Below are positions 1-64,000 of a DNA stretch of 64,000 bases, one piece after another. Made by a program: the position numbers and the translations under genes. A model generated the notes under the pieces. The model saw nothing but the letters and a program-made list of their open reading frames with translations. It was not told the origin of the DNA and searched no databases. Positions within the stretch are counted from its first letter, which is position 1, and each line of letters starts with the position of its first letter. Location: positions 62,001 through 126,000 of the forward strand of contig JAULBX010026052.1 of assembly GCA_032358255.1 (NCBI GenBank). Direction: 5' to 3'. Source of the DNA: Heterotrichella gracilis (Eukaryota > Sar > Xanthophyceae > Tribonematales > Xanthonemataceae).

Positions 1-379
1 AGCTGGAACATGACCATGGACATGCTGGCCATTTTGCACTCTAAGCCAGCCAAAATTCCCACAGCAGCCCCGCCAAAATTTCCCATCTGGTCTATTGGAC
101 AACACCATGCAATAGTGTCAACATACACCAGGAACACACCAAGGCTAATGCACTACATTGCCCATCTCTTGGGAGTATAATGCTGTTCTTGTGCATTCCA
201 ATGCCCAACATCTCCAAACACCATGTGCACCCACATAATGCTCAGTCATGGTCCGTACAGCCAAACCCAGCAACAACATGTGTACATAATAGCATTCCAC
301 TCCTCCCACCCACTTCATACCCACCTGTTCCTACCCTGCAACTGTTCCCCTCCTCACCCTCGCCCCTCACCCTCCCCAG

Positions 380-1151
380 GCAAGGTATCCATCCTTGAGG
401 AGTACGGCATGAGCCCCCCCTACTTTGACTGCATAGACGACTTCTTCTGGACCGCCACCCACGCCGCCTTCCGCATGGGCACCAGCGGGACCCTGGTGTG
501 GCAGGTGTGGCACAGGGATGTGCCCACCCACACCGGGGTGGACTTCTCGTACGCAGACCAGGGCGCGCCCACAGTCAAGGCGGTCAACCTGTACGCCAAC
601 AAGCGGGTGCGTTGGGTTTATGGCCCATCTTTGAAAATAAGTATAAGTTTGGTTCTCCATCTCTGACTTGACCCGAGGAAATTGCATGCCACCCTGATTA
701 TCAGTGATGGATTGAACGCAAGCGTTTGGGGTTTGAGGATTAGGGTTCTTCCCTGTCTGGGAGCTACTGAAGATTAGCCACAGGCTATGCATTTGTGGTA
801 GTGCCGTCATTTAATGACCATCGTTGTGATGCATTAGCAGTGCATGCACGCCAGATGCTGAGTACCGTACAAGGTTTATCTGCGCAATGAGCGTTTCCCC
901 AGTGGCTCCGCATGCTTATTATGTGCGAGTCCACAGCAACAGCCTGATGCATGTGCATCCCCGGCCCCGAACCTGGCCCTACTGTCTGCATTAGCGATCC
1001 TGCTCCTCAACCTGTCCTCCCCATCTATGCTAATTTCTCCCTCCCTGACCTGCAGACCCAGAACAACGGCGCTCTCACACCATTCCCCGCCCACCAAGGC
1101 TGCTCGGTAGGCAGGCCACCAGCAGCCATGGCGCCACCCTACTACGTATAA
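380..1151 (+). CDS. Probable GH5 (beta-mannanase/cellulase-like) glycosidase, 3' end
   Basis: Only the last two exons are in the window: 380-606 and 1056-1151, joined in phase 0 (donor gtgcgt, acceptor ctgcag); the 5' exons lie outside. The first exon reads GKVSILEEYGMSP, then an aromatic helix, then SGTLVWQVWHRD and FSYADQGAPTVKAV. This order fits the C-terminal half of GH5 glycosidases: the EEYG block would hold the catalytic nucleophile Glu at the end of strand 7, and the TLVWQVW block is the strand-8 Trp region. Known GH5_7 enzymes cut beta-1,4-mannan; GH5 also includes cellulases, and I cannot separate them from this fragment. The last 32 codons are low-complexity and end at TAA. The assignment is by motif only; another clan-A glycosidase is possible. 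Confidence 0.5.
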
Positions 1152-2751
1152 GCCTCTGCGCCTGAAGCAGCATCACGCAGTACAGCGGCAGCTGGCCGTG
1201 CGTTCTTTCTGGGCAGCAGTGCTGGTGCCAAGGGCACAAATATATGCCATTCAGATTGACCTCCATGCGCCATGCGCCTCATGGACCCCATATTTTTGGG
1301 CATAACCCCCCCAGCGCAGCCTGCCTGGACCCGCTTTGCTGGCACCAAGGGCTGATGGGGTCTGAAGGGGAGTCTGGTCTAGCTGTGCAATGGAGGTGCA
1401 AGACCCAGCTGCACCAGGTTTGGAGGTGGATAATCTGCCACGGATGCGCGCACATGGATGGACTGGCAGTCGCCATGGCTGTGGATTTTGCACTGGAGAC
1501 AGGCGATGTGCCGCTGGAGACAATTTATGTGCAGCTGCCATCAGCATCAAACACTCAGCAATTCAAATGAATTAGTCAATGAACACTGAAACACCATGAT
1601 CAACGATGAACACCAATAATTGAACGAATCCAGGCGCGCACATGAATGAATATGTGGATGTCCTGCCACACAATACCTGCCATACTGCACTTGCTGAATA
1701 TATAGAGGCGCTGTTTGACATCAGGGCTAGCTATGCACACAGAGTAAGCACACCATTTTGGATTGCATGACAGCTTCGTACATGTGGCAATCATTTCCAC
1801 ACTTTAGTCTAAACGATGACCGTGAACGAACCTTCTTTTTCTTAGGACATTTTTCAGCAACTGCAGTACATGCAGGTCCATTGTTTTGCCAATGTTTCCT
1901 GCACAGCACTTGATTCATTACCAGGTGTACACATTCAACTGTCACCAATAAATGCTGCACTTTTTACCACCAAGCTATGTGGTCACTTTACGCCAAGATA
2001 CTCCCTTGAATCAGGGCTAGGCATGTTTCTCGCTGTCAGCGTTGCTTTCTGCATCTTAAATGCGGCGTAATTCATGTCAAGTACGCAAACTGTGCACAGT
2101 AATGGCACTCTTAGAACATGTTCCTGGGCATGCCCTCTCAGAGAGCTTTGTACTACATGGTCCATGTACCGGTGGTTGTCCCCTATGGCAAAGCTGCCAT
2201 TGCAGTTGAAATGCTCTGCTTAGTAACAAGCTTGCTATTTGACGGTGACTCGTGAACTCACGCTTTGCTGCTTGGCATTCAACAACGTTTGTTCTAAAAA
2301 TATTTCAGCCATTGAATCGAGAATAAAGCTTTGGACCAGGTGCAAGGTGCCCTTTGAATGCGGCCTCCAGGCCTGCCATCCATCTATGTCACAGAACCGT
2401 TCGGATGCACCAGGATAGCCCAGGGACAGCCTCCGAGCAACAGGCAGCTGCCATGGCTTGGTCTAGAATTGGAAACCCTCAGCAGGGTTTTGGTTACGAC
2501 ACGTCACCCTGGCATGCGCCCATGTGAAGATCACATGGGCACACACCGAAGCTCTCGGAGATTTGGTCAGCAGCCTTTTGCCATCCGATGCGAAGGTTGT
2601 GGAAACCTATAACCTTCAACGCAAGGCCGCTGCTGACAATGGGAGATATACCGCGGTGGTGCCACGACTGACGTTCCCTTAATTAGAGGCCGGAGATTGT
2701 GAGGTTGCGGCAGTCCCTCTCGGTGTGGCAATCCTCTCGGAACTTTGCACG
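1152..2751. other. Intergenic, no gene recognised
   Basis: This is presumably the 3' UTR of the upstream gene plus the promoter and 5' leader of the glyoxalase-like gene. Open frames on both strands are short and lack recognisable motifs. Confidence 0.5.
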
Positions 2752-4016
2752 ATGGCAACGAATAGTAGTTTCAAACGCTCTGCCCTTCCACTGGCGAGGG
2801 TGAACCATATCAGCAGGGTGGTTTCGGACGTGGATAAGACTGCAGCTTTTTACTGTGAGGTACTGGGCTTTATAGAGATAAAGAGGCCAAGTTCATTCAA
2901 TTTTGAAGGCAGATGGTAAGGCCTTCTTTCGAAAGGGAATGTTGACATGTCGACAGCTGTGAAAGGACTCCTGTGCATGTGGGCGTCCCCGCCTTTTTGG
3001 AGGTACCACAAGGCGTACTAGTTATCAGCAGCACAGGACTGATGAATGTTGTTGGCCGATATTGAACCTTGAAAGTGCTTTCACGCCCTGCATTTAGCAC
3101 TCCCACCTCCTCACCGGGTGAACAACCGCCGTATCGGCTGCTGCAGTGTAATTGCATCGGGTGCACAACCAACATACAGCTCTGTGGGCAGTTTGTCTGC
3201 CCGGAGTGGGTTGCAAAAATTCGCAGTTTTGCGCCTCTGCCTCCTTTGGAGGTTTGCCCTGTGGCTGGTTGACTAGGCCTTAACCTTGTAGGGTTTAGGG
3301 GAACCACCCAAAACACCCTAACCCTTGTACTCAACGGTAACTGCAAAAACCCTGATAAATATATGCAGGTGAAGACTGTGGGTATCTGACTCAGGTGTTT
3401 GGCTCCCGCAGGCTGTTCCAGTACGGAATTGGGCTTCACTTGATAGAGGGCGAGCCCTTCCCGCTTCCCACAGCGATTGACCCAAAAAGCGACCACCTGT
3501 CATTCCAGAGCTCCAACCTGAGTGAAGTGGAGCAGCGACTGACCGAGCTTGGGATCGAGTACCTCAAGACATGCGTGATCGAGAACGGCGTGCGAGTCAC
3601 ACAGGCAAGCACCTGGCTTGGGTATTGTGGCTTGGTGAAGCACACTTGCTGTTGCACGAGTATTCTATCCACGGTGTAAATAAATGGCATTGTGGACTTA
3701 GTGTTCCTAAATCATTGGGCATTTGGGCCAACTGTGTCCAGGGCAAGGCAATAAGCCGATGACGGCTGGGAATGCCTTCCTTTTTTATTAAAAAATAATT
3801 GCTGACCACTGTTGCTGTCGCTCACAGGTGTTCTTCCACGATCCGGACCACAGCATGATAGAAATATGCAATTGCGACTGCCTGCCAATCACCCCGCTGC
3901 ACAACGGGCAGCTGCTGAAGCACGCGACCCTCACCATCAACAACGTGGACTCCGCCAGCACATGCACTCCTCATGGCGGCTTCTACTTGCCTATCAGCGT
4001 GGCGTCTGCGCAGTAG
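2752..4016 (+). CDS. Glyoxalase/VOC-superfamily protein
   Basis: Three exons, 2752-2915, 3412-3604 and 3828-4016, give 181 aa. The protein is one vicinal-oxygen-chelate domain: NHISRVVSDVDKTAAFY near residue 17 (first metal-ligand region), then the junction-spanning GRWLFQYGIGLHLIEG, DHLSFQ, and VFFHDPDHSMIEICNCD with the metal-ligand Glu. It matches the plant lactoylglutathione-lyase-like proteins that use a homodimeric betaalphabetabetabeta fold to bind a divalent metal; the true substrate (methylglyoxal or other) is not evident. There is no clear transit peptide, so it is probably cytosolic. The ATG at 2752 is chosen because the family starts about 15 residues before the first motif. Intron 2 is GC-AG: the donor gcaagc at 3605 is needed to give RVTQ|VFFHDPD in frame. 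Confidence 0.88.
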
Positions 4017-5326
4017 GGGGCAATTCTTGCGGCGTCAAGTCACCACCGGAGGCTAGTGACTAGGTCCATAGGAGCTGCGCCAATGCAGCTTTACACAGTA
4101 CATATAGATGTGTTCTCCGCTTGCCAGGCGGCCATGCTTTTACACTGCATGGCTGCTGGTGCAAGCACTAGTAGGGCTCAGCGCGCACAGCATACAATGC
4201 TGTTGGGGCGTGATTTACCATATCACGAACTGTCGTGCTTCCACTGCACAGAGTCAGTTTTCTTTCTCCTTCTTCTACCAACATATGCAGCAACCCAGGA
4301 CTAGTTTCTACCGCCCAGGGCAGCAGTAGTGCCATATGTAGCAGCACTTAGCCGTTGGGGTTTATAGATGTAGTTCTTTTCTTTACGTTTTAGAGATGTT
4401 TGCCTGATAAGATTCCTTTTCAATTTACGTGTACAGTAGATATCTAGTAGGGTGCCATTGCGGCATGTGAGTTTTTCAATAGTATTGCTCGGGCGACTTG
4501 GGCAACACTGTTACCTTCTGGTTTATAGTTTGTAGTAGCCATTTTTGTGATGATTTCACAACTTTGTTCGTACATGTATCGTGCTTTGGTGTGCACAATG
4601 TGTGCGCACTACGCTGTCAGGAATGCCTGGATTCCATGCCAAACACTGTGTTTCGAACGGTCCAGACCTGGAACTTGTCCCAATTCAGTGGTGGTGCTTG
4701 CCCAGCCACACCTGAGATGGCTGGGTTGGTATCCATCTCCTAGATCAGTTAGCTTGTTGGGCATCAGCTGTTGGACACTGAAATGCCTGTGTCCCTGTAC
4801 CGATGTTTGAAGTCAGTTTGGATGTGTAACATACTGCTGTACTGTTACGAGACGCAGGAGGCAAGCGGCAGCACTAATAAAACCACTTTTCATCAGTACA
4901 AGAGCCACAACCTGTTGCCAATAGCTTAGTGTTGGGCTTGCTTAATTGCCATTGCCGGGCACCTTTGCCACAGAAGCCACTTGCAGCATGCCGTGACACA
5001 GCCCGTATTATTGGTACACGCCGGTAGGTTGTGACCTCATAACCTCCTGACTGGGTGCGGACACCCCTTGCAACATAGGACGGCAAAGTGAGGAACTGTT
5101 TTTGCATGCATGCAAAGCGCCACAAGGGAATTTAATACAATCAAGGAATCAGCTCAGTGTATCTGTCCATCGATGTTCAACTTGAACACTACGAAAACAA
5201 GGCAGTGTCTTTCCCTCATATATGCCCCACGCTACAGTAAGTGTCAGCAACCTTTTAAAGGCCAGTTAGCTCTAGAGCGTCATGGGTCGCTGATTGTGTG
5301 TTGCAGTGTAGTCCAAACAGGCAAAC
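4017..5326. other. 3' UTR and intergenic
   Basis: No gene seen. A TGTAA motif at 4825-4829 could be the poly(A) signal of the glyoxalase-like gene, which would imply a long 3' UTR. Confidence 0.4.
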
Positions 5327-7265
5327 ATGGCTTCGTCAAAGAACACAGCGCTGGCGACAAGCAGTAAGCAGGCAAGTATACCAGTGGGCGATGCGGTGCC
5401 GTGTTCACAAGGACAGTCTTCGCTTGGGCGCAACACCGAGCGTTGTATGCATGCATACTGCAGCGCTTGAGCTTGCATCACATGAACACCAAGTGCCTCT
5501 GGTTATGTTCACAGCCCATAATTTTAAACCCATATCGTTGCTATGTGGTGCGTACAGGCGCCCATCCTCAACGCAGTCTCGAAACCCAATCTCAAGGCCA
5601 AGCCATCCAAGTTCACGGCTCCTGTGCAGATCTTACTCAAGGCAGCCAGAGCGGATATCGATACTACCTGGGAAAAGGTATGAAGCAGTGAAAGGTGCAG
5701 GTGCTTGTTTGCAAGAAATGTGCACCGATGACCGCCGCAGCACCACACTCACATGGGTGGCAGGTGCAGTGGACATGCTAATGAATGGACAGTACTGATC
5801 GGCTGTCAAACCTCCTTCAGGATGAGTTCATGGACGCAATTTACTGGATGCGGTGTGCGTTTGCGCTGGTGTTTGGCATCACCTGCGGGCTACTGCCACT
5901 GAAAGGCATCGTGCCGTTTCTGATGTGAGTGGCGCATCGCCTGCAGGCATGGGTGTGCTACCATTGCAAGCAGCATTGACTACTCTACCCTGATGGATTT
6001 TCCACCCTCCACCAGCCAGTCTTGTAGCTGCATTGTAGTACAGCTGTACGCTTCTTCCCTACTTGTGTCCTGGCTCCCCATACCTATTACCTAGACTAGG
6101 GACACTCTTCTTAACATGTGTGATCCATGTTTTTGGCTTTAAAATGCTTGTTAAAAATGTGTTCCACTAGAAAATTTATTTATTTGGCTAGCCCATGAAT
6201 CAAGGGTTCAGGAAATGTTGTTCATGTTTGGAACGAGTTTCAGAAGAAGGCCATAATTTAACTCAAACCTAAATTCGGAGTCTAGGTGCTATGCTCCCCA
6301 TAAACGCTTGCACTGCCATTCTGCACCTGTTGCATGCTGAAATGGCGTGTCCCTTGCTGCAGGTTCATGGCTGCTGCGTATGGGCTGCCAATCGCCTGGT
6401 ATAATGCCCTGCGGTATGGTTTGCAGGTCATATGATATGCGTAGGCTTGAAGGAGTGCAGCTCGTGTACTGTGTGCACAGCCTGCAAAGCAGCACCATGG
6501 GATGCCTTGCCAAAGGAGTCACATGCGGTCGCCACTGTGCATTGCCATGGGTTGGCCCCTCGTGCCTTGAACGATGTGCCTTGAACCAATGTCTTCAAGG
6601 CCGGTCGCTCTCGCGCCTCCAGTCCCCGACCCTAACCCTCGCCATGCCCACAATCAAATCAAATCTGGGTGCAAGGATGGGAGGGGACCATCGTCGATTC
6701 GCATGAGCATTAGGAATATTTCTTGCTGAGCCGCTGCTTTTGTGTCGTGTGCAGGATAGATGAGGAGGAGTATGGAGGCACAGCTGTGTTGATCAACGAG
6801 GGTGGGCCGCCATGCATATCGCTCTTCATGGTGAGGGCACTGTAGTGCACATCTATGTACTGTGGTGCATATAGCATGTGGGCGCCACAGGTTGCTTGGA
6901 TGTACTGCAGCCATTGATTTTCGAGAGCTTGGCCCAAAGCCATATTGTAAATGCGTCAGGGTCATGCATCGCATCTGCCCTCCCGGCCGCATGTGGCAGT
7001 TGGTGCAGCATGTCCGTGCATCACAGCATGCGGACACGTGTTACGCAGTTGCATCGTGTGTCACTCTGGTCTGGTTTGGTGAACATATGCATCATGACGC
7101 ACCATGACTGCAGGTCATATGACTATCATGACCAGACATAGGTCCTGCCAGCACAGTCTCTCACATTTTGCCAATATTGAACTTAAAGCCTGTGCCTGCT
7201 CTCTGTTGCAGCTATTGTGGGTGGTCATCTACTCGGTGGTGCATGGAGGGCAAGAGGCAAAGTGA
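5327..7265 (+). CDS. RAB5IF/RCAF1 (C20orf24) family membrane protein
   Basis: Six exons, 5327-5371, 5558-5677, 5821-5924, 6363-6413, 6755-6830 and 7212-7265, give 149 aa. After a basic, low-complexity N-terminus comes TTWEKDEFMDAIYWMR, a hydrophobic hairpin with the GLLPLKGI turn, a second membrane segment, then the signature RIDEEEYGGT and a final hydrophobic helix LLWVVIYSVVHGG. This is the Rab5ip/EMC6-like fold of animal RAB5IF; those proteins sit in the ER or mitochondrial membrane and are reported in multipass-protein insertion and respirasome assembly. The role in algae is inferred by family. Intron 1 appears to be GC-AG (donor gcaagt at 5372); the nearby GT at 5364 breaks the frame. 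Confidence 0.85.
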
Positions 7266-8638
7266 GAGGGCGCTTGCTGTCGCACGGGGGACCGCATCAG
7301 CTATCTGGGCGGCAGCATCTTGTGGAGCCAGTGCTGGCACAGCTGCTATCCCTGGCACTTAGGGAATGTTTGGTACAGGGGTGTATCCAGCCTGATGATG
7401 GCATGTGCAGCTGCATCAATTCTGAACACAGGGGATGCAGGCAAATTTGGGTGCAAGGGGAATGGTATGGCGCTGCCATGAGGAGCGCCAGGCTTTGAGG
7501 GAGGGGAACATCCCAAAGTGCGCAACCTGGGAAGCACACACGACCAGCATTGCGTTGCACCGTGCAGCCAGCGAGCAGTGTTGTGCAGGCAACATAAACG
7601 GTGCCATGCTGCTGGAGCTTCAGGCAGGCTTGAGGCAGCGTAAGCTGGATTGGAGTCGGGAATTGCTGGGACACAGTAGTAGCCGTCCAGGCACCTGTGC
7701 GTACTGTTGTGGGTCTCTTAATCAGAGTCTGACGGTCACGAGGAATCATCCATTATGGGCCTTTGGGTGTTTGCAACACAGACTAATATAGTGGCTCAGC
7801 GGGTCCTGTGGAGTTGAACATTCGTTTGCGTTGTTTGTGCCATGTTACACCGATAGTAGAAATTCCTTCAGCTGGTGACGTGGGGTGAGGATTTTAGCCC
7901 GAGGGCCTTTGCCAAAGGTTTGGCCACTTATTTTGAGAAACCCTCAAAACATTGTCTGCAATCTCCTGACAGTGCCCCGTTGCATGCAATGCATGGCTTG
8001 GCCCCAGGGCTGGGAAACTTCCGTGGCACGGCTTGCTAGTAACGTCACAATATTTACAAGGGAGGGATGAAGGCTTGCCAAGCGTTATTGGGCCAATAAC
8101 ATAAATGGATTGTAAGCATCGGGGAATCCCAATGGGGCATCTCATTATGGTGATAACATGGTAAACATTTTTAAAAAAGCTGAAAAATACTATGCGTGCA
8201 GTTGCCAAACACAGGAATCTTGAAGTGTATAGCGGCCAACACTTCAAAAATGCCCATGAAATACTGTCACAGTCTGGAAAGCAGAAATGATTTAGCCAAA
8301 AAACGTTTGAAGGCAAGCAGAGGACTGACTGCTTTCTCTTTCACAACATGCCTGCAATCTGACGACTGTGGGTGCAGGAGCATGTGTTACTATTGAATAT
8401 CAGAAAATGTTCCTACAGCAGACTACCGCACCTGGTGCACATTGGACCATGACAACTTCAATTCATTTTCACAGTCTCATGTCAATAGAGAGCATGTTGA
8501 CTGATCTGTCCAAAATGCAAAATGACGCGACATCCAGCCTGAACAAACCCGCATCTGCTGACCTAATCCCAACACAAACCCACCCAGATGTCCCCAAAAC
8601 CACGCCATCAGCACGACAAATTCCCCCAGCGCGCCCCC
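7266..8638. other. Convergent intergenic region
   Basis: Tail-to-tail spacer between the RAB5IF-like gene and the minus-strand membrane gene. TGTAA occurs near 8110. I see no coding signal. Confidence 0.4.
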
Positions 8639-10146
8639 TCACAACTCCTCATGCAGCCCCACCTCGCTGCCCGCCACCGGGAACGCCCCCCACCCATGCC
8701 ATACCATCAGCACCGCCAGCCAGCCGATGGTCAGCAGCCACGGCAGCGCGGCCACATAGCACCACGTGAGCAGCGTCTGCAGGTACTGCTGCTGCACCAT
8801 GTCATTGTCCCCTGCGCTGCCGCCAAGCTCCCGCCGCGGGCCCGGCCAGATGGCAAACCCCTCCCCGCGCAGGAAGCTCAGCCGCGCCCCCCGCTCGCGG
8901 AAGTAGGTCGCCGGCAGCGACAGCATGAGCGCGCTCACCACCTCGATGTATGCGCGCGCTGCGGTGCACTTGCTGACGCACGTGATGGTGTGCGACAGAC
9001 GGTTGGGCCACAGCAGGTACCTGGCCGCCAGCCGGTAGATGACGTCGTACACGCCGCTGTAGAACGCAGAGCTGCAGCGCACGGTCGCTGCGCTGCGCGC
9101 GCAGCCGCCCGGCATCCCCCACAGGTGCCACGCGGCCGCCAGCGGCTGCAGCATGACCGTGCAGGCAAACAGGGAGTCGTAGAGCAGCGGCAGGCAGAAC
9201 ATGAACAGCCCGTTGTTGGCCAGCTCGAACATGAGGTGCGCCTTGCAGGCCGGGGAGCTGTCCGCTTGGTGCTGCCATTGCAGCGCCACCAGGCCCCCAA
9301 TCACCCATTTGATCCAGGTGAAGCCCGAGACCAGCCACTCTCGGTTGTGCGCGTAGAACTGCATGTTAAGGGACGCGCTGGTGGACCCGATGGCTTCCAG
9401 CAGCGACACCACCAGGCACACAAACATGTGGCCCTTGGCGGAGCTGCGCCCCGCGCGCACCGCCATGCCCAGCCATGCCACCACGCCCATGGCACTGTTG
9501 CACTTGTCGATGTTGCGGATGCGGGCCTGGCGCTGCTTCCGGAACGCGGTTTCTAGGCGGGGGTCTTGGAAGGTGAGCAGCACGTCATGGCGCAGCCACT
9601 GCAGGGTGGGGGGTGGGGGGTGGGTTGTCTGGTGGCGCGTGTGGCATGCATGGGTGGGTTTTGAAGGTACTGGGTGTGTCTAAATGCAGGGGTGTGCTTG
9701 GGGTGAGGGGCTGGTGGTATACCGTTGCTGTGCAGAGGGGGGTGCAGGGTTTAGCTGTCCTTGTTGCCAGTGCCAAAAAATGAGGCGTGACACTTTCAAC
9801 CAATGACCCTGGTGAAGCATGAATTCGTCCAACTCTTTTGCCAGCCTGTGTCTGGTGCGCAAGCACCGTCTCATACCCCTGTCCCCTGTCCATGCAAATA
9901 TATTTATGCATATGACATTCAGCATGCATGCATATGCTGCCGCCGTTGAGCCCACGCCCTGTCTAGCAGCAACGCACCAAACAACGACTAGGATGCGATG
10001 CAAACCCTTTTCCTAGCCTCATAAACCTCCGACAGTGGCCCTACAGTTGTGTTCTGACGTACCTGTACCCAGCTCCTGCCAATTGCAACCGGTCCGGCCT
10101 CATCCTCAGCAGCGGCGCGCTCTCCCGGCCCACCAACCGCGTCCAT
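8639..10146 (-). CDS. Multipass membrane protein of unknown function
   Basis: Two exons (minus): 10063-10146 with ATG at 10146, and 8639-9598; the 464-nt intron has gtacgt/ctgcag ends and phase 0. The product is 347 aa. The first 28 residues are acidic and Gly/Ala-rich; then comes VQWLRHDVLLTFQDPRLE and several hydrophobic stretches (residues about 60-80, 100-120, 145-185, 200-265 and 300-335), consistent with six or so membrane helices. A Cys-rich part (CVSKCTAARAYIEV) follows the middle helices. I do not recognise the family; similar unannotated multipass proteins are common in green algae. The second exon is a single 960-nt block with strong third-position GC, which makes coding very likely. 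The first exon is chosen on phase and donor quality and is less certain. Confidence 0.7.
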
Positions 10147-11399
10147 TCCAAACCCCTCTGCCAGCCAAGGTACAGGTGCAGACTCCGGGAACTTTCAAAG
10201 TGACAAAGAGTATTGGGGTTGTACCCACACCCACTACGGCATTGACGCGGCCCCTCCTGGTATGGGGGCTCCTCAGAAGCCCAATTCGAAGAACTGCTGG
10301 GCGGTTGGGTAAACACGCTTCGGCGTGGTTTACGTGCAACAAGATGGGCGCTGGGAGTTGACGTGCTAGCCCTACAACCTTGCCTGCCAACACCGAGGGT
10401 TTGAGGTGGGAACAACTTATGGCGGTGACGAGTCAACCCCGGACACGAAGCAAACCCAATGTATGTAAGAACCCAACGTAATAAGAACCTGTAGTCTACA
10501 GACGCTGTCTTGGTGTAACTGCACACTCAGTGCACAGGCATAGGCTCCGGTTGACCCAAGCTTCCAGACAAGCAGGCTACTTTGTGGACCCTGCTGACTC
10601 ATGGACCCTTACTAAGGGCCTTTGGGTTCTGCCCGATATGACGCAGTGCATTGCCATGCAGGTAGCCAGCCTTTAACGCCTTTAACGCTTGCACCAGCCT
10701 TTCTCAACCTTGTCAACCAAACAGGACTGGGGCCTGCCCATGGATTGGCACGATGTCATTACATATGCTTGCATTACCATGGCACGCACATGCCCAGCAC
10801 TGCAATTCAATCCATGCACGGCCGCCCAAAGTGTAGCAAAATTTAAAATTTGAATCTCGAATACCTGCTAGTGGCTAAAGTTGACAGGCAGCGCTGCCAC
10901 GTAATGCATAGGAGGTGGCAACACGCACCGCACCTGATACCTGGAGCGTGTGGTCTCAATGCAGCATACTGTCAACCCGATGTTGCTCAACCTAGTGTAC
11001 AGTTTGTACGCGCACATTCAAATGCCTGAACACAGGACTTCACTCTGCAGGATGCTCGTGTGCCATAGCATGCCGCCCTTTGCGCAATGGGCGCTCAACC
11101 ACGAAGCCGAGTATGGTAGGGTGCATTTCCCTGCAAGTTTATGCACAAAGTGGATGGACAGCGCCTAAAGCACCAAACCCTGCCTCCAACAGACAGAAGA
11201 AAAGAGCCTAGTTGAGGTGTGCTCCAAAACTGGTAGTATGTTACGGCTCGCGCCAAGGTCCTGCAATCGTTAGCAAAAGAGTGGGTGGTGTGGGTGCCCT
11301 CGTCACACCTGTGGCTGTATTGAGTCTCTCTTGATGCGCCAACCGGGTGTACTGGGCAAAACTGTGCCTATCCAGTACATATCAACGAGAAGCGCGCCG
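10147..11399. other. Intergenic, no gene recognised
   Basis: Upstream of the membrane-protein gene and downstream of ARL5, both on the minus strand. Only short unstructured open frames are present. Confidence 0.4.
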
Positions 11400-12367
<968 letters not shown>

Positions 12368-13094
12368 TTTTGCAGCCCAGGCAGTCTGGCTCTACGCAAA
12401 GGGCTGCATCGCTGGCAGCAGCACAGACAGCAAACCGGTCCGGTGCTATCAGGTGAATTGCGTCTCGTTCCTCGAGCCAAGTGATACCAGCCAGTCACGG
12501 AGTAGTTATGGGTGGCAGGGTGTACTGTGAACAGCAGAGTATGCGCTATCGTGAAGCTGCTAGCGGGCCATTCGACTTGTTGGGCAACTTGCGGGGAGGT
12601 GCAAGTGGTGGTTGCTGTCAAAAGTGACTACTGCCGGTGTGCCAGAGTTGTTGCGTATTTGGCTTTTGCTGCAGGAATGCTCATAGGGAAAGTTGCAAAC
12701 TATGTTTGAAACAGAGCATGGCACCTTATATGCACCCCTTGTCATATCCGAATATCCGAATAGGTGTTCTGTCGAGGGGTAACAAACACGCCTTCTGTCG
12801 TGCCACTGCAAGACTTCTTGTACAACTAATAACTGCCATTCGTGGTTGTTTAAGCACAGGGTGACGAGGGTGACGTACTGTCAAAGATAGGTGGACTCTT
12901 TCTCTTGCATGCACTCTTTCTTATGCATGCATGCGTTTTGCAAAGGCCCACACAGACCCGTCCAGCACCACGCATCAACTTACCACTGTAGCGGCTCTCT
13001 TACTAGTCGTTTAGCCTACGTTCTTCAAAAGCCCACCCTTTGTTTTACTAGCCGTCTTTCCGCGTTGTTGCTGCCATCACGTTGCGGCCCCAAG
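12368..13094. promoter_or_regulatory. Divergent promoter region, ARL5 / DprA-like gene
   Basis: 727 bp lie between two genes read in opposite directions, so both 5' leaders and promoters must be here. It contains ATGCATGC runs near 12907 and 12924. No TATA box is convincingly placed. Confidence 0.45.
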
Positions 13095-15214
13095 ATGCGG
13101 TTATCACGCCCAGTAGGCAATGCCAGCTGCAGGACGTTCTCTGGCCGACATGCTGCACAGCGTGTTGTCCAATCGCCCCTAAAACTCCGGCACCCACCCA
13201 CATCCTGCAGCCTGTGGCAACCAGGAGCAGTCGACAGCAGTGCCCTAGGTCAGCATGGCTACACGGTGTGCACCACCGAAGGGAGTGACCTGCCCTCCCA
13301 GGGAGACATGGTCACCCGGGGCACAGGCCTGGATGACCAAGCAACAGCAGTGCTTGAAAGGGAGGACAAGAAGAAAACCTTCGCTGACCTGGACTACTTG
13401 GCGGTGGGTACAGCTGTTTAGGCGTCCCTGTTCAGACATCCGGGGGGGTCTGCTCCAGACATGGGGGTGGTCCAGTACGGCTGTTACCGCCTCTAGATTG
13501 TGCTTTGCTTTGTGTTCTGGCTGGCGTGCTGTGCGTCTGCAAGGCTGTGGGTGGTTGAGAGGGAGAAGATGCCACCAAGCCTGCCTGTGCCTGCAAGCTC
13601 CCAAGGTCCTTGATGAGCAGCGGTAACAGCCGTACTGGTGCGCAGGAACTGATAGCCATACAGAACAATGGCCCAAAGGCGATTGGCTTCTTTGGTACCC
13701 GCAACATGGGGTACATGCACCAGCAGCTGGTGGAGGTGCTCAGCTATGCCATGGTCCTCACGGTGCGTGGCACAGCCCTAACCCTGAACCCTAAACCCTT
13801 AAGCTGGTGGAGGTGCTCAGCTACGCCATGGTCCTCACGGTGCGCGCACGCGTGGCCCAGCCCTAACCCTAAACCCTAAAGCTGGTTCTCAACTGCAAAC
13901 AAGCTGGCACATGTGCCCAGCGCAGCACCCTTCCACAAGCTCACAGCACTCCACTTACTGCACCACATAGCTGCACTTCTTGAAGGTGTGTTCGGTTACC
14001 ATTGCCCTGCCCACAGCACTCCACTTACTGCACCACATAGCTGCACTTCTTGAAGGTGCGTTCGGTCAACATTGCCCCGCCCTCGCAGGATAACCACATC
14101 TTCACGTCAGGCGCCACTGGGACCAACGCAGCTGTCATCAGGGGGGCACTGAGGGCGGAGAGGCCGGAGCTCCTGACTGTGGTGCTACCGCAGAGCCTGG
14201 ACAGGCAGCCCCCCGAGTCGCAAGAGCTGCTGTCAATGGTGCGCTCACGCCCTTATACAAGCGTGCATCTACCTGCCAGGGGAGGGCTGTAACCCAGTAC
14301 TTGTGACTCGCTTGCATCTGCGTGGATAGAAGCCAGCTGGCCATGGCTGCCGTCGATGTGCACACACCCTACACCCTGAAACCCTAAAGCGCGCAATCAT
14401 CTGCATCAGTAGAGCCATAGGCAGCTGCCAACCTAGCCATCGCCGCTGGTTCATGCACATTTAGCCCGCAGCCCTAACCCCGCAGCACAGGCATGGCTTG
14501 AATATGTGCCCGCTCGCCATCTGGACATTTTGGCTTTTACTGCACGAAATGTACAGCATGTTCATGACGCACTGTCGGAGCAGTCGGGGCGGCTGGTGTT
14601 GCTTGCCTCAGGCTGTTGCAGGTCATTGCAGCGCCGCACTGACTCCATTCGTTGCTCACAGGTCCAGAACGTGGTCACCATGCCACAGAACGACGACCTG
14701 AAGCTGCTTGAAGCCAGCAGGTGTGTTCCGCACTGGCCCTGCCACCCGCACGGGGCAGCACCATGGTCCCTCATGCATATGCACCCCATGCACAGACTAC
14801 CCTGAAGTCTTGCAATGCGATTTTTGGATTGGGCGTGTTATGTGATGTGTCTGTCCAACCTGGCGTCTCTCCGCTCATCAATCACAGCTGGCGGAGTGAG
14901 ACTGACTCACGAACATGGCCGCACCTTGGTAACTGACAGCCCCTCCTGATGCCAGGCAGGCAGTACAGCGCAGCTTGTGTCTTGCTCTACAGGGCAGATT
15001 GGAGTGCCTCTCACTGCAGCTGTATTCCCACCAGCCACCAATGCCTGGCTGTGTTGTGACCATTTCCTGATGGCGCAGGGTGTGCAACAAGGACATCATT
15101 GAGCGGGTGCAGCAGGTGATTTGCTTTGCGTTCCACGACAGCCGGCTGCTGCTGGAGACGTGTGAGGAGGCGAGGGAGATGCGCAAGCTGGTCACGCTCT
15201 TCTTCCTAGATTGA
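13095..15214 (+). CDS. Plastid-type DprA-like Rossmann-fold protein
   Basis: Five exons, 13095-13403, 13646-13762, 14089-14238, 14662-14720 and 15079-15214; 256 aa. The N-terminus MRLSRPVGNASCRTFSGR, rich in Arg, Ser and Thr and poor in acid residues, looks like a chloroplast transit peptide. The body from residue 100 has IQNNGPKAIGFFGTRNMG, TSGATGTNAAVIRGAL, VVLPQSLDRQPPESQELL, MPQNDDLKLLEASR and VICFAFHDSRLLLETCEEA, ending VTLFFLD. This series is shared by plant plastid and cyanobacterial proteins annotated as DprA-like (DNA recombination mediator A); the GTRNMG and SGATGTNAA loops suggest nucleotide or nucleic-acid binding, but no function is proven. An in-frame ATG exists further upstream at 12891, so the start is not certain. 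Flanking introns and the 3' UTR carry junction duplications described separately. Confidence 0.85.
13727..13890 (+). repeat. Exon-2 end duplicated into intron (DprA-like gene)
   Basis: The last 36 nt of exon 2 plus its donor (13727-13768) recur at 13804-13845, 77 bp on, with one silent difference before the donor. The joint and the far side carry CCCTAAC/CCCTAAACCC motifs. A further stub, aagctggt, starts a third unit near 13878. Confidence 0.85.
13942..14088 (+). repeat. 70-bp tandem duplication at an intron 3' end
   Basis: The segment starting cacagcactccacttactg at 13942 repeats at 14012 almost unchanged and runs to the acceptor of exon 3. The first copy ends in cccacag where the second ends in ctcgcag, so the first may hold an extra acceptor AG. 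Confidence 0.85.
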
Positions 15215-15315
15215 GCACATCGCCCAGCAGCTGGTCGTGGTCCTCTCTCTAATGGAGCACATCCCTCAGCAGCTGGGCGCGCTCTTCTTCCTCGATTGAG
15301 GCCATCGGCAAGCAG
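15188..15315 (+). repeat. Three tandem copies of the stop-codon region
   Basis: Units of 43, 42 and 43 bp (15188-15230, 15231-15272, 15273-15315) each begin CTGG and end CAGCAG. The first holds the real last codons and TGA; the third repeats CTCTTCTTCCTCGATTGA almost exactly. The repeat therefore starts in the CDS and extends into the 3' UTR. Confidence 0.8.
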
Positions 15316-17280
15316 CTGGAGCTGGAAAGCCAGCAAGCATCTAAGCGGGGCAGCGCATTGTGGGTGCGACCAAGGGTTCTCTAATATAATATGCAAAGTA
15401 GAATTACCCCTAGGGTAATTAGGGGGCTCATATGCTGCAGGTTTCATACATAAAAGGCAGCGGGTTAATCTAGTAGTATACCTCTGGTGCAGCCTACGTG
15501 CCTTGGAAACTATCGCCTTATTTGTACTCTGTACACCAACCTGGTGTCGTCTGTTGATTTGATCTGAAGTCGCTGCAGCAGTGGGGTCACAATTACTGGC
15601 TGCTATGGTGGTTGACAATGAGGTAACCCTACCCGTTTTTTAGTGATTTGGGGATCCGCACGATCGACATTTGCTTGTGGTACAGCTAGGACACAGCGCT
15701 TTTTTGCCAGTGTGTGTTGCAGTGCATCGTTCACAGTTCCCTCGAGGCCAGCAAGATGCACAGCCTTGCGTGGAATCCAGGGCCATTTCAACGTGCTTTT
15801 TGCCCTTTCCACTGCCACCCATCGGGAGCAAGGTGCATTGCTGAAGTGCTTCCATGGCAAGGCGACTGGCATTTTGCTCTGTTCCCGTCAGGATTTTATA
15901 ATTGGAGCGTTTGGTGCTTTTCTCCCATCTTGACCAGGCCAAATGCAATTTCAGGGTCCTTGCCTCTTACGAAAACGCAGTAGCAGCAAATGTAGGTGCA
16001 ATCTTCTCCATTGCCAAGGGCGTTACAAGGTTTTGATCCTTGAAGTTGACGTCATGCCAATTTTTCACTTCAGCTTTTCAGCTCAGTGTCCGCATGAGTG
16101 TTGAAGCCCCGTTGGTTCTACACTGTGTGTGCGTGTATGGAGGGTACATGAGCAGCAGTGTTGAGGTACACAGCACTCCGCGCTCAATTTGATGGGCTGA
16201 CCAGCAACGCATACATGTACATCTGCCTCTTGGCATGCCAGTTTTCTTATCATGAGAAACAGTGGACCACCAGGTGACAGTCACAAGGTCTGCAGTTAGG
16301 CAAATTCAATTTTGACCACAACAGTGACTGGATACATGCATGACACTACCCATATGAGCTGATCATGTGCGCCTGTGTTCAATGACTTAAGTGTAGTAAC
16401 TATTGCCAATTAAAATTGTTGCTTCCAGGATCCTGTCCCGCAGTGACATGAGGCCCATTCTGGGGAACCCGCGAGGTAGTGGAGCACTAGTGGGGCAATA
16501 TATAATTCATTCCAATAGTTTTACTCCAAGGAGCAAAATTATTAACATTGTCACGATCGTGGAAAGAAGGAAAAATACGCCCTCACACATGTGCACACGG
16601 CAACAGATCATATGGTGGTTTAATGATCATTGACTTATGTATGGGTGGTCAAGTGGCTGCTCAAGATGTGTTTTTGTGTACACTTGCCACCCATTAAATG
16701 ACATTGTGGAGCCTCCATGAGGTGAGGTGAGCATTTCTCCTGCGGCGCAAGGCTTGTGGCTTTGTATCATAATGAGCTATCGTGGGAGTTGAATCATTGA
16801 ATGCTACGGCAAAGGTTTCAGGCCAAATTTCATCTGTCACTGAGTCAGAAAACAACCAAAACATAACACAGAAAATGCTTCCCGCAGACAAAGTCAAATG
16901 CGCCTTCTGCCAATTTGACCCTGCCACCTCAACCTCAACCCAGTTATTTGTATCCACCATCCACATACAGGAGGGTTGCTATTGTATGAAGCTGACATTG
17001 ATTGCCACAGATACCACTGTAGAGTATACGGATTCAACTGACTGCCACATGCTGCACAGTCAGTCGACCTTCTCCCCGTTCCGCACCGACTGCCAGCCGC
17101 TCATACTCAGCAGCGCTGCTAGCCTAGACTTCATACTTTCAAAGTATCCAGCTTTCACCAGTTTATTGCTTCCAGCAACCACTTTCACTTTCTCTTTGTG
17201 CTTCCGCCTGCAATCTGGAACAACCAAAGAACTGATCAGATCACCCCATATCTGCATACCCTGCCACCTGGTCCCTGACT

Positions 17281-17556
17281 TCACGGGACATGCAAGTAAA
17301 TTGTTTCAAAGAAGAAGAGCACAGGCAGCTTTATAGCTGGCAGCGTACCTAGGTCTGCAAGCTGCAGCTGCGTTAGCTCCTCCTTGACAAGGACAAGTTT
17401 GGCAGCAATAATTTCCATCTCCCTCTGGTGTGCTGCCTCTTTTGCTCCCCGCTTCTGTTGGTGCTGCTGTGGGTCTAGCTCTTGCTCGAGCTCGAGCTCC
17501 AGTTCCTGCACCTTCAACCGCCGAGCTTCTATGTCTTGCTTCTTAGCTCTATCCAC
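17281..17556 (-). other. Possible coiled-coil coding fragment
   Basis: On the minus strand a frame reads DRAKKQDIEARRLKVQEL, a run of Glu/Leu heptads, then QREMEIIAAKLVLVKEELTQ. It has coiled-coil spacing and amino-acid bias typical of real protein, like the C-terminal helix of Myb/SANT-type or NAM-associated proteins. An in-frame stop lies just upstream, so it would have to be an internal or terminal exon. A second minus frame at 17063-17230 (KHKEKVKVVAGSNKLVKAG) may belong with it, but I could not find a phase-consistent splice. Function unknown; a transposon remnant is possible. Confidence 0.25.
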
Positions 17557-17666
17557 TGCTTGAAAGCTTCAGTATCTGCAATGGCAATAGTGTTGTGCTC
17601 AATTGAAGCACGTAGGTACTGGTTGTCAACAATTGCCACGGCAGGGTGGGAGCTTGCAACTTCGAA

Positions 17667-17704
17667 GTGGGGATATGCTTGTGAACTCACAAGCATATCC
17701 CCAC
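17667..17704. repeat. Perfect 18-bp inverted repeat, 2-bp spacer
   Basis: The arms are gtggggatatgcttgtga and its exact reverse complement, separated by two bases. Such a short loop would extrude as a cruciform or fold as a hairpin in RNA. Confidence 0.95.
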
Positions 17705-18241
17705 CTTAGCAGCAGGAAAGCAGGTACCTCACCCAAGCTGACCATCCAACTCTTGTTTTTCAAGGCAAAGACATCTGAACAGGGCAACTGGGCGAACACC
17801 CGGAACAAGCTACATGCACAGTGGCAACTTACTTGTGAGTGGGGTTTGCAGCTGAGCCTGGAGCACTTTTGCCTGGAGCACTTCTGGGTGCACAGCCCTT
17901 GACATCGTGCCCTCTTTGCAAAGGCGTTGTACAACGGAAACCGAACAGGGAATATGCATAACCTTCACACCAGGTCAAATAGCTTTCTTGCACACAAAAG
18001 CGCCATTGCACTCGTGCAGTGGCAAAGCAACCTGTCCCACTCCCGTCTTTGTCTTTGCAACTACACTTTCCAGGTGGGATCTCTTGTTCTTGTTAGTAGT
18101 GCTCCTTGCCAGTAGGAATGCGGGTTAGAACAAAGGTCCAAAATGGACTGGGCGTCGCGGTTGCAGCAACTGTGTCACGTTTGCACTTGAGTCACTCGTC
18201 CAGTTTGCCATCTGGAGAGACTCCCTCTTTATGCCGGCACG

Positions 18242-18282
18242 CTAGTGGGTTAGTGGGCCAGTGGACTAGTGGGCTAGTGGGT
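18242..18282. repeat. Minisatellite, 8-bp unit TAGTGGGY
   Basis: Five imperfect copies in a row, of the form tagtgggt, tagtgggc, cagtggac, tagtgggc, tagtgggt. Confidence 0.8.
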
Positions 18283-18713
18283 CCGAAAGATGCAACTCCG
18301 CCTCAGCTTCTGCCTGCTTTTACAGGCTGTTTGGATTGCTCCTCTTTCTAGAACCTTTGTTGGCTTTCCTTTTGATGCAATTGTTAGGGAAAAGAGGCTT
18401 TTTTTCCCCCAGCACTGTTAGACCTAGATATGAGCAGACTGCCGCGACCACCAGTTATTGCCACAATATGGGAGTGGGTTTGCCACTCGAGAAACGGTAT
18501 CCACGCTTACCAGTCAGGTGAACACCAAAAACCTGCAATCACCACCTCTATAAGCATGCATGCATGCATAAAATCTGCACCTACACCACCACCCCATGCA
18601 CACACCTCAAACAGTTTCTCGATGTGTAATGGGTTGCCATAACCTTGCTGTTGAAACGGGTCGGTTTCAGCGCCCAGTGGTGCCTCGCCAACCCCCCCAC
18701 GTTGTCCCCAAGG

Positions 18714-18740
18714 AGGGTTTAGGGTGGAGGGTTTAGGGTT
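18714..18740. repeat. Interstitial telomere-like motifs
   Basis: Three GGGTTTAGGG-type blocks occur in 27 bp, the plant-type telomere unit, in intergenic DNA. Confidence 0.7.
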
Positions 18741-19478
18741 TTAAGCATGAACTGCCTTGGCTACTGCACTGCTCCCACGCTGGGCCCTGTACGTGGTCAT
18801 TTTCCTACTTTATACTCTCTAGCATGCGAGACTTGTGTACTCACTCTGCCAGTAGTAACTTTCTGGACCCAGGGTAAACAAGGCAATAAGCCAACGCCGG
18901 GAACCATTCTTTATGCCTCTCTGTTTGTTTGTTTGTTTGTATGTGAAAGTAACTATTGCCAGTTGTAATAGTTGGTGGCTGTCCTGAGTGAAAGAGGGTC
19001 ATTTTCGACAATGCGCTGGGCGCGTTCTGGAACTCAATGCATGTAAAAAACAAAATCCATTTCTGTAATGATTATCATCATTATGACAGAGAGAAAGAGA
19101 AAAACTCCCCCACCCACGGCAGCACCCCATGTGGTAATTTGATGATCATTGATGTGTTACAATATCGTAGTGCATCGTGCAATGCATGCCACAATCAACA
19201 GGGTACTGGCTTGCGCTTGACAAGTGCACCCATAAATCCCCATGCGCCATGACAAATTCCCTTTCATATTTTTCTGTGGACGTAGTGTACTGAAGAAAGT
19301 GTGCAGATGCTGCACGTGTAAAACGATGTAGTATACTGTGACTCTGGCTGTAAAATCGACGGCAATAAACAGATTAAGGAAATGGCATTGAATTTCACTT
19401 GGTGTTGACATCTGCAGATGAGTCATGGACGCGTCCATGAGCCGCTGAGCAAGGCCATGCCTGCAGTGCCCTCTAGGT

Positions 19479-21181
19479 CTAGATCCGCGTGGCTGTCAGC
19501 CTGTGGATCCCGCCCTCCTTGAGCGTGAACTCGTACTTGACCTTGTACTTGAGCAGGCCATGTGCAAAGGTGCTGGTCATGATCCATGTGCCAAGGGGGG
19601 AGCGCGTGGGGCCGTGCGTGGTGAACTCGGGGGAAATCGCCTTCTTTTTGCTGGCGGCTGGCTTGCCGTCGTTGCCAAAGGTGCCGACGCTGGCGCTGCT
19701 GAGCATTTTGGAGAGCTGCTCAACGCCTGCACAGGAAAGTCGGGAGAGGAGTGAGCGGTGGAGTGGGTATGGGGGTGCCAGGTCTGGGGTCATTGCAAAA
19801 TTGATATGCATATGCATGCTTAAATTGCAGCAAAAAGACATGCCATGCCCAACTGTGGCATCATGCTGAGATGTGTCATGCACTCCCCACACACATGCAT
19901 GCCTCAACCTATAAATATTTTACCACAGTCCAACCCGCATCCTCCTACTGTGACAGCACATTAACAGCACACACCTTTAGCCAGGCGCTGCATGATGGCC
20001 TCCCGGTTGTGCATGGTCTGCTTGTCCACCGTGGTCATCTTTGCATTCTCCAGGAACATGTCCACAACCTCCTGCGCCTCTGCCCACCTGTCGTTGCCGT
20101 CGCGCACCGCCTGGACGTACATCTCAATGAACCTGCGGGTGGGCGGCGGTGGGTGTGGTGAGTCGGCGGTGGAACACGGTGGATGGCGCAGGTCACATGG
20201 TAATGTGGTGGTTTGAATGAACTGCTGCAATGTCATGGTGCATTGCAGAGAATCAGCACCCAGGGCATGCAATCCCTTCGGCAAGTTGCATGCATGCACT
20301 GCGACTGATGGAGCTCAACCCCTAGCAGGACATGTCATATATTCCTTCTCCCTCATTTCATCCCGCACTCATGACAAGATGCTTGCAGTTCCCATCACAT
20401 GCGTCACCCTTTCATAGACACTAAATTGTGCTTATTTACCTCTTGGGCACCGCCATCTCCTTCTCGTCCTCTGCCTGCTTGCGCTTGCGCCGCTCAGCAG
20501 CTAGGGTTTTCTGCATGGCCACCAGGGCATCGTCCTCTGGCTTGATCTCAAGGTCACTAAGGTTCTCCTTGGGCTTGAGGATTGGGGTGGGCTTGAGGCC
20601 AGCTTGGGCGTACACCATCTGCGGCACAATGGGAATGTTTAAGGTTATGGGTTTTAGAACAGGGCGGTCAGTTGCAGGTACACCATGCAGCACGCAGGAT
20701 ATATAGGTTGTGAATTGCCAATAGGTTGCAGAATAATTAAATAGCATGCAGTGGGTGCAGTGGCGCTGGGTATCAATCAGGATGTCACGCTGCCACACGT
20801 TGTCCTTATAAAAGGAGGAATGGGTAATTCGGGGGTCTATCCCTTGATCTTGCGCAACCACATTGCTTGCGCTGCACCCGCACTTGCATCACAGGCGCTA
20901 TGGATGATTGCAGCACCAACATGCACATCCTATACCCACCACAGCGGCCCACTCACCCTTGCTTTATGGGGATCGATGCGCGCGGGGTTGGCCGCTGAAA
21001 TCTGCTCCATCACTTCCTCAGCGCTCATTGCTGGCTTCTGCTGCTGGGGCGCCTTGTGCACCATCTCAATCCCCACTTGCGCGCCACCAGGGGAGTTGAT
21101 GGCAGCTGTGCCATCGCCCGCTGGGCGGAATGGTGATGGCGCAAGCGTGGGTGCGCAGCACTGGAAGAGGAAGCACGACAT
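19479..21181 (-). CDS. Unknown protein, possible NTF2-like C-terminal half
   Basis: Four exons (minus): 20957-21181, 20440-20618, 19975-20132 and 19479-19726; 269 aa, all GT-AG. The N-terminus MSCFLFQCCAP could be palmitoylated. Residues 76-135 are Lys/Glu-rich and helical (AMQKTLAAERRKRKQAEDEK). From about residue 136, FIEMYVQAVRDGNDRWAE, VVDMFLENAKMTTVD, then REAIMQRLAKGVEQLSKML, and finally PLGTWIMTSTFAHGLLKY and EFTLKEGGIHRLTATRI follow the helix-helix-helix then strand pattern of NTF2/SnoaL-like folds. That reading is inference; I do not recognise a named family. It lies head-to-head with an NTF2-like gene at 22004, which makes a shared origin or shared regulation possible. Confidence 0.65.
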
Positions 21182-22003
21182 TGTTGTGGGGAGGGCAAGC
21201 AATGCTGGTGCTGCTGTGTCCTCAGGTGTTGGCAGCTAGCCTAGGGTGTAGGGCTTGGCTGGGAGTTTAAACCCGCGTGAAACCTTTTTGATGAAGGGCT
21301 GTGCTGCTTCTGGATGGGTTATCTTCACTTACTCAGCTGTGTTGATCGATTGTAGCACTAGGGTGGGTGCGGTGATTTGAAGTGGTGGACCAGGCCTCGC
21401 CCAGTTATGTATGTATTGCTGGCATCGTCGAATCAGGTGGACAGGGCGAGTGGGAGGCTGACTTGACGCGTCTCGCGACGCGCGCATATGCATGCGACAT
21501 GTCGCTGTCGTTCCGGACGCAATGGTGTCCGCGCGGTCCAGCAATGCGCCGGTCCAGCAATGCGCGGTCCAGCAATGCGCAGGCTGAGCGCGCGCGCGTG
21601 AATGGCCCGCGCTGAAGAAAACCCTAGGGTCCAAACGGAAACCCTCATGGAAGCTCGTGCCTCTCGTGCGTGATGGCCAGGTACTGCCGCGCACTACTTG
21701 CGGGTCGCCTCGAGCCTGTGAGGAATCTACCGTCGCCCATCATGATCACGTGCCACTGGCAGTTTGTTGCTGAACTATCAAATGGCTCATGCTTTCATAA
21801 AGCCCCGTTGCGGGCATATAAATGGGGACAGGAAAGCATCACTGTGACTGTTTGATACATGCACAAAAGCTGCTTGTGTGAAACTTGCAATCCGTTGAAC
21901 ACCTCTCTTTGCACCGCAGAACAAAGCTCACAACCCCACCACTTCAACTCCACAGCCACCTTGCCTCTCGTGAGCTCTGCTTGACCAGCATCCACTCCCC
22001 ACC
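21182..22003. promoter_or_regulatory. Divergent promoter region between two NTF2-like genes
   Basis: 822 bp separate the two start codons. It includes a CpG-rich patch near 21470-21610 with a three-copy repeat, and an AAATGGGGACAGG stretch about 180 bp before the plus-strand ATG. The 5' leader before 22004 shares short blocks (tctctttgcaccgca) with the leader of the paralogue at 27333. Confidence 0.45.
21534..21580. repeat. Three tandem copies of CGGTCCAGCAATGCGC
   Basis: 16, 16 and 15 bp units sit side by side in the divergent promoter. They are identical apart from the missing first base of the third, so the array is recent; it may hold a repeated binding site. Confidence 0.85.
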
Positions 22004-25000
22004 ATGCATCAGAAGTACGTGCAGTGCGCCAAGGCCTTTGACGAGGTGCTCAGCAAGCAGCACGATGACAGCAAGCTCAAAGCCCTGCTGGCCGATCAGG
22101 TCACCCTCCATGGCGACAACCTCACTCTGAAGACAGACATCAAGGGTACTGAGGCTATTGCTGATTACTGGGCCAAGTATTGGGAGAGGTATGAGTACAA
22201 CCACGTGCCTCTGAGCTACGGAGTCAACCTCGACAAGAACACCATCTTCTGCTTCGCTGTGGACAAGGTGAGGGACGGTGGTGCGAGTATGTATGCAGCT
22301 GGTCACCACCGGCATTGCATGCATAAATGCATAAAACATAGCACGCTTAGGTATTAGTACTTTGTGTGGAGTTTAGCATGAATTGGCACACTCTTGGAAG
22401 CGTTGTGCTCTGATGCCATTATCTGCAAAAGTTTAGACAGTAAGGCACGGAGGGGATCAGGCACTGCCACCATGCACATTCACCTGCCCCGCAACCTTAT
22501 TGGCCCCCTTGCAGTGGGATCAATGTTGCACAGCTCCCCTGTTCAACAGGTGCCATGTACACACTTTTTGCAATCAGGGACGCTCCTGCAGCACAAGATT
22601 GATCATGCCTGTGTACTCCCGTACACTCCTTCCATACCCTCTTGAGTGCAGGCTGCCTTGAGTGCCGCACTGATCAGTGATGTGGTATAAGTATGCGTGC
22701 TGACCTGGCCTCAAATGTGCAATGTGATCAATGCGCATATGCATGTTGTGCGCTCAGATACACTGGCCAGGCTGCGCATGCACATTCCTCCAAATGCATT
22801 GCCTTGGTGCGCCTTCACACACAGCACCATGTAACAAAAAGTAGAAGATTGCATGCTGTCCATTGACTGGCACCCTGGCTATGCAAGGTTGACCAGCAAA
22901 GGTCAGGCAAAGGGCAATGCCATTGCTTGCCAGCGCCACTGGGTGACCACATATCCCATCACAACTGATTCAATACCGCACCTCCTTCCATGTCGCTGTT
23001 CCTCCCCATGCCTCCACTATCCTCACCCCCCATGTCGTGATTTGCACAGGGTGTGAAGCGCAAGGTTGAGCAGACTGGGGAGAAGCTGCCCAGCGAGCCC
23101 GCTGACTCTGTTGGCATCACCAAGTTTGATGTTGACAAGGACTGCAAGATCACTGACATCTGGTTCCTGCGCCAGCTCTCACCAGACGAGATCCAGCGCA
23201 AGGTGGGTAGGGTTTTTCCTAGTGCGTGTGGAAACCCTAACAAGGGGAATGGCATAGTTCCTGCGCCAGCTCACACCAGACGAGATCCAGCGCAAGGTGG
23301 GTAGGGTTTTTCCTAGTGCGTGTGGAAACCCTAACAAGGGGTATGGCATACTTCCTCAGGGTGTGCAGGGTCCTTGTGGGTCATGTGGGTCCATGCAACC
23401 TCTATCACCGAAACTGCGCCCTGAAGCTGGGATTCCCTCGCGGCCAGGTGTTGCGTCAGGAATGGTGTGCAAGTGCGGTTGCCTCGCCATCCTGGCCATG
23501 CATGGTCTTGACCTGCATGTGCGGGCAATCGGGGTGCGGGGGACCATTCTTGTGGAGGACCACAAGAAACTCACTTTGCTGAACACGTCAACTTGATACC
23601 ATTGTTGGCTGGTTGGCGCAAGGCATGTTGGACAGACTGCCAATCTGGCTGTACTGGGACGCATGTCTGAAAGCAAGTCACTGTTGCTCTCCACGATGGC
23701 AGTAACTACTCCTGTATTTGCTGAAAATGTATTGTTTATGTGCAGCTGACCAAGGATCCCACCGAGAAGATGGACTTCAGCCCGGAGTCTCTCAAGGACT
23801 CAGGTGAGGTGACGCAGACATGCGCAGTAGCACACACCTGCATATCACACACTGGTTGCGCCGACGACCTATACTTAGCGAGGTCAATCAGGTATGACCT
23901 GATGGTGAACCAATGATATACCGAGGAGCTATGCGCTGCTATGCACAGGGCTCAGTGGCCAACCTCAGTGGCTGGCAGCGGGAAAGGAAATATAAAGACA
24001 TATTTTATGCGCCTTGTGAAGCCATCAATAGCTTGGTCAAACGGGAAGCGCTCATCAAGCCATGAGTGCACGCCGCACAAGGAGTTATCTGTGGGGTACT
24101 GCATGTCAGTAGTATCTCCTTACTTCCGCATCTCAATGCAACCTGTGCCCTTTTCCAGGCGACAAGTATGACAAGCTGTCTGATGAGGACAAGCAGTCCA
24201 TGTCCCATGTCGTTGAGTCCTTCATCAAGATGTGGGACTCCTGTGATCCCGATGGCGCCGAGAAGTTCATGTCCCAGGATGTGTGCATGTACGTCCCGCT
24301 GGTGGCCCACAAGAAGGAGGGTCTGGATGCGTACAAGGAGATGGTCAGGTGCACCTACAAGGTGAGGGAAGGATTTAGGGTGCCCTGAGGGTTGGGGGCC
24401 TAGGGTTTAGGGTCTGGATGCGTATAGGAGATGGTCAGGTGCACCTACAAGGTGAGAAGGGTTTAGGATTCAGGGTCTATGGTTTAGGGCTTGACTGCGT
24501 ACAAGGGGATATTCAGGTGCACCTACAAGGTGAGGGAGGAGTTTAGGGTTTAGATCTGTACAAGGGCATGCCAAGTGTTCCTGCCAAATTTGTCAACGTT
24601 GAACTCTAGGACCATAGCACATTGACCACAGGCAGGCCATTACCGTCTATCATTTACTGCGCCTGAATGTGGCGGTGCTTTGCGTGGTGGTACAAAGTTC
24701 CCTCCTGTGGGGCCCACCAATAGCCATACCTTGTTTTGAGCATTCCTTTGCAACCTGCAGCTGGCCAGTGTTCAAACTGCACCTTTGCCAGTTACAACAC
24801 ACAGCGCCCTTGCCCCGCACTATGTTGACCAACGGGAGCTCCTAGCTGACTACCCTATATCCTAAAGCCTGAACCCTAAACCCTAAATCTTTTCCCCGCA
24901 GCACCTTGACCAGCGGGAGCTACTGGCTGACTACCCTAAATCCTAAACCCTAAACCCTACACCCTTGCCCCGCAGCACCTCGAGCAGAGGGAGCTACTGG

Positions 25001-25535
25001 CTGACTACGCCCTGTCTGTGGATGGCACCAAGGCCTTTGTGCAGTGGCGCACCAAGGGGGTTAGAAGGAAACCAACGTCAAGGTGGACATCTTTGGGATG
25101 GATCTGCTGAAGATTGAGGGGGGGAAGGTGCGGTGACGGGGCACACTCAGCTGCATGCACCAGTGTACTTGTGGGTCCACTGGCAGTGATCATCACTGAG
25201 GTCACTGCGCAAATATCATGAATGTTGTACTGCGTATGCATTGCTGGCAGGCACCTTTTAGGCATGGCAGGTCAGTAAGAGATAACGTTAAGCTACCACA
25301 CAAGATGCAATATTGTATTGGGTGCCAAAATCACAGGCGTGGGGCAAAATGCTTTGCCAACGCTGTCTGGCACTGTGTTGGTGCACCAGAGGTGCAATTG
25401 CTATCACAGTGATTATGCAGGCATGTTTGCGATTACTCAAACATTTTTTCCTGTTGCCCCTTGCAGATCAGCCAGGTGGTTGTGTACAGGCAGCCAACCC
25501 CCAAGGAGGCAAAGGAGCTGCTGGCAGAGGAGTAG
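22004..25535 (+). CDS. Tandem NTF2-like (SnoaL-type) protein, copy A; frame broken as read
   Basis: Six exons: 22004-22267, 23050-23202, 23746-23803, 24159-24361, 24976-25127 and 25467-25535. Two NTF2-like modules follow one another: KYVQCAKAFDEVL...IKGTEAIADYWAKYW...WFLRQLS, then VVESFIKMWDSCDPDG...LDAYKEMVRCTYK...FVQWRTKG...VDIFGMDLLKIEGGK...VVVYRQPTPKEAKELLAEE. No transit peptide, so probably cytosolic; ligand or enzyme role unknown. Exon structure is the same as in the paralogue at 27333, with every exon the same length except exon 1 (two codons shorter) and exon 5, which is 152 instead of 153 nt. The missing base lies after gttag near 25073, between FVQWRTKG and VDIFG, and throws the reading off frame. 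It is either a young pseudogenising deletion or a sequencing error; the rest looks under constraint. TGTAA follows at 25745. Confidence 0.8.
23163..23350 (+). repeat. 94-bp duplication of exon-2 end plus donor (copy A)
   Basis: The last 40 nt of exon 2, the donor gtgggt and 50 nt of intron (from 23163) repeat from 23257; a short third stub follows at about 23351. The unit contains GGGTAGGGTTTTTCC and GGAAACCCTAAC. The second copy codes LTP where the first codes LSP, as in the paralogue. Confidence 0.9.
24319..24575 (+). repeat. Exon-4 end repeated three to four times
   Basis: The exon end GTGCACCTACAAG with donor gtgag occurs with donors at 24362 (real), 24452 and 24530, and a decayed fourth start at about 24554. 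Each spacer carries GGTTTAGG or GGGTTTAGG. The copies diverge progressively from the exon. Confidence 0.88.
24808..25005 (+). repeat. Exon-5 start repeated three times
   Basis: Two pseudo-exon starts, about 24817 and 24902, precede the real one at 24976. The middle copy keeps a good acceptor (ttttccccgcag) and the first 12 codons, then runs into CCCTAAATCCTAAACCC. The first copy has lost its AG. Confidence 0.88.
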
Positions 25536-27332
25536 GCAACTAGCGGGTGGCCTATCTTCTCTGCAGTGATTTTACTCAGGCTGGCTGTACATGTTGCTGT
25601 GCAAGCGCTGACACATAGGCTGCGAGAGTATTTTATGTGGCACGCACTGTCAGCTATTTGAGCAGTGTGTTGAAATTTCCAGGCGACTGTTGTTGATTTC
25701 GCATTGGCTGAATCATCGGCACGGTTGGACAAACGGATGGGAGGTGTAAAATGTACAAATAAAATAAACCGCACATGATAATTAGATAATTAGATAAACA
25801 ACGGTTGAAGAGGGACGTGAGAGTATCATAATAGAGCAGGCCTGCTGGCCTTTCCTTCGCATGTTGGATCCTGGTCTTTCATTTGCATGTTTCTACCAAA
25901 TCCATGCCATGAGCATGCATATCCTGTTTTTGTGCAGCGTACTCGTGCATTGTGAAGCATACTGACACAGAAAGTTACTGTGGCGAGTTGCCGGCCCTGG
26001 CTAGCAATGTGCATTGTAGTGCGCAATGTGCACCATATTAGTGAGTGTTGAATCAAACTGGTAAAGATTTACGTTTCACCTGTTGTGAAATAGATTTTGT
26101 TCATCAGTGCAACTGGCATACCATGGTGAGTGGCCCGCCATGCATGTACCAAGTATGACGGAATGCACCAGTGGCCCCCGCCACGCAACCTGGTGTTGTA
26201 AGTGTGCCCCAGGGCCTGTAAATAGTGTCAAGGATTCCAAAGAAGGCACATGATTTGGACTTTCTACGTTGATCTGGTCTGTCACATTTATTTTTGCAGA
26301 CGATGCGTATTCAATTTGGTGTTGTGGCTTTATCACCTGGGCGCACTGTGCTTCGAAAAAATTGATCATCCCAACGGGCAGCTGCAGGACCTGCGCAATT
26401 GCGCATTAATGATGCCAAATTGCGCATTAATGATGCCAAAAATTGCGCATTAAAGATGCCAAATTGCGTATTTGGCTGATTTTCTGGTGCCATCACTTGA
26501 CAGAGTAGGTATTTATTTCCAGCGTATCAAGACCATAACGTACATGGAGCACTGCAAACATGTACAGGTTGCTGGGTTGCGCATGCGATTCACTGCAGTC
26601 TGGACCCTTTTGGAGGCAACTGTGCTGTTGCATTGCGGTGTCCGGTGTCAATCTTGTCCAGCCGTGTCTAAGACTGGTGCCATGCAGCAGCCATGAGAAT
26701 GGATTACAGAAAGAGAAAAATCAGCAAAATATCCAACTTGTGTAGCAGTCATGGCATTATTGGGCAAGCAAAATTGGGCTTCAGGAGCCCATAGCCCCAA
26801 GACTTGGGCATGAACAGTCTCAGACTTGCACAGCTTTGCAGTGCAGTGCAGTGCCCTTCTGAAGCAAAAATTACCTTGATTGGTAGACTGTGGTCTAGGC
26901 AGGAAAACCAGCACGAGCGCCTCGTCAGTGTGGGATTAGAAACCGGATATTAATTGTCAAGTGACCCTACCCTAGGGTGTGCTTTCATTCACTAGGGTTT
27001 TCCTCGCTGCCGCTAAACTTCTCTGAAGGAGGGTGGTCACTGCACTGCATCACAGGGTAGTCACCTTGATCCTCTGTAGCACCTACCGCCGACATACGTG
27101 GCCACGCTGAATCTCCGAGATGGGGCCCAGAACTTTTGAGGCTGTAGGCCTTCCTGTTGTCTTTCGCAGGCCCTATATAACCCTACTTGCTGCAGCAACA
27201 CAGTGTTTGCAAGGCTTACTGCGTGACGCTTGCAAATTCTCTCTGCACCGCAAAACACACTGCGTGACACAACCTGCTTGCCGTCGCTGGCTCAAGTACC
27301 CCGCTACCAAGTGACTTCCCACGTCCGCCAGC
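25536..27332. other. Spacer between the two tandem NTF2-like genes
   Basis: Holds the 3' UTR of copy A, a small tandem repeat and the promoter and leader of copy B. No other gene seen. Confidence 0.45.
26397..26475. repeat. Tandem repeat, 21-bp unit AATTGCGCATTAATGATGCCA
   Basis: Two identical 21-bp units are followed by a 23-bp variant and a partial fourth (aattgcgtatttgg). The core TTGCGCATTAA is nearly palindromic. Confidence 0.9.
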
Positions 27333-30300
27333 ATGGCCTCGCACCAGAAGTACGTGCAGTGCGCCAAGTCCTTTGACGAGGTGCTCAACAAGCAGCACGA
27401 TGCCAGCAAGCTCAAGGCCCTGCTGGCCGATCAGGTCACCCTGCATGCCGACAATCTCACTGTGAAGACCGACCTGAAGGGTGCGGACAAGGTAGCTGAC
27501 TATTGGGCCAAGTACTGGGAGAGGTATGAGTACAACCATATGCCTCTGAGCTATGGAGTCAACCCCGACAAGAGCACCATCTTCTGCTTTGCTGTGGACA
27601 AGGTGAGAGGGGAGTGTGGTGGTGGTGGTGGTGGTGGTGATGGTGGTGGTGGTGGTTGACCTGAGCTGGTGTGCAGGAACCTTAATACTATGCATGCAAC
27701 AGGAGTCAAACCCTTCTCTATTCTTATAGTTTTTTCAGTGAAGCAGTGGGCCAGGCGCACAATGGGGTTACTACCACAGAGTGGCAGGCCAGTGAGGTAT
27801 TGCTAGCTAAGAATTTCCTGGTTAAGTCTCCCTGTCAAGGAGTGGACGTTGCAGCTGGGCGTGCAATGGTCACTATAATCCTAATGCAATGCCACAGTCA
27901 TCCCCGCTCAGCTGCCATATTCATTATCCAATGCTTCAAGCCCACGCAGCCTGACGCCCCACACATGAAGCGCCTGTCGCACGATTTCCGTGTGCTTTCT
28001 CAACCCCCTGATACACCACGGGCTCAACACACCATCATGCGACTGCATGTTGTTTGGGTGATTTTGGGGTCCACGCATGCATCCAGAGCCACTGGAGTGC
28101 ATTGCCTTGGCGGTTGTTGTAATGGCAGCATCGCAAGCATTGAACACCGAGGGAAATATCCTGATAAATTATAGTACTTTGCCGCGCCACCCTCAGGGTG
28201 GTAAATATTAAATTTTGTGTGGTCATGTTAAACCTGTCAAACCCTAAAGGTTAGGGTTAAGGGTTTCAGCACGCGCAATACCGATCGACGGCAGCCCCTG
28301 CCTGTTCACACCATCGCCTTCAACAACCATTCATTTCATGTTTCTGTTGGACTCCTACACCTTGTTATTGCTTCCATGCCCATGCCATGCACCGTTTAGG
28401 ATCATACTCACTGTCCTGCCATGCCCCAGGGTGTGAAGCGCAAGGTTGAGCAGACTGGGGAGAAGCTGCCCAGCGAGCCCGCTGACTCTGTGGGCATCAC
28501 CAAGTTTGATGTTGACAAGGACTGCAAGATCACTGACATCTGGTTCCTGCGCCAGCTCACACCAGACGAGATCCAGCGCAAGGTGGGTAGGGTTTTTCCT
28601 AGTGCGTGTGGAAACCCTAACAAGGGGTATGGCATAGTTCCTGCGCCAGCTCACACCAGACGAGATCCAGCGCAAGGTGGGTTGGTGACATCTGGAAGCC
28701 CTAAAGGGATAACGGGCAACCCCATCTTTTAGATTGCCATGGCGTGGTCCTGTCACTGGAACTCCGTGGTTGAGCCCTAGACAGCTATTGCAATTATCTG
28801 CACCAGCTTGCACCAAATGAATGATGATAAAGCGCAAGATGGTACCCCTATCTAAGGCGTTGCAGTTTGCGCATGGAAACCCTTTGCGGTCTTGGTGTAG
28901 CCACAGAACTTCACTGCATGTATGAAGGCCTAGACTAGGGGGTAGATCTAGGGTCAACCCTAAACCCTCCACCCTTGACTCCATAACCATATTTGTCTTG
29001 CACCTGTTCCAGCTCACTGCCTGTTACCAATAAGTGCTTTCTAATATTTATTTCAATTTTCTGAATTTTTTCATTTCAACTGAATATACAGCGCAAGTGG
29101 GGTTAGCTAATGAACTGGGACCCATGGAACGTGAGTTTCACAGCAGTGTGATACCTTTGTGCCCCCCCACCATTGCAATAGTAACAAGTATGAATTTGAC
29201 TTGCACGCCCACATTCTCTTATGGCACTGCAATTGACTTGCCAAGGACCCACTGGCTCACACATTAGCCTCTTCCAAATGACCGGGCCCGCCCTAACTGA
29301 CGATTTGGTTTGCAGCTGACCAAGGATCCAACCCAGTCAATGGAGTTCAGCCCGGAGTCTTGGAAGGACTCAGGTGAGTGATTTTCTACGGATGATAGGT
29401 AGGAATAATGTATAGCACCGTGCATTGGCAATTGCTTGCGACAGCTGCCGCTGAAACACCCAATTTGCAGCACATCTTGAATTTGATGGAAACTGGATGC
29501 AGTAATTGTGTGCATTAAATGAAGATAAGTTATACCTGTTATGTAATACTGTGAAATGCTGCATAGTAAAGTTGTGTTCTGTGGACAGAATGCTGATGAT
29601 GCATTGCTTGATATGATGCTTTCTCCCAGGCAGCAGGTTGATTATTACTGCTGTCTTTTGAATTATGTTGCTTGGCCCTGTGCCCTTTTCAGGTGACAAG
29701 TATGACAAGCTGTCTGACAATGACAAGCAGTCCATGACCCAAGTGGTTGAGTCCTTCAACAAGATCTGGGCGACCTGCGACCCAAGTGGCGCAGACAAGT
29801 TCATGACCCCGGATGTGTGCTTCTACAACCCCATCATGGGCAACATGACCAAGGGGGTGGACGAGTACAAGAATATGGTCAAGACCATCTATCAGGTGAG
29901 TAGGAAAAGATAGCTGATGGAAGCGTCTGTGGAGGTCAGTGCATATACAATATGCATCGAGGTAATTTACTTAAGAACTTACTTGTACTAGCATTTGTCA
30001 GCAAGAATTTTGAGCCTTACTTCCCCTGACTCAGGAGGTTTACAGTGCTGCGGCACATACGTATTCATATGCTAATACGAAAGCCACTGTGGCTTATCAC
30101 GCATGGTACCATCACCTAAACAATTGAAATATGTATCATACTTGATGTGCGGATCTTCAACTTCCACTGTTCCCACTTTATCTTTGCTTTGTATGTTGGC
30201 GCCCTTGTCACTTCTCAACTGGCTTAATGACGACCGATGCCATGCCTGGGGGGCACTCAGCTCACCACTTTGTGCCCTGCCCTGCAGCACGTTGACCAGA

Positions 30301-30920
30301 AGCAGTGTCTGGCTGACTACGCCCTGTCTGTGGATGGGACCAAGGCCTTTGTGCAGTGGCGCTCCCAGGGCACTGACAAGGAGACCAAGGAGCAGGTGGA
30401 CATCTTTGGGCTGGATGTGCTGAAGATTGAGAAGGGAAAGGTATGCTGCGGAGGCAAAACAGTTGGATGCAAAACCAATCGTTGCTGATCTGGGCTGCAC
30501 AGAGAATCATTTTCGTATGGATGGTATCAGGAGTAGATGGTAGTGGGATTCAATCTGTACGCTGGGCCCTGCATCCCATGCATAGTGCCATCACCACCGC
30601 GACACTAATAAAAGCGTGACTGGTGCATTCGCAATGACTTACAGGCATATACCCCTGTCGATTGTGGCACGTGTTTCTCAGAATGCATTTGGGCGAGGTA
30701 CACCACCATTATCTAAAACGTTAAATGCGGTGGGCCACTACTAGAATTCATCGATGGGGTGATGTCATTGACAAGTATGCACGCGCGCTAATTCTGATAC
30801 CATTCGATGTGACATGTTGATTACAGTATTCGTCTTGGTTATCTGTTGCAGGTCACCGAGGTGGTTGCGTTCAGGCAGCCGTCCACCCAGGAGGCTAAGA
30901 AGCTGCTGGCAGAGGAGTAG
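27333..30920 (+). CDS. Tandem NTF2-like (SnoaL-type) protein, copy B
   Basis: Six exons, 27333-27602, 28430-28582, 29316-29373, 29693-29895, 30288-30440 and 30852-30920, give an intact 301-aa protein starting MASHQKYVQCAKSFDEVL. Module 1 ends in ITKFDVDKDCKITDIWFL; a linker (KDPTQSMEFSPESWKDSG) leads to module 2, KLSDNDKQSMTQVVESFN through FVQWRSQG, VDIFGLDVLKIEKGK and VVAFRQPSTQEAKKLLAEE. Both modules have the helix-rich start and the sheet-rich end of NTF2-like domains, which commonly form a cone-shaped ligand pocket; no catalytic residue can be assigned. It is the complete partner of the gene at 22004 and allows that gene's defect to be seen. Exon 2 and its donor-side intron are nearly identical between the copies while other introns are not, which points to gene conversion. 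Confidence 0.88.
27616..27657. repeat. (GGT)n microsatellite
   Basis: About 13 GGT units with one GAT interruption, just inside intron 1 of copy B. Confidence 0.95.
28543..28685 (+). repeat. 94-bp duplication of exon-2 end plus donor (copy B)
   Basis: Same unit and same 94-bp period as in copy A: exon end, donor gtgggt, telomere-like intron start, then the exon end again from 28637 with a second gtgggt. Confidence 0.9.
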
Positions 30921-32127
30921 GCAACCTGCTGGCTGGGTGTGAGCCTGGTCAGCAAATAATGGTACATGTGCAGTTCAGTACATAAAGTATAGGTTTATGT
31001 GCAGCCATTTGTGTATGTGTGCACATCATTTTAAACCTAATGTAGAAATGTTGTCCACCGCAAGCTGTTAGGTCAGATTGAGTGCTGATGTGAGGCAATT
31101 TTGGCTGGCAATGGCAGTACTGCTGGTGTTTGTTCCACTGAGTCAGTGGTAAGTCATCATTGCTAGGTAGCAAAGCAACAAGTATGGCATCATTAGCGAG
31201 CAGTGAGCCATGAGTGCTTGCACTGGTAGAGTTGAATTGATTTTGGCAAACTTTGCCTTCAGATTGTTGCCGTATGCTGTTGCAAAAATATTACGGCTTA
31301 CAAATTATATACCATGTCGAACACTGTTGTAGGGTGGAGGTTTAAGGTTGAACATCTGGTCATATGATCAGGAACAATGTTGACCATATGTGGGTCAGGT
31401 TTTCTGTAAATAATTGACGCAAGTGGAAATATTTGACACGAGTCACTAGGCAACTGTGACGGTGACAACTTTATCGCATTGTTAGTTGTGATCGCATCCT
31501 GCGACCAAGCAGTGTGCACAGAAGGTTACAACTGTTGCTGCTTCCGCTTGCACATCCTGTACTGATAGGGAACTGGCTGCCACTGCTGTGCTGCTGCCTT
31601 TTGAAGAGCATGTGGAGCATGGTACTGTTGATGTCATACCCAATAATGACCAGAAATATGTTGTGCACAGTCAGTCTGTCGAAGCATTATTTACAGGCAA
31701 TTAGCTGGCATGCATCTAAGCCAGCTGCTCCCCACAAGTCAACACAGCAAAACTACACGAAAATTTGCCAAATGGAACCAAACGCTGACAACAAGTACCA
31801 ATAGTCCCACCAGGACCCAGCTGTTCCCCTGCCGAGCAGCCATGCTGTTACCCTCCACCCCCCCCCCCCACCCCGCCTTCTTCTTAAAGCCCACCATGGA
31901 GTCACGCACGGACCATTCCTGCACGCCGTCTCTACCTCTATTCAATCAGCCAATCCCCGGCAATTAGAGAGCTCCTAGACGTAAGATCCGTCCATCTAAC
32001 CCAGCTGTTCCCACAGCCCACCATTCCCCATCCATTGTTGATCCCCCTGTTTGCACGCCCAACTCCCCTCCATCCATCAAAACATCCAAGTCAGCACTGT
32101 GTGGCCGCCTCACCATGCCGCTGTGCC
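30921..32127. other. Convergent intergenic region
   Basis: 3' UTRs of copy B (plus) and TOM6 (minus). A homopolymer-like C run lies near 31860. No gene seen. Confidence 0.4.
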
Positions 32128-32271
32128 TTATGTGCTCTTGCCAGCCTTTGAGGCCACGTGTAGGATGTAAGGCAGCAGGCGCACGCCCACCACAAACACG
32201 CCTAGGCACGTAACGTGGTATGCCAGCTCCTTGTATGCCGCCTTGGCGTCGGGTTTCTTTGGGATGAACAT
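32128..32271 (-). CDS. TOM6: TOM6, small subunit of the mitochondrial import receptor complex
   Basis: A single exon of 48 codons on the minus strand encodes 47 aa, MFIPKKPDAKAAYKEL, then AYHVTCLGVFVVGVRLLPYI and LHVASKAGKST. Plant TOM6 has the same plan and length: MF at the start, a basic KPDKAAA-like segment, one membrane helix with a GVWVAVVRVTPYVLH-type sequence (here GVFVVGVRLLPYILH) and a short polar tail. It would be a tail-anchored protein of the mitochondrial outer membrane that stabilises the TOM core. It is below the usual ORF cut-off and overlaps a longer meaningless frame on the same strand. The similarity to plant TOM6 is from memory of the family pattern, but length, order and helix all agree. 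Confidence 0.8.
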   Translation of the reverse strand: MFIPKKPDAKAAYKELAYHVTCLGVFVVGVRLLPYILHVASKAGKST

Positions 32272-33506
32272 GGCGCGGGTTTTTTTGGGATTGCAGTGCC
32301 CTGGTGCAGCTGCGCGAGAACCCTGTGCACCATAATGGGTGTGTCAACCACAAGGCCTGCAACTAGAATATAAATTTGGTGGGTTGTCCTTGACTGCTTG
32401 GCGGTGCATATGTCTCACCGCCGGTGTATTGGCATGGTAAGGTGGGGTTGAGCGTGGCTCAGAGACAGAAATCAGGTGTGATTGTTACCTGTCGCTTCTT
32501 TATGCATACTCCACACAGTGACCATAACTTTTCAATGCAGTATGGTTCACGAACACGACACCATTGTGCGCGGGTGGAAAGAATGCTGCTGCGTAGATTA
32601 GCTGCATATGCATGCATACTAGGATGCCCAGGCACACTGGACCCTACAGACGACCGATGACCGATGTCTTAAAAGCATCAAAGCTACAACCATATGCAAA
32701 ACACCCACCGTTTCAAGTGCACCCCTGGTCGTAAACCTCTCTGGTGGAAGGAACAGGTGTTGCAACTGGGACACCACTTCGGTGGGCGAAACACTGGGTA
32801 TGTACGCAATATGTCAACCACGGTCACGACACGCTTGTGCTGAGTACTTGCAATCGGGCTACTTGCAGTCAGCGTGTTGTTTCAAGGCTGTGTTTTGTTG
32901 CGCCGCTTTTGGCATCCGTTGGCTGGCACGGTGCCACTACTGTTTAGGGTTTAACCGTTAAACCCTAAAATTTGTTTTTCCGAAAAACAGGCTGGCTGCC
33001 AAAAATCAACTTACTTTTTTCAAACGGAAAGGCTTTGGACAGAGGCACAATCCCGCCATATCATCGTGGATGTTATCCTCATTGAGCAATATTTGGTTCC
33101 TTGTCGCCCTGTCTTCTTGCCACGGGCGCTGCGCAAGCAAACGTTGGTGCTCAGGGCGCCTTTGAAACTCAGTGGCGTTCATTCTGCACTTCCTGTACAC
33201 CTGTTGTCCCGTGGTCTTTCCCAGCAGGGCTTTCGTGCACGAGTGGATTATGCTTTGAAAGCTTAACAGCGTAGTGAGAGAGTTTTGTCGGTGCAAGTGT
33301 TGAAAAGGGGTAGTCTTCTATTTGACGACACATCACTGTTGTCCAACCCCCATTCAGCTTTAAGCTTCAAGTTACATAGGGTGAAGCAAGGGCGGGTGGC
33401 ACCTCGGTTATAATCTCCAAGCAAACGTTTATAGTTTGCTGTGGTGCATCAGCTTAGTCAGTGGCACGGTGTAGCCGTCCAGGTTGGGTCACCAGCCTGC
33501 CAAAAG
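32272..33506. promoter_or_regulatory. Divergent promoter region, TOM6 / coiled-coil gene
   Basis: 1.2 kb between opposite start codons. A telomere-box-like GGGTTTAACCGTTAAACCC palindromic stretch lies at 32945-32963, the sort of telo-box seen in promoters of plant housekeeping genes. No other gene seen. Confidence 0.4.
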
Positions 33507-35246
33507 ATGTCACGCTCAAGCTCGGGCAAAAGCCTTGGCAAGAACCTGGCTTCGCTCGACGACGACCTGAGCAGCACAGACTACACAGACAGCAGCGATG
33601 GCGAGGACCATGTCATCAGTGAGTCGTCCACAAGCAGCCGCGAGCTCCCCACCAACCCAGCACCTCCATCTTACAATACTGCCCCGGCTCCTCCCCCCAG
33701 AGCTGCAATTCCACCACTGAGGTTTGGTGGTGGCTCAAACCTGCAGCCTGCAAAGTTGCAAACAGCACAACCGAAGCCTGAGAAGCCAGCGGTGCCAGTT
33801 CCTCGGTTACAGCTGTTGCAAGCACAAGCCAGCCAGAACGCCAGCACACCCAGGTCAGCCAGGGGTCCCAAGCGACCAGGGCCAAAGCTGAACTTGGGTA
33901 TCAACCTTTCAGCTGTTGCCAAGGATGCTGCTCCGGAGAAGGACATGCCAGCTGCTTCCATGTCTTGCTGTGAGATCAGCCTTATCTCCAGTGCCTTCTC
34001 AGTGCGGCCCACAGAGACAAGGAACGAGACACTGGGTGATGTTGTGGCCAAGAAAACTGTTGGCACCCTGGGCATTGCACCTCACGATTTGAAGTACTTT
34101 GAACTCAAAGAGCTGACCTTGGAGCAAGTCAGCTCAGCATCTGCCACTCACATCGGGGTTGCAGTGAACAAGTCAGGTGGGTGCATGAACGCTGTTGTTC
34201 AAGCTGCTTCACCTCCAAGCCCCTGTGCTTGTGCTGACAGTAGCTCATTGCAGGGTTCTCACTCAGTGCCATGGAGGAACTCATTGCGGACAACAAACGC
34301 TTCTCTGCCACAGCAGAAAAGAGTGAGTACTATACAGTTACTTATTTTGCTGCTGTGTATGGGATGACTTACCACCAACACCCTCGTTTGCGCATACAGC
34401 TGCGTCGGCCCTAGAGTCATCGCAGAGCCTGGTCAGGGACTACACACAGACGCTTGTGAAGTCTCAGCTGAAAGCCTCTGAACACGTACGTCTGGTCCTT
34501 GATTTCTGTTTGCAGGTGCTAGTTGCTGCCTTGCACAAGAACCACTGTGAACCTGGTATCATGGATGCAGGAAGCTGAAGCACGGCGGATGCAAGAACGC
34601 TGCAGAATCCTTGAAAGGGAGCTCAACAACCTCAGGCAAGTGTACAGGCAGCTGCAGGTTTGCAAATGATCAAACCCAGCACAATAATCAACTTTGTTAG
34701 CATTTTATTTTGCGGTTTTTTGTGGGGGCAGTATTGGGTGAACCACATGTTTGGTATGCAGGCAACGCCTCCAACGCTCCGACAACCTCAATGCCTCTCT
34801 GGCCAAGGAGAAGGACCAATTCCGACAACAGCTGCAGCAGCTGAAACAGCAGCTTGCAGCTGGAAACCAGGCGCCATCGCCGAGCAGGCGCCTCTCAAGT
34901 GAGTGGCGGGTGACTTTTACTTGGCTGGCGTGCCATGAGTAGAGTTCACGCCCCATTTTTTGTGCACACTCTTTGTAATGCCTAAATTTGTATTTATTTT
35001 GCTGCAGGCCCACCAAAGAAGCTGCTTGATGCTGCAGCTACACCCGCCTTGGACCCACGAGCGGCCCAAATCCTTGAGAGGTATGCCCACACAGTCTGTG
35101 CATCACACCGCCATGGACTTGCCCAGTGGAATGCAGGGTGTTGCAGGTCCTGGATTCATGACCGATTACCTTGCTGTTGTTGCAGACTTTGTGATGACAA
35201 GTTTGTTGGGCAGCTGGAGCGTCTGATGGATCGTCTGGAGACATGA
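33507..35246 (+). CDS. Coiled-coil protein with disordered N-terminus, unknown function
   Basis: Seven exons, 33507-34176, 34254-34322, 34400-34485, 34571-34635, 34762-34898, 35008-35080 and 35186-35246; 386 aa to TGA. Residues 1-150 are Ser/Asp-rich then Pro/Ala-rich and probably disordered (SLDDDLSSTDYTDSSDGED). A conserved-looking middle reads ISLISSAFSVRPTETRNETL and KYFELKELTLEQVSSASA. Residues 240-350 form a coiled coil (RMQERCRILERELNNLR, SLAKEKDQFRQQLQQLKQQL). I do not recognise the family; the plan resembles basal-body or microtubule-associated proteins, but that is only an impression. Intron 4 is GC-AG (donor gcaagt at 34636), required for NNLR|QRLQRSDNL. The frame stays open for 63 codons after the TGA; see findings. 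Confidence 0.75.
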
Positions 35247-36175
35247 CGCATCAAGAGGTTGGCGATGGGTCCAATGTTGCAGCCAGCTGACTGGGCGCAG
35301 GAGTATTGGACGCTCAACCTCATTGAGGTGGGATCCACGCTGCTATATGGAGTGCGCGCGTATGAAGCTCAATATCACACCAAGCTTGGCAGCATTGACA
35401 TCTTCTGTACCTCAGTCACATGGCACCAACGCCGATAAGCAATGATCGGTAGCTGCTCTTGAATTTTGGCCACCTGTAACAGTGCAATGCCGCCTGGCAC
35501 GTTCTGCAACCTGATGTACTTTGCAACCTTTCCAGTCTTCTAAAATTTCCCAGTTATCATACCACTTGACAGTCCGGAATGTGACACCATAATCAAGGTG
35601 GAGAAGCATGTTGTCACACAGGGGGTTGATGGTGGGCGTGTTCAGCAATTTGCCGTGGTTGTGTTCTCCTGCGAGGTCAGCTTCGTTGCCATGAGCAGCA
35701 GAGAATGCGCTTGTGAAGTTATTTTATATGGCAATTTTTCGAAGTGTATCAGTGTCTGATATGCTAGTGCTTCTATACCTACCATTCCACAAGTTTTGGA
35801 GCCTGGCTTGGGGCCCATGGCTTGTTTTCAATTTTTAATGTTTTATTTTAATTAATTCGCCAGGAAACAGAATAGAATTCTTTTTAAAAAGAATCTTAAT
35901 TCCCCGTTCTGGCTGCTGTTTTTCCTCCCCTTTGTTGGCGGCAGCGGCGGTCAGGGGTCGGCGGACCAATCAAATGCATGACACGTCAGCCCGCAGGCAC
36001 TGCTTTTACGAATCATATCCTCACCCATCCTGATCACCTGCACTGCAGATTGGCCGGGTGCGCAGTTCGCAGCTTTGCAAGCTCAAACAAAAGCGCTGTC
36101 GAGCTGCCGCATCGTGGTTGTCCACCTTTGTAACTCTGTCTATCACTTGCATTGTGTAGCAGCCTATCAGCAACG
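35247..36175. other. Intergenic, with an open frame after the upstream TGA
   Basis: 35247-35438 continues the upstream frame to TAA and looks partly coding. The rest should hold the LHCB5 promoter; the 36-bp A+T-rich tract near 35825-35900 and the pyrimidine-rich stretch before 36176 are the only notable parts. Confidence 0.4.
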
Positions 36176-37625
36176 ATGCAGGTCCAGGCTCTGTTCGGCA
36201 CTGGCAAGGGTGGGGCCACCAAGAAGGCTGCCACAGAAATCAAGAAGGCCGGCACAACCATCAAGAAGGCACTCCCCACCCCTCCCAAGAAGGTCGCCGC
36301 ACCAGTCAAGAAGGCCCTCGCACCCGTCAAGAAGGCCGCCGCACCCATCAAGAAGGCAGCATCCGGTGCCGCCAAGAAGACCAAGGGATGGCTCGGGGGT
36401 GAGGGCGGTGCCCAGGACCTCGACAAGTGGTATGGTGAGTGACAGTGCCCACCCAGCGCATCGCCATAGAGCACCTGTTTTGCACCGACCATGCGCAATT
36501 ACCTGTTGATTAACGTGTTTGTGTGTTCGACTCGCAGGCCCCAGCCGCAACCTGTTCCTGCCCGGCGGTCTGTACGACCGCTCCGAGGTGCCAGCCTACC
36601 TGAACGGAACACTGGCTGGCGAGTAAGTGCTACGCGCATTGTGTCCTGACAAGATGTCCCTCACCAACCTTGCCCTGCCTGCTTGCTATGCTGCGAGACC
36701 TTTGTTCGTTCTCAGTGTTGGTAAGCTGTCGACACATTTCACCTCTGCCTAGTACCCACTGATGGGTCTCTTTCCTGCTCCACAGCTACGGCTACGACCC
36801 TCTGGGTCTGGGCAAGGATGGCCAGATCGAGAAGTTCCGCGCCAACGAGCTCATTCACGCTCGCTGGGCCATGCTGGCAGCAGCTGGGATCATCATCCCA
36901 GAGGGCCTGCAGGCCAACGGTGCTGACATCAAGGGTGGAGTGTGGTTCGAGACCGGCGCTGAGATGCTCAACGGTGGCACCCTCAACTACTTCGCCGTGC
37001 CATGGGGCATCGTGAGCAACCCCCTGCCCCTGTTTGCCGTCATTGCTGTGGAGGTGCTGCTCCTGGGAGCCGTGGAGAGGTTCAGGGCGTCCGGTGAGGG
37101 CCCAGCTGGCTACTCCCCAGGGGTGGGCAAGTTTGACTCCGACATCTTCAACGGGCTGGACAACCTATACCCAGGTGGGCCCTTCGACCCACTGGGTCTG
37201 GCTGACGACCCAGAGGTGTTTGCTGAGCTCAAGGTGAAGGAGATCAAGAACGGGCGCCTCGCCATGGTGTCAGTGCTGGTGAGTTCAGCTCCTTGCAACC
37301 TTGCATACGCGGCATCAACACTTGCTTGGGTCACCTGTGGCCTTGCACACGCACTGTCGGGGGTGGCATACTGGGGACTTGCACAGGATCTTGTGGGGCA
37401 TTGCTGCTGCAAGGCGGCGACCTGCTTGTGCTTGTGCTGCATGTGTACACATGCCAGGACTGGTGTGCTAACGCGCTCTGTGTCTCCGCTTTGCAGGCCT
37501 TCGCAGTCCAGGGCTACGTAACGGGAGAGGGCCCATACGCCAACTGGTCAAAGCACGTGGCCGATCCCTTCGGCTACAACTTGTTGACGATCATCGGCAA
37601 TGAGGACCGCGTGCCAACATTGTAA
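36176..37625 (+). CDS. LHCB5: Chlorophyll a/b-binding protein CP26 (minor PSII antenna)
   Basis: Four exons, 36176-36434, 36538-36622, 36786-37278 and 37497-37625; 321 aa. After a short N-terminus, residues 14-75 are a Lys/Ala/Pro repeat ([20 protein letters not shown]). Then [18 protein letters not shown] and [18 protein letters not shown], which are CP26 hallmarks, helix B with [10 protein letters not shown] (chlorophyll-ligand Glu and Arg pair), [20 protein letters not shown], helix C, and helix A with [13 protein letters not shown]. The C-terminus YVTGEGP through [12 protein letters not shown] and RVPTL is as in plant CP26. It binds chlorophyll and carotenoid beside the photosystem II core and links the LHCII trimers to it. 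CP29 lacks the WFETGAEML block. A TGTAA at 37750 fits the poly(A) signal. Intron 3 is an introner-like copy. Confidence 0.95.
37279..37496 (+). mobile_element. Introner-like intron (LHCB5 intron 3)
   Basis: This 218-nt intron aligns from donor to acceptor with the 213-nt MnSOD intron 2 (39063-39275, minus). Shared blocks in the same order: CAACCTTGCATA, CACCT, CTTGTGGG, TGCTGCTGC, CTGCTT, TGCTGCATGTGTACACA, GCCAGGA and GGTGTGCTAA (probable branch point). The flanking exons are unrelated and intron phases differ (0 here, 2 in MnSOD). Confidence 0.8.
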
Positions 37626-38571
37626 AATTTTCTCTATTTCAGCTGTACCATTTTTCCTGTATCTGTTGTATGCTAGGTAGCTTGAATTTACACTAAGGTG
37701 CGCTTGATGCCACCAGTATTGTTACAAAGCAAGCTGGACGAGGCCTGCCTGTAATAACTCCCCACACTCACCTGCGTACCAACTGGTTGAGGCGAAAGCC
37801 TATGCATGCATGCGTCAGCCTGGCGAGACTGATCAGTCCAGTATGCGGCACTGTCAAGGGCCATGCTCTGACAGGTTGCAGTCCAGCCGTGGCAGTAGTA
37901 TCACCTGTAATTCTGTGCGACACTGCTGCCTAGGGTTTCCAATGGCATCGCCTACTCACACACGCAGCTGCTTGTCTCAACCTGGCGGCGGTCATTGTGT
38001 AGCAGATTTACAGACTCTGGCACAAACCCAGTTGGCGCAAAGTTGGCTTCCAAGCACTACAGTACTCTTTAAACCCAGCTCATTTTTCAAAACCACTGGA
38101 GAATTACAACCATACACACCATCCCAGTTGCAGCAACCTTGCAACCAGCAGGTTGTCAAGCTAAGCACACTTGATGCAAAGGGCAGACAAAAATAGGCTA
38201 GCCCACTTCCTGTGGCAACACTGGTCAAGCCTCTCTGCTAAGGCAACGGACTGATGCTACGAGTAGCACGTGGACAGTTCAGTGACGCGACTTTCCATGG
38301 GTGTCCCTCACAGCTTGCCCTATCTTCAAGCACCGGCAACAAACTCTGTCTGTATCCGCGATGGTCATTCGGCACAATTAGACAAGCCACGCGCCCAGTT
38401 AGACAAGCAAGGCATCAGGAGCTGGGCGGGGCTATGGCATCAAATCTGCAACCTTTCAACTGTAAAACCCGTTGCTGTTCAATATTTCCCTGTACCTATG
38501 CTGCTGTACCTCTCACAGCCTGCTGGCAACACCCAACACCCTTTCCCCACCAGGTCCTGAGGCATACCCGT
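37626..38571. other. Convergent intergenic region, LHCB5 / MnSOD
   Basis: 946 bp with both 3' UTRs. No gene seen. Confidence 0.45.
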
Positions 38572-39763
38572 CTATGCCCCAAACACAACCCCGTTCTTTG
38601 CCGCCTCGTAGTTGGCGTTGACTGTCTCCCAGTTGACGACGTTCCACCAGGCCGAGATGTACTCCGGGCGCCTGTTCTGGTACTTGAGATAGTACGCATG
38701 CTCCCTACATAGGCAAGACTACTGGTTAGGTCCTGTATGCACTGCAAAGCAAAGGTTGAAGCGGGTAGGTGCGCTGTTTCGCCATGCATGCATTGCCAAG
38801 TTGACATTCACAGATGGCAACATTGGATGCCACTCACCAGACGTCCAGCCCCAGGATGGGAATGGCGTTCTCCTCAGCAATGCCCTGGAGAGGGTTGTCC
38901 TGGTTGGCGGTGCTTGACACCAGCAGGGAGCCATCGGACTTGACTGACAGCCACGCCCACCCAGACCCGAAGCGCCCAGCTGCTGCCGCGTTGAACTTCT
39001 CCTTCAGGCTGTCCAAGGAGCCAAAGGTGGTGTCGATGGCCTCCTTCAGTGCAGCTGATGGGCTGCAGCGTGAGAGGGACGGAACCTTAGCACACCCATC
39101 CTGGCGTGTGTACACATGCAGCATAAGCTTAAGCAGCTCCACCTGGCAGCAGCATTGTCCCACAAGAACCTGTTCAAGGCACCAATGTCCCTATAGTATT
39201 TTGTACAGTGCTATAGGTGGTACAAGCAATTGATGCTGTCCCGCATATGCAAGGTTGTAAGAAAGCTCAACTTACCCATTGTTGCCGGTGGCACTGCCCA
39301 TGATGGTCCAGAAGAACGAGTGGTTCCAGTGCCCTGCATATAAAAGGCTACTGGTTAGGTTCCGTGCAGTGCAAATAAAGGTTGAAGTGGAAGGTTGTCG
39401 CAGGTGCGCTGTTTCGCCATGCATGCATCTTGGCATTCACAGATGGCAACATTGGACGCCAATGAACAGCACAACGAAACGTGGGCTGGCGCGCAGAACG
39501 ACAAGGTGGTAAACAAGCAACGTACCTCCGCCGTTGTTGCGGATTGCAGTGGCAATCGCTGCAGGGATCTTCTCGCTGCCCACTGCCTTGTTGATATCCA
39601 CGATTCCCAGACCGTTCAACTCAGGGAACTTCTCCAGAGCCGCGTTGACGTTGTTCACGTACGTCTGGTGGTGTTTAGTGTGATGAATATTCATAGTGGT
39701 GGCATCGATGTAGGGCTCCAGTGCGGAGTAGTCGTACGGGAGGGATTGCAAGGAGAACGCCAT
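38572..39763 (-). CDS. Manganese superoxide dismutase, bacterial SodA-like
   Basis: Four exons (minus): 39526-39763, 39276-39333, 38838-39062 and 38572-38704; 217 aa. It dismutes superoxide to peroxide and oxygen. Ligand His residues are seen in [15 protein letters not shown] and [11 protein letters not shown], with Asp and His in [19 protein letters not shown]. The Gln of [11 protein letters not shown] is the Mn-type second-sphere residue, against an iron enzyme. Overall it is closer in pattern to E. coli SodA ([27 protein letters not shown]) than to animal mitochondrial MnSOD. ATG at 39763 starts [12 protein letters not shown]; an in-frame ATG at 39847 would add 28 residues (MLLPLYPPLSPTLPRH...), a possible organelle presequence, so location is open. 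All three introns belong to homologous pairs with other introns here. Confidence 0.93.
38705..38837 (-). mobile_element. MnSOD intron 3, homologous to intron 1
   Basis: The whole 133-nt intron matches the 3' two-thirds of intron 1. Shared blocks: TCCAATGTTGCCATCTGTGA, ATGCATGCATGGCGAAACAG, CGCACCT, CTTCAACCTTT and ACCTAACCAGTAG near the branch point. Confidence 0.85.
39063..39275 (-). mobile_element. Introner-like intron (MnSOD intron 2)
   Basis: Partner of LHCB5 intron 3; see there. Ends are gtaagt and gctgcag; the copy spans the whole intron and stops at the exon edges. Confidence 0.8.
39334..39525 (-). mobile_element. MnSOD intron 1, homologous to intron 3
   Basis: 192 nt; its last ~135 nt align with the complete intron 3. 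It lies in phase 1, while intron 3 lies in phase 2, so this is not a simple exon-plus-intron duplication. Confidence 0.85.
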
Positions 39764-40902
39764 GGCTGATACTTTGGTGGGGCTGACACTTTGGTGGGGA
39801 TGTCGTGGTAGCGTGGGACTGAGGGGAGGGTACAGAGGCAGGAGCAAACAGAACGGTTCAATGGAAGGCTTAGTTTGCAGTCTACACTAAGGAGAGTTGC
39901 AACTTGTGTTGGATTTATGCCAATAATTGGGCCACGTTTCCACTGGACTCCGTTGAACGTGGGGTGAGTAGGGTTTTCCTCGAGTACCCTACACGCTCTG
40001 TGGCAGGCGCAAAGCCTTGACCATCTTCTATGAAGAGCTCCTTTAACTTGGAATCCTTGAGCTGTGTACTATTCGAACTTCGAAGTAACTCACAAAGCCG
40101 CTTCTTGTCAAGGTTGATCGCGACAGTGCATCTGACCTGGGGGCCACATGCATGCATATGTATGAACACCTGATTTGGGCAACCTGTCGACAACGAGCAG
40201 CGAGAGAGCAAACGGGAATCGTATTGTTGCTGCAAAACAGCACAGCCCACAATACTGCGCTTGCGTGGTGTGCACGTGGTTAAAAGCGACGTGCTCAGTT
40301 CCCTCAAGAGTGCTCAGGTATACAAACCAAGTTCAAAAACGCTGGACGCGACTGCCGCACTAGTGCCCTTTTATATCTGTCTTCTCATGTAGGAGTTGTT
40401 TGTTTGTCAACGTATATCGTTATGGTGTAAGATCCCGCCTGGGGCCATCTCCACTTGTGTTTTCTTCAGGGTTGCCATTTTAGAGAGCACCTGATGTGGA
40501 TAGCTTGCTGAATAAGTAGCTGGTCTCAGGTGCGTACCGCTGACATAATTATCCTCGCTGCTGTCCGTTCTGCACATAGCCAACCAGTTTGCAAACTTAA
40601 CAGAACACCACATTCTAAGCACCCTCCCTTCCACTCACAGCACTTGAGCACCGCTTTTTCCATAGCAGTCTCCACACCACACACACTGCCTGTGCCAGTG
40701 TGTGGCTGCACAGGCACCCCATCAATCTTCACAACGGTTGCACACATACAGTGGTGCAACTGGACTGCCAGCGCCATCTTGGTTTATTCTTTCTCCACAC
40801 GCCCATCCTAAAGCAGTCCATCTGCGGCCCTGTTTATCTGGAAACGTCTGGCACCCCGCAGGCCCCTCAACTACACAGGCACAGCCACCACGCCCACCCA
40901 CC
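39764..40902. promoter_or_regulatory. Divergent promoter region, MnSOD / POLE3
   Basis: 1.1 kb between opposite start codons. A minus frame at 39915-40130 is open but has no recognisable motif. ATGCATGCATATG occurs at 40147. Confidence 0.4.
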
Positions 40903-41881
40903 ATGGAGGACAACGACCTCCCCAAGGCCCTCATCAAGCGCATCGTCAAGTCCAAGCTGGCCCAGATGGACCCCGCAGATGCCAAGCACGACTACCAGCT
41001 CAACAAGGAAGCCCTCCTGGCCTTTTCGGAGGCGGCCAAGGTGTTTGTCAGCTACGTGACCGCCATCGCAAACGACATCTGCAAGGAGCACAAGCGGCAG
41101 ACCATCAGCGGGGAGGACGTGGTGGCAGCCCTTGAGGACCTGGATTTCCATGAGCTCATCGAGCCGCTCAAGGAGTCGCTGCATGGTATAAATATGTTGC
41201 TATATAGCCCATGTGCTTTCCGTGCCCAAGCGCCTCCCACTCAATGATGTGCCCACGTAACGTTTTCAGCATTACTGCCCTGTGCTCTGCGCTGCTAGCC
41301 AAATCGGGCTACTCAGCAGTCGAGCCTCAAGGCAGCCCAGCTCGTGCAGCTGCATTGTTTAGCAAACCAATTCTGAGCATGATCTTCCCCCTCCAATTTG
41401 CTCAATGTTTCCAACAAGCGGTGTGGACATGTTAGGATATTTCCTTGGCGCCGCATGTGAAGGTTGCCTGCTGGTCGGACTCTACTGCTGCAGCGCATGC
41501 ACCTTTCTCACAGATCCATCTGCCTGCTTTGCTCTGCTGCGTTCAAAAACGCCAGCAAGGAAAATAACCGCAAGAAAGCTGTACTGATGGAACGCATGCA
41601 CCTCATAACAAATCCATCTCCCCTACTTTGCAGCTTTCAAGGACGCCAGCAAGGAAAAGAACCGCAAGAAGGCTGAGCAGACCAAGAAGCGAAAGGCAGA
41701 GAAGGCACAGGACCAGCCACAGGCAGGCGAGGAGGGAGGGTCAGGGGAGAAGAAGACAAAAGCCGAGGGCGAGGGCGCAGCAGAAGGGGATCAGGAAGTT
41801 TCTCCTGCTGGGGAGGACAACGGGGATGAGGGGGAGGAAGGGGATGACGAGGAAGAGGAGGCAGCGCCTATGCAGGACTGA
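40903..41881 (+). CDS. POLE3: DNA polymerase epsilon subunit 3 / CHRAC17-type histone-fold protein
   Basis: Two exons, 40903-41185 and 41634-41881; 176 aa. The histone fold starts at once: EDNDLPKALIKRIVKSKL, LNKEALLAFSEAAKVFVSYV, ICKEHKRQTISGEDVVAALE and DLDFHELIEPLKESL, as in POLE3/Dpb4 (NLP.A.I.RI, KRKTLNASDVLSAMEEMEF in animals). The tail is a basic helix (KDASKEKNRKKAEQTKKRKA) followed by an acidic run of Glu/Asp, as in the family. It pairs with POLE4/Dpb3 in the polymerase epsilon holoenzyme and in CHRAC-like remodellers to bind DNA and histones H3-H4. NF-YB is the nearest alternative, but the acidic tail and LPKALIKRI start fit POLE3. The intron carries a duplicated exon-2 start. Confidence 0.9.
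41495..41676 (+). repeat. Exon-2 start duplicated in the POLE3 intron
   Basis: A 99-bp unit beginning gcatgcacc at 41495 repeats at 41594. It includes the first 40 nt of exon 2. The upstream copy reads gcgttcaaaaacgccagcaa and has lost the acceptor AG (ctgctgcg). Traces of an older third copy precede it. Confidence 0.88.
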
Positions 41882-42807
41882 GGGTTTGGGGTCAGCTACT
41901 GGGCGGGGTTGGGTAGGGCAGCCGTTGGGGCAGGCGTGCCGATGGCAATGCAGGGTGGAGGTCACACTCTAGTAGTGCATGTGATGATCCACACACCGCC
42001 AGTGTGGCCTCCACACGAGCCATGGGCTGCATCTGATGATGCAATAGATATCTCTGTCAGGCTACAAGTAGTGGTTGCAATGCGCAAACTGCTGGGCCAG
42101 GCGCACATTCAATGTGGCAATCGTGACCGTCTGACAATTTTCCATCAACGTTAAACAGTATGCAGCTGCCATAGCTAGCCTCTAGAGCCACACATTGCCA
42201 TGCCACATGATGATCATATGTGACCAGAAATCCTGGTCCAGGAAGTCTGGAAAATATTTTATCAACCAGTGACAAAAACTACCGGCAATGGCATGCAAGT
42301 CATCACAAGTACACGCGTTTTAAAATTATTCATTGAATTTCCAACCATGTTGTTACTGTACAAAGCATGCAAAAGTTCCACCATGCTAATGGCCAAAAGA
42401 AAGAAAAGGAAAAACGTGGTTACTTGCGTTTAAGCACAGATACATTATTCAAGTCGTGTTCATTCGGCACCTGACGTTGCGTTCAACTTTTTCAAGTACT
42501 GCACCTGTGCGTGCATACATGCGGGCTGCTGCCTTGCCATAACGTGTTCACCCTTACTGGAAACCTCATGGGCATGCGGATTGCCAAATGGGCCATGCGG
42601 CATGGCCATCCCCCCATCACGCAGTCCCCATACCACCCCGCTCCCCACTCAACATTGACCAGCTGCCACAATCTTACAACTTCATTCCTTCCATTGCTGT
42701 CCCGAACAGCTGGCCTTCCCACCCACCAGCTGCAGGGAATCCCCACGCGCCAGCTGGCAATTGTTGCCGCACCCGCAACACAACTGCCCCATGCGCCAGA
42801 TGGCGCC
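41882..42807. other. Convergent intergenic region, POLE3 / REV3
   Basis: Both 3' UTRs; minus-strand TGTAA (ttaca at 42674-42678), 130 nt past the REV3 stop, is a plausible poly(A) signal. Confidence 0.45.
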
Positions 42808-45800
42808 CTATCCATCCAACAGCGCTAGCCCCGCCTCAGCCAGCGCCCCCGCCGCCGCACACTCATGGCTCAGCTTGCGCCTCTCAAAGTACACCCCGCA
42901 GTCAATTGAGTCGCACACCACCCCGGCGGCGCCGCCCCCGCCCCCGCGCCCGCCCCCGCCGCCGCAGTGCAGGCAAATGCGCACTGTGTGGGCCTGCAGG
43001 CGCTCGGTGCGCGCCACCCGAGCCGTGAGCACTGCTGCTGCCAGCTGGGGGTTGTCACGGCAGGCCTCGCACACCGGGCGCCCCGCATTGGTCATCCCAT
43101 CGCACACCTGCCAGTAGTTGTTTAGGGGTTTAGGATGTTACATCAGCGTCGTTCGCCCCTTGGTCAGAGTTTGTGGGTGTGCATGATGGTGGGGAGTGAT
43201 AGTAGGGGATCTAATTACTAACTCTGCACAATTAATTCCAGCACGTCTATTGCTACACTTCGATGCGACAGAGCTCATAAAGGATGCAACACAAGCATCG
43301 TGCATTACCTTGATTGCAGAACAAAGATGCTTAATTGATCTGTGGGTTAGGTTCATGATAAAGCACTTGCAATATGCCCAGTCACCACACCTACCGCGCA
43401 GTGCCTGGAGAGGTAGTATCGGTCAATGGTGCCCCCGCCCCCGCCCCTGGCGCGGCCCCCACCCCCTCCCGCCACCGGCAGCGCATCCGGCGGCAGGGGG
43501 AGAGAGGTGATGGGGCGCTTCTGGGGCACCGTGCGGTGTGCGCGTGGCATGGCGTTGAACCATGCACGCAGATCAGCGCCCAACAGGCTGAAGGCGCGCT
43601 CCAGGGCCGGGATGATCTGCAAGTAATGAAATCGGTATGTACTTGATAATCATCCATTACTTAGAGGGTATTCGCACCTGAAGGTTTTGGGTGGGACCTA
43701 GGCGAGCACCTAGAAATTTCTAGGCCCTCTCAGGCGGACACCCAGGCGATGCCCATGCACCCGTGTCATTTTGCACATTTCATTGAGATTCGCTTTTTGA
43801 GGATCACGTGGACGTATCCACCAATTGGGTACGAGCCGGTTACTAATATTTGATGACGTGGCGTTCATTCGTTGGCCAGAAGCAATTTTAGGAGCGCCCA
43901 AGTCCGTCTGGGCGGAAGTGGCCTTCCGCCGTAACGAAATGTTACGGCGAACGCCCAGGCCGACTTGGGCGAGCGCCCAGAAATTCCTAGGCACTGCCTG
44001 CGCGGTCGGGTATTCACGTATGTGAACACCCTCTTATTTCCGAATATTTACTATCATTTATTAGGTCTACAAAGGTATATTGCCCAGAAAGGAAGCATAA
44101 ATACCATGTTTACCGGCCAACAATGGGGCCAACCAGGCTGCCCTGGTTTTCCAGTATGCAGACTGGCTGTCACAATTCCCAAAGTGGTATAGGCAGCTGC
44201 GTGGCGCAAGCTGTGATCCACCGACAACCCGCCTGTATACCCCTGGTACAACCGAAGTACTCAAGTACTTTCTCCCCTACCTGCTTGGTAATGTAGTACA
44301 TCCCGTGCAGCCTCAGTCTGCCTTGCGCCTCCACCAGGGCCCGGGGGGGCACCACCATGTCTGCCAGGCGGGCCCCCGGCTCACCATAAACCACGACGTA
44401 GGGTACGCGCTCGGCGTGGTGCGGCTCCGCGCTGCGGGCAGGGAGGGTTTCGTTAGGGTTTGACAGGCAGCAAAATAGGGCTTTGTAGGGTCCAGGAGTT
44501 ACAGGCTGAGCACGGTGCCGTATGAGATGAGAACCACAGTATCATGCGGGTGGCATGAGGGTGTGAACGGCAAACCTTAACCTAGGGTAACTCACCGTGG
44601 GTCCTGGTTCATTGCCCTGGTGGCCATCAGCGCAGCGGACGGCATGAGGGTGTTGCCGGCAAACCCTTGTCTAGGGTTTTAGACACACAAACCCTGGCCT
44701 AGGGTACCACACTGTGGGTCCTGGTTCATCGCCCTGGTGGCCACCAGCGCAGCGGGTGGCATGAGGGTGTCGCCGGCAAACCCCTAACCCTAGGGTTTTA
44801 TACGTACAAACCCTGGCTGGGGTAACTCACCGTGGGTCCTGGTTCATCGCCCTGGTGGCCACCAGCGCAGCGGGTGGCATGAGGGTGTCGCCGGCAAACC
44901 CCTAACCCTAGGGTTTTATACGTACAAACCCTGGCTGGGGTAACTCACCGTGGGTCCTGGTTCATCGCCCTGGTGGCCACCAGCGCAGCGGGTGGCATGA
45001 GGGTGTTGGCCGCGTAGGTGCCCAGGCGCACCTCCTTTGCAAAGATGAAGTCAGCCACACACACCCGACCGGACAGGATCTGCTGCCACTGGCGCTCAAG
45101 GTAGGACTTGACCTGCGGGGCATGGCGAGGGTTTAGGGTTTAGGATTTGGGTGAGACAGGGGTATAGGGTTGATCTGCTGCCACTGGCGCTCAATGTAGG
45201 ACTTGACCTGCGGGGCATGGCGAGGGTGTAGGGTTTAGGGTTTCACCTTTCAGGGGGTCTAGGGTTCGTCTTTGGGGCAATCTCGGGGTAGGGTTTCATA
45301 CGTGGGCATTGCGGGGCTGCAGGTTTCCACGTTTGAGGGTTGGCTAGGATTCCAAGGCCATGGCGCATGGCAGGGTTTTCAGGGTTGAAGTATCAAGTAA
45401 GGGAAGGGGTTTTTGATAGTCCAACTCCTGCCGCAAGGTGGTACTCATGTGCCTACCCCCCCTCTCCGCCCCACCTGCGACAGATCCCTGGTTGAGAACA
45501 GCACCCTCAGCGACTGCTCCTGCATCTTGGCAACCGCAGGGCAGCTGTCGCGCCGGATGGTCTCAATCCCCTTGGCATCGAAAACGGGGGTGACCTGGCT
45601 GGGCTTCTCGTAGGCAAACCCCACGTAGCGCTTCTTTGAGAGGAGCACGCAGGGGTGGTACACCTGCGAAAGGGAAAGTTGAGGTATAATAAGGGAATTG
45701 AAGGTGTAGATGTGCATAAAAGTGAACACAGCGCTCTAAAGAGCAGGGTGGCACACCGTGGTAAATGAAAATTTAACATCATTCTTCATCAATTGGAAAT

Positions 45801-48800
45801 GCGAACTGTAATGGATAATGGACATGGATTTCTTTGGAGGGCAGCATGCAGGGGCGGCCCACCTTTTCCATCTTCAGCTTCACGGGAGGGGGGTTAGCGG
45901 CGGTGGCTGCGGCGGCAATCTCCGCCCCGATGCGGAAGGCGTCCTCCCGGGATCTGCGGGCAGCATGTGGGATTCGAAATGCAATATTTGATTTGAACTT
46001 TGATAATTTTGAGGACCAGCCAGATGCGATTTAGAGGCATAACGGCATGTAGAAACTGACATGGCAAGCAGAAAGTAACCTCTCCTAGTTGCAAAATAAT
46101 CATTAAATTTTGTTTTTGATTTAATGCGCATTTTTTTGAAACCTAGGCTTTGTTCCATCATTACCTCCCCGGCAGCAGCACGAAGAGCGAGTCAGTGTCC
46201 CCATACACCACGCGCGCACCCCAGCTAGGGTTTGCCTCAACCATGCGGATGGTGTTCTCCAGGGTCTCGCGTCCTGGGGCAAAAGGGGGACAAGTCAATA
46301 CAAAATGGCATTGTTATTGTGAGTATGGCATTCAGGCCAATAGCAAGGGTTCCAAATTAAACTAACATGACTTGTGCCCATCTTTCCCACCCACTATCCC
46401 TGACTGCACAATCGACCAGCAGCTCGAGACCAAAAATCACACAGCGCCACCAATACCCACTCCACACCATCTGCACAGCACCCCATTCACCCCCCACACA
46501 CACCCCATATCCACTGCCCCAGTAACCCCTCTTAATCCCCCACCTGACTGCACAATCGAGTCGGCCAGCTCGGCAAAAGGCATGCGCCCCGAGAACCCCG
46601 CAGCGGTGTAACCATAGCTCACGTTGGCCAGCAGCTTGAGCCCAAACTGGCGCGCGTTGAGGGTGCGCTGTGCCACCTTGGCATCAGGGCCCAGCTGCGC
46701 CATGGCGGCCTTGACCATGATGCGGGTGTCAAGGATCTCCTGCAGGGTTTTGGGGTTTGTTTGGGATTTTTGGCGTGCCTTACAAGGCGAGCGGACGGCG
46801 GGGTACCGGCGGCCGCTAGCCTGAAAGGCTACGGCATAGCAATATAAGCTAGGAATAATCTTGAGGATTTTGGTTTAGGTCCCTGTGTCGATCCCCATAT
46901 AGATATGGGGATTGTTGGCATCCCGGGCCGAGTAAGACACGCCCCTCCTTGCACGGAGCAGGTTATGTTTGGGTTGGTTAGTATTTTGGTAGGATTTAAT
47001 AAAGTATAGCTTAGGGTACTGCTTGACCATGGTGGACATGTCCAGCATCTGAAGCACCAATATAAGACGCAAGGGTTAGATGTGATTTGGCACCATCACC
47101 TGCATACAAATCCCTAGCACAACACCAACTGAGGCTCAAACCCTGCAAACCCTGCCCTAGGGTTTTCCCATGTTTCCCCGCACCTTGAGCATCCTGGGCA
47201 GCACCCCCGGCCTGGCCCCATGCGGCGCGTAGGCCACCCCATTGGGACTCACAACCAGCCGATCGGGGGCCAAATCCCCACTCAGGGTCCCAGGCGGCAC
47301 CCCCAAATTGCTCACCCCCAGCCGCACCCCTTCCCCATTGGCCGCGGCATGGGATGGCCTGCCCAGGCAGGTGGTGTAGCACAGGTTGTATGCTATGATC
47401 ATTGAGGGGTAGAGGGATTGGAAGTCGAGCACAATCACAGGGGAGGTATAAAAGCGCGACTCTGGCTCCATCACCAGGGGGATGGCCTCCATGGCGGGCT
47501 GCAGCGCAACCTGAAACGGGGAGGGAACCGATGGGAGGGTTGGCTGATACGGCGGGTCAGCTGCTACTCGGGAGATCAGTTGCTTGGTTTGTTGTCAAAC
47601 TGCGGGTGGGGCTTTGGCCTGAATCAATGATTTGTGAAGTGACACTACTTGCTTGTAGACACAATAGTTGGGGCGAACAGATTGAAGTGGGCTTAAAGGA
47701 AAAGGGGCGGGATACAGGATCAATTGGCGGGGCATCGGCCTGGTTGTGGTTGGATGTGTGGGGCGCAACCGTACAGGGTTTGGCTCAGCAGGGTTTATAG
47801 GGTTTCCTGCCCCCCTCACCTGCTCCCTTGAGGGCGACACCGCAAGGTAGTTTTGGCTGTGCGCCAGGCGAAGCAGTAGGGACTCCACTCTGCAGCAGGG
47901 AGGATATCTTAAAAATGTGCAACAACTATACACAACAGTACAAAACCTAGTAGAATGAGATAATGCTCCTGGAGATTGCGCTGCAACCGAGTAAAAGGCA
48001 TTGCGCAATGTCAAGACTTGCACCCCTACAGCATTTGTAACAACAAGCGGTCAAGGTGACGGCCCTTAGCACCAACGTGCATCATGGTGCAGATCACAGC
48101 TGTACTGGCTGGCTCCTATTGGTTAATTAGCATCTCTGCGACTTCTACAATCAATCCCATTTCTTTCTCCCATTCCATTATCCCCTCCCACCTGTACTGA
48201 CTGCCTCGTGTAAGCACAGAGAAGAAATCAATCCCAAATGTGCGCGCCAGCTCAGCGGTCCTCCCCAGCAGGTCCAGGCTGTCAAGCATGGCAAGCACAA
48301 GACGCGCACGCCGCACCAAGTGCCGCACGCACCGCCACTGACCACCTGGGGGTATGGCAAGGGAGGAGGGGGTGGCTAGGGGAGGAACTTTGGGAGTCTT
48401 TGGGTTGAATGAAAGGGCGGGTGTGAGTCAAGCAAAAGCACTTCCTTGGCAGATCACTGGCGCCTAAACCCAAACCAGCGGGGATCTATACGGACGGCAC
48501 ATGCCATAAAAAGCACTCCACAACCCTCAAACCCCCCATCCCCAAACCCTACCCGAGGGTCCCCCGCTGAACCACGCCGCCAGCGCGTGGTGGGGGATGC
48601 GAGGCACCCGCAGCCTCAGGCACGCCGCCGCACAGCCCTCGAATGAGTACATGTTGAGCTTCATGTCAGCGCGCAGCAGGCGCCAGGCGTTGAGGATGAT
48701 GCGGCCCGCAGAGTGCAGCCCCGCCTGGTGCAGGCGCCCGTACTCGTCGTCCTGCCTCTCCTTGATGCTGGCCAGCTGCAGGGAAGGGGGTTGTGAGCAT

Positions 48801-51800
48801 ACTTGCATTGGTGGTGGACTGGGGTGATTTGGTACAAAATTAGATTGTAGGGTTTGGGTTAGCAGTGTGGGTGGCGGCGGTGGTGGTAGTGGGTAGACGT
48901 GAGGGGCGTGTAGCCCCGCTTGGTGCAGGCGGCCATACTCATCGTCCTGCCGCTCCTTGATGCCGGGGGAGCTGGGGGAGAGGGAGATGTGGGGGTTGTG
49001 AAGGGGAGGAAGATTGGTGATGAGGGGATTAGTTCTGTTTGTATTTGATTTTAATTAATCCTGTTTCTGATGTTGTCAATCTGGTATTGGTCCAAGGCTA
49101 GCAGTGTGGGTGACGGCAGCTGTGGTGTTGATGGGCAGATGTGAGGGAGTGCAACCCTGCTTTGTGCACGCACCCAGTACCCAGAATTGCATAACATATC
49201 AAAATTTGGTGCCTGAGATGTGCTATACTGCCAGATGCATGGGCTACACCTTCTGGATTTCTATACTATTTATACGGCCCTATACAGCATCATAAATTCC
49301 TTCAGTTTGCATTTCTCGCTGAGGTGCTGGGGTGCTGAGGTGCAGGGCCTACCTCAGGGGTGCGTGAAATGAGCCGCAGCAGATTCATGGAAAGCAGCAC
49401 ATTTGCCCGGTCCACCAGATATCCCAGGGATTCCTTCTGAACATCCCATCCCAGGATAATATCTGGATCCAGGGACCGCACAGCCTGGATGAACGCCTCA
49501 TACAGGGACTCCTCCGAGGGGTAGCATTCCAGCTGGATGTCTGGCATTCCGTGGGCCGGGGGGGGGGCGTTGTGGTCGCTGAACATTAGGACCCTGGTGA
49601 AAAATTCGAAATCTGGCACATCTTCGTCGTCGTCCAGGGTGGTCAGGGCCACGCAGCGCACCGCGTCGTAGCGGGGGTCGGGCAGGAGGGTGCCTCTGCA
49701 AAGGGTTGAGAGGAAGCCTCAAAACCATGACCTTGCGGGGGGTAACCATGCCTTGAAGCCACTAGCTAGGATTCTATCTCCCGCTCTAGGTTTCTGTATC
49801 CCATCTGGCAAGGTCCTAACCTGCAGTCTGCATGCACCTCCACACAGAGCATTGCCCTACCAACCCAAAATTGTACCCTAGCCCAACCCTACCTGCAATC
49901 CGCATGCACCTCCAACACACAGAACAGTCAGCTAAACCCTAAACTCTAAATCTAAACACAGCATTACCCTAGCCAAACCCTACCTGCAGTCCGCATGCAC
50001 CTCCACACACAGCACAGTCAGCTAAACCCTAAACCCTAAACCATCAACACAGCATTACCCTAGCCAAACCCTACCTGCAGTCCGCATGCACCTCCACACA
50101 CAGCACCGTCAGCTGGTAGCCCTTGCCAGGCACCAGCCTTTTGTACCCCATTTGGCTGAGGGGGGTGGGATTTGGGCCGGCGGCGGAGGGGGGCGCAGGG
50201 GGGGGTATGTGCGAGAGGGGGATGGGGAGGGTCTTGGTGGCGGAGGGAGGAATAACCTGCCCAAGGGGGGAGGAATTGGGTACATATTCGTGGCTTGTTG
50301 ATGGTGAGTCAGGATGGTTCAGTTGAATATTATGGATCCATAATATGGATCCATATGATATGCATGGTGATGTGCCCTGTGCCCATGCCGCATTTTTATA
50401 CATCTAGTGTTTCTTTGCGGTAGCGTGCAATGTGTGGGGATACCTATGACAGATCTGGGTCCACATGTCGGAGACATTATTACCTGTGGGATGGGAGGAG
50501 GTGCAGAAACTGTGTTCACGGAACCCCCTCCAGCACCACCAGAATTGTTGCGCATTGCCTCCCCTGTCGAAAGTGCACCCGGCTCCCCATTGTGCCCCTG
50601 GTCGCTAGGACCCACATCTTCTGCAATTGCCGCCATTTCTGCCCCAACTCTCCTCGCATTTGCGCCCCTACCTGCTGGGGTTGCTGCCACCCCTGGCAAG
50701 GGTTTGCTAGGGTTTTCTAGCACTGCTGCGCCTAATGGAGGGGCTAAATGTGGGGGTAGCTGGGTGGCAGGCGGGGTGCCCCGGGGGCCCAAATTCGACC
50801 TGCGCAGCCTCTGGGAGAGCGAGGGCACTTTTGGGCGCGAGTAGGGTGTGAAGAAATGCTGGCGCTCGTCGTATTTGGGGGACGCAGGGCGCACTGGCTC
50901 CTCCTAGCGGGGCACATTTGAGCAAATGTCAGCAATGTACATGGACAGGGGATGTTAAGGTGTGTGCAAAATTCAATGCCGGTGTGAGAAAGAGAGCTGA
51001 ACCAATGAGGGTTGCAGCTGTATGTAAGACAGCCCCTTCCCCTGTTACTACCATTTGGTACACAGGGCGTACTGCAAGGGCCTCAACAAACCTCTCAAAA
51101 ACAGCCGCCAAGGACCGTGACTAAATTCTGTCCCAAAATGTTTGCTTCGAATTTCACTCCTTGACTACATTGCATCAACTTCAATCTAATCCAAATCCCC
51201 AATAATTCAATATGATATTCCTCTAGCATGTTCTCACCTCCCTGCCATGCTGGTCAAACGCAGGGGAAGGGGGGCGGGGGGTGTCATTGTCGTCATCTGG
51301 CGCATATCTGGAGGGGCCTAATGTGAGGCCAGGCACACGGACCCCACTGGCCCCTGTGCAAATGTTGGGAGTTTCCAGCAGGTGCCCCTCGCCCATGTCG
51401 CTGCCATCCTACGAGAGACACGTGCAAAAATTGAATGGTAGGCAGGGAATAAAAATGGTCAACAGGGTCAGAAATGCATTGCATATGCTGCAGCAAATGA
51501 CAATTATCGTAAACGCAATTCATTGAAGCAACAGCTTTGAAGAGCATTGAAGAGCACTGCAATACATCGACCAGCCACATCAAACAGCCAAAAAAAATTC
51601 TCTATTTCTAAATTCTAATTTATTTTGTGACGTACAGATAATGCATTTCTGCTCCTTGCCGGGTTCATTATGCACACAATGCCGCTCTTTGAAGCACCAC
51701 AATGCAAATCCTAACCTACACCCTACCTGGGTGCCAGGCAGAACAATTGGCACCAGCCTGCCAGTGTTGGGGTCCATGTGGAAGCCGCTACCCCGCGAAA

Positions 51801-54800
51801 TCTTCTCCACCGCGTCCCCCCCTGCACCCCCCTTTCCTCCCCGCTTCAAATGCAGCCAGTTGTCTGTCTCCTCCCTTGATGGCGGTCTGGCAGCCGGCCT
51901 GAAAGCATGCAGCCTGGTTGGTTGGTTTTGACTGGCGGGGTGCGACGATTTCAGGCGATCCATTGCCGAGGTGCCATGCGTCGCGTTACCCTGCGGGTGG
52001 TGGAAGGTACCGATTGCAGCTCATGTAATGGTTGCCATCATCTTTTCAATGCTGGCGATGTCACCAATGGAAAATGGGAAGAAAGAGACATGGGATGCGC
52101 AACACTTGAGCACACCAATTTAAAGGCAGCATTTTGAGGCATAACTAAAAATGGGGAAGAAACAGACAGGGGATGCACACAACTGACCAGCGTTGCAATC
52201 AAATGAGCCCCTACATAGGGAATCACCTACCTGAAAATACTATGATCAGCTATCATACTAGATACTCGCCTCTGGATTTACCTGGAGGATCACCGGACCA
52301 TTGGCTGTCCTAATGCATGACACTGTTAATTCAGTTCATGCCCACAACGCACGACTTTGCAACACCCCCACCCACCGGCAGGAATAGTGGCAGCTCTGAC
52401 ACAGCCGCTGTGGGGACCCGCCACTCCACCCCCGCAAACACCACACTCTGCTGGGGGGCATCCCGGGGATCGGAGTAGAACGGCTCAGGGTGGATAATTT
52501 TAAGCAGGCCGTACTGCGTCGCCGATGCATCCAGTTCGTCCTGCAGGTGGGAGAGGGGGGAGGGTGCAATGAGTGACTGTGATAAATTGATGGAATTTTG
52601 GGTTTAGGGTTTGCCTTAATGGGCCACAGGTGGTGACCATACTGAGTAAGGGGGGAAGGTAGAGCTGATCACAGGGGCAATTGAAGGATTGATGGGCTGC
52701 CATATCTGGCAGAGCACTGACTCCACGTCATGCAACACATGTGTGATTTAGATGTGCAGAAAAGGAGCATGCAAGCAGGGCAGATGTCTGCATACTAAGC
52801 GGAGCATACAAAGGGGATATTGCCTTCAAATTGAAGGATACCTGCGTAGGAGGTCGTGCGCTACATCGCCACACATGCAGGCCCCCGCCTGCCATCCCCA
52901 GCTGTGATTTCTGAGATGCCCCTCCTGCACGGGATGCCTGCGATCCAGGCAACCCACACCTAGGACTCTGGCTGGGAAGGGTGCCGTCCCCACCAGTGCT
53001 CTTGAAAACCTGGCCCAGCAAGGGGGATGCGGTATTCTGGAGACTCCAGGGGGCGCCTGCAGTACACGCTGCTTCAATCAAATATGCATTGCTGGCACAA
53101 TGTTACTAAAATATGTATCAAAGAAAAAGGGTGTGTTTTGGATAGATCATTTGCAAATTCATGTGCCAGTTGTTTCCAAGGTGTGCACGGTGGCAGATGT
53201 GACTTTGGGGCAAACAAAATCCCGCAATATTACCTCGAATAGGTGGGTTGCTCCCCACTGCTGTGAGCACCCCCGGCAAGGGGGGCAGGTTAGGGGTGAG
53301 GGCACCGTCCGAGGAGGCATTTGCTCTCGGGGTGCTTGCCTTGGAGTGCCCCCCCAAGGGTACCACCATCAGGTCCTTGGGGGAGGCGCCACTTGGGTCT
53401 GAGGGATGGACTTTGTTGGGATCTGCTGCAAGGTCTTGTGATGGTACCCTGTCCTCTGGCAGCTGAGGGAGCATGCTGTGCCTGTCCACGTCCTGACCTG
53501 ACCTGATCTGGTTGCGCATCACCTGATCTGGGATGATCTGGCTATCCATCACCTGATTTGGCACTTGATGTTGGATGAGCCTCTGATCCTGGCTGCCAAT
53601 CGGGTGGGTGGTGGGACCAGGCTCAGGCACATCCATCGCCACTTCATCCTGGGTAGGCGGAGTATTGCTCATCTGTCGGTGGCTCGTGAGGTGTGTGCGG
53701 ACATTTTCTCCCCTTGCCCCATCCACCACCCTCCCCTGGTGATGAGCATGTGAATCCCCTGGCGACGGCATCTGCATTCCACCGCCAGGTAGATGCTGGT
53801 CCAATGGGTGAGTCCCAGGAATGTTTTCCCTGGGATCAGCAATCGCAGCTCCAAACTCGTTGAGCCCATCACCCTGGTCTGGTTCAAGCTCTATTGCCGC
53901 TGGTGACCCCAGTGGGCATTTCACTGGGGATTCTGCTGGGGGTGTGCGCTGGTTCACAGCATCCTCCGCTCCCTGCGCAAAAGGATCAAGCGCTGAGTGC
54001 GTTAGTGTGCACATAAATGTGTTGACGATTCAAAAGGGCACGCAGGGCAACATGGGCTCTCATGACAATGCACTTGAGCAGAAGAACACACTTCAAAATG
54101 GTGTACGCGATGCCAGGACAATGTTTGAGGGGCGCCCCCTGTGCAAGGCTGACTGCTCATCTGGCTATACTATGATAAGATGTATGCAAGTAATCCACTG
54201 TGCTTAGAATCAAATTACCACCATCACCACCGTGTAACCCCCTGCGACTTGCCTGTGGTTGACTTCCATCCCCGCTTCTGCTCCTTGGCCGATCCCCATG
54301 AGACCCTCCCAGGGATTGTTGCAAATCAGGACTGCCCAGGTCGACCCCTAATGAGTCATCGCTGGCATGCAGGGTGAGGGAGAAGGGGGCAGGGGAGTGC
54401 AGGCCACCATAGAAGCTGGACCCGGGCGAGCCAATATCTACACCAGCACCCACATTAACTCCAGGAGAGACCAAGGCTGCATCGGCATGACGCCAACAAC
54501 TGGGTGAGGGAACGCCTGCATCGGCTTGCTCCTTTGATCCTGGGGAGGCAATGGCTACATTGGCTGGAAAACCCGATCCAGGAGAGGCAATGGCTGCATC
54601 GGGACGAGGCACGTGCTCGGCAAGTAGCGCTGGGGCTTGAGAGGCCGCTGCTGCTGCTGGGGACTGGTTGGCTGAGCCTGGGGATGCGGAGGAATGTGGA
54701 GTCCCAATTGGCTGCTGGGATGCACCAGGTTGACCCACATCGCCCTGATGCACCGCTGCTGGGGCAGCCATGGTGGCTCGTGTGTGGTTCATTGGTAGCT

Positions 54801-57800
54801 GCTGCTGCTGGCTGTGGCTGTGGCTGTGGCTGTGGCTGTGGCTGTGGCTGTGGCTGGTCAAAGGCTGTGCAGAGCTGGATGGTGGTATTGTGCTCTGCCC
54901 TGGTGGTGCTTGGAACCCTCCAAGGCCGGGTGTAGGGTTTACACCCCCCTGGCCCGTGCAGGACACATCTGGCGCGGGGGGTCCAAATGTGAAGGGGTCA
55001 TCCCTCACATTTGGCGCTGGAGGGCCAAATGTGAAGGGCTCCTCCTCCTCCTGGCTGTCAGGGATGACATCATTGCCCGAGTCACACCCCCCCTGCACCT
55101 CCATGGGTTGGGCACCACCCATAGCATCGTCCCGATGCTCTGCAGCCACCCCCTGCCCTTGCCCACCATGATCCACACCCACACATGCTGCCGCCTGGAC
55201 ATCAGGTCGCTCTGGGGCCAAAGCACGATCCGAAACCCTCCCAGGAACAGCCTTCTCCACACCAGCCAAGCCTGCAACCCCTCCCATATCCTCTTCACTC
55301 CCAGCCAAACCACGCTGCTCCACACAAGCTTCATATGTGGACTTCCCAGGGTCTGCAATACCCTCGCCAGGGTCTGCCACCCCCACACCAGCGGCACCCA
55401 CAGCAGTGGCGCCCCCACCAGCCCAGTGCGGCCCCCCCGCAGCCGCTGTGCCCCCCGAGCTGCCCCTCGACTGCACAGACACCGAGTGCAGCGCCAGCAG
55501 CGGGGCACGGGCTGCAGCTGCAGCTGCATCAGCTGCCATCACCTGTTGTCGGGTTCGCTTCCTGCCTGGTCGGGCTGCTGGGGATGGGGATGGGGATGGG
55601 GATGGGGCTGGATGGGGTTCGCCACTGTGAGCAGCAAGGGGGTGGGGAGGACCGGGAGATAGGGGAGGTTGGATCTCATCCTTGCCAATGCTGCCGCCAC
55701 CATCACCAGCACCAGCATCAGGAGCCAGGGATCGAGGAGGAATAAAGCGAGGCCGCGGGGGTGGGTGGAGAGGGGGTGAATTCTTGACACCATCATCATC
55801 CCGGGCACCCTCTGATCCCTCCCTGTCTGACTCGCTGGCTGCTGTGGGCAGCTGCACCGGGACCTTCTTTGGACCTGCGCCAATCGAACCCACACGGCCG
55901 GCAGTCAGCACATGCAATCAACCATGTTCCTACCGTTACGTTGTCAAGATCTCCAGGCCTGCCAGGGGTGTCATAGGTGCAGTCAGAGTGGACAGGGTGT
56001 GCATTTTCGTTTTCTTCACATTTAATTGTTATCCAATGTCAGTCAAATCACTGGTGTGTGACAGTCCCCACCTGCTGGGCCCCTGCCTCCCACACTCCCC
56101 AGGTTGCTCCTCCCCCCTTTACTGCGCGATGCGTGCTTGGGTATGGGTGGCTTGTACGGCTCTGGCCTGAGCAGGACCAGGCGGGTGCTCTGACGCCCAC
56201 GCTCCAACCGCACATGGGGCTCTGCGCACAGCAACATAGCGTTTAGTATGGGCTGGTTCAGGTTTGGTAAGGCTTGTATGGCTCGGGCCTGAGCAGCATC
56301 AGGGCGTGTGCCCTGACGTGTACGCTCCACATGCACATGGGCTCTGCATGCAGACACAGGGTTCTGTGTGGGTTTGCTGAGGGTCTGATTTCACGCTTGC
56401 GTAGCTGATGCAAGCATGCCTCTGCTGAGTTGCTGCTTGCACCGAACCAACAGTGGGCGCAAGAATATTTATACGGCAATACATGGTGGGAAAGGTGCAA
56501 TCAGACAAAACTAGGTGTCGGGTGCCCTCACCTGCGGCAGGACCAGCACCCGACACCGCCCGCTCCACAATGCTCAGTGCGCCCCCTGCCAGCACCACAT
56601 TGGACTGCACTGCACCCTCCTCCCCTCCTGACCGATCCCCACCCACTCCCCTTGGCACCCCTTGCCGCCCGGCGGCCCCCGCTCCAGTGACGCTGCCACC
56701 AGCCCCCTTGCTGGGCTGCTTGTGGGTGGGTCCCTTGCTGGTTCGGCTGTGGCGGTCGTGTGGCGAGGTGGGTTCATGTGGCGCTGAGCTGGCAGGACGC
56801 AGGTAACCTGCAGGGTATAATGGACTTAATGCACATCATATCATGTCACTCCCTTCATTAAAAATAGTAGATAATAGCATTTATTCCAACTCCGAAAAAA
56901 CGAAATGAAGTCAGCCCTAAATGCCCTTTGCCATCATGTATCACGGTATTTTTATTTTTGGACTAAACATTTAGTCAACATTTATCTATTTTTAATATTA
57001 TTACTGTAGTTGATGCCATTTTATTTTTCATTTTGCGTACCCTGGGCGCTGTGCCCCCTGCTGCCAGGCGCCTCGTCGACCTCAGACCCCGACGAAACCC
57101 CCGCTAAGGGTTCGCCATCCTCTGTGTTGAGTGGCTGGGGCTGGGGAGGGCTGGGGAGGGCGGTGGCTGGTCTGCCAGGTGCCGCAGGAGCTGACGTGGA
57201 GGGGTGTGGAGCGCTGGAGCCTGGTACCGGCTTAGGCTTTGACCCTGCTGCAGGGTAATGTGGCCGTGGTGTCAATGCAGTTAGTCAGCAGCTGCTATTG
57301 CAGCCTGTCCCAAGTCAAAGATTGCACAAATCAAAGCGTGAAGCTTCCTAGGGCGAAAATGTACGGTGGTCATGATTATGGGGCCATGTGATGGTGGGGA
57401 GCAGGGTTGTACGTGTGCCCTCTAAATACATCAGGAGAAAATCCAGACATCCAGCGGGTCACGGATGAGGAAGTTCATCATGATAAACGAACAATACCCA
57501 CCAGGAAGTCTCCTCAAGCCAGGCACATGGCCCTTGGCACCCAGGCGCATCTGATAGGCTGACTTCCCCTTGTCAGACCCTGCCTTGTGCCTCCCTGCCA
57601 GCTGCTTCACGCGTTGAGCTGGTGCAGACTCCCCCGCGGCTGGGCCAATGGCGCGCGATGTGGGTGCTGAGCTGGCAGCCTGGTGGGCTGCACTCACATG
57701 CCTGCCTACCGAGCTTCCGGAGGGTGCAGCACCTGTACAAGAGGTTTGCTAAATTTGTGTGTTTTGCAAGCCTAACAAACCACATGTTTTCTACACAAAT

Positions 57801-60800
57801 TGCTGAATGATGCCCACATGTGACAGACCATTTGCTGGCTGATGCTGCGCAGCATAAGCGAACTGTACCATTGTGCAAGTGACAGGAGCATTGCGTAATG
57901 GTCTAGTAATCCATGCTACCTTGGCTGGTATTATCATTTTGGGCTTTTTTGGTCCTGCCTGGTGAAGATTGGGAGGTGAAGGTCAGGCTGCCATAGCGAC
58001 CCCTACTCCCAGAAGCCTGCGAAACCCAAGGACAATCATCACCATCAGCAATCGTGACCAAGTTTGGTCCAAGCAGATGCTCATCGATGCGGGATATCTG
58101 TATGGGAAGCAATAACAACAGCCAAATGTGTAAATGCTTGAATGTTTAATTCCCAATCATATTAAAAGGAAAAGAAACTGGAAAGATCTTGGAGACCGCG
58201 CATGCCGAGGCTAATGCTGAGCTGCAGATCATTTTTTATGAGTATTGTGCCATGCCGTATTATCTAGCAGTTGCTGCATCAACAGCACGTACCTGCTGAG
58301 AAGGCTTAGCTCCGGGATGTGACACCGAGGTCTCATCTTCAGATTGATCAAGATTTCCTCCATCCAGTTGTGGGAGAAACCTGTGCTCCTGATCCTCCCC
58401 TTGTTCCTCATCCTCTCGTTGATCCCAATCCCAGCGGTAGTAATCGGCCAAGGGATCATCCCGGTCGTACTGATGAGCCTGCCAGCCATCATGCTGACCT
58501 GGCAATGCTTCATGGGTTGCGGGTGCCTGCCCCAGATTGTGAGCAGCTGCCATTGGTTGATGTGGATCTTGCTCCTGATGAGGTGGAGCAGTGCTATTGC
58601 AGGGATGGGCTGAAACTGGACCGATTGAAGAAGCATTTTGTTGCTGAAAGAAAGAGGGCTGTTGAAAAGCAGGAGATGCAGGAAGAGGTACATGCTGTCG
58701 CGGAAAATTGCAAATCGCGTCACTGGCTGCCAAACCAACAGGGAAAGAGTTCAAGTGTTGTGCAGAGAGCAAAGGCTGTCGAGCTCCAGTTCCCTCCATA
58801 TCTGGAAGGCCTGGAGCATATGATTCATTTTGATGGAATTCATTTTCAGCAATGTGCTGGTAATCCTGATCTTGGTGGCTGATGGGCTGATGGTGCTGCC
58901 AATGATGCTGAGAAGGCCTGTCGCCCTGCATCTGCATCATCCCTCCTGCTTCATGCGTTGGATGCTGGGATAGTTGACCTGGACCTTGTCCAGAGGTAGA
59001 CACATGATCCGGATCCTGTCGTTCAGCTGAAACCTCCTCGACATCATCTTGATGGCCAGCTGACACCTCCTCAGTCTCACCCTCATGGCCAGCTGGGACC
59101 TCCTCAGCCCCCACCTCGTCCAACACACACGTCATGATGTCATCACACTCCCGCTGGGATTGCAACAACTGGCGTGCTCGCCATGCCTGCGCTCGCTGCA
59201 CAGCCTCCTGACGCAAAGGAAAACGCGCATGTAAATACAAATGCATGAGCTCTCCGTATTCCTAGCAACACAGCAATGGTGCACAGCAGTGGCACCCATC
59301 CACGAAGCAGCTGCAATATAGAACACAAAAGTTACCTTACTGTGTTGAGTACATGTTCCATTGCAAGTACTCATCCATGTGTGGCCAGACTGTGCCAGCG
59401 CAGGAGTCAAGTAAACACTACCTGTTGGCTGCAGGCTGGCTGTGATTCTCCTTGGCTCATCTGCGCATGCCTGGCCATTTCAAGCAGCATGTCCTCCCCA
59501 TCGCTCCCATCGCTCGCACCCCCTTCCATACCCCGCAGCTCCCGCCATGCCACCCACTCTGATTGGTCAGGGTGGACCTCCACCACACCGCCCAAGTGAT
59601 CCTGCACCAATTGCATATCATTCTGTGTCACTTGCAATCTTGTCAATCATTTATGTGAATTCTATATCCAAAATGGAACAATGTCACTGGTACGGAGGCT
59701 CTGCATGGACAAAAGTACATGACGCAATCCCTGATGACAGTCAGGTAAACAAAACATACAACGCATCCGTAATTCAACAATTGAAACGCTGCTTTGGGTT
59801 TTAAAACAAACACTAATATTGAGAAAGGCCGCCTGTGCTCACCTGGTCCTCCGCATCCACATTATCCATGTTATGCTCCCCCAGGGCAAAGGCATAGTCA
59901 GCAGGGTCCTGCTCCCCATCGCCAGCCACAGGCGCAGCATGTGGGGTGGCAACATTCGCCGCCTGGGTGCAGTGCAGCAGGGAGCCCCTGGGGGTGCACA
60001 TTTCTGAGGGGGCCTGGCTGACATCCTGGCTGGCCGCTGCAGCCTGCTGCTGTGCTGCGATTGCCTGCGAATCCACAGCATTGAGTAGGGTACAACAAGA
60101 TGCGGGAATGAATTATACAGGGTTTGCGTGCTGGCATGCGAGGCTGATGGCAAGCAGACTGCGGTAGGCATTTGTGCCATCAATCAGGTTTAGCAAATTC
60201 AGTGGGAAAATAATACATCAGAGTGTGATCTTTACAGCATTTTCATTATCACAATATTGGCAAAGTGCCGCATATTTACTCATCGCCACACAATGCACCA
60301 GTTACCCTACATTTGCAGTTCATGAACTACCCCTCTTGCCCCCCAAAACCCTAGCGAGGGTACCACCCACCTGCAGCTCCGCCCGCACAGCATCCACCGC
60401 CGCACTCGGGGGCTTGGGGGTGCGCGGTGGGGATGGGGGGGTGGGAGGCGGATCCCCACCGCATCGCTGCCGCTCGTCCTCCCACATGCCTGCCAGCGAG
60501 GCCACCATGCGCACATCTGGACCAGCGGCCTCAAGGGGGATACTGGGAAGCTGGAAAATGGGGAAAGCCAGGGGAGGCATGTCAGTGTTTATGTGTTGCC
60601 TCTGATGATCAACTGAAGCCTGACGCATCCACCGCGTGGCCTTTTCACCATTTTTGTGATCATGACGTTACAACAGAGCATGTGTACATCACCAGTGTGT
60701 AGGCCCATGTTCCGCAATGCAGGAGGAAGAGGAGGGGCTCTACAAGCTGCGCACCTCCTTCCTGTTGATGATGTCATCCACACACACATCCGCCTCCAGC

Positions 60801-63572
60801 TCACAACAGCTTGTGCGCTCAGGCGGCCTGCACAGCCCGCAAGAGAAGAAAACATAAGAAACTACTACGAAATGGTGGACATCAGAGGACGCCAGCAAAT
60901 GATAACCAAGTGACAAGCCATGGTGGTTCCCGTGGCGGCAGCAATCTCTGGCAGACTGACCGACCGCTCCCACATGGTCGCCACCAGTGGCATTGTCTCA
61001 CAATCACTGTTAAGCCGCCAAGTCGCACCCCAATATAAATTAAACTGGCAAGTACCTAGATAAAGCCCGACACACGCTCTAATGGCATGCAGAAATAACA
61101 CATGCACTTGGCACACAACAGCTGACAGTCCTGTTCGCTGGACAGCTGGTGCCACAGCGGCAGCAAGGTGCAGCAGAGAGACCCACCTGGTCGCCCCCGG
61201 GGCATTGTCCCACAGCCACTGCTCGGGCACCGAGTCACAGGTCCACAGCTGGCTGCCCCAGGAGCCACCCGCCTCCTGATTGGGTGTCAGAGCCTCAGGG
61301 GGTGTATGCCATGGCTGACCTGTGGGGAGGACATTGTTGTCAACCACAAGGAATTTAACAATATGTCATGCATTTTACCAGGAACACCAGATGAGCATTT
61401 GCTCTTAAGACAATTTGCGCCTTTCATATATGTCTTTGCACGCTTGATACCATTTCTAAAATTGCAATAAGAGCCTTTTCATGCCATGTTCACATCGGAC
61501 CTGTGGATCAGTTTTTTTGTTTCCCACCTGGTGGCAGTGGCCCCTGGCCGGCCACCATCACTGGTCGCTCTGCCCACCCCGCACGCAGGTGGGTGTGCTG
61601 ACGTGGCACGGGTGCGCGCAGGAGGACTCGCGTGGCGCGCACCAGCGACATGCCAAACACATTGAAGTCCATCTGCAAGGGGGAGCATGCAGTGACACCT
61701 AGGGGGAGTGTTATACACCACACCACCCTCCCCACCCCTGCATGGGCTGGTGACACCAAGGGGATATACACTACATCATCCCCAGGGCATCATGCACAAG
61801 GAATGGGTCGCATGAAGGGCGCATGCGGGGTGCCAACAGGCTGATTAACAACCAAATTACCTGGCGGAAGGTTTGGCCCATGCACAGGGTAGCACATAAC
61901 AACATCATGCACCGCTTCACCACATGCAAAGGGCAATTAATGGGCAATTAATGATGCACCACATGGCCCGGTACACCACATCCGTCAACCCAAGTCATCC
62001 ATCTGTACATCACACGCACAGGGCGACTGCATTTGTGCCATGTGCACCAATGGACCCTGTGGTACTGGGCACATGCATGCAACTGCGCTTGGAGCCTTGC
62101 CCCTGATCCTGTGGTGCCTCACCTTGAACTGCAGCAAGAATGGGATGTGCGACTCGCATGGCTGCAGCTTGCGGCCCATGACGGCACCACCCTGAGTGGG
62201 GACCACACACGTCAGGTGCCCTGGTGTCATTGCCAATTATAATGGTTACTGATGCCTTCAAAAAATACGAGAGCAGTTTGTGGATGTCAAGTTGACACAA
62301 TGGGAATGCATTTTCCATAGTACGAACATCATGCCTGACGGCAGATCCTGAGCACCCACATCTTTCCCGCCATTCAAACCAACCTGGACATTCCTCCAGG
62401 CTGGAGGAATCCCAGCAATGCCCTGAAACCCCATTACCCTAAAACCTACAAATCTCACCTGGAGCAATGCCGCCACCTTTGCCACATCCATGGGGTTGTA
62501 CAGCACCAGCTTGACAAAAATCTGTTCCTCCCCGTGGTACCCATACATGGCGCGCCCCCTGACAAGGCATGCGTTGAACACGCGCTGGCGGCGGGGCGCC
62601 CCGGGGTGCGCTGTGTTGTGCATGCCGGCTTCGATGCCAAAGGTCAAGGAGTTGAGGAACGTGCGCACTGCAGCGGGTGGGGGTTGGATCTGGCCAGGTG
62701 GGTGTCTTGGTGCTGCTGGTGTAGTATTGCTGGATGCATGGTAGAATGGATACACAATATGGGTTGTTGAACATGCTTGCTATCTTGGCGTGTGGGCAGT
62801 GAAGCAATGGTGAGGCGCAGTCTATTGACAGGGAGCAAAGCGTGCACAGCATGACCCTTGCCCCGTGGGTCCCCAGTTTCTGCTTGACTGCAGCACTGCG
62901 GTGTCGTTCATACATGCAGGGCCACAAGCTGTTATCAAGGTGCATGAAGTGGGGAACTTGTCAGGAAACTAAAAGCAAACCCTAGCCAGGGTGCGCATAC
63001 CTCCTTTAGGGTCGGTTGGTAGGTCCTCATCATATGGCACGTAGAAGTAAGGCAGGGCCTGTGCACAGATTATTTGTGACAATAGGGCTCATACCCATAT
63101 ATTGTTACCTTGCGGCGCGGAATGCACAAGGCTGCTCGCAATATTCTTTGGTAATATATGAGTGGGTATAATGCTGGGCTGAGAGAGACATTTGCAAACA
63201 CCGACTTGCAAGCTGCTGATATGAATGTAATTGAATCCTTTGAGTTGCCCGACCTACTTTGGCGATAAAGGCGCGTGGGCTGCAGTGCGCCCTGCAGCCC
63301 TGGGCCCCAGTTGCAGGCATATGCATGCATATAGAGTAGTGAAAAGAATAGTTTGAGATGGGCGTTCGTACCTTGTGCACGTGTAGGCACGTCTTTTGGC
63401 CTGCAGGAGTCGACCCAAAAATACGTATCACAGGAACCAGCTCCACTGCTGCGCCTTCGAAAGTGGAATATGCGTGGTCCACGACTGGGACGGGCTTGCA
63501 CATATAATAATCAATGCCAACCAGCCGGATCTGGAAGATGGGGTCCCCGCTTGGGGTCGCTGGAAAGCTCAT
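42808..63572 (-). CDS. REV3: DNA polymerase zeta catalytic subunit (translesion polymerase), complete
   Basis: 36 exons on the minus strand, ATG at 63572 and TAG at 42808-42810, sum to 9594 nt (3197 aa, like animal REV3L). N-terminal family block: exons 1-8 (FQIRLVGIDYYMCKPVPVVD, TPAGQKTCLHVHK, SHIPFLLQF, CELEADVCVDDIINRKE). A long disordered middle is coded by exons 9-18, chiefly 58293-59207, 54253-55874 and 53234-53972. Exonuclease-like domain: exons 23-24, with CVEVHADC in place of the acidic DIE motif, so proofreading is probably absent as in other REV3. Polymerase motifs: DFQSLYPSMIIAYN (47184-47510), KLLANVSYGYTAAGFSGR (46544-46739), YGDTDSLFVLL (46165-46273), KKRYVGFAYEK (45475-45663). 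Two C-terminal Cys clusters (43395-43616 joined to 42808-43107) would bind zinc and the 4Fe-4S cluster that holds Pol31/Pol32 subunits; the second has a Gly-rich insert. Intron 16 is GC-AG. Starts of exons 10 and 20 are the least certain. Confidence 0.93.
43664..44033. mobile_element. MITE with TTA target duplication (Harbinger-like) in REV3 intron
   Basis: A 370-bp element begins GAGGGTATTCGCA and ends in the inverted partner TGTGAACACCCTC, flanked on both sides by TTA (43661-43663, 44034-44036). Inner parts are also inverted (CGCCCAAGTC...GTAAC around a short GAAAT loop near 43930-43950), so the whole folds as a long hairpin. No coding capacity. TTA duplications and short TIRs suit non-autonomous PIF/Harbinger elements. 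Confidence 0.7.
44547..44990 (-). repeat. 118-bp array of the end of REV3 exon 33
   Basis: Units start gtgggtcctgg at 44597, 44714, 44832 and 44950 (spacing 117, 118, 118); only the last is the real exon. An older partial copy lies at 44547-44596. Units carry aaacccctaaccctagggtt and, in most, an intact actcac (donor gtgagt on the minus strand). Confidence 0.92.
45077..45266 (-). repeat. 95-bp duplication of the start of REV3 exon 33
   Basis: The first 36 nt of the exon with its acceptor (45077-45171) recur at 45172-45266, upstream in the transcript. The copy keeps a perfect ccccgcag acceptor and runs into CCTAAACCCTAAACCC. Exon 33 is thus duplicated at both edges. Confidence 0.9.
46896..46917. 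repeat. Inverted repeat ATCCCCATAT-AG-ATATGGGGAT in REV3 intron 28
   Basis: 10-bp perfect arms and a 2-bp spacer, inside a minus-strand frame of 65 codons (46875-47072) that is open but resembles nothing known. Confidence 0.85.
48719..49185 (-). repeat. Three copies of the start of REV3 exon 25
   Basis: The exon start (near 48719-48775) recurs at about 48890-48975 and, more decayed, at about 49085-49185. The middle copy still reads IKERQDDEYGRLHQAGLH in frame but has ccccg in place of the acceptor AG. Confidence 0.85.
49821..50115 (-). repeat. Four copies of the end of REV3 exon 23
   Basis: The unit ctgcagtccgcatgcacctc starts at 50075 (real), 49984, 49893 and 49821. Between copies stand CTAAACCCTAAACCCTAAACC and GCATTACCCTAGCCAAACCC blocks. 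The two nearest copies retain the donor (ccctac = gtaggg). Confidence 0.92.
54811..54854 (-). repeat. (GTGGCT)n microsatellite coding a Ser-His repeat
   Basis: About seven hexamer units inside REV3 exon 16 are read on the minus strand as alternating Ser-His, next to a Gln run. A similar hexamer array at 55578-55608 codes Pro-Ser repeats. Confidence 0.92.
56150..56390 (-). repeat. Tandem duplication (~122 bp) within REV3 intron 15
   Basis: ggcttgtacggctctggcct at 56150 and a variant at 56272 start two copies that stay alignable through gctctg(c)gcacagca / gctctgcatgcagaca. No exon sequence is included. Confidence 0.75.
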
Positions 63573-64000
63573 TGTTTGCCGCACTTGCTTTCTACGTTAG
63601 GTATGTGCTGGTATACACCCCTCATAATAAGAGTACATGCTGCCCAGGTGGTGGATGTTTATAAGTGCTTTATTGGGCATTGCTGCGCACAAACTCCGCC
63701 AACACAGTCCATTCCAAGCCTCCCAATCCACCAAGCGTAAACAGCGCACTGCGTGACGGTTCTATGGCCATATCATACACCAACTCAACTCCAATTATGG
63801 TGCCATTTGACCCCCGCGGCCATTTCTTCAAAATTTATTCAAAAATTTCTTCAAAAATTAGGGTGCACACATTAAAGCCCTTCCAGCTGTAAGAAATGCA
63901 AACAACAAAGGCAACTCAGTCTCGGCATATCTCCACCACTGCTGAATTCCTCTGTTTGTTGCTGTCAATTGCTACGTCTGTGTCTTATGGAACTCCTCCT
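63573..64000. promoter_or_regulatory. REV3 5' leader and promoter region
   Basis: Upstream of the REV3 ATG up to the window edge. A partial palindromic A+T patch (ttcaaaatttattcaaaaat) at 63826-63845 is the only notable part. No other gene seen. Confidence 0.4.

Follow-up and report, generated by a model that had tools for sequence, protein, structure and literature searches.

Two unrelated intron sequences, each at two intron positions in the adjacent LHCB5 and MnSOD genes: possible short-range intron transposition in an alga

Denoeud et al. (2010) reportedly found near-identical intron pairs in Oikopleura dioica, and Torriani et al. (2011) are said to have described intron transposition in Mycosphaerella. 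In the accessible parts of PMC3879977 and PMC4122922, the near-identical pairs of Oikopleura, which lie in the same gene, are attributed to reverse splicing. The accessible part of PMC3443670 places most suspected reverse-splicing events at existing intron positions, and it reports reverse splicing itself as demonstrated in a mutant alone, with the intron returning to the position it came from. For green plants, nematodes, and Daphnia, the portion of PMC3488318 at hand considers intron transposition negligible. For introners, the available sections of PMC9860276 define a family as at least four introns and count target-site duplications (TSDs) in 49 of 130 families and terminal inverted repeats (TIRs) in 72 of 177.

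The locus described here lies in a window of 64 kb, the whole stretch of DNA that was analysed, in which two unrelated intron sequences each occupy two intron positions within a single 2.2-kb neighborhood while the surrounding exons are unrelated. The introns belong to two convergent genes, one on each strand, with 946 bases between their coding ends:

LHCB5 (CP26): 36176-37625, plus strand; exons 36176-36434, 36538-36622, 36786-37278, and 37497-37625
MnSOD as modelled: 38572-39763, minus strand; exons 39763-39526, 39333-39276, 39062-38838, and 38704-38572

Both models were placed by hand from the DNA alone. Spliced LHCB5 has an intact frame (321 codons, 321 aa) and a match to Pfam PF00504, and its best PDB match is the chlorophyll a-b binding protein 6kac_S (E 2.8e-149), which aligns with residues 47-321, to the C terminus, and which we take to be CP26 of Chlamydomonas reinhardtii; 7pi0_S, listed as CP26, matches at E 7.5e-136. 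On the strength of that best match, the source is probably a green alga of the Chlamydomonadales. The MnSOD model gives an intact frame of 217 aa plus stop, with matches to Pfam PF00081/PF02777 and to PDB superoxide dismutases (best E 1.4e-75); because no stop interrupts the frame over at least 25 codons preceding the modelled ATG, the true start may be further upstream. The Pfam search covered 20 of the 237 stop-to-stop frames of at least 90 aa. For both genes, the alignments to PDB chlorophyll a-b binding proteins and MnSODs continue across the splice junctions.

Of the 15 possible comparisons among the six introns of these genes, two stand out as related (z 48.6 and 42.5), and the other 13 reach z values of at most 2.2. 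We call the two related pairs A and B; they are unrelated to one another, and neither LHCB5 intron 1 nor intron 2 has a relative among the other introns. Pair A, which had been pointed out in a preliminary description of this DNA, joins the two genes:

Pair A copy 1: 37279-37496, plus strand; LHCB5 intron 3, phase 0, aligns with MnSOD intron 2
Pair A copy 2: 39063-39275, minus strand; MnSOD intron 2, phase 2, aligns with LHCB5 intron 3
Longest run common to pair A: 37435-37451 (plus) and 39107-39123 (minus); TGCTGCATGTGTACACA, from the sequence
Presumed branch site and end of homology in pair A: 37462-37471 (plus) and 39087-39096 (minus); GGTGTGCTAA, from blastn and tail tests

The coordinates, strands, and phases originally given for these two introns are correct, with both spliced frames intact and the junctions supported by PDB proteins, and the homology itself is real: blastn reports 75.1% identity over 197 columns, gaps counted (E 2.7e-29 against the window; 80% once gapped columns are left out), and the local alignment score of 143 is far above that of 300 shuffles (mean 19.2, maximum 29). 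The similarity had been described as running end to end, and it does begin at the 5′ splice site and continue as far as the presumed branch-point A, the last A of GTGCTAA, with 148 matches and 37 mismatches (Kimura two-parameter distance, K2P, 0.235). There it ends, the blastn alignment stopping at intron base 193, and the final 25 and 24 nt do not outscore shuffled tails (p 0.61) and score worse than tails evolved at equal divergence (P 0.007). We infer a branch-site role for GGTGTGCTAA in both introns. The first six bases at the 5′ splice site of the pair are consensus anyway. As for the conserved blocks that the preliminary description listed, TGCTGCATGTGTACACA and GGTGTGCTAA are indeed present in both introns, but they need no special constraint, because in ungapped columns the longest run of 17 matches (p 0.56) and the clustering of mismatches (p 0.34) are as expected under even divergence; with gap columns included, clustering is marginal (p 0.044). 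The exons were correctly described as unrelated, since the 120-nt exon flanks have no detectable similarity (p 0.58 and 0.74) and the likeness is confined to the introns, which sets pair A apart from an ordinary segmental duplication.

Pair B, absent from the preliminary description, lies within MnSOD:

Pair B copy 1: 39334-39525, minus strand; MnSOD intron 1, phase 1, part in common with intron 3 about 39334-39461
Pair B copy 2: 38705-38837, minus strand; MnSOD intron 3, phase 2, common part about 38705-38832, to the 3′ splice site

In this pair, 107 of 119 ungapped columns are identical (90%, 12 mismatches, K2P 0.109), and the homology, which extends to the 3′ splice site, covers all of intron 3 except its first five nt, whereas intron 1 has about 60 nt extra at its 5′ end without counterpart in intron 3. 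Clustering with gap columns is clear here (p 0.0005), with the gaps bunched. No similarity was found in the exon flanks (p 0.58 to 0.97 across all four flank tests of pairs A and B). Pair B strengthens the case for intron copying at this locus.

Each of the three MnSOD introns therefore has a relative within 2 kb (0.6 to 1.8 kb), the copies of pair A lying 1.8 kb apart in inverted orientation and those of pair B 0.63 kb apart in direct orientation. In a simulation that scattered two copies of each sequence over the window, distances this short arose in 5.5% (A), 1.9% (B), and, for both together, 0.1% of trials, a test that presupposes two copies in the 64 kb window and is silent on the rest of the genome. 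Profile searches on both strands of the window recovered two copies per pair and no further credible one. A third copy suggested by the pair B model at 52804-52903 (9.0 bits, E 0.035) was rejected, being within the range of 20 simulated sequences used as a control, whose best hits reached 10.9 bits (B) and 13.5 bits (A). The pair B profile was built with an intron 3 that lacked three bases (38708-38837), and in the set used for these searches the other two LHCB5 introns were one base off; the 15-way comparison used the final 38705-38837. In collections not expected to contain this alga, we found no match to two pair A patterns among viral contigs, to one pair A pattern among genome contigs, or to the protein of LHCB5 exon 3 in either.

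These counts bear on the possibility that both sequences belong to non-autonomous intron-creating transposons of the introner kind, with many copies elsewhere in the genome, in which case the close pairs would reflect local hopping. The accessible text of PMC9860276 and PMC3879977 offers a green-algal precedent in Micromonas, and in both pairs similar introns between unrelated exons reach near both splice sites, with an unshared stretch at one end per pair. Against this, two unrelated sequences are each found as two copies within 64 kb, each paired within 2 kb, and the pair A patterns, two in viral contigs and one in genome contigs, matched nothing in those collections, where this alga is not expected. 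The TSDs by which the preliminary description thought an introner origin might be recognized were not found at the pair A insertion points: across the four introns of both pairs, with 12 nt taken on either side, exact edge-to-edge repeats never exceed 4 nt and never fall in splice-site register, and TIRs are at chance level (p 0.23 to 0.95). By eye, a TSD might be read at the two ends of MnSOD intron 3, but it could not be told apart from splice consensus and was dropped. A TSD, if once present, could have been erased by age. Since many known families lack TSDs and TIRs, according to the available part of PMC9860276, their absence is compatible with introners. A dispersed introner family, however, would not predict the local pairing of both A and B, and with two copies of each sequence, no TSD or TIR, and both pairs local, the introner-like family of the preliminary description is not supported within the 64 kb. 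An introner reading is possible, yet draws no support from the window-level tests, and we regard it as unlikely.

Selection on a shared functional element, whether an intronic RNA gene or an enhancer of splicing or expression, could also make introns alike. LHCB5 and MnSOD are of gene types commonly well expressed, and the similarity of pair A spans most of the intron, both of which would suit such an element. It is nonetheless very improbable given the even spread of divergence over ungapped columns, the absence of any Rfam match in the window at gathering scores, with one chance-level match, inside MnSOD exon 3, from a permissive scan of 37200-39600, and folding of the pair A introns, the two that were folded, which showed no structure beyond shuffles (z 0.22 and 0.43). 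A candidate intronic RNA gene was accordingly dropped, with nothing to recommend it from Rfam or folding.

The window contains many other duplications with which the two pairs can be compared. Comparing it with itself gives 31 related pairs (E no higher than 1e-3); once two telomere-motif matches, a block of paralogues, and A and B themselves are set aside, the remaining pairs are direct, close-spaced repeats, which we grouped by hand into 13 intervals (a partial copy to 49171 was left out of the interval 48713-48991). Judged by eye, an exon-intron junction lies inside nine of the 13; one interval lies within an LHCB5 exon, and three are unclear or were not closely viewed. The DNA polymerase zeta-like gene, which matches PDB 6v8p_A (E 7.2e-12) without a gap over the joint 44949/44431, provides two examples: at 44571-45006 an exon end and its donor are repeated, in decayed form, inside the next intron, the junction being protein-checked, and at 45077-45266 an acceptor and exon start appear, judging by the DNA sequence, to be repeated. 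The telomere-like AAACCCTA occurs in nine of the 13 intervals, counted once per interval and with intervals 23163 and 28543 paralogous, against 1.6 expected at random, and 0 of 5000 trials reached nine. Pairs A and B, unlike these direct duplications, contain no exon sequence, are spaced apart, and lack the telomere-like motif, and pair A is the sole inverted pair of the 31, the two telomere-motif matches aside. Neither pair consists of adjacent direct copies that include exon, as tandem genomic duplication would leave. This contrast modestly favors an intron-specific route for both pairs.

A close rival to reverse splicing is DNA-level local copying, through template-switching repair or ectopic gene conversion between nearby introns, with selection retaining those copies that spare the exons. 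Both pairs are close neighbors in a window rich in other local duplications, and one edge of each pair is intra-intronic, at the branch site in A and about 60 nt into intron 1 in B, as such copying would allow. Those other duplications, however, are direct, close-spaced, and in the nine cases judged by eye junction-crossing, and a process of that kind sits less easily with two spaced, exon-free pairs of which one is inverted. DNA-level copying is possible on this evidence, if somewhat unlikely.

How old the copies might be can be roughly gauged against two paralogues that lie in tandem (22-25.5 and 27.3-30.9 kb), whose bounds come from a crude home-made gene finder that merged genes and was too crude for the whole window, its exon bounds serving this yardstick only. 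Three exon pairs compared there have 227/255, 49/58, and 156/203 identities (77-89%); among their introns, three of the four comparisons fall at or close to chance (p 0.035, 0.135, and 0.155), and the fourth contains a short significant match, its score reached by 0 of 200 shuffles. The yardstick omits further exon pairs and a 98.5%-identical stretch of 259 bp (23047-23305 and 28427-28685) that includes about 100 bp of intron and is a probable case of gene conversion. Because the paralogue introns are mostly at or close to chance while their exons stay 77-89% identical, pairs A and B probably postdate the duplication of that gene, yet are not fresh; distances of 0.235 and 0.109 are unlike a current burst, and the "active or recent" intron-gain system envisaged in the preliminary description draws no support from this locus. 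Since these distances differ between the pairs, at least two separate copying events are probable, and a Fisher test of mismatches (37/185 vs 12/119, p 0.025) lends modest support to different dates.

The direction of copying may be read from the origin of MnSOD. Its best PDB match scores 256.8 bits and the first chain named mitochondrial 203.4 bits; the 41 PDB sequences matching at E up to 1e-60 have listed names without the label "mitochondrial," the top matches are presumably bacterial entries, and a plasmid-borne bacterial SodA is 59.4% identical over 97% of the query. By score ranking rather than by a tree, the gene looks bacterial in type. Such a gene may have entered the nucleus without introns, although an additional upstream exon is possible; endosymbiotically transferred genes are assumed to start intronless in the accessible part of PMC2834692. 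Because a bacterial-type gene may be expected to begin this way, the MnSOD introns are probably gains, and for that reason copying from LHCB5 intron 3 to MnSOD intron 2 is the favored direction for pair A. At each position the event could have been either a gain or the replacement of an older intron's body.

Short-range intron transposition is the best explanation that we can offer for pairs A and B, although we hold it tentatively, at a little less than an even chance. Each pair is what copying of an existing intron, without exon, to another position would leave, with one end incomplete in each. If this is how the locus arose, then a bacterial-type MnSOD gene would have entered the nucleus intronless and acquired two or more of its three introns by copying from nearby ones, intron 2 from LHCB5 intron 3 and, within MnSOD, intron 3 from intron 1 or intron 1 from intron 3. 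Less certainly, spliced intron RNA may have reverse-spliced into the same or a neighboring transcript, which would then have been reverse transcribed and recombined at the locus. We infer this RNA route because the copies are intron-confined and in sense orientation in both hosts, unlike the window's junction-crossing DNA duplications. Selection would demand the same sense orientation. The same-gene intron pairs of Oikopleura set a precedent for such a route. Several points run counter to reverse splicing: a whole intron would be expected, whereas the last 24-25 nt are not shared in A and B has the extra 5′ nt of intron 1; the proximity of the pairs suits DNA-level copying at least equally well; experiments back reverse splicing only scantily (PMC3443670); and in green plants intron transposition is held to be negligible (PMC3488318). 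Pair A might be read as a lariat body, covering just the stretch between 5′ splice site and branch site, but this reading does not suit pair B, which retains its 3′ end.

A more specific and doubtful version of short-range transposition would make the copying recurrent, with freshly spliced introns re-inserting at or beside their own transcription site, so that an intronless bacterial-type gene copies first from its neighbor and then from itself. If this were true, then physical neighborhood, not a dispersed mobile family, would govern intron gain. Should relatives lack these introns, one could say for each gain where it came from, where it went, and how far apart the two sites lie, and a genome-wide test of copying over short distances would become feasible in a single alga.

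In the literature on introners, intron transposition, and intron duplication, from which most subscription papers fall outside coverage, none of the titles or opening lines of abstracts describes homologous introns shared by neighboring LHCB5 and MnSOD genes, and the same level of text gave nothing usable on whether CP26 intron positions are orthologous or on where algal MnSOD came from. Set beside the known systems, the locus resembles introners of Micromonas and others in having similar introns in unrelated genes, with similarity near the splice sites and unrelated exons, and differs from them in the local placement of the copies, of which the window has two per sequence. Like tandem genomic duplication, as treated in the accessible part of PMC3443670, the pairs are local and recall the window's junction-crossing duplications, but they are free of exon sequence and do not stand in tandem. 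With the intron transposition of Mycosphaerella, as far as the available parts of PMC3443670, PMC3488318, and PMC3879977 describe it, they have in common that genes without homology carry homologous introns, at positions that may already have held an intron, although here the pairs are short-range. As in Oikopleura dioica, there are pairs instead of families and the introns of pair B lie within one gene, but the copies are older here (90% and 80% ungapped identity), and pair A joins two adjacent convergent genes.

The algal MnSOD gene, which carries three introns, is bacterial in type by score. As modelled it lacks an N-terminal extension, but its reading frame continues open above the modelled ATG, so the true protein may carry one. 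In the neighboring LHCB5, the N-terminal region contains 21-bp tandem repeats encoding a lysine-alanine-rich repeat, and this region is probably the transit region. The window also holds two paralogous genes in tandem, spaced by about 5.3 kb, and local gene conversion is suggested by their alignment, because one 259-bp stretch (23047-23305 / 28427-28685) is 98.5% identical, whereas the remaining matched stretches are 79-88% identical.

38572-39763, minus strand, MnSOD gene
36220-36358, plus strand, LHCB5 21-bp tandem repeats
22006-25540 and 27341-30925, plus strand, tandem gene paralogues

The telomere-like motif AAACCCTA, of plant type, occurs at 46 sites in the whole window (for example 24945, 45236 and 50031) against 1.04 expected. 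Runs of it contain CTAAAC, which might act as a branch site.

Direct local duplications contain or adjoin 24 of these 46 sites, and the motif is present in 9 of the window's 13 direct-duplication intervals (1.6 expected). Judged by eye, the duplications listed here cross exon-intron junctions and have left decayed exon pieces inside introns.

44571-45006, minus strand
45077-45266, minus strand
13725-14082
23163-23356
24318-24553
24810-25008
41480-41675
48713-48991

These junction-crossing duplications could have originated in break repair with telomere-like insertions, a process described in mammals (PMC7215372).
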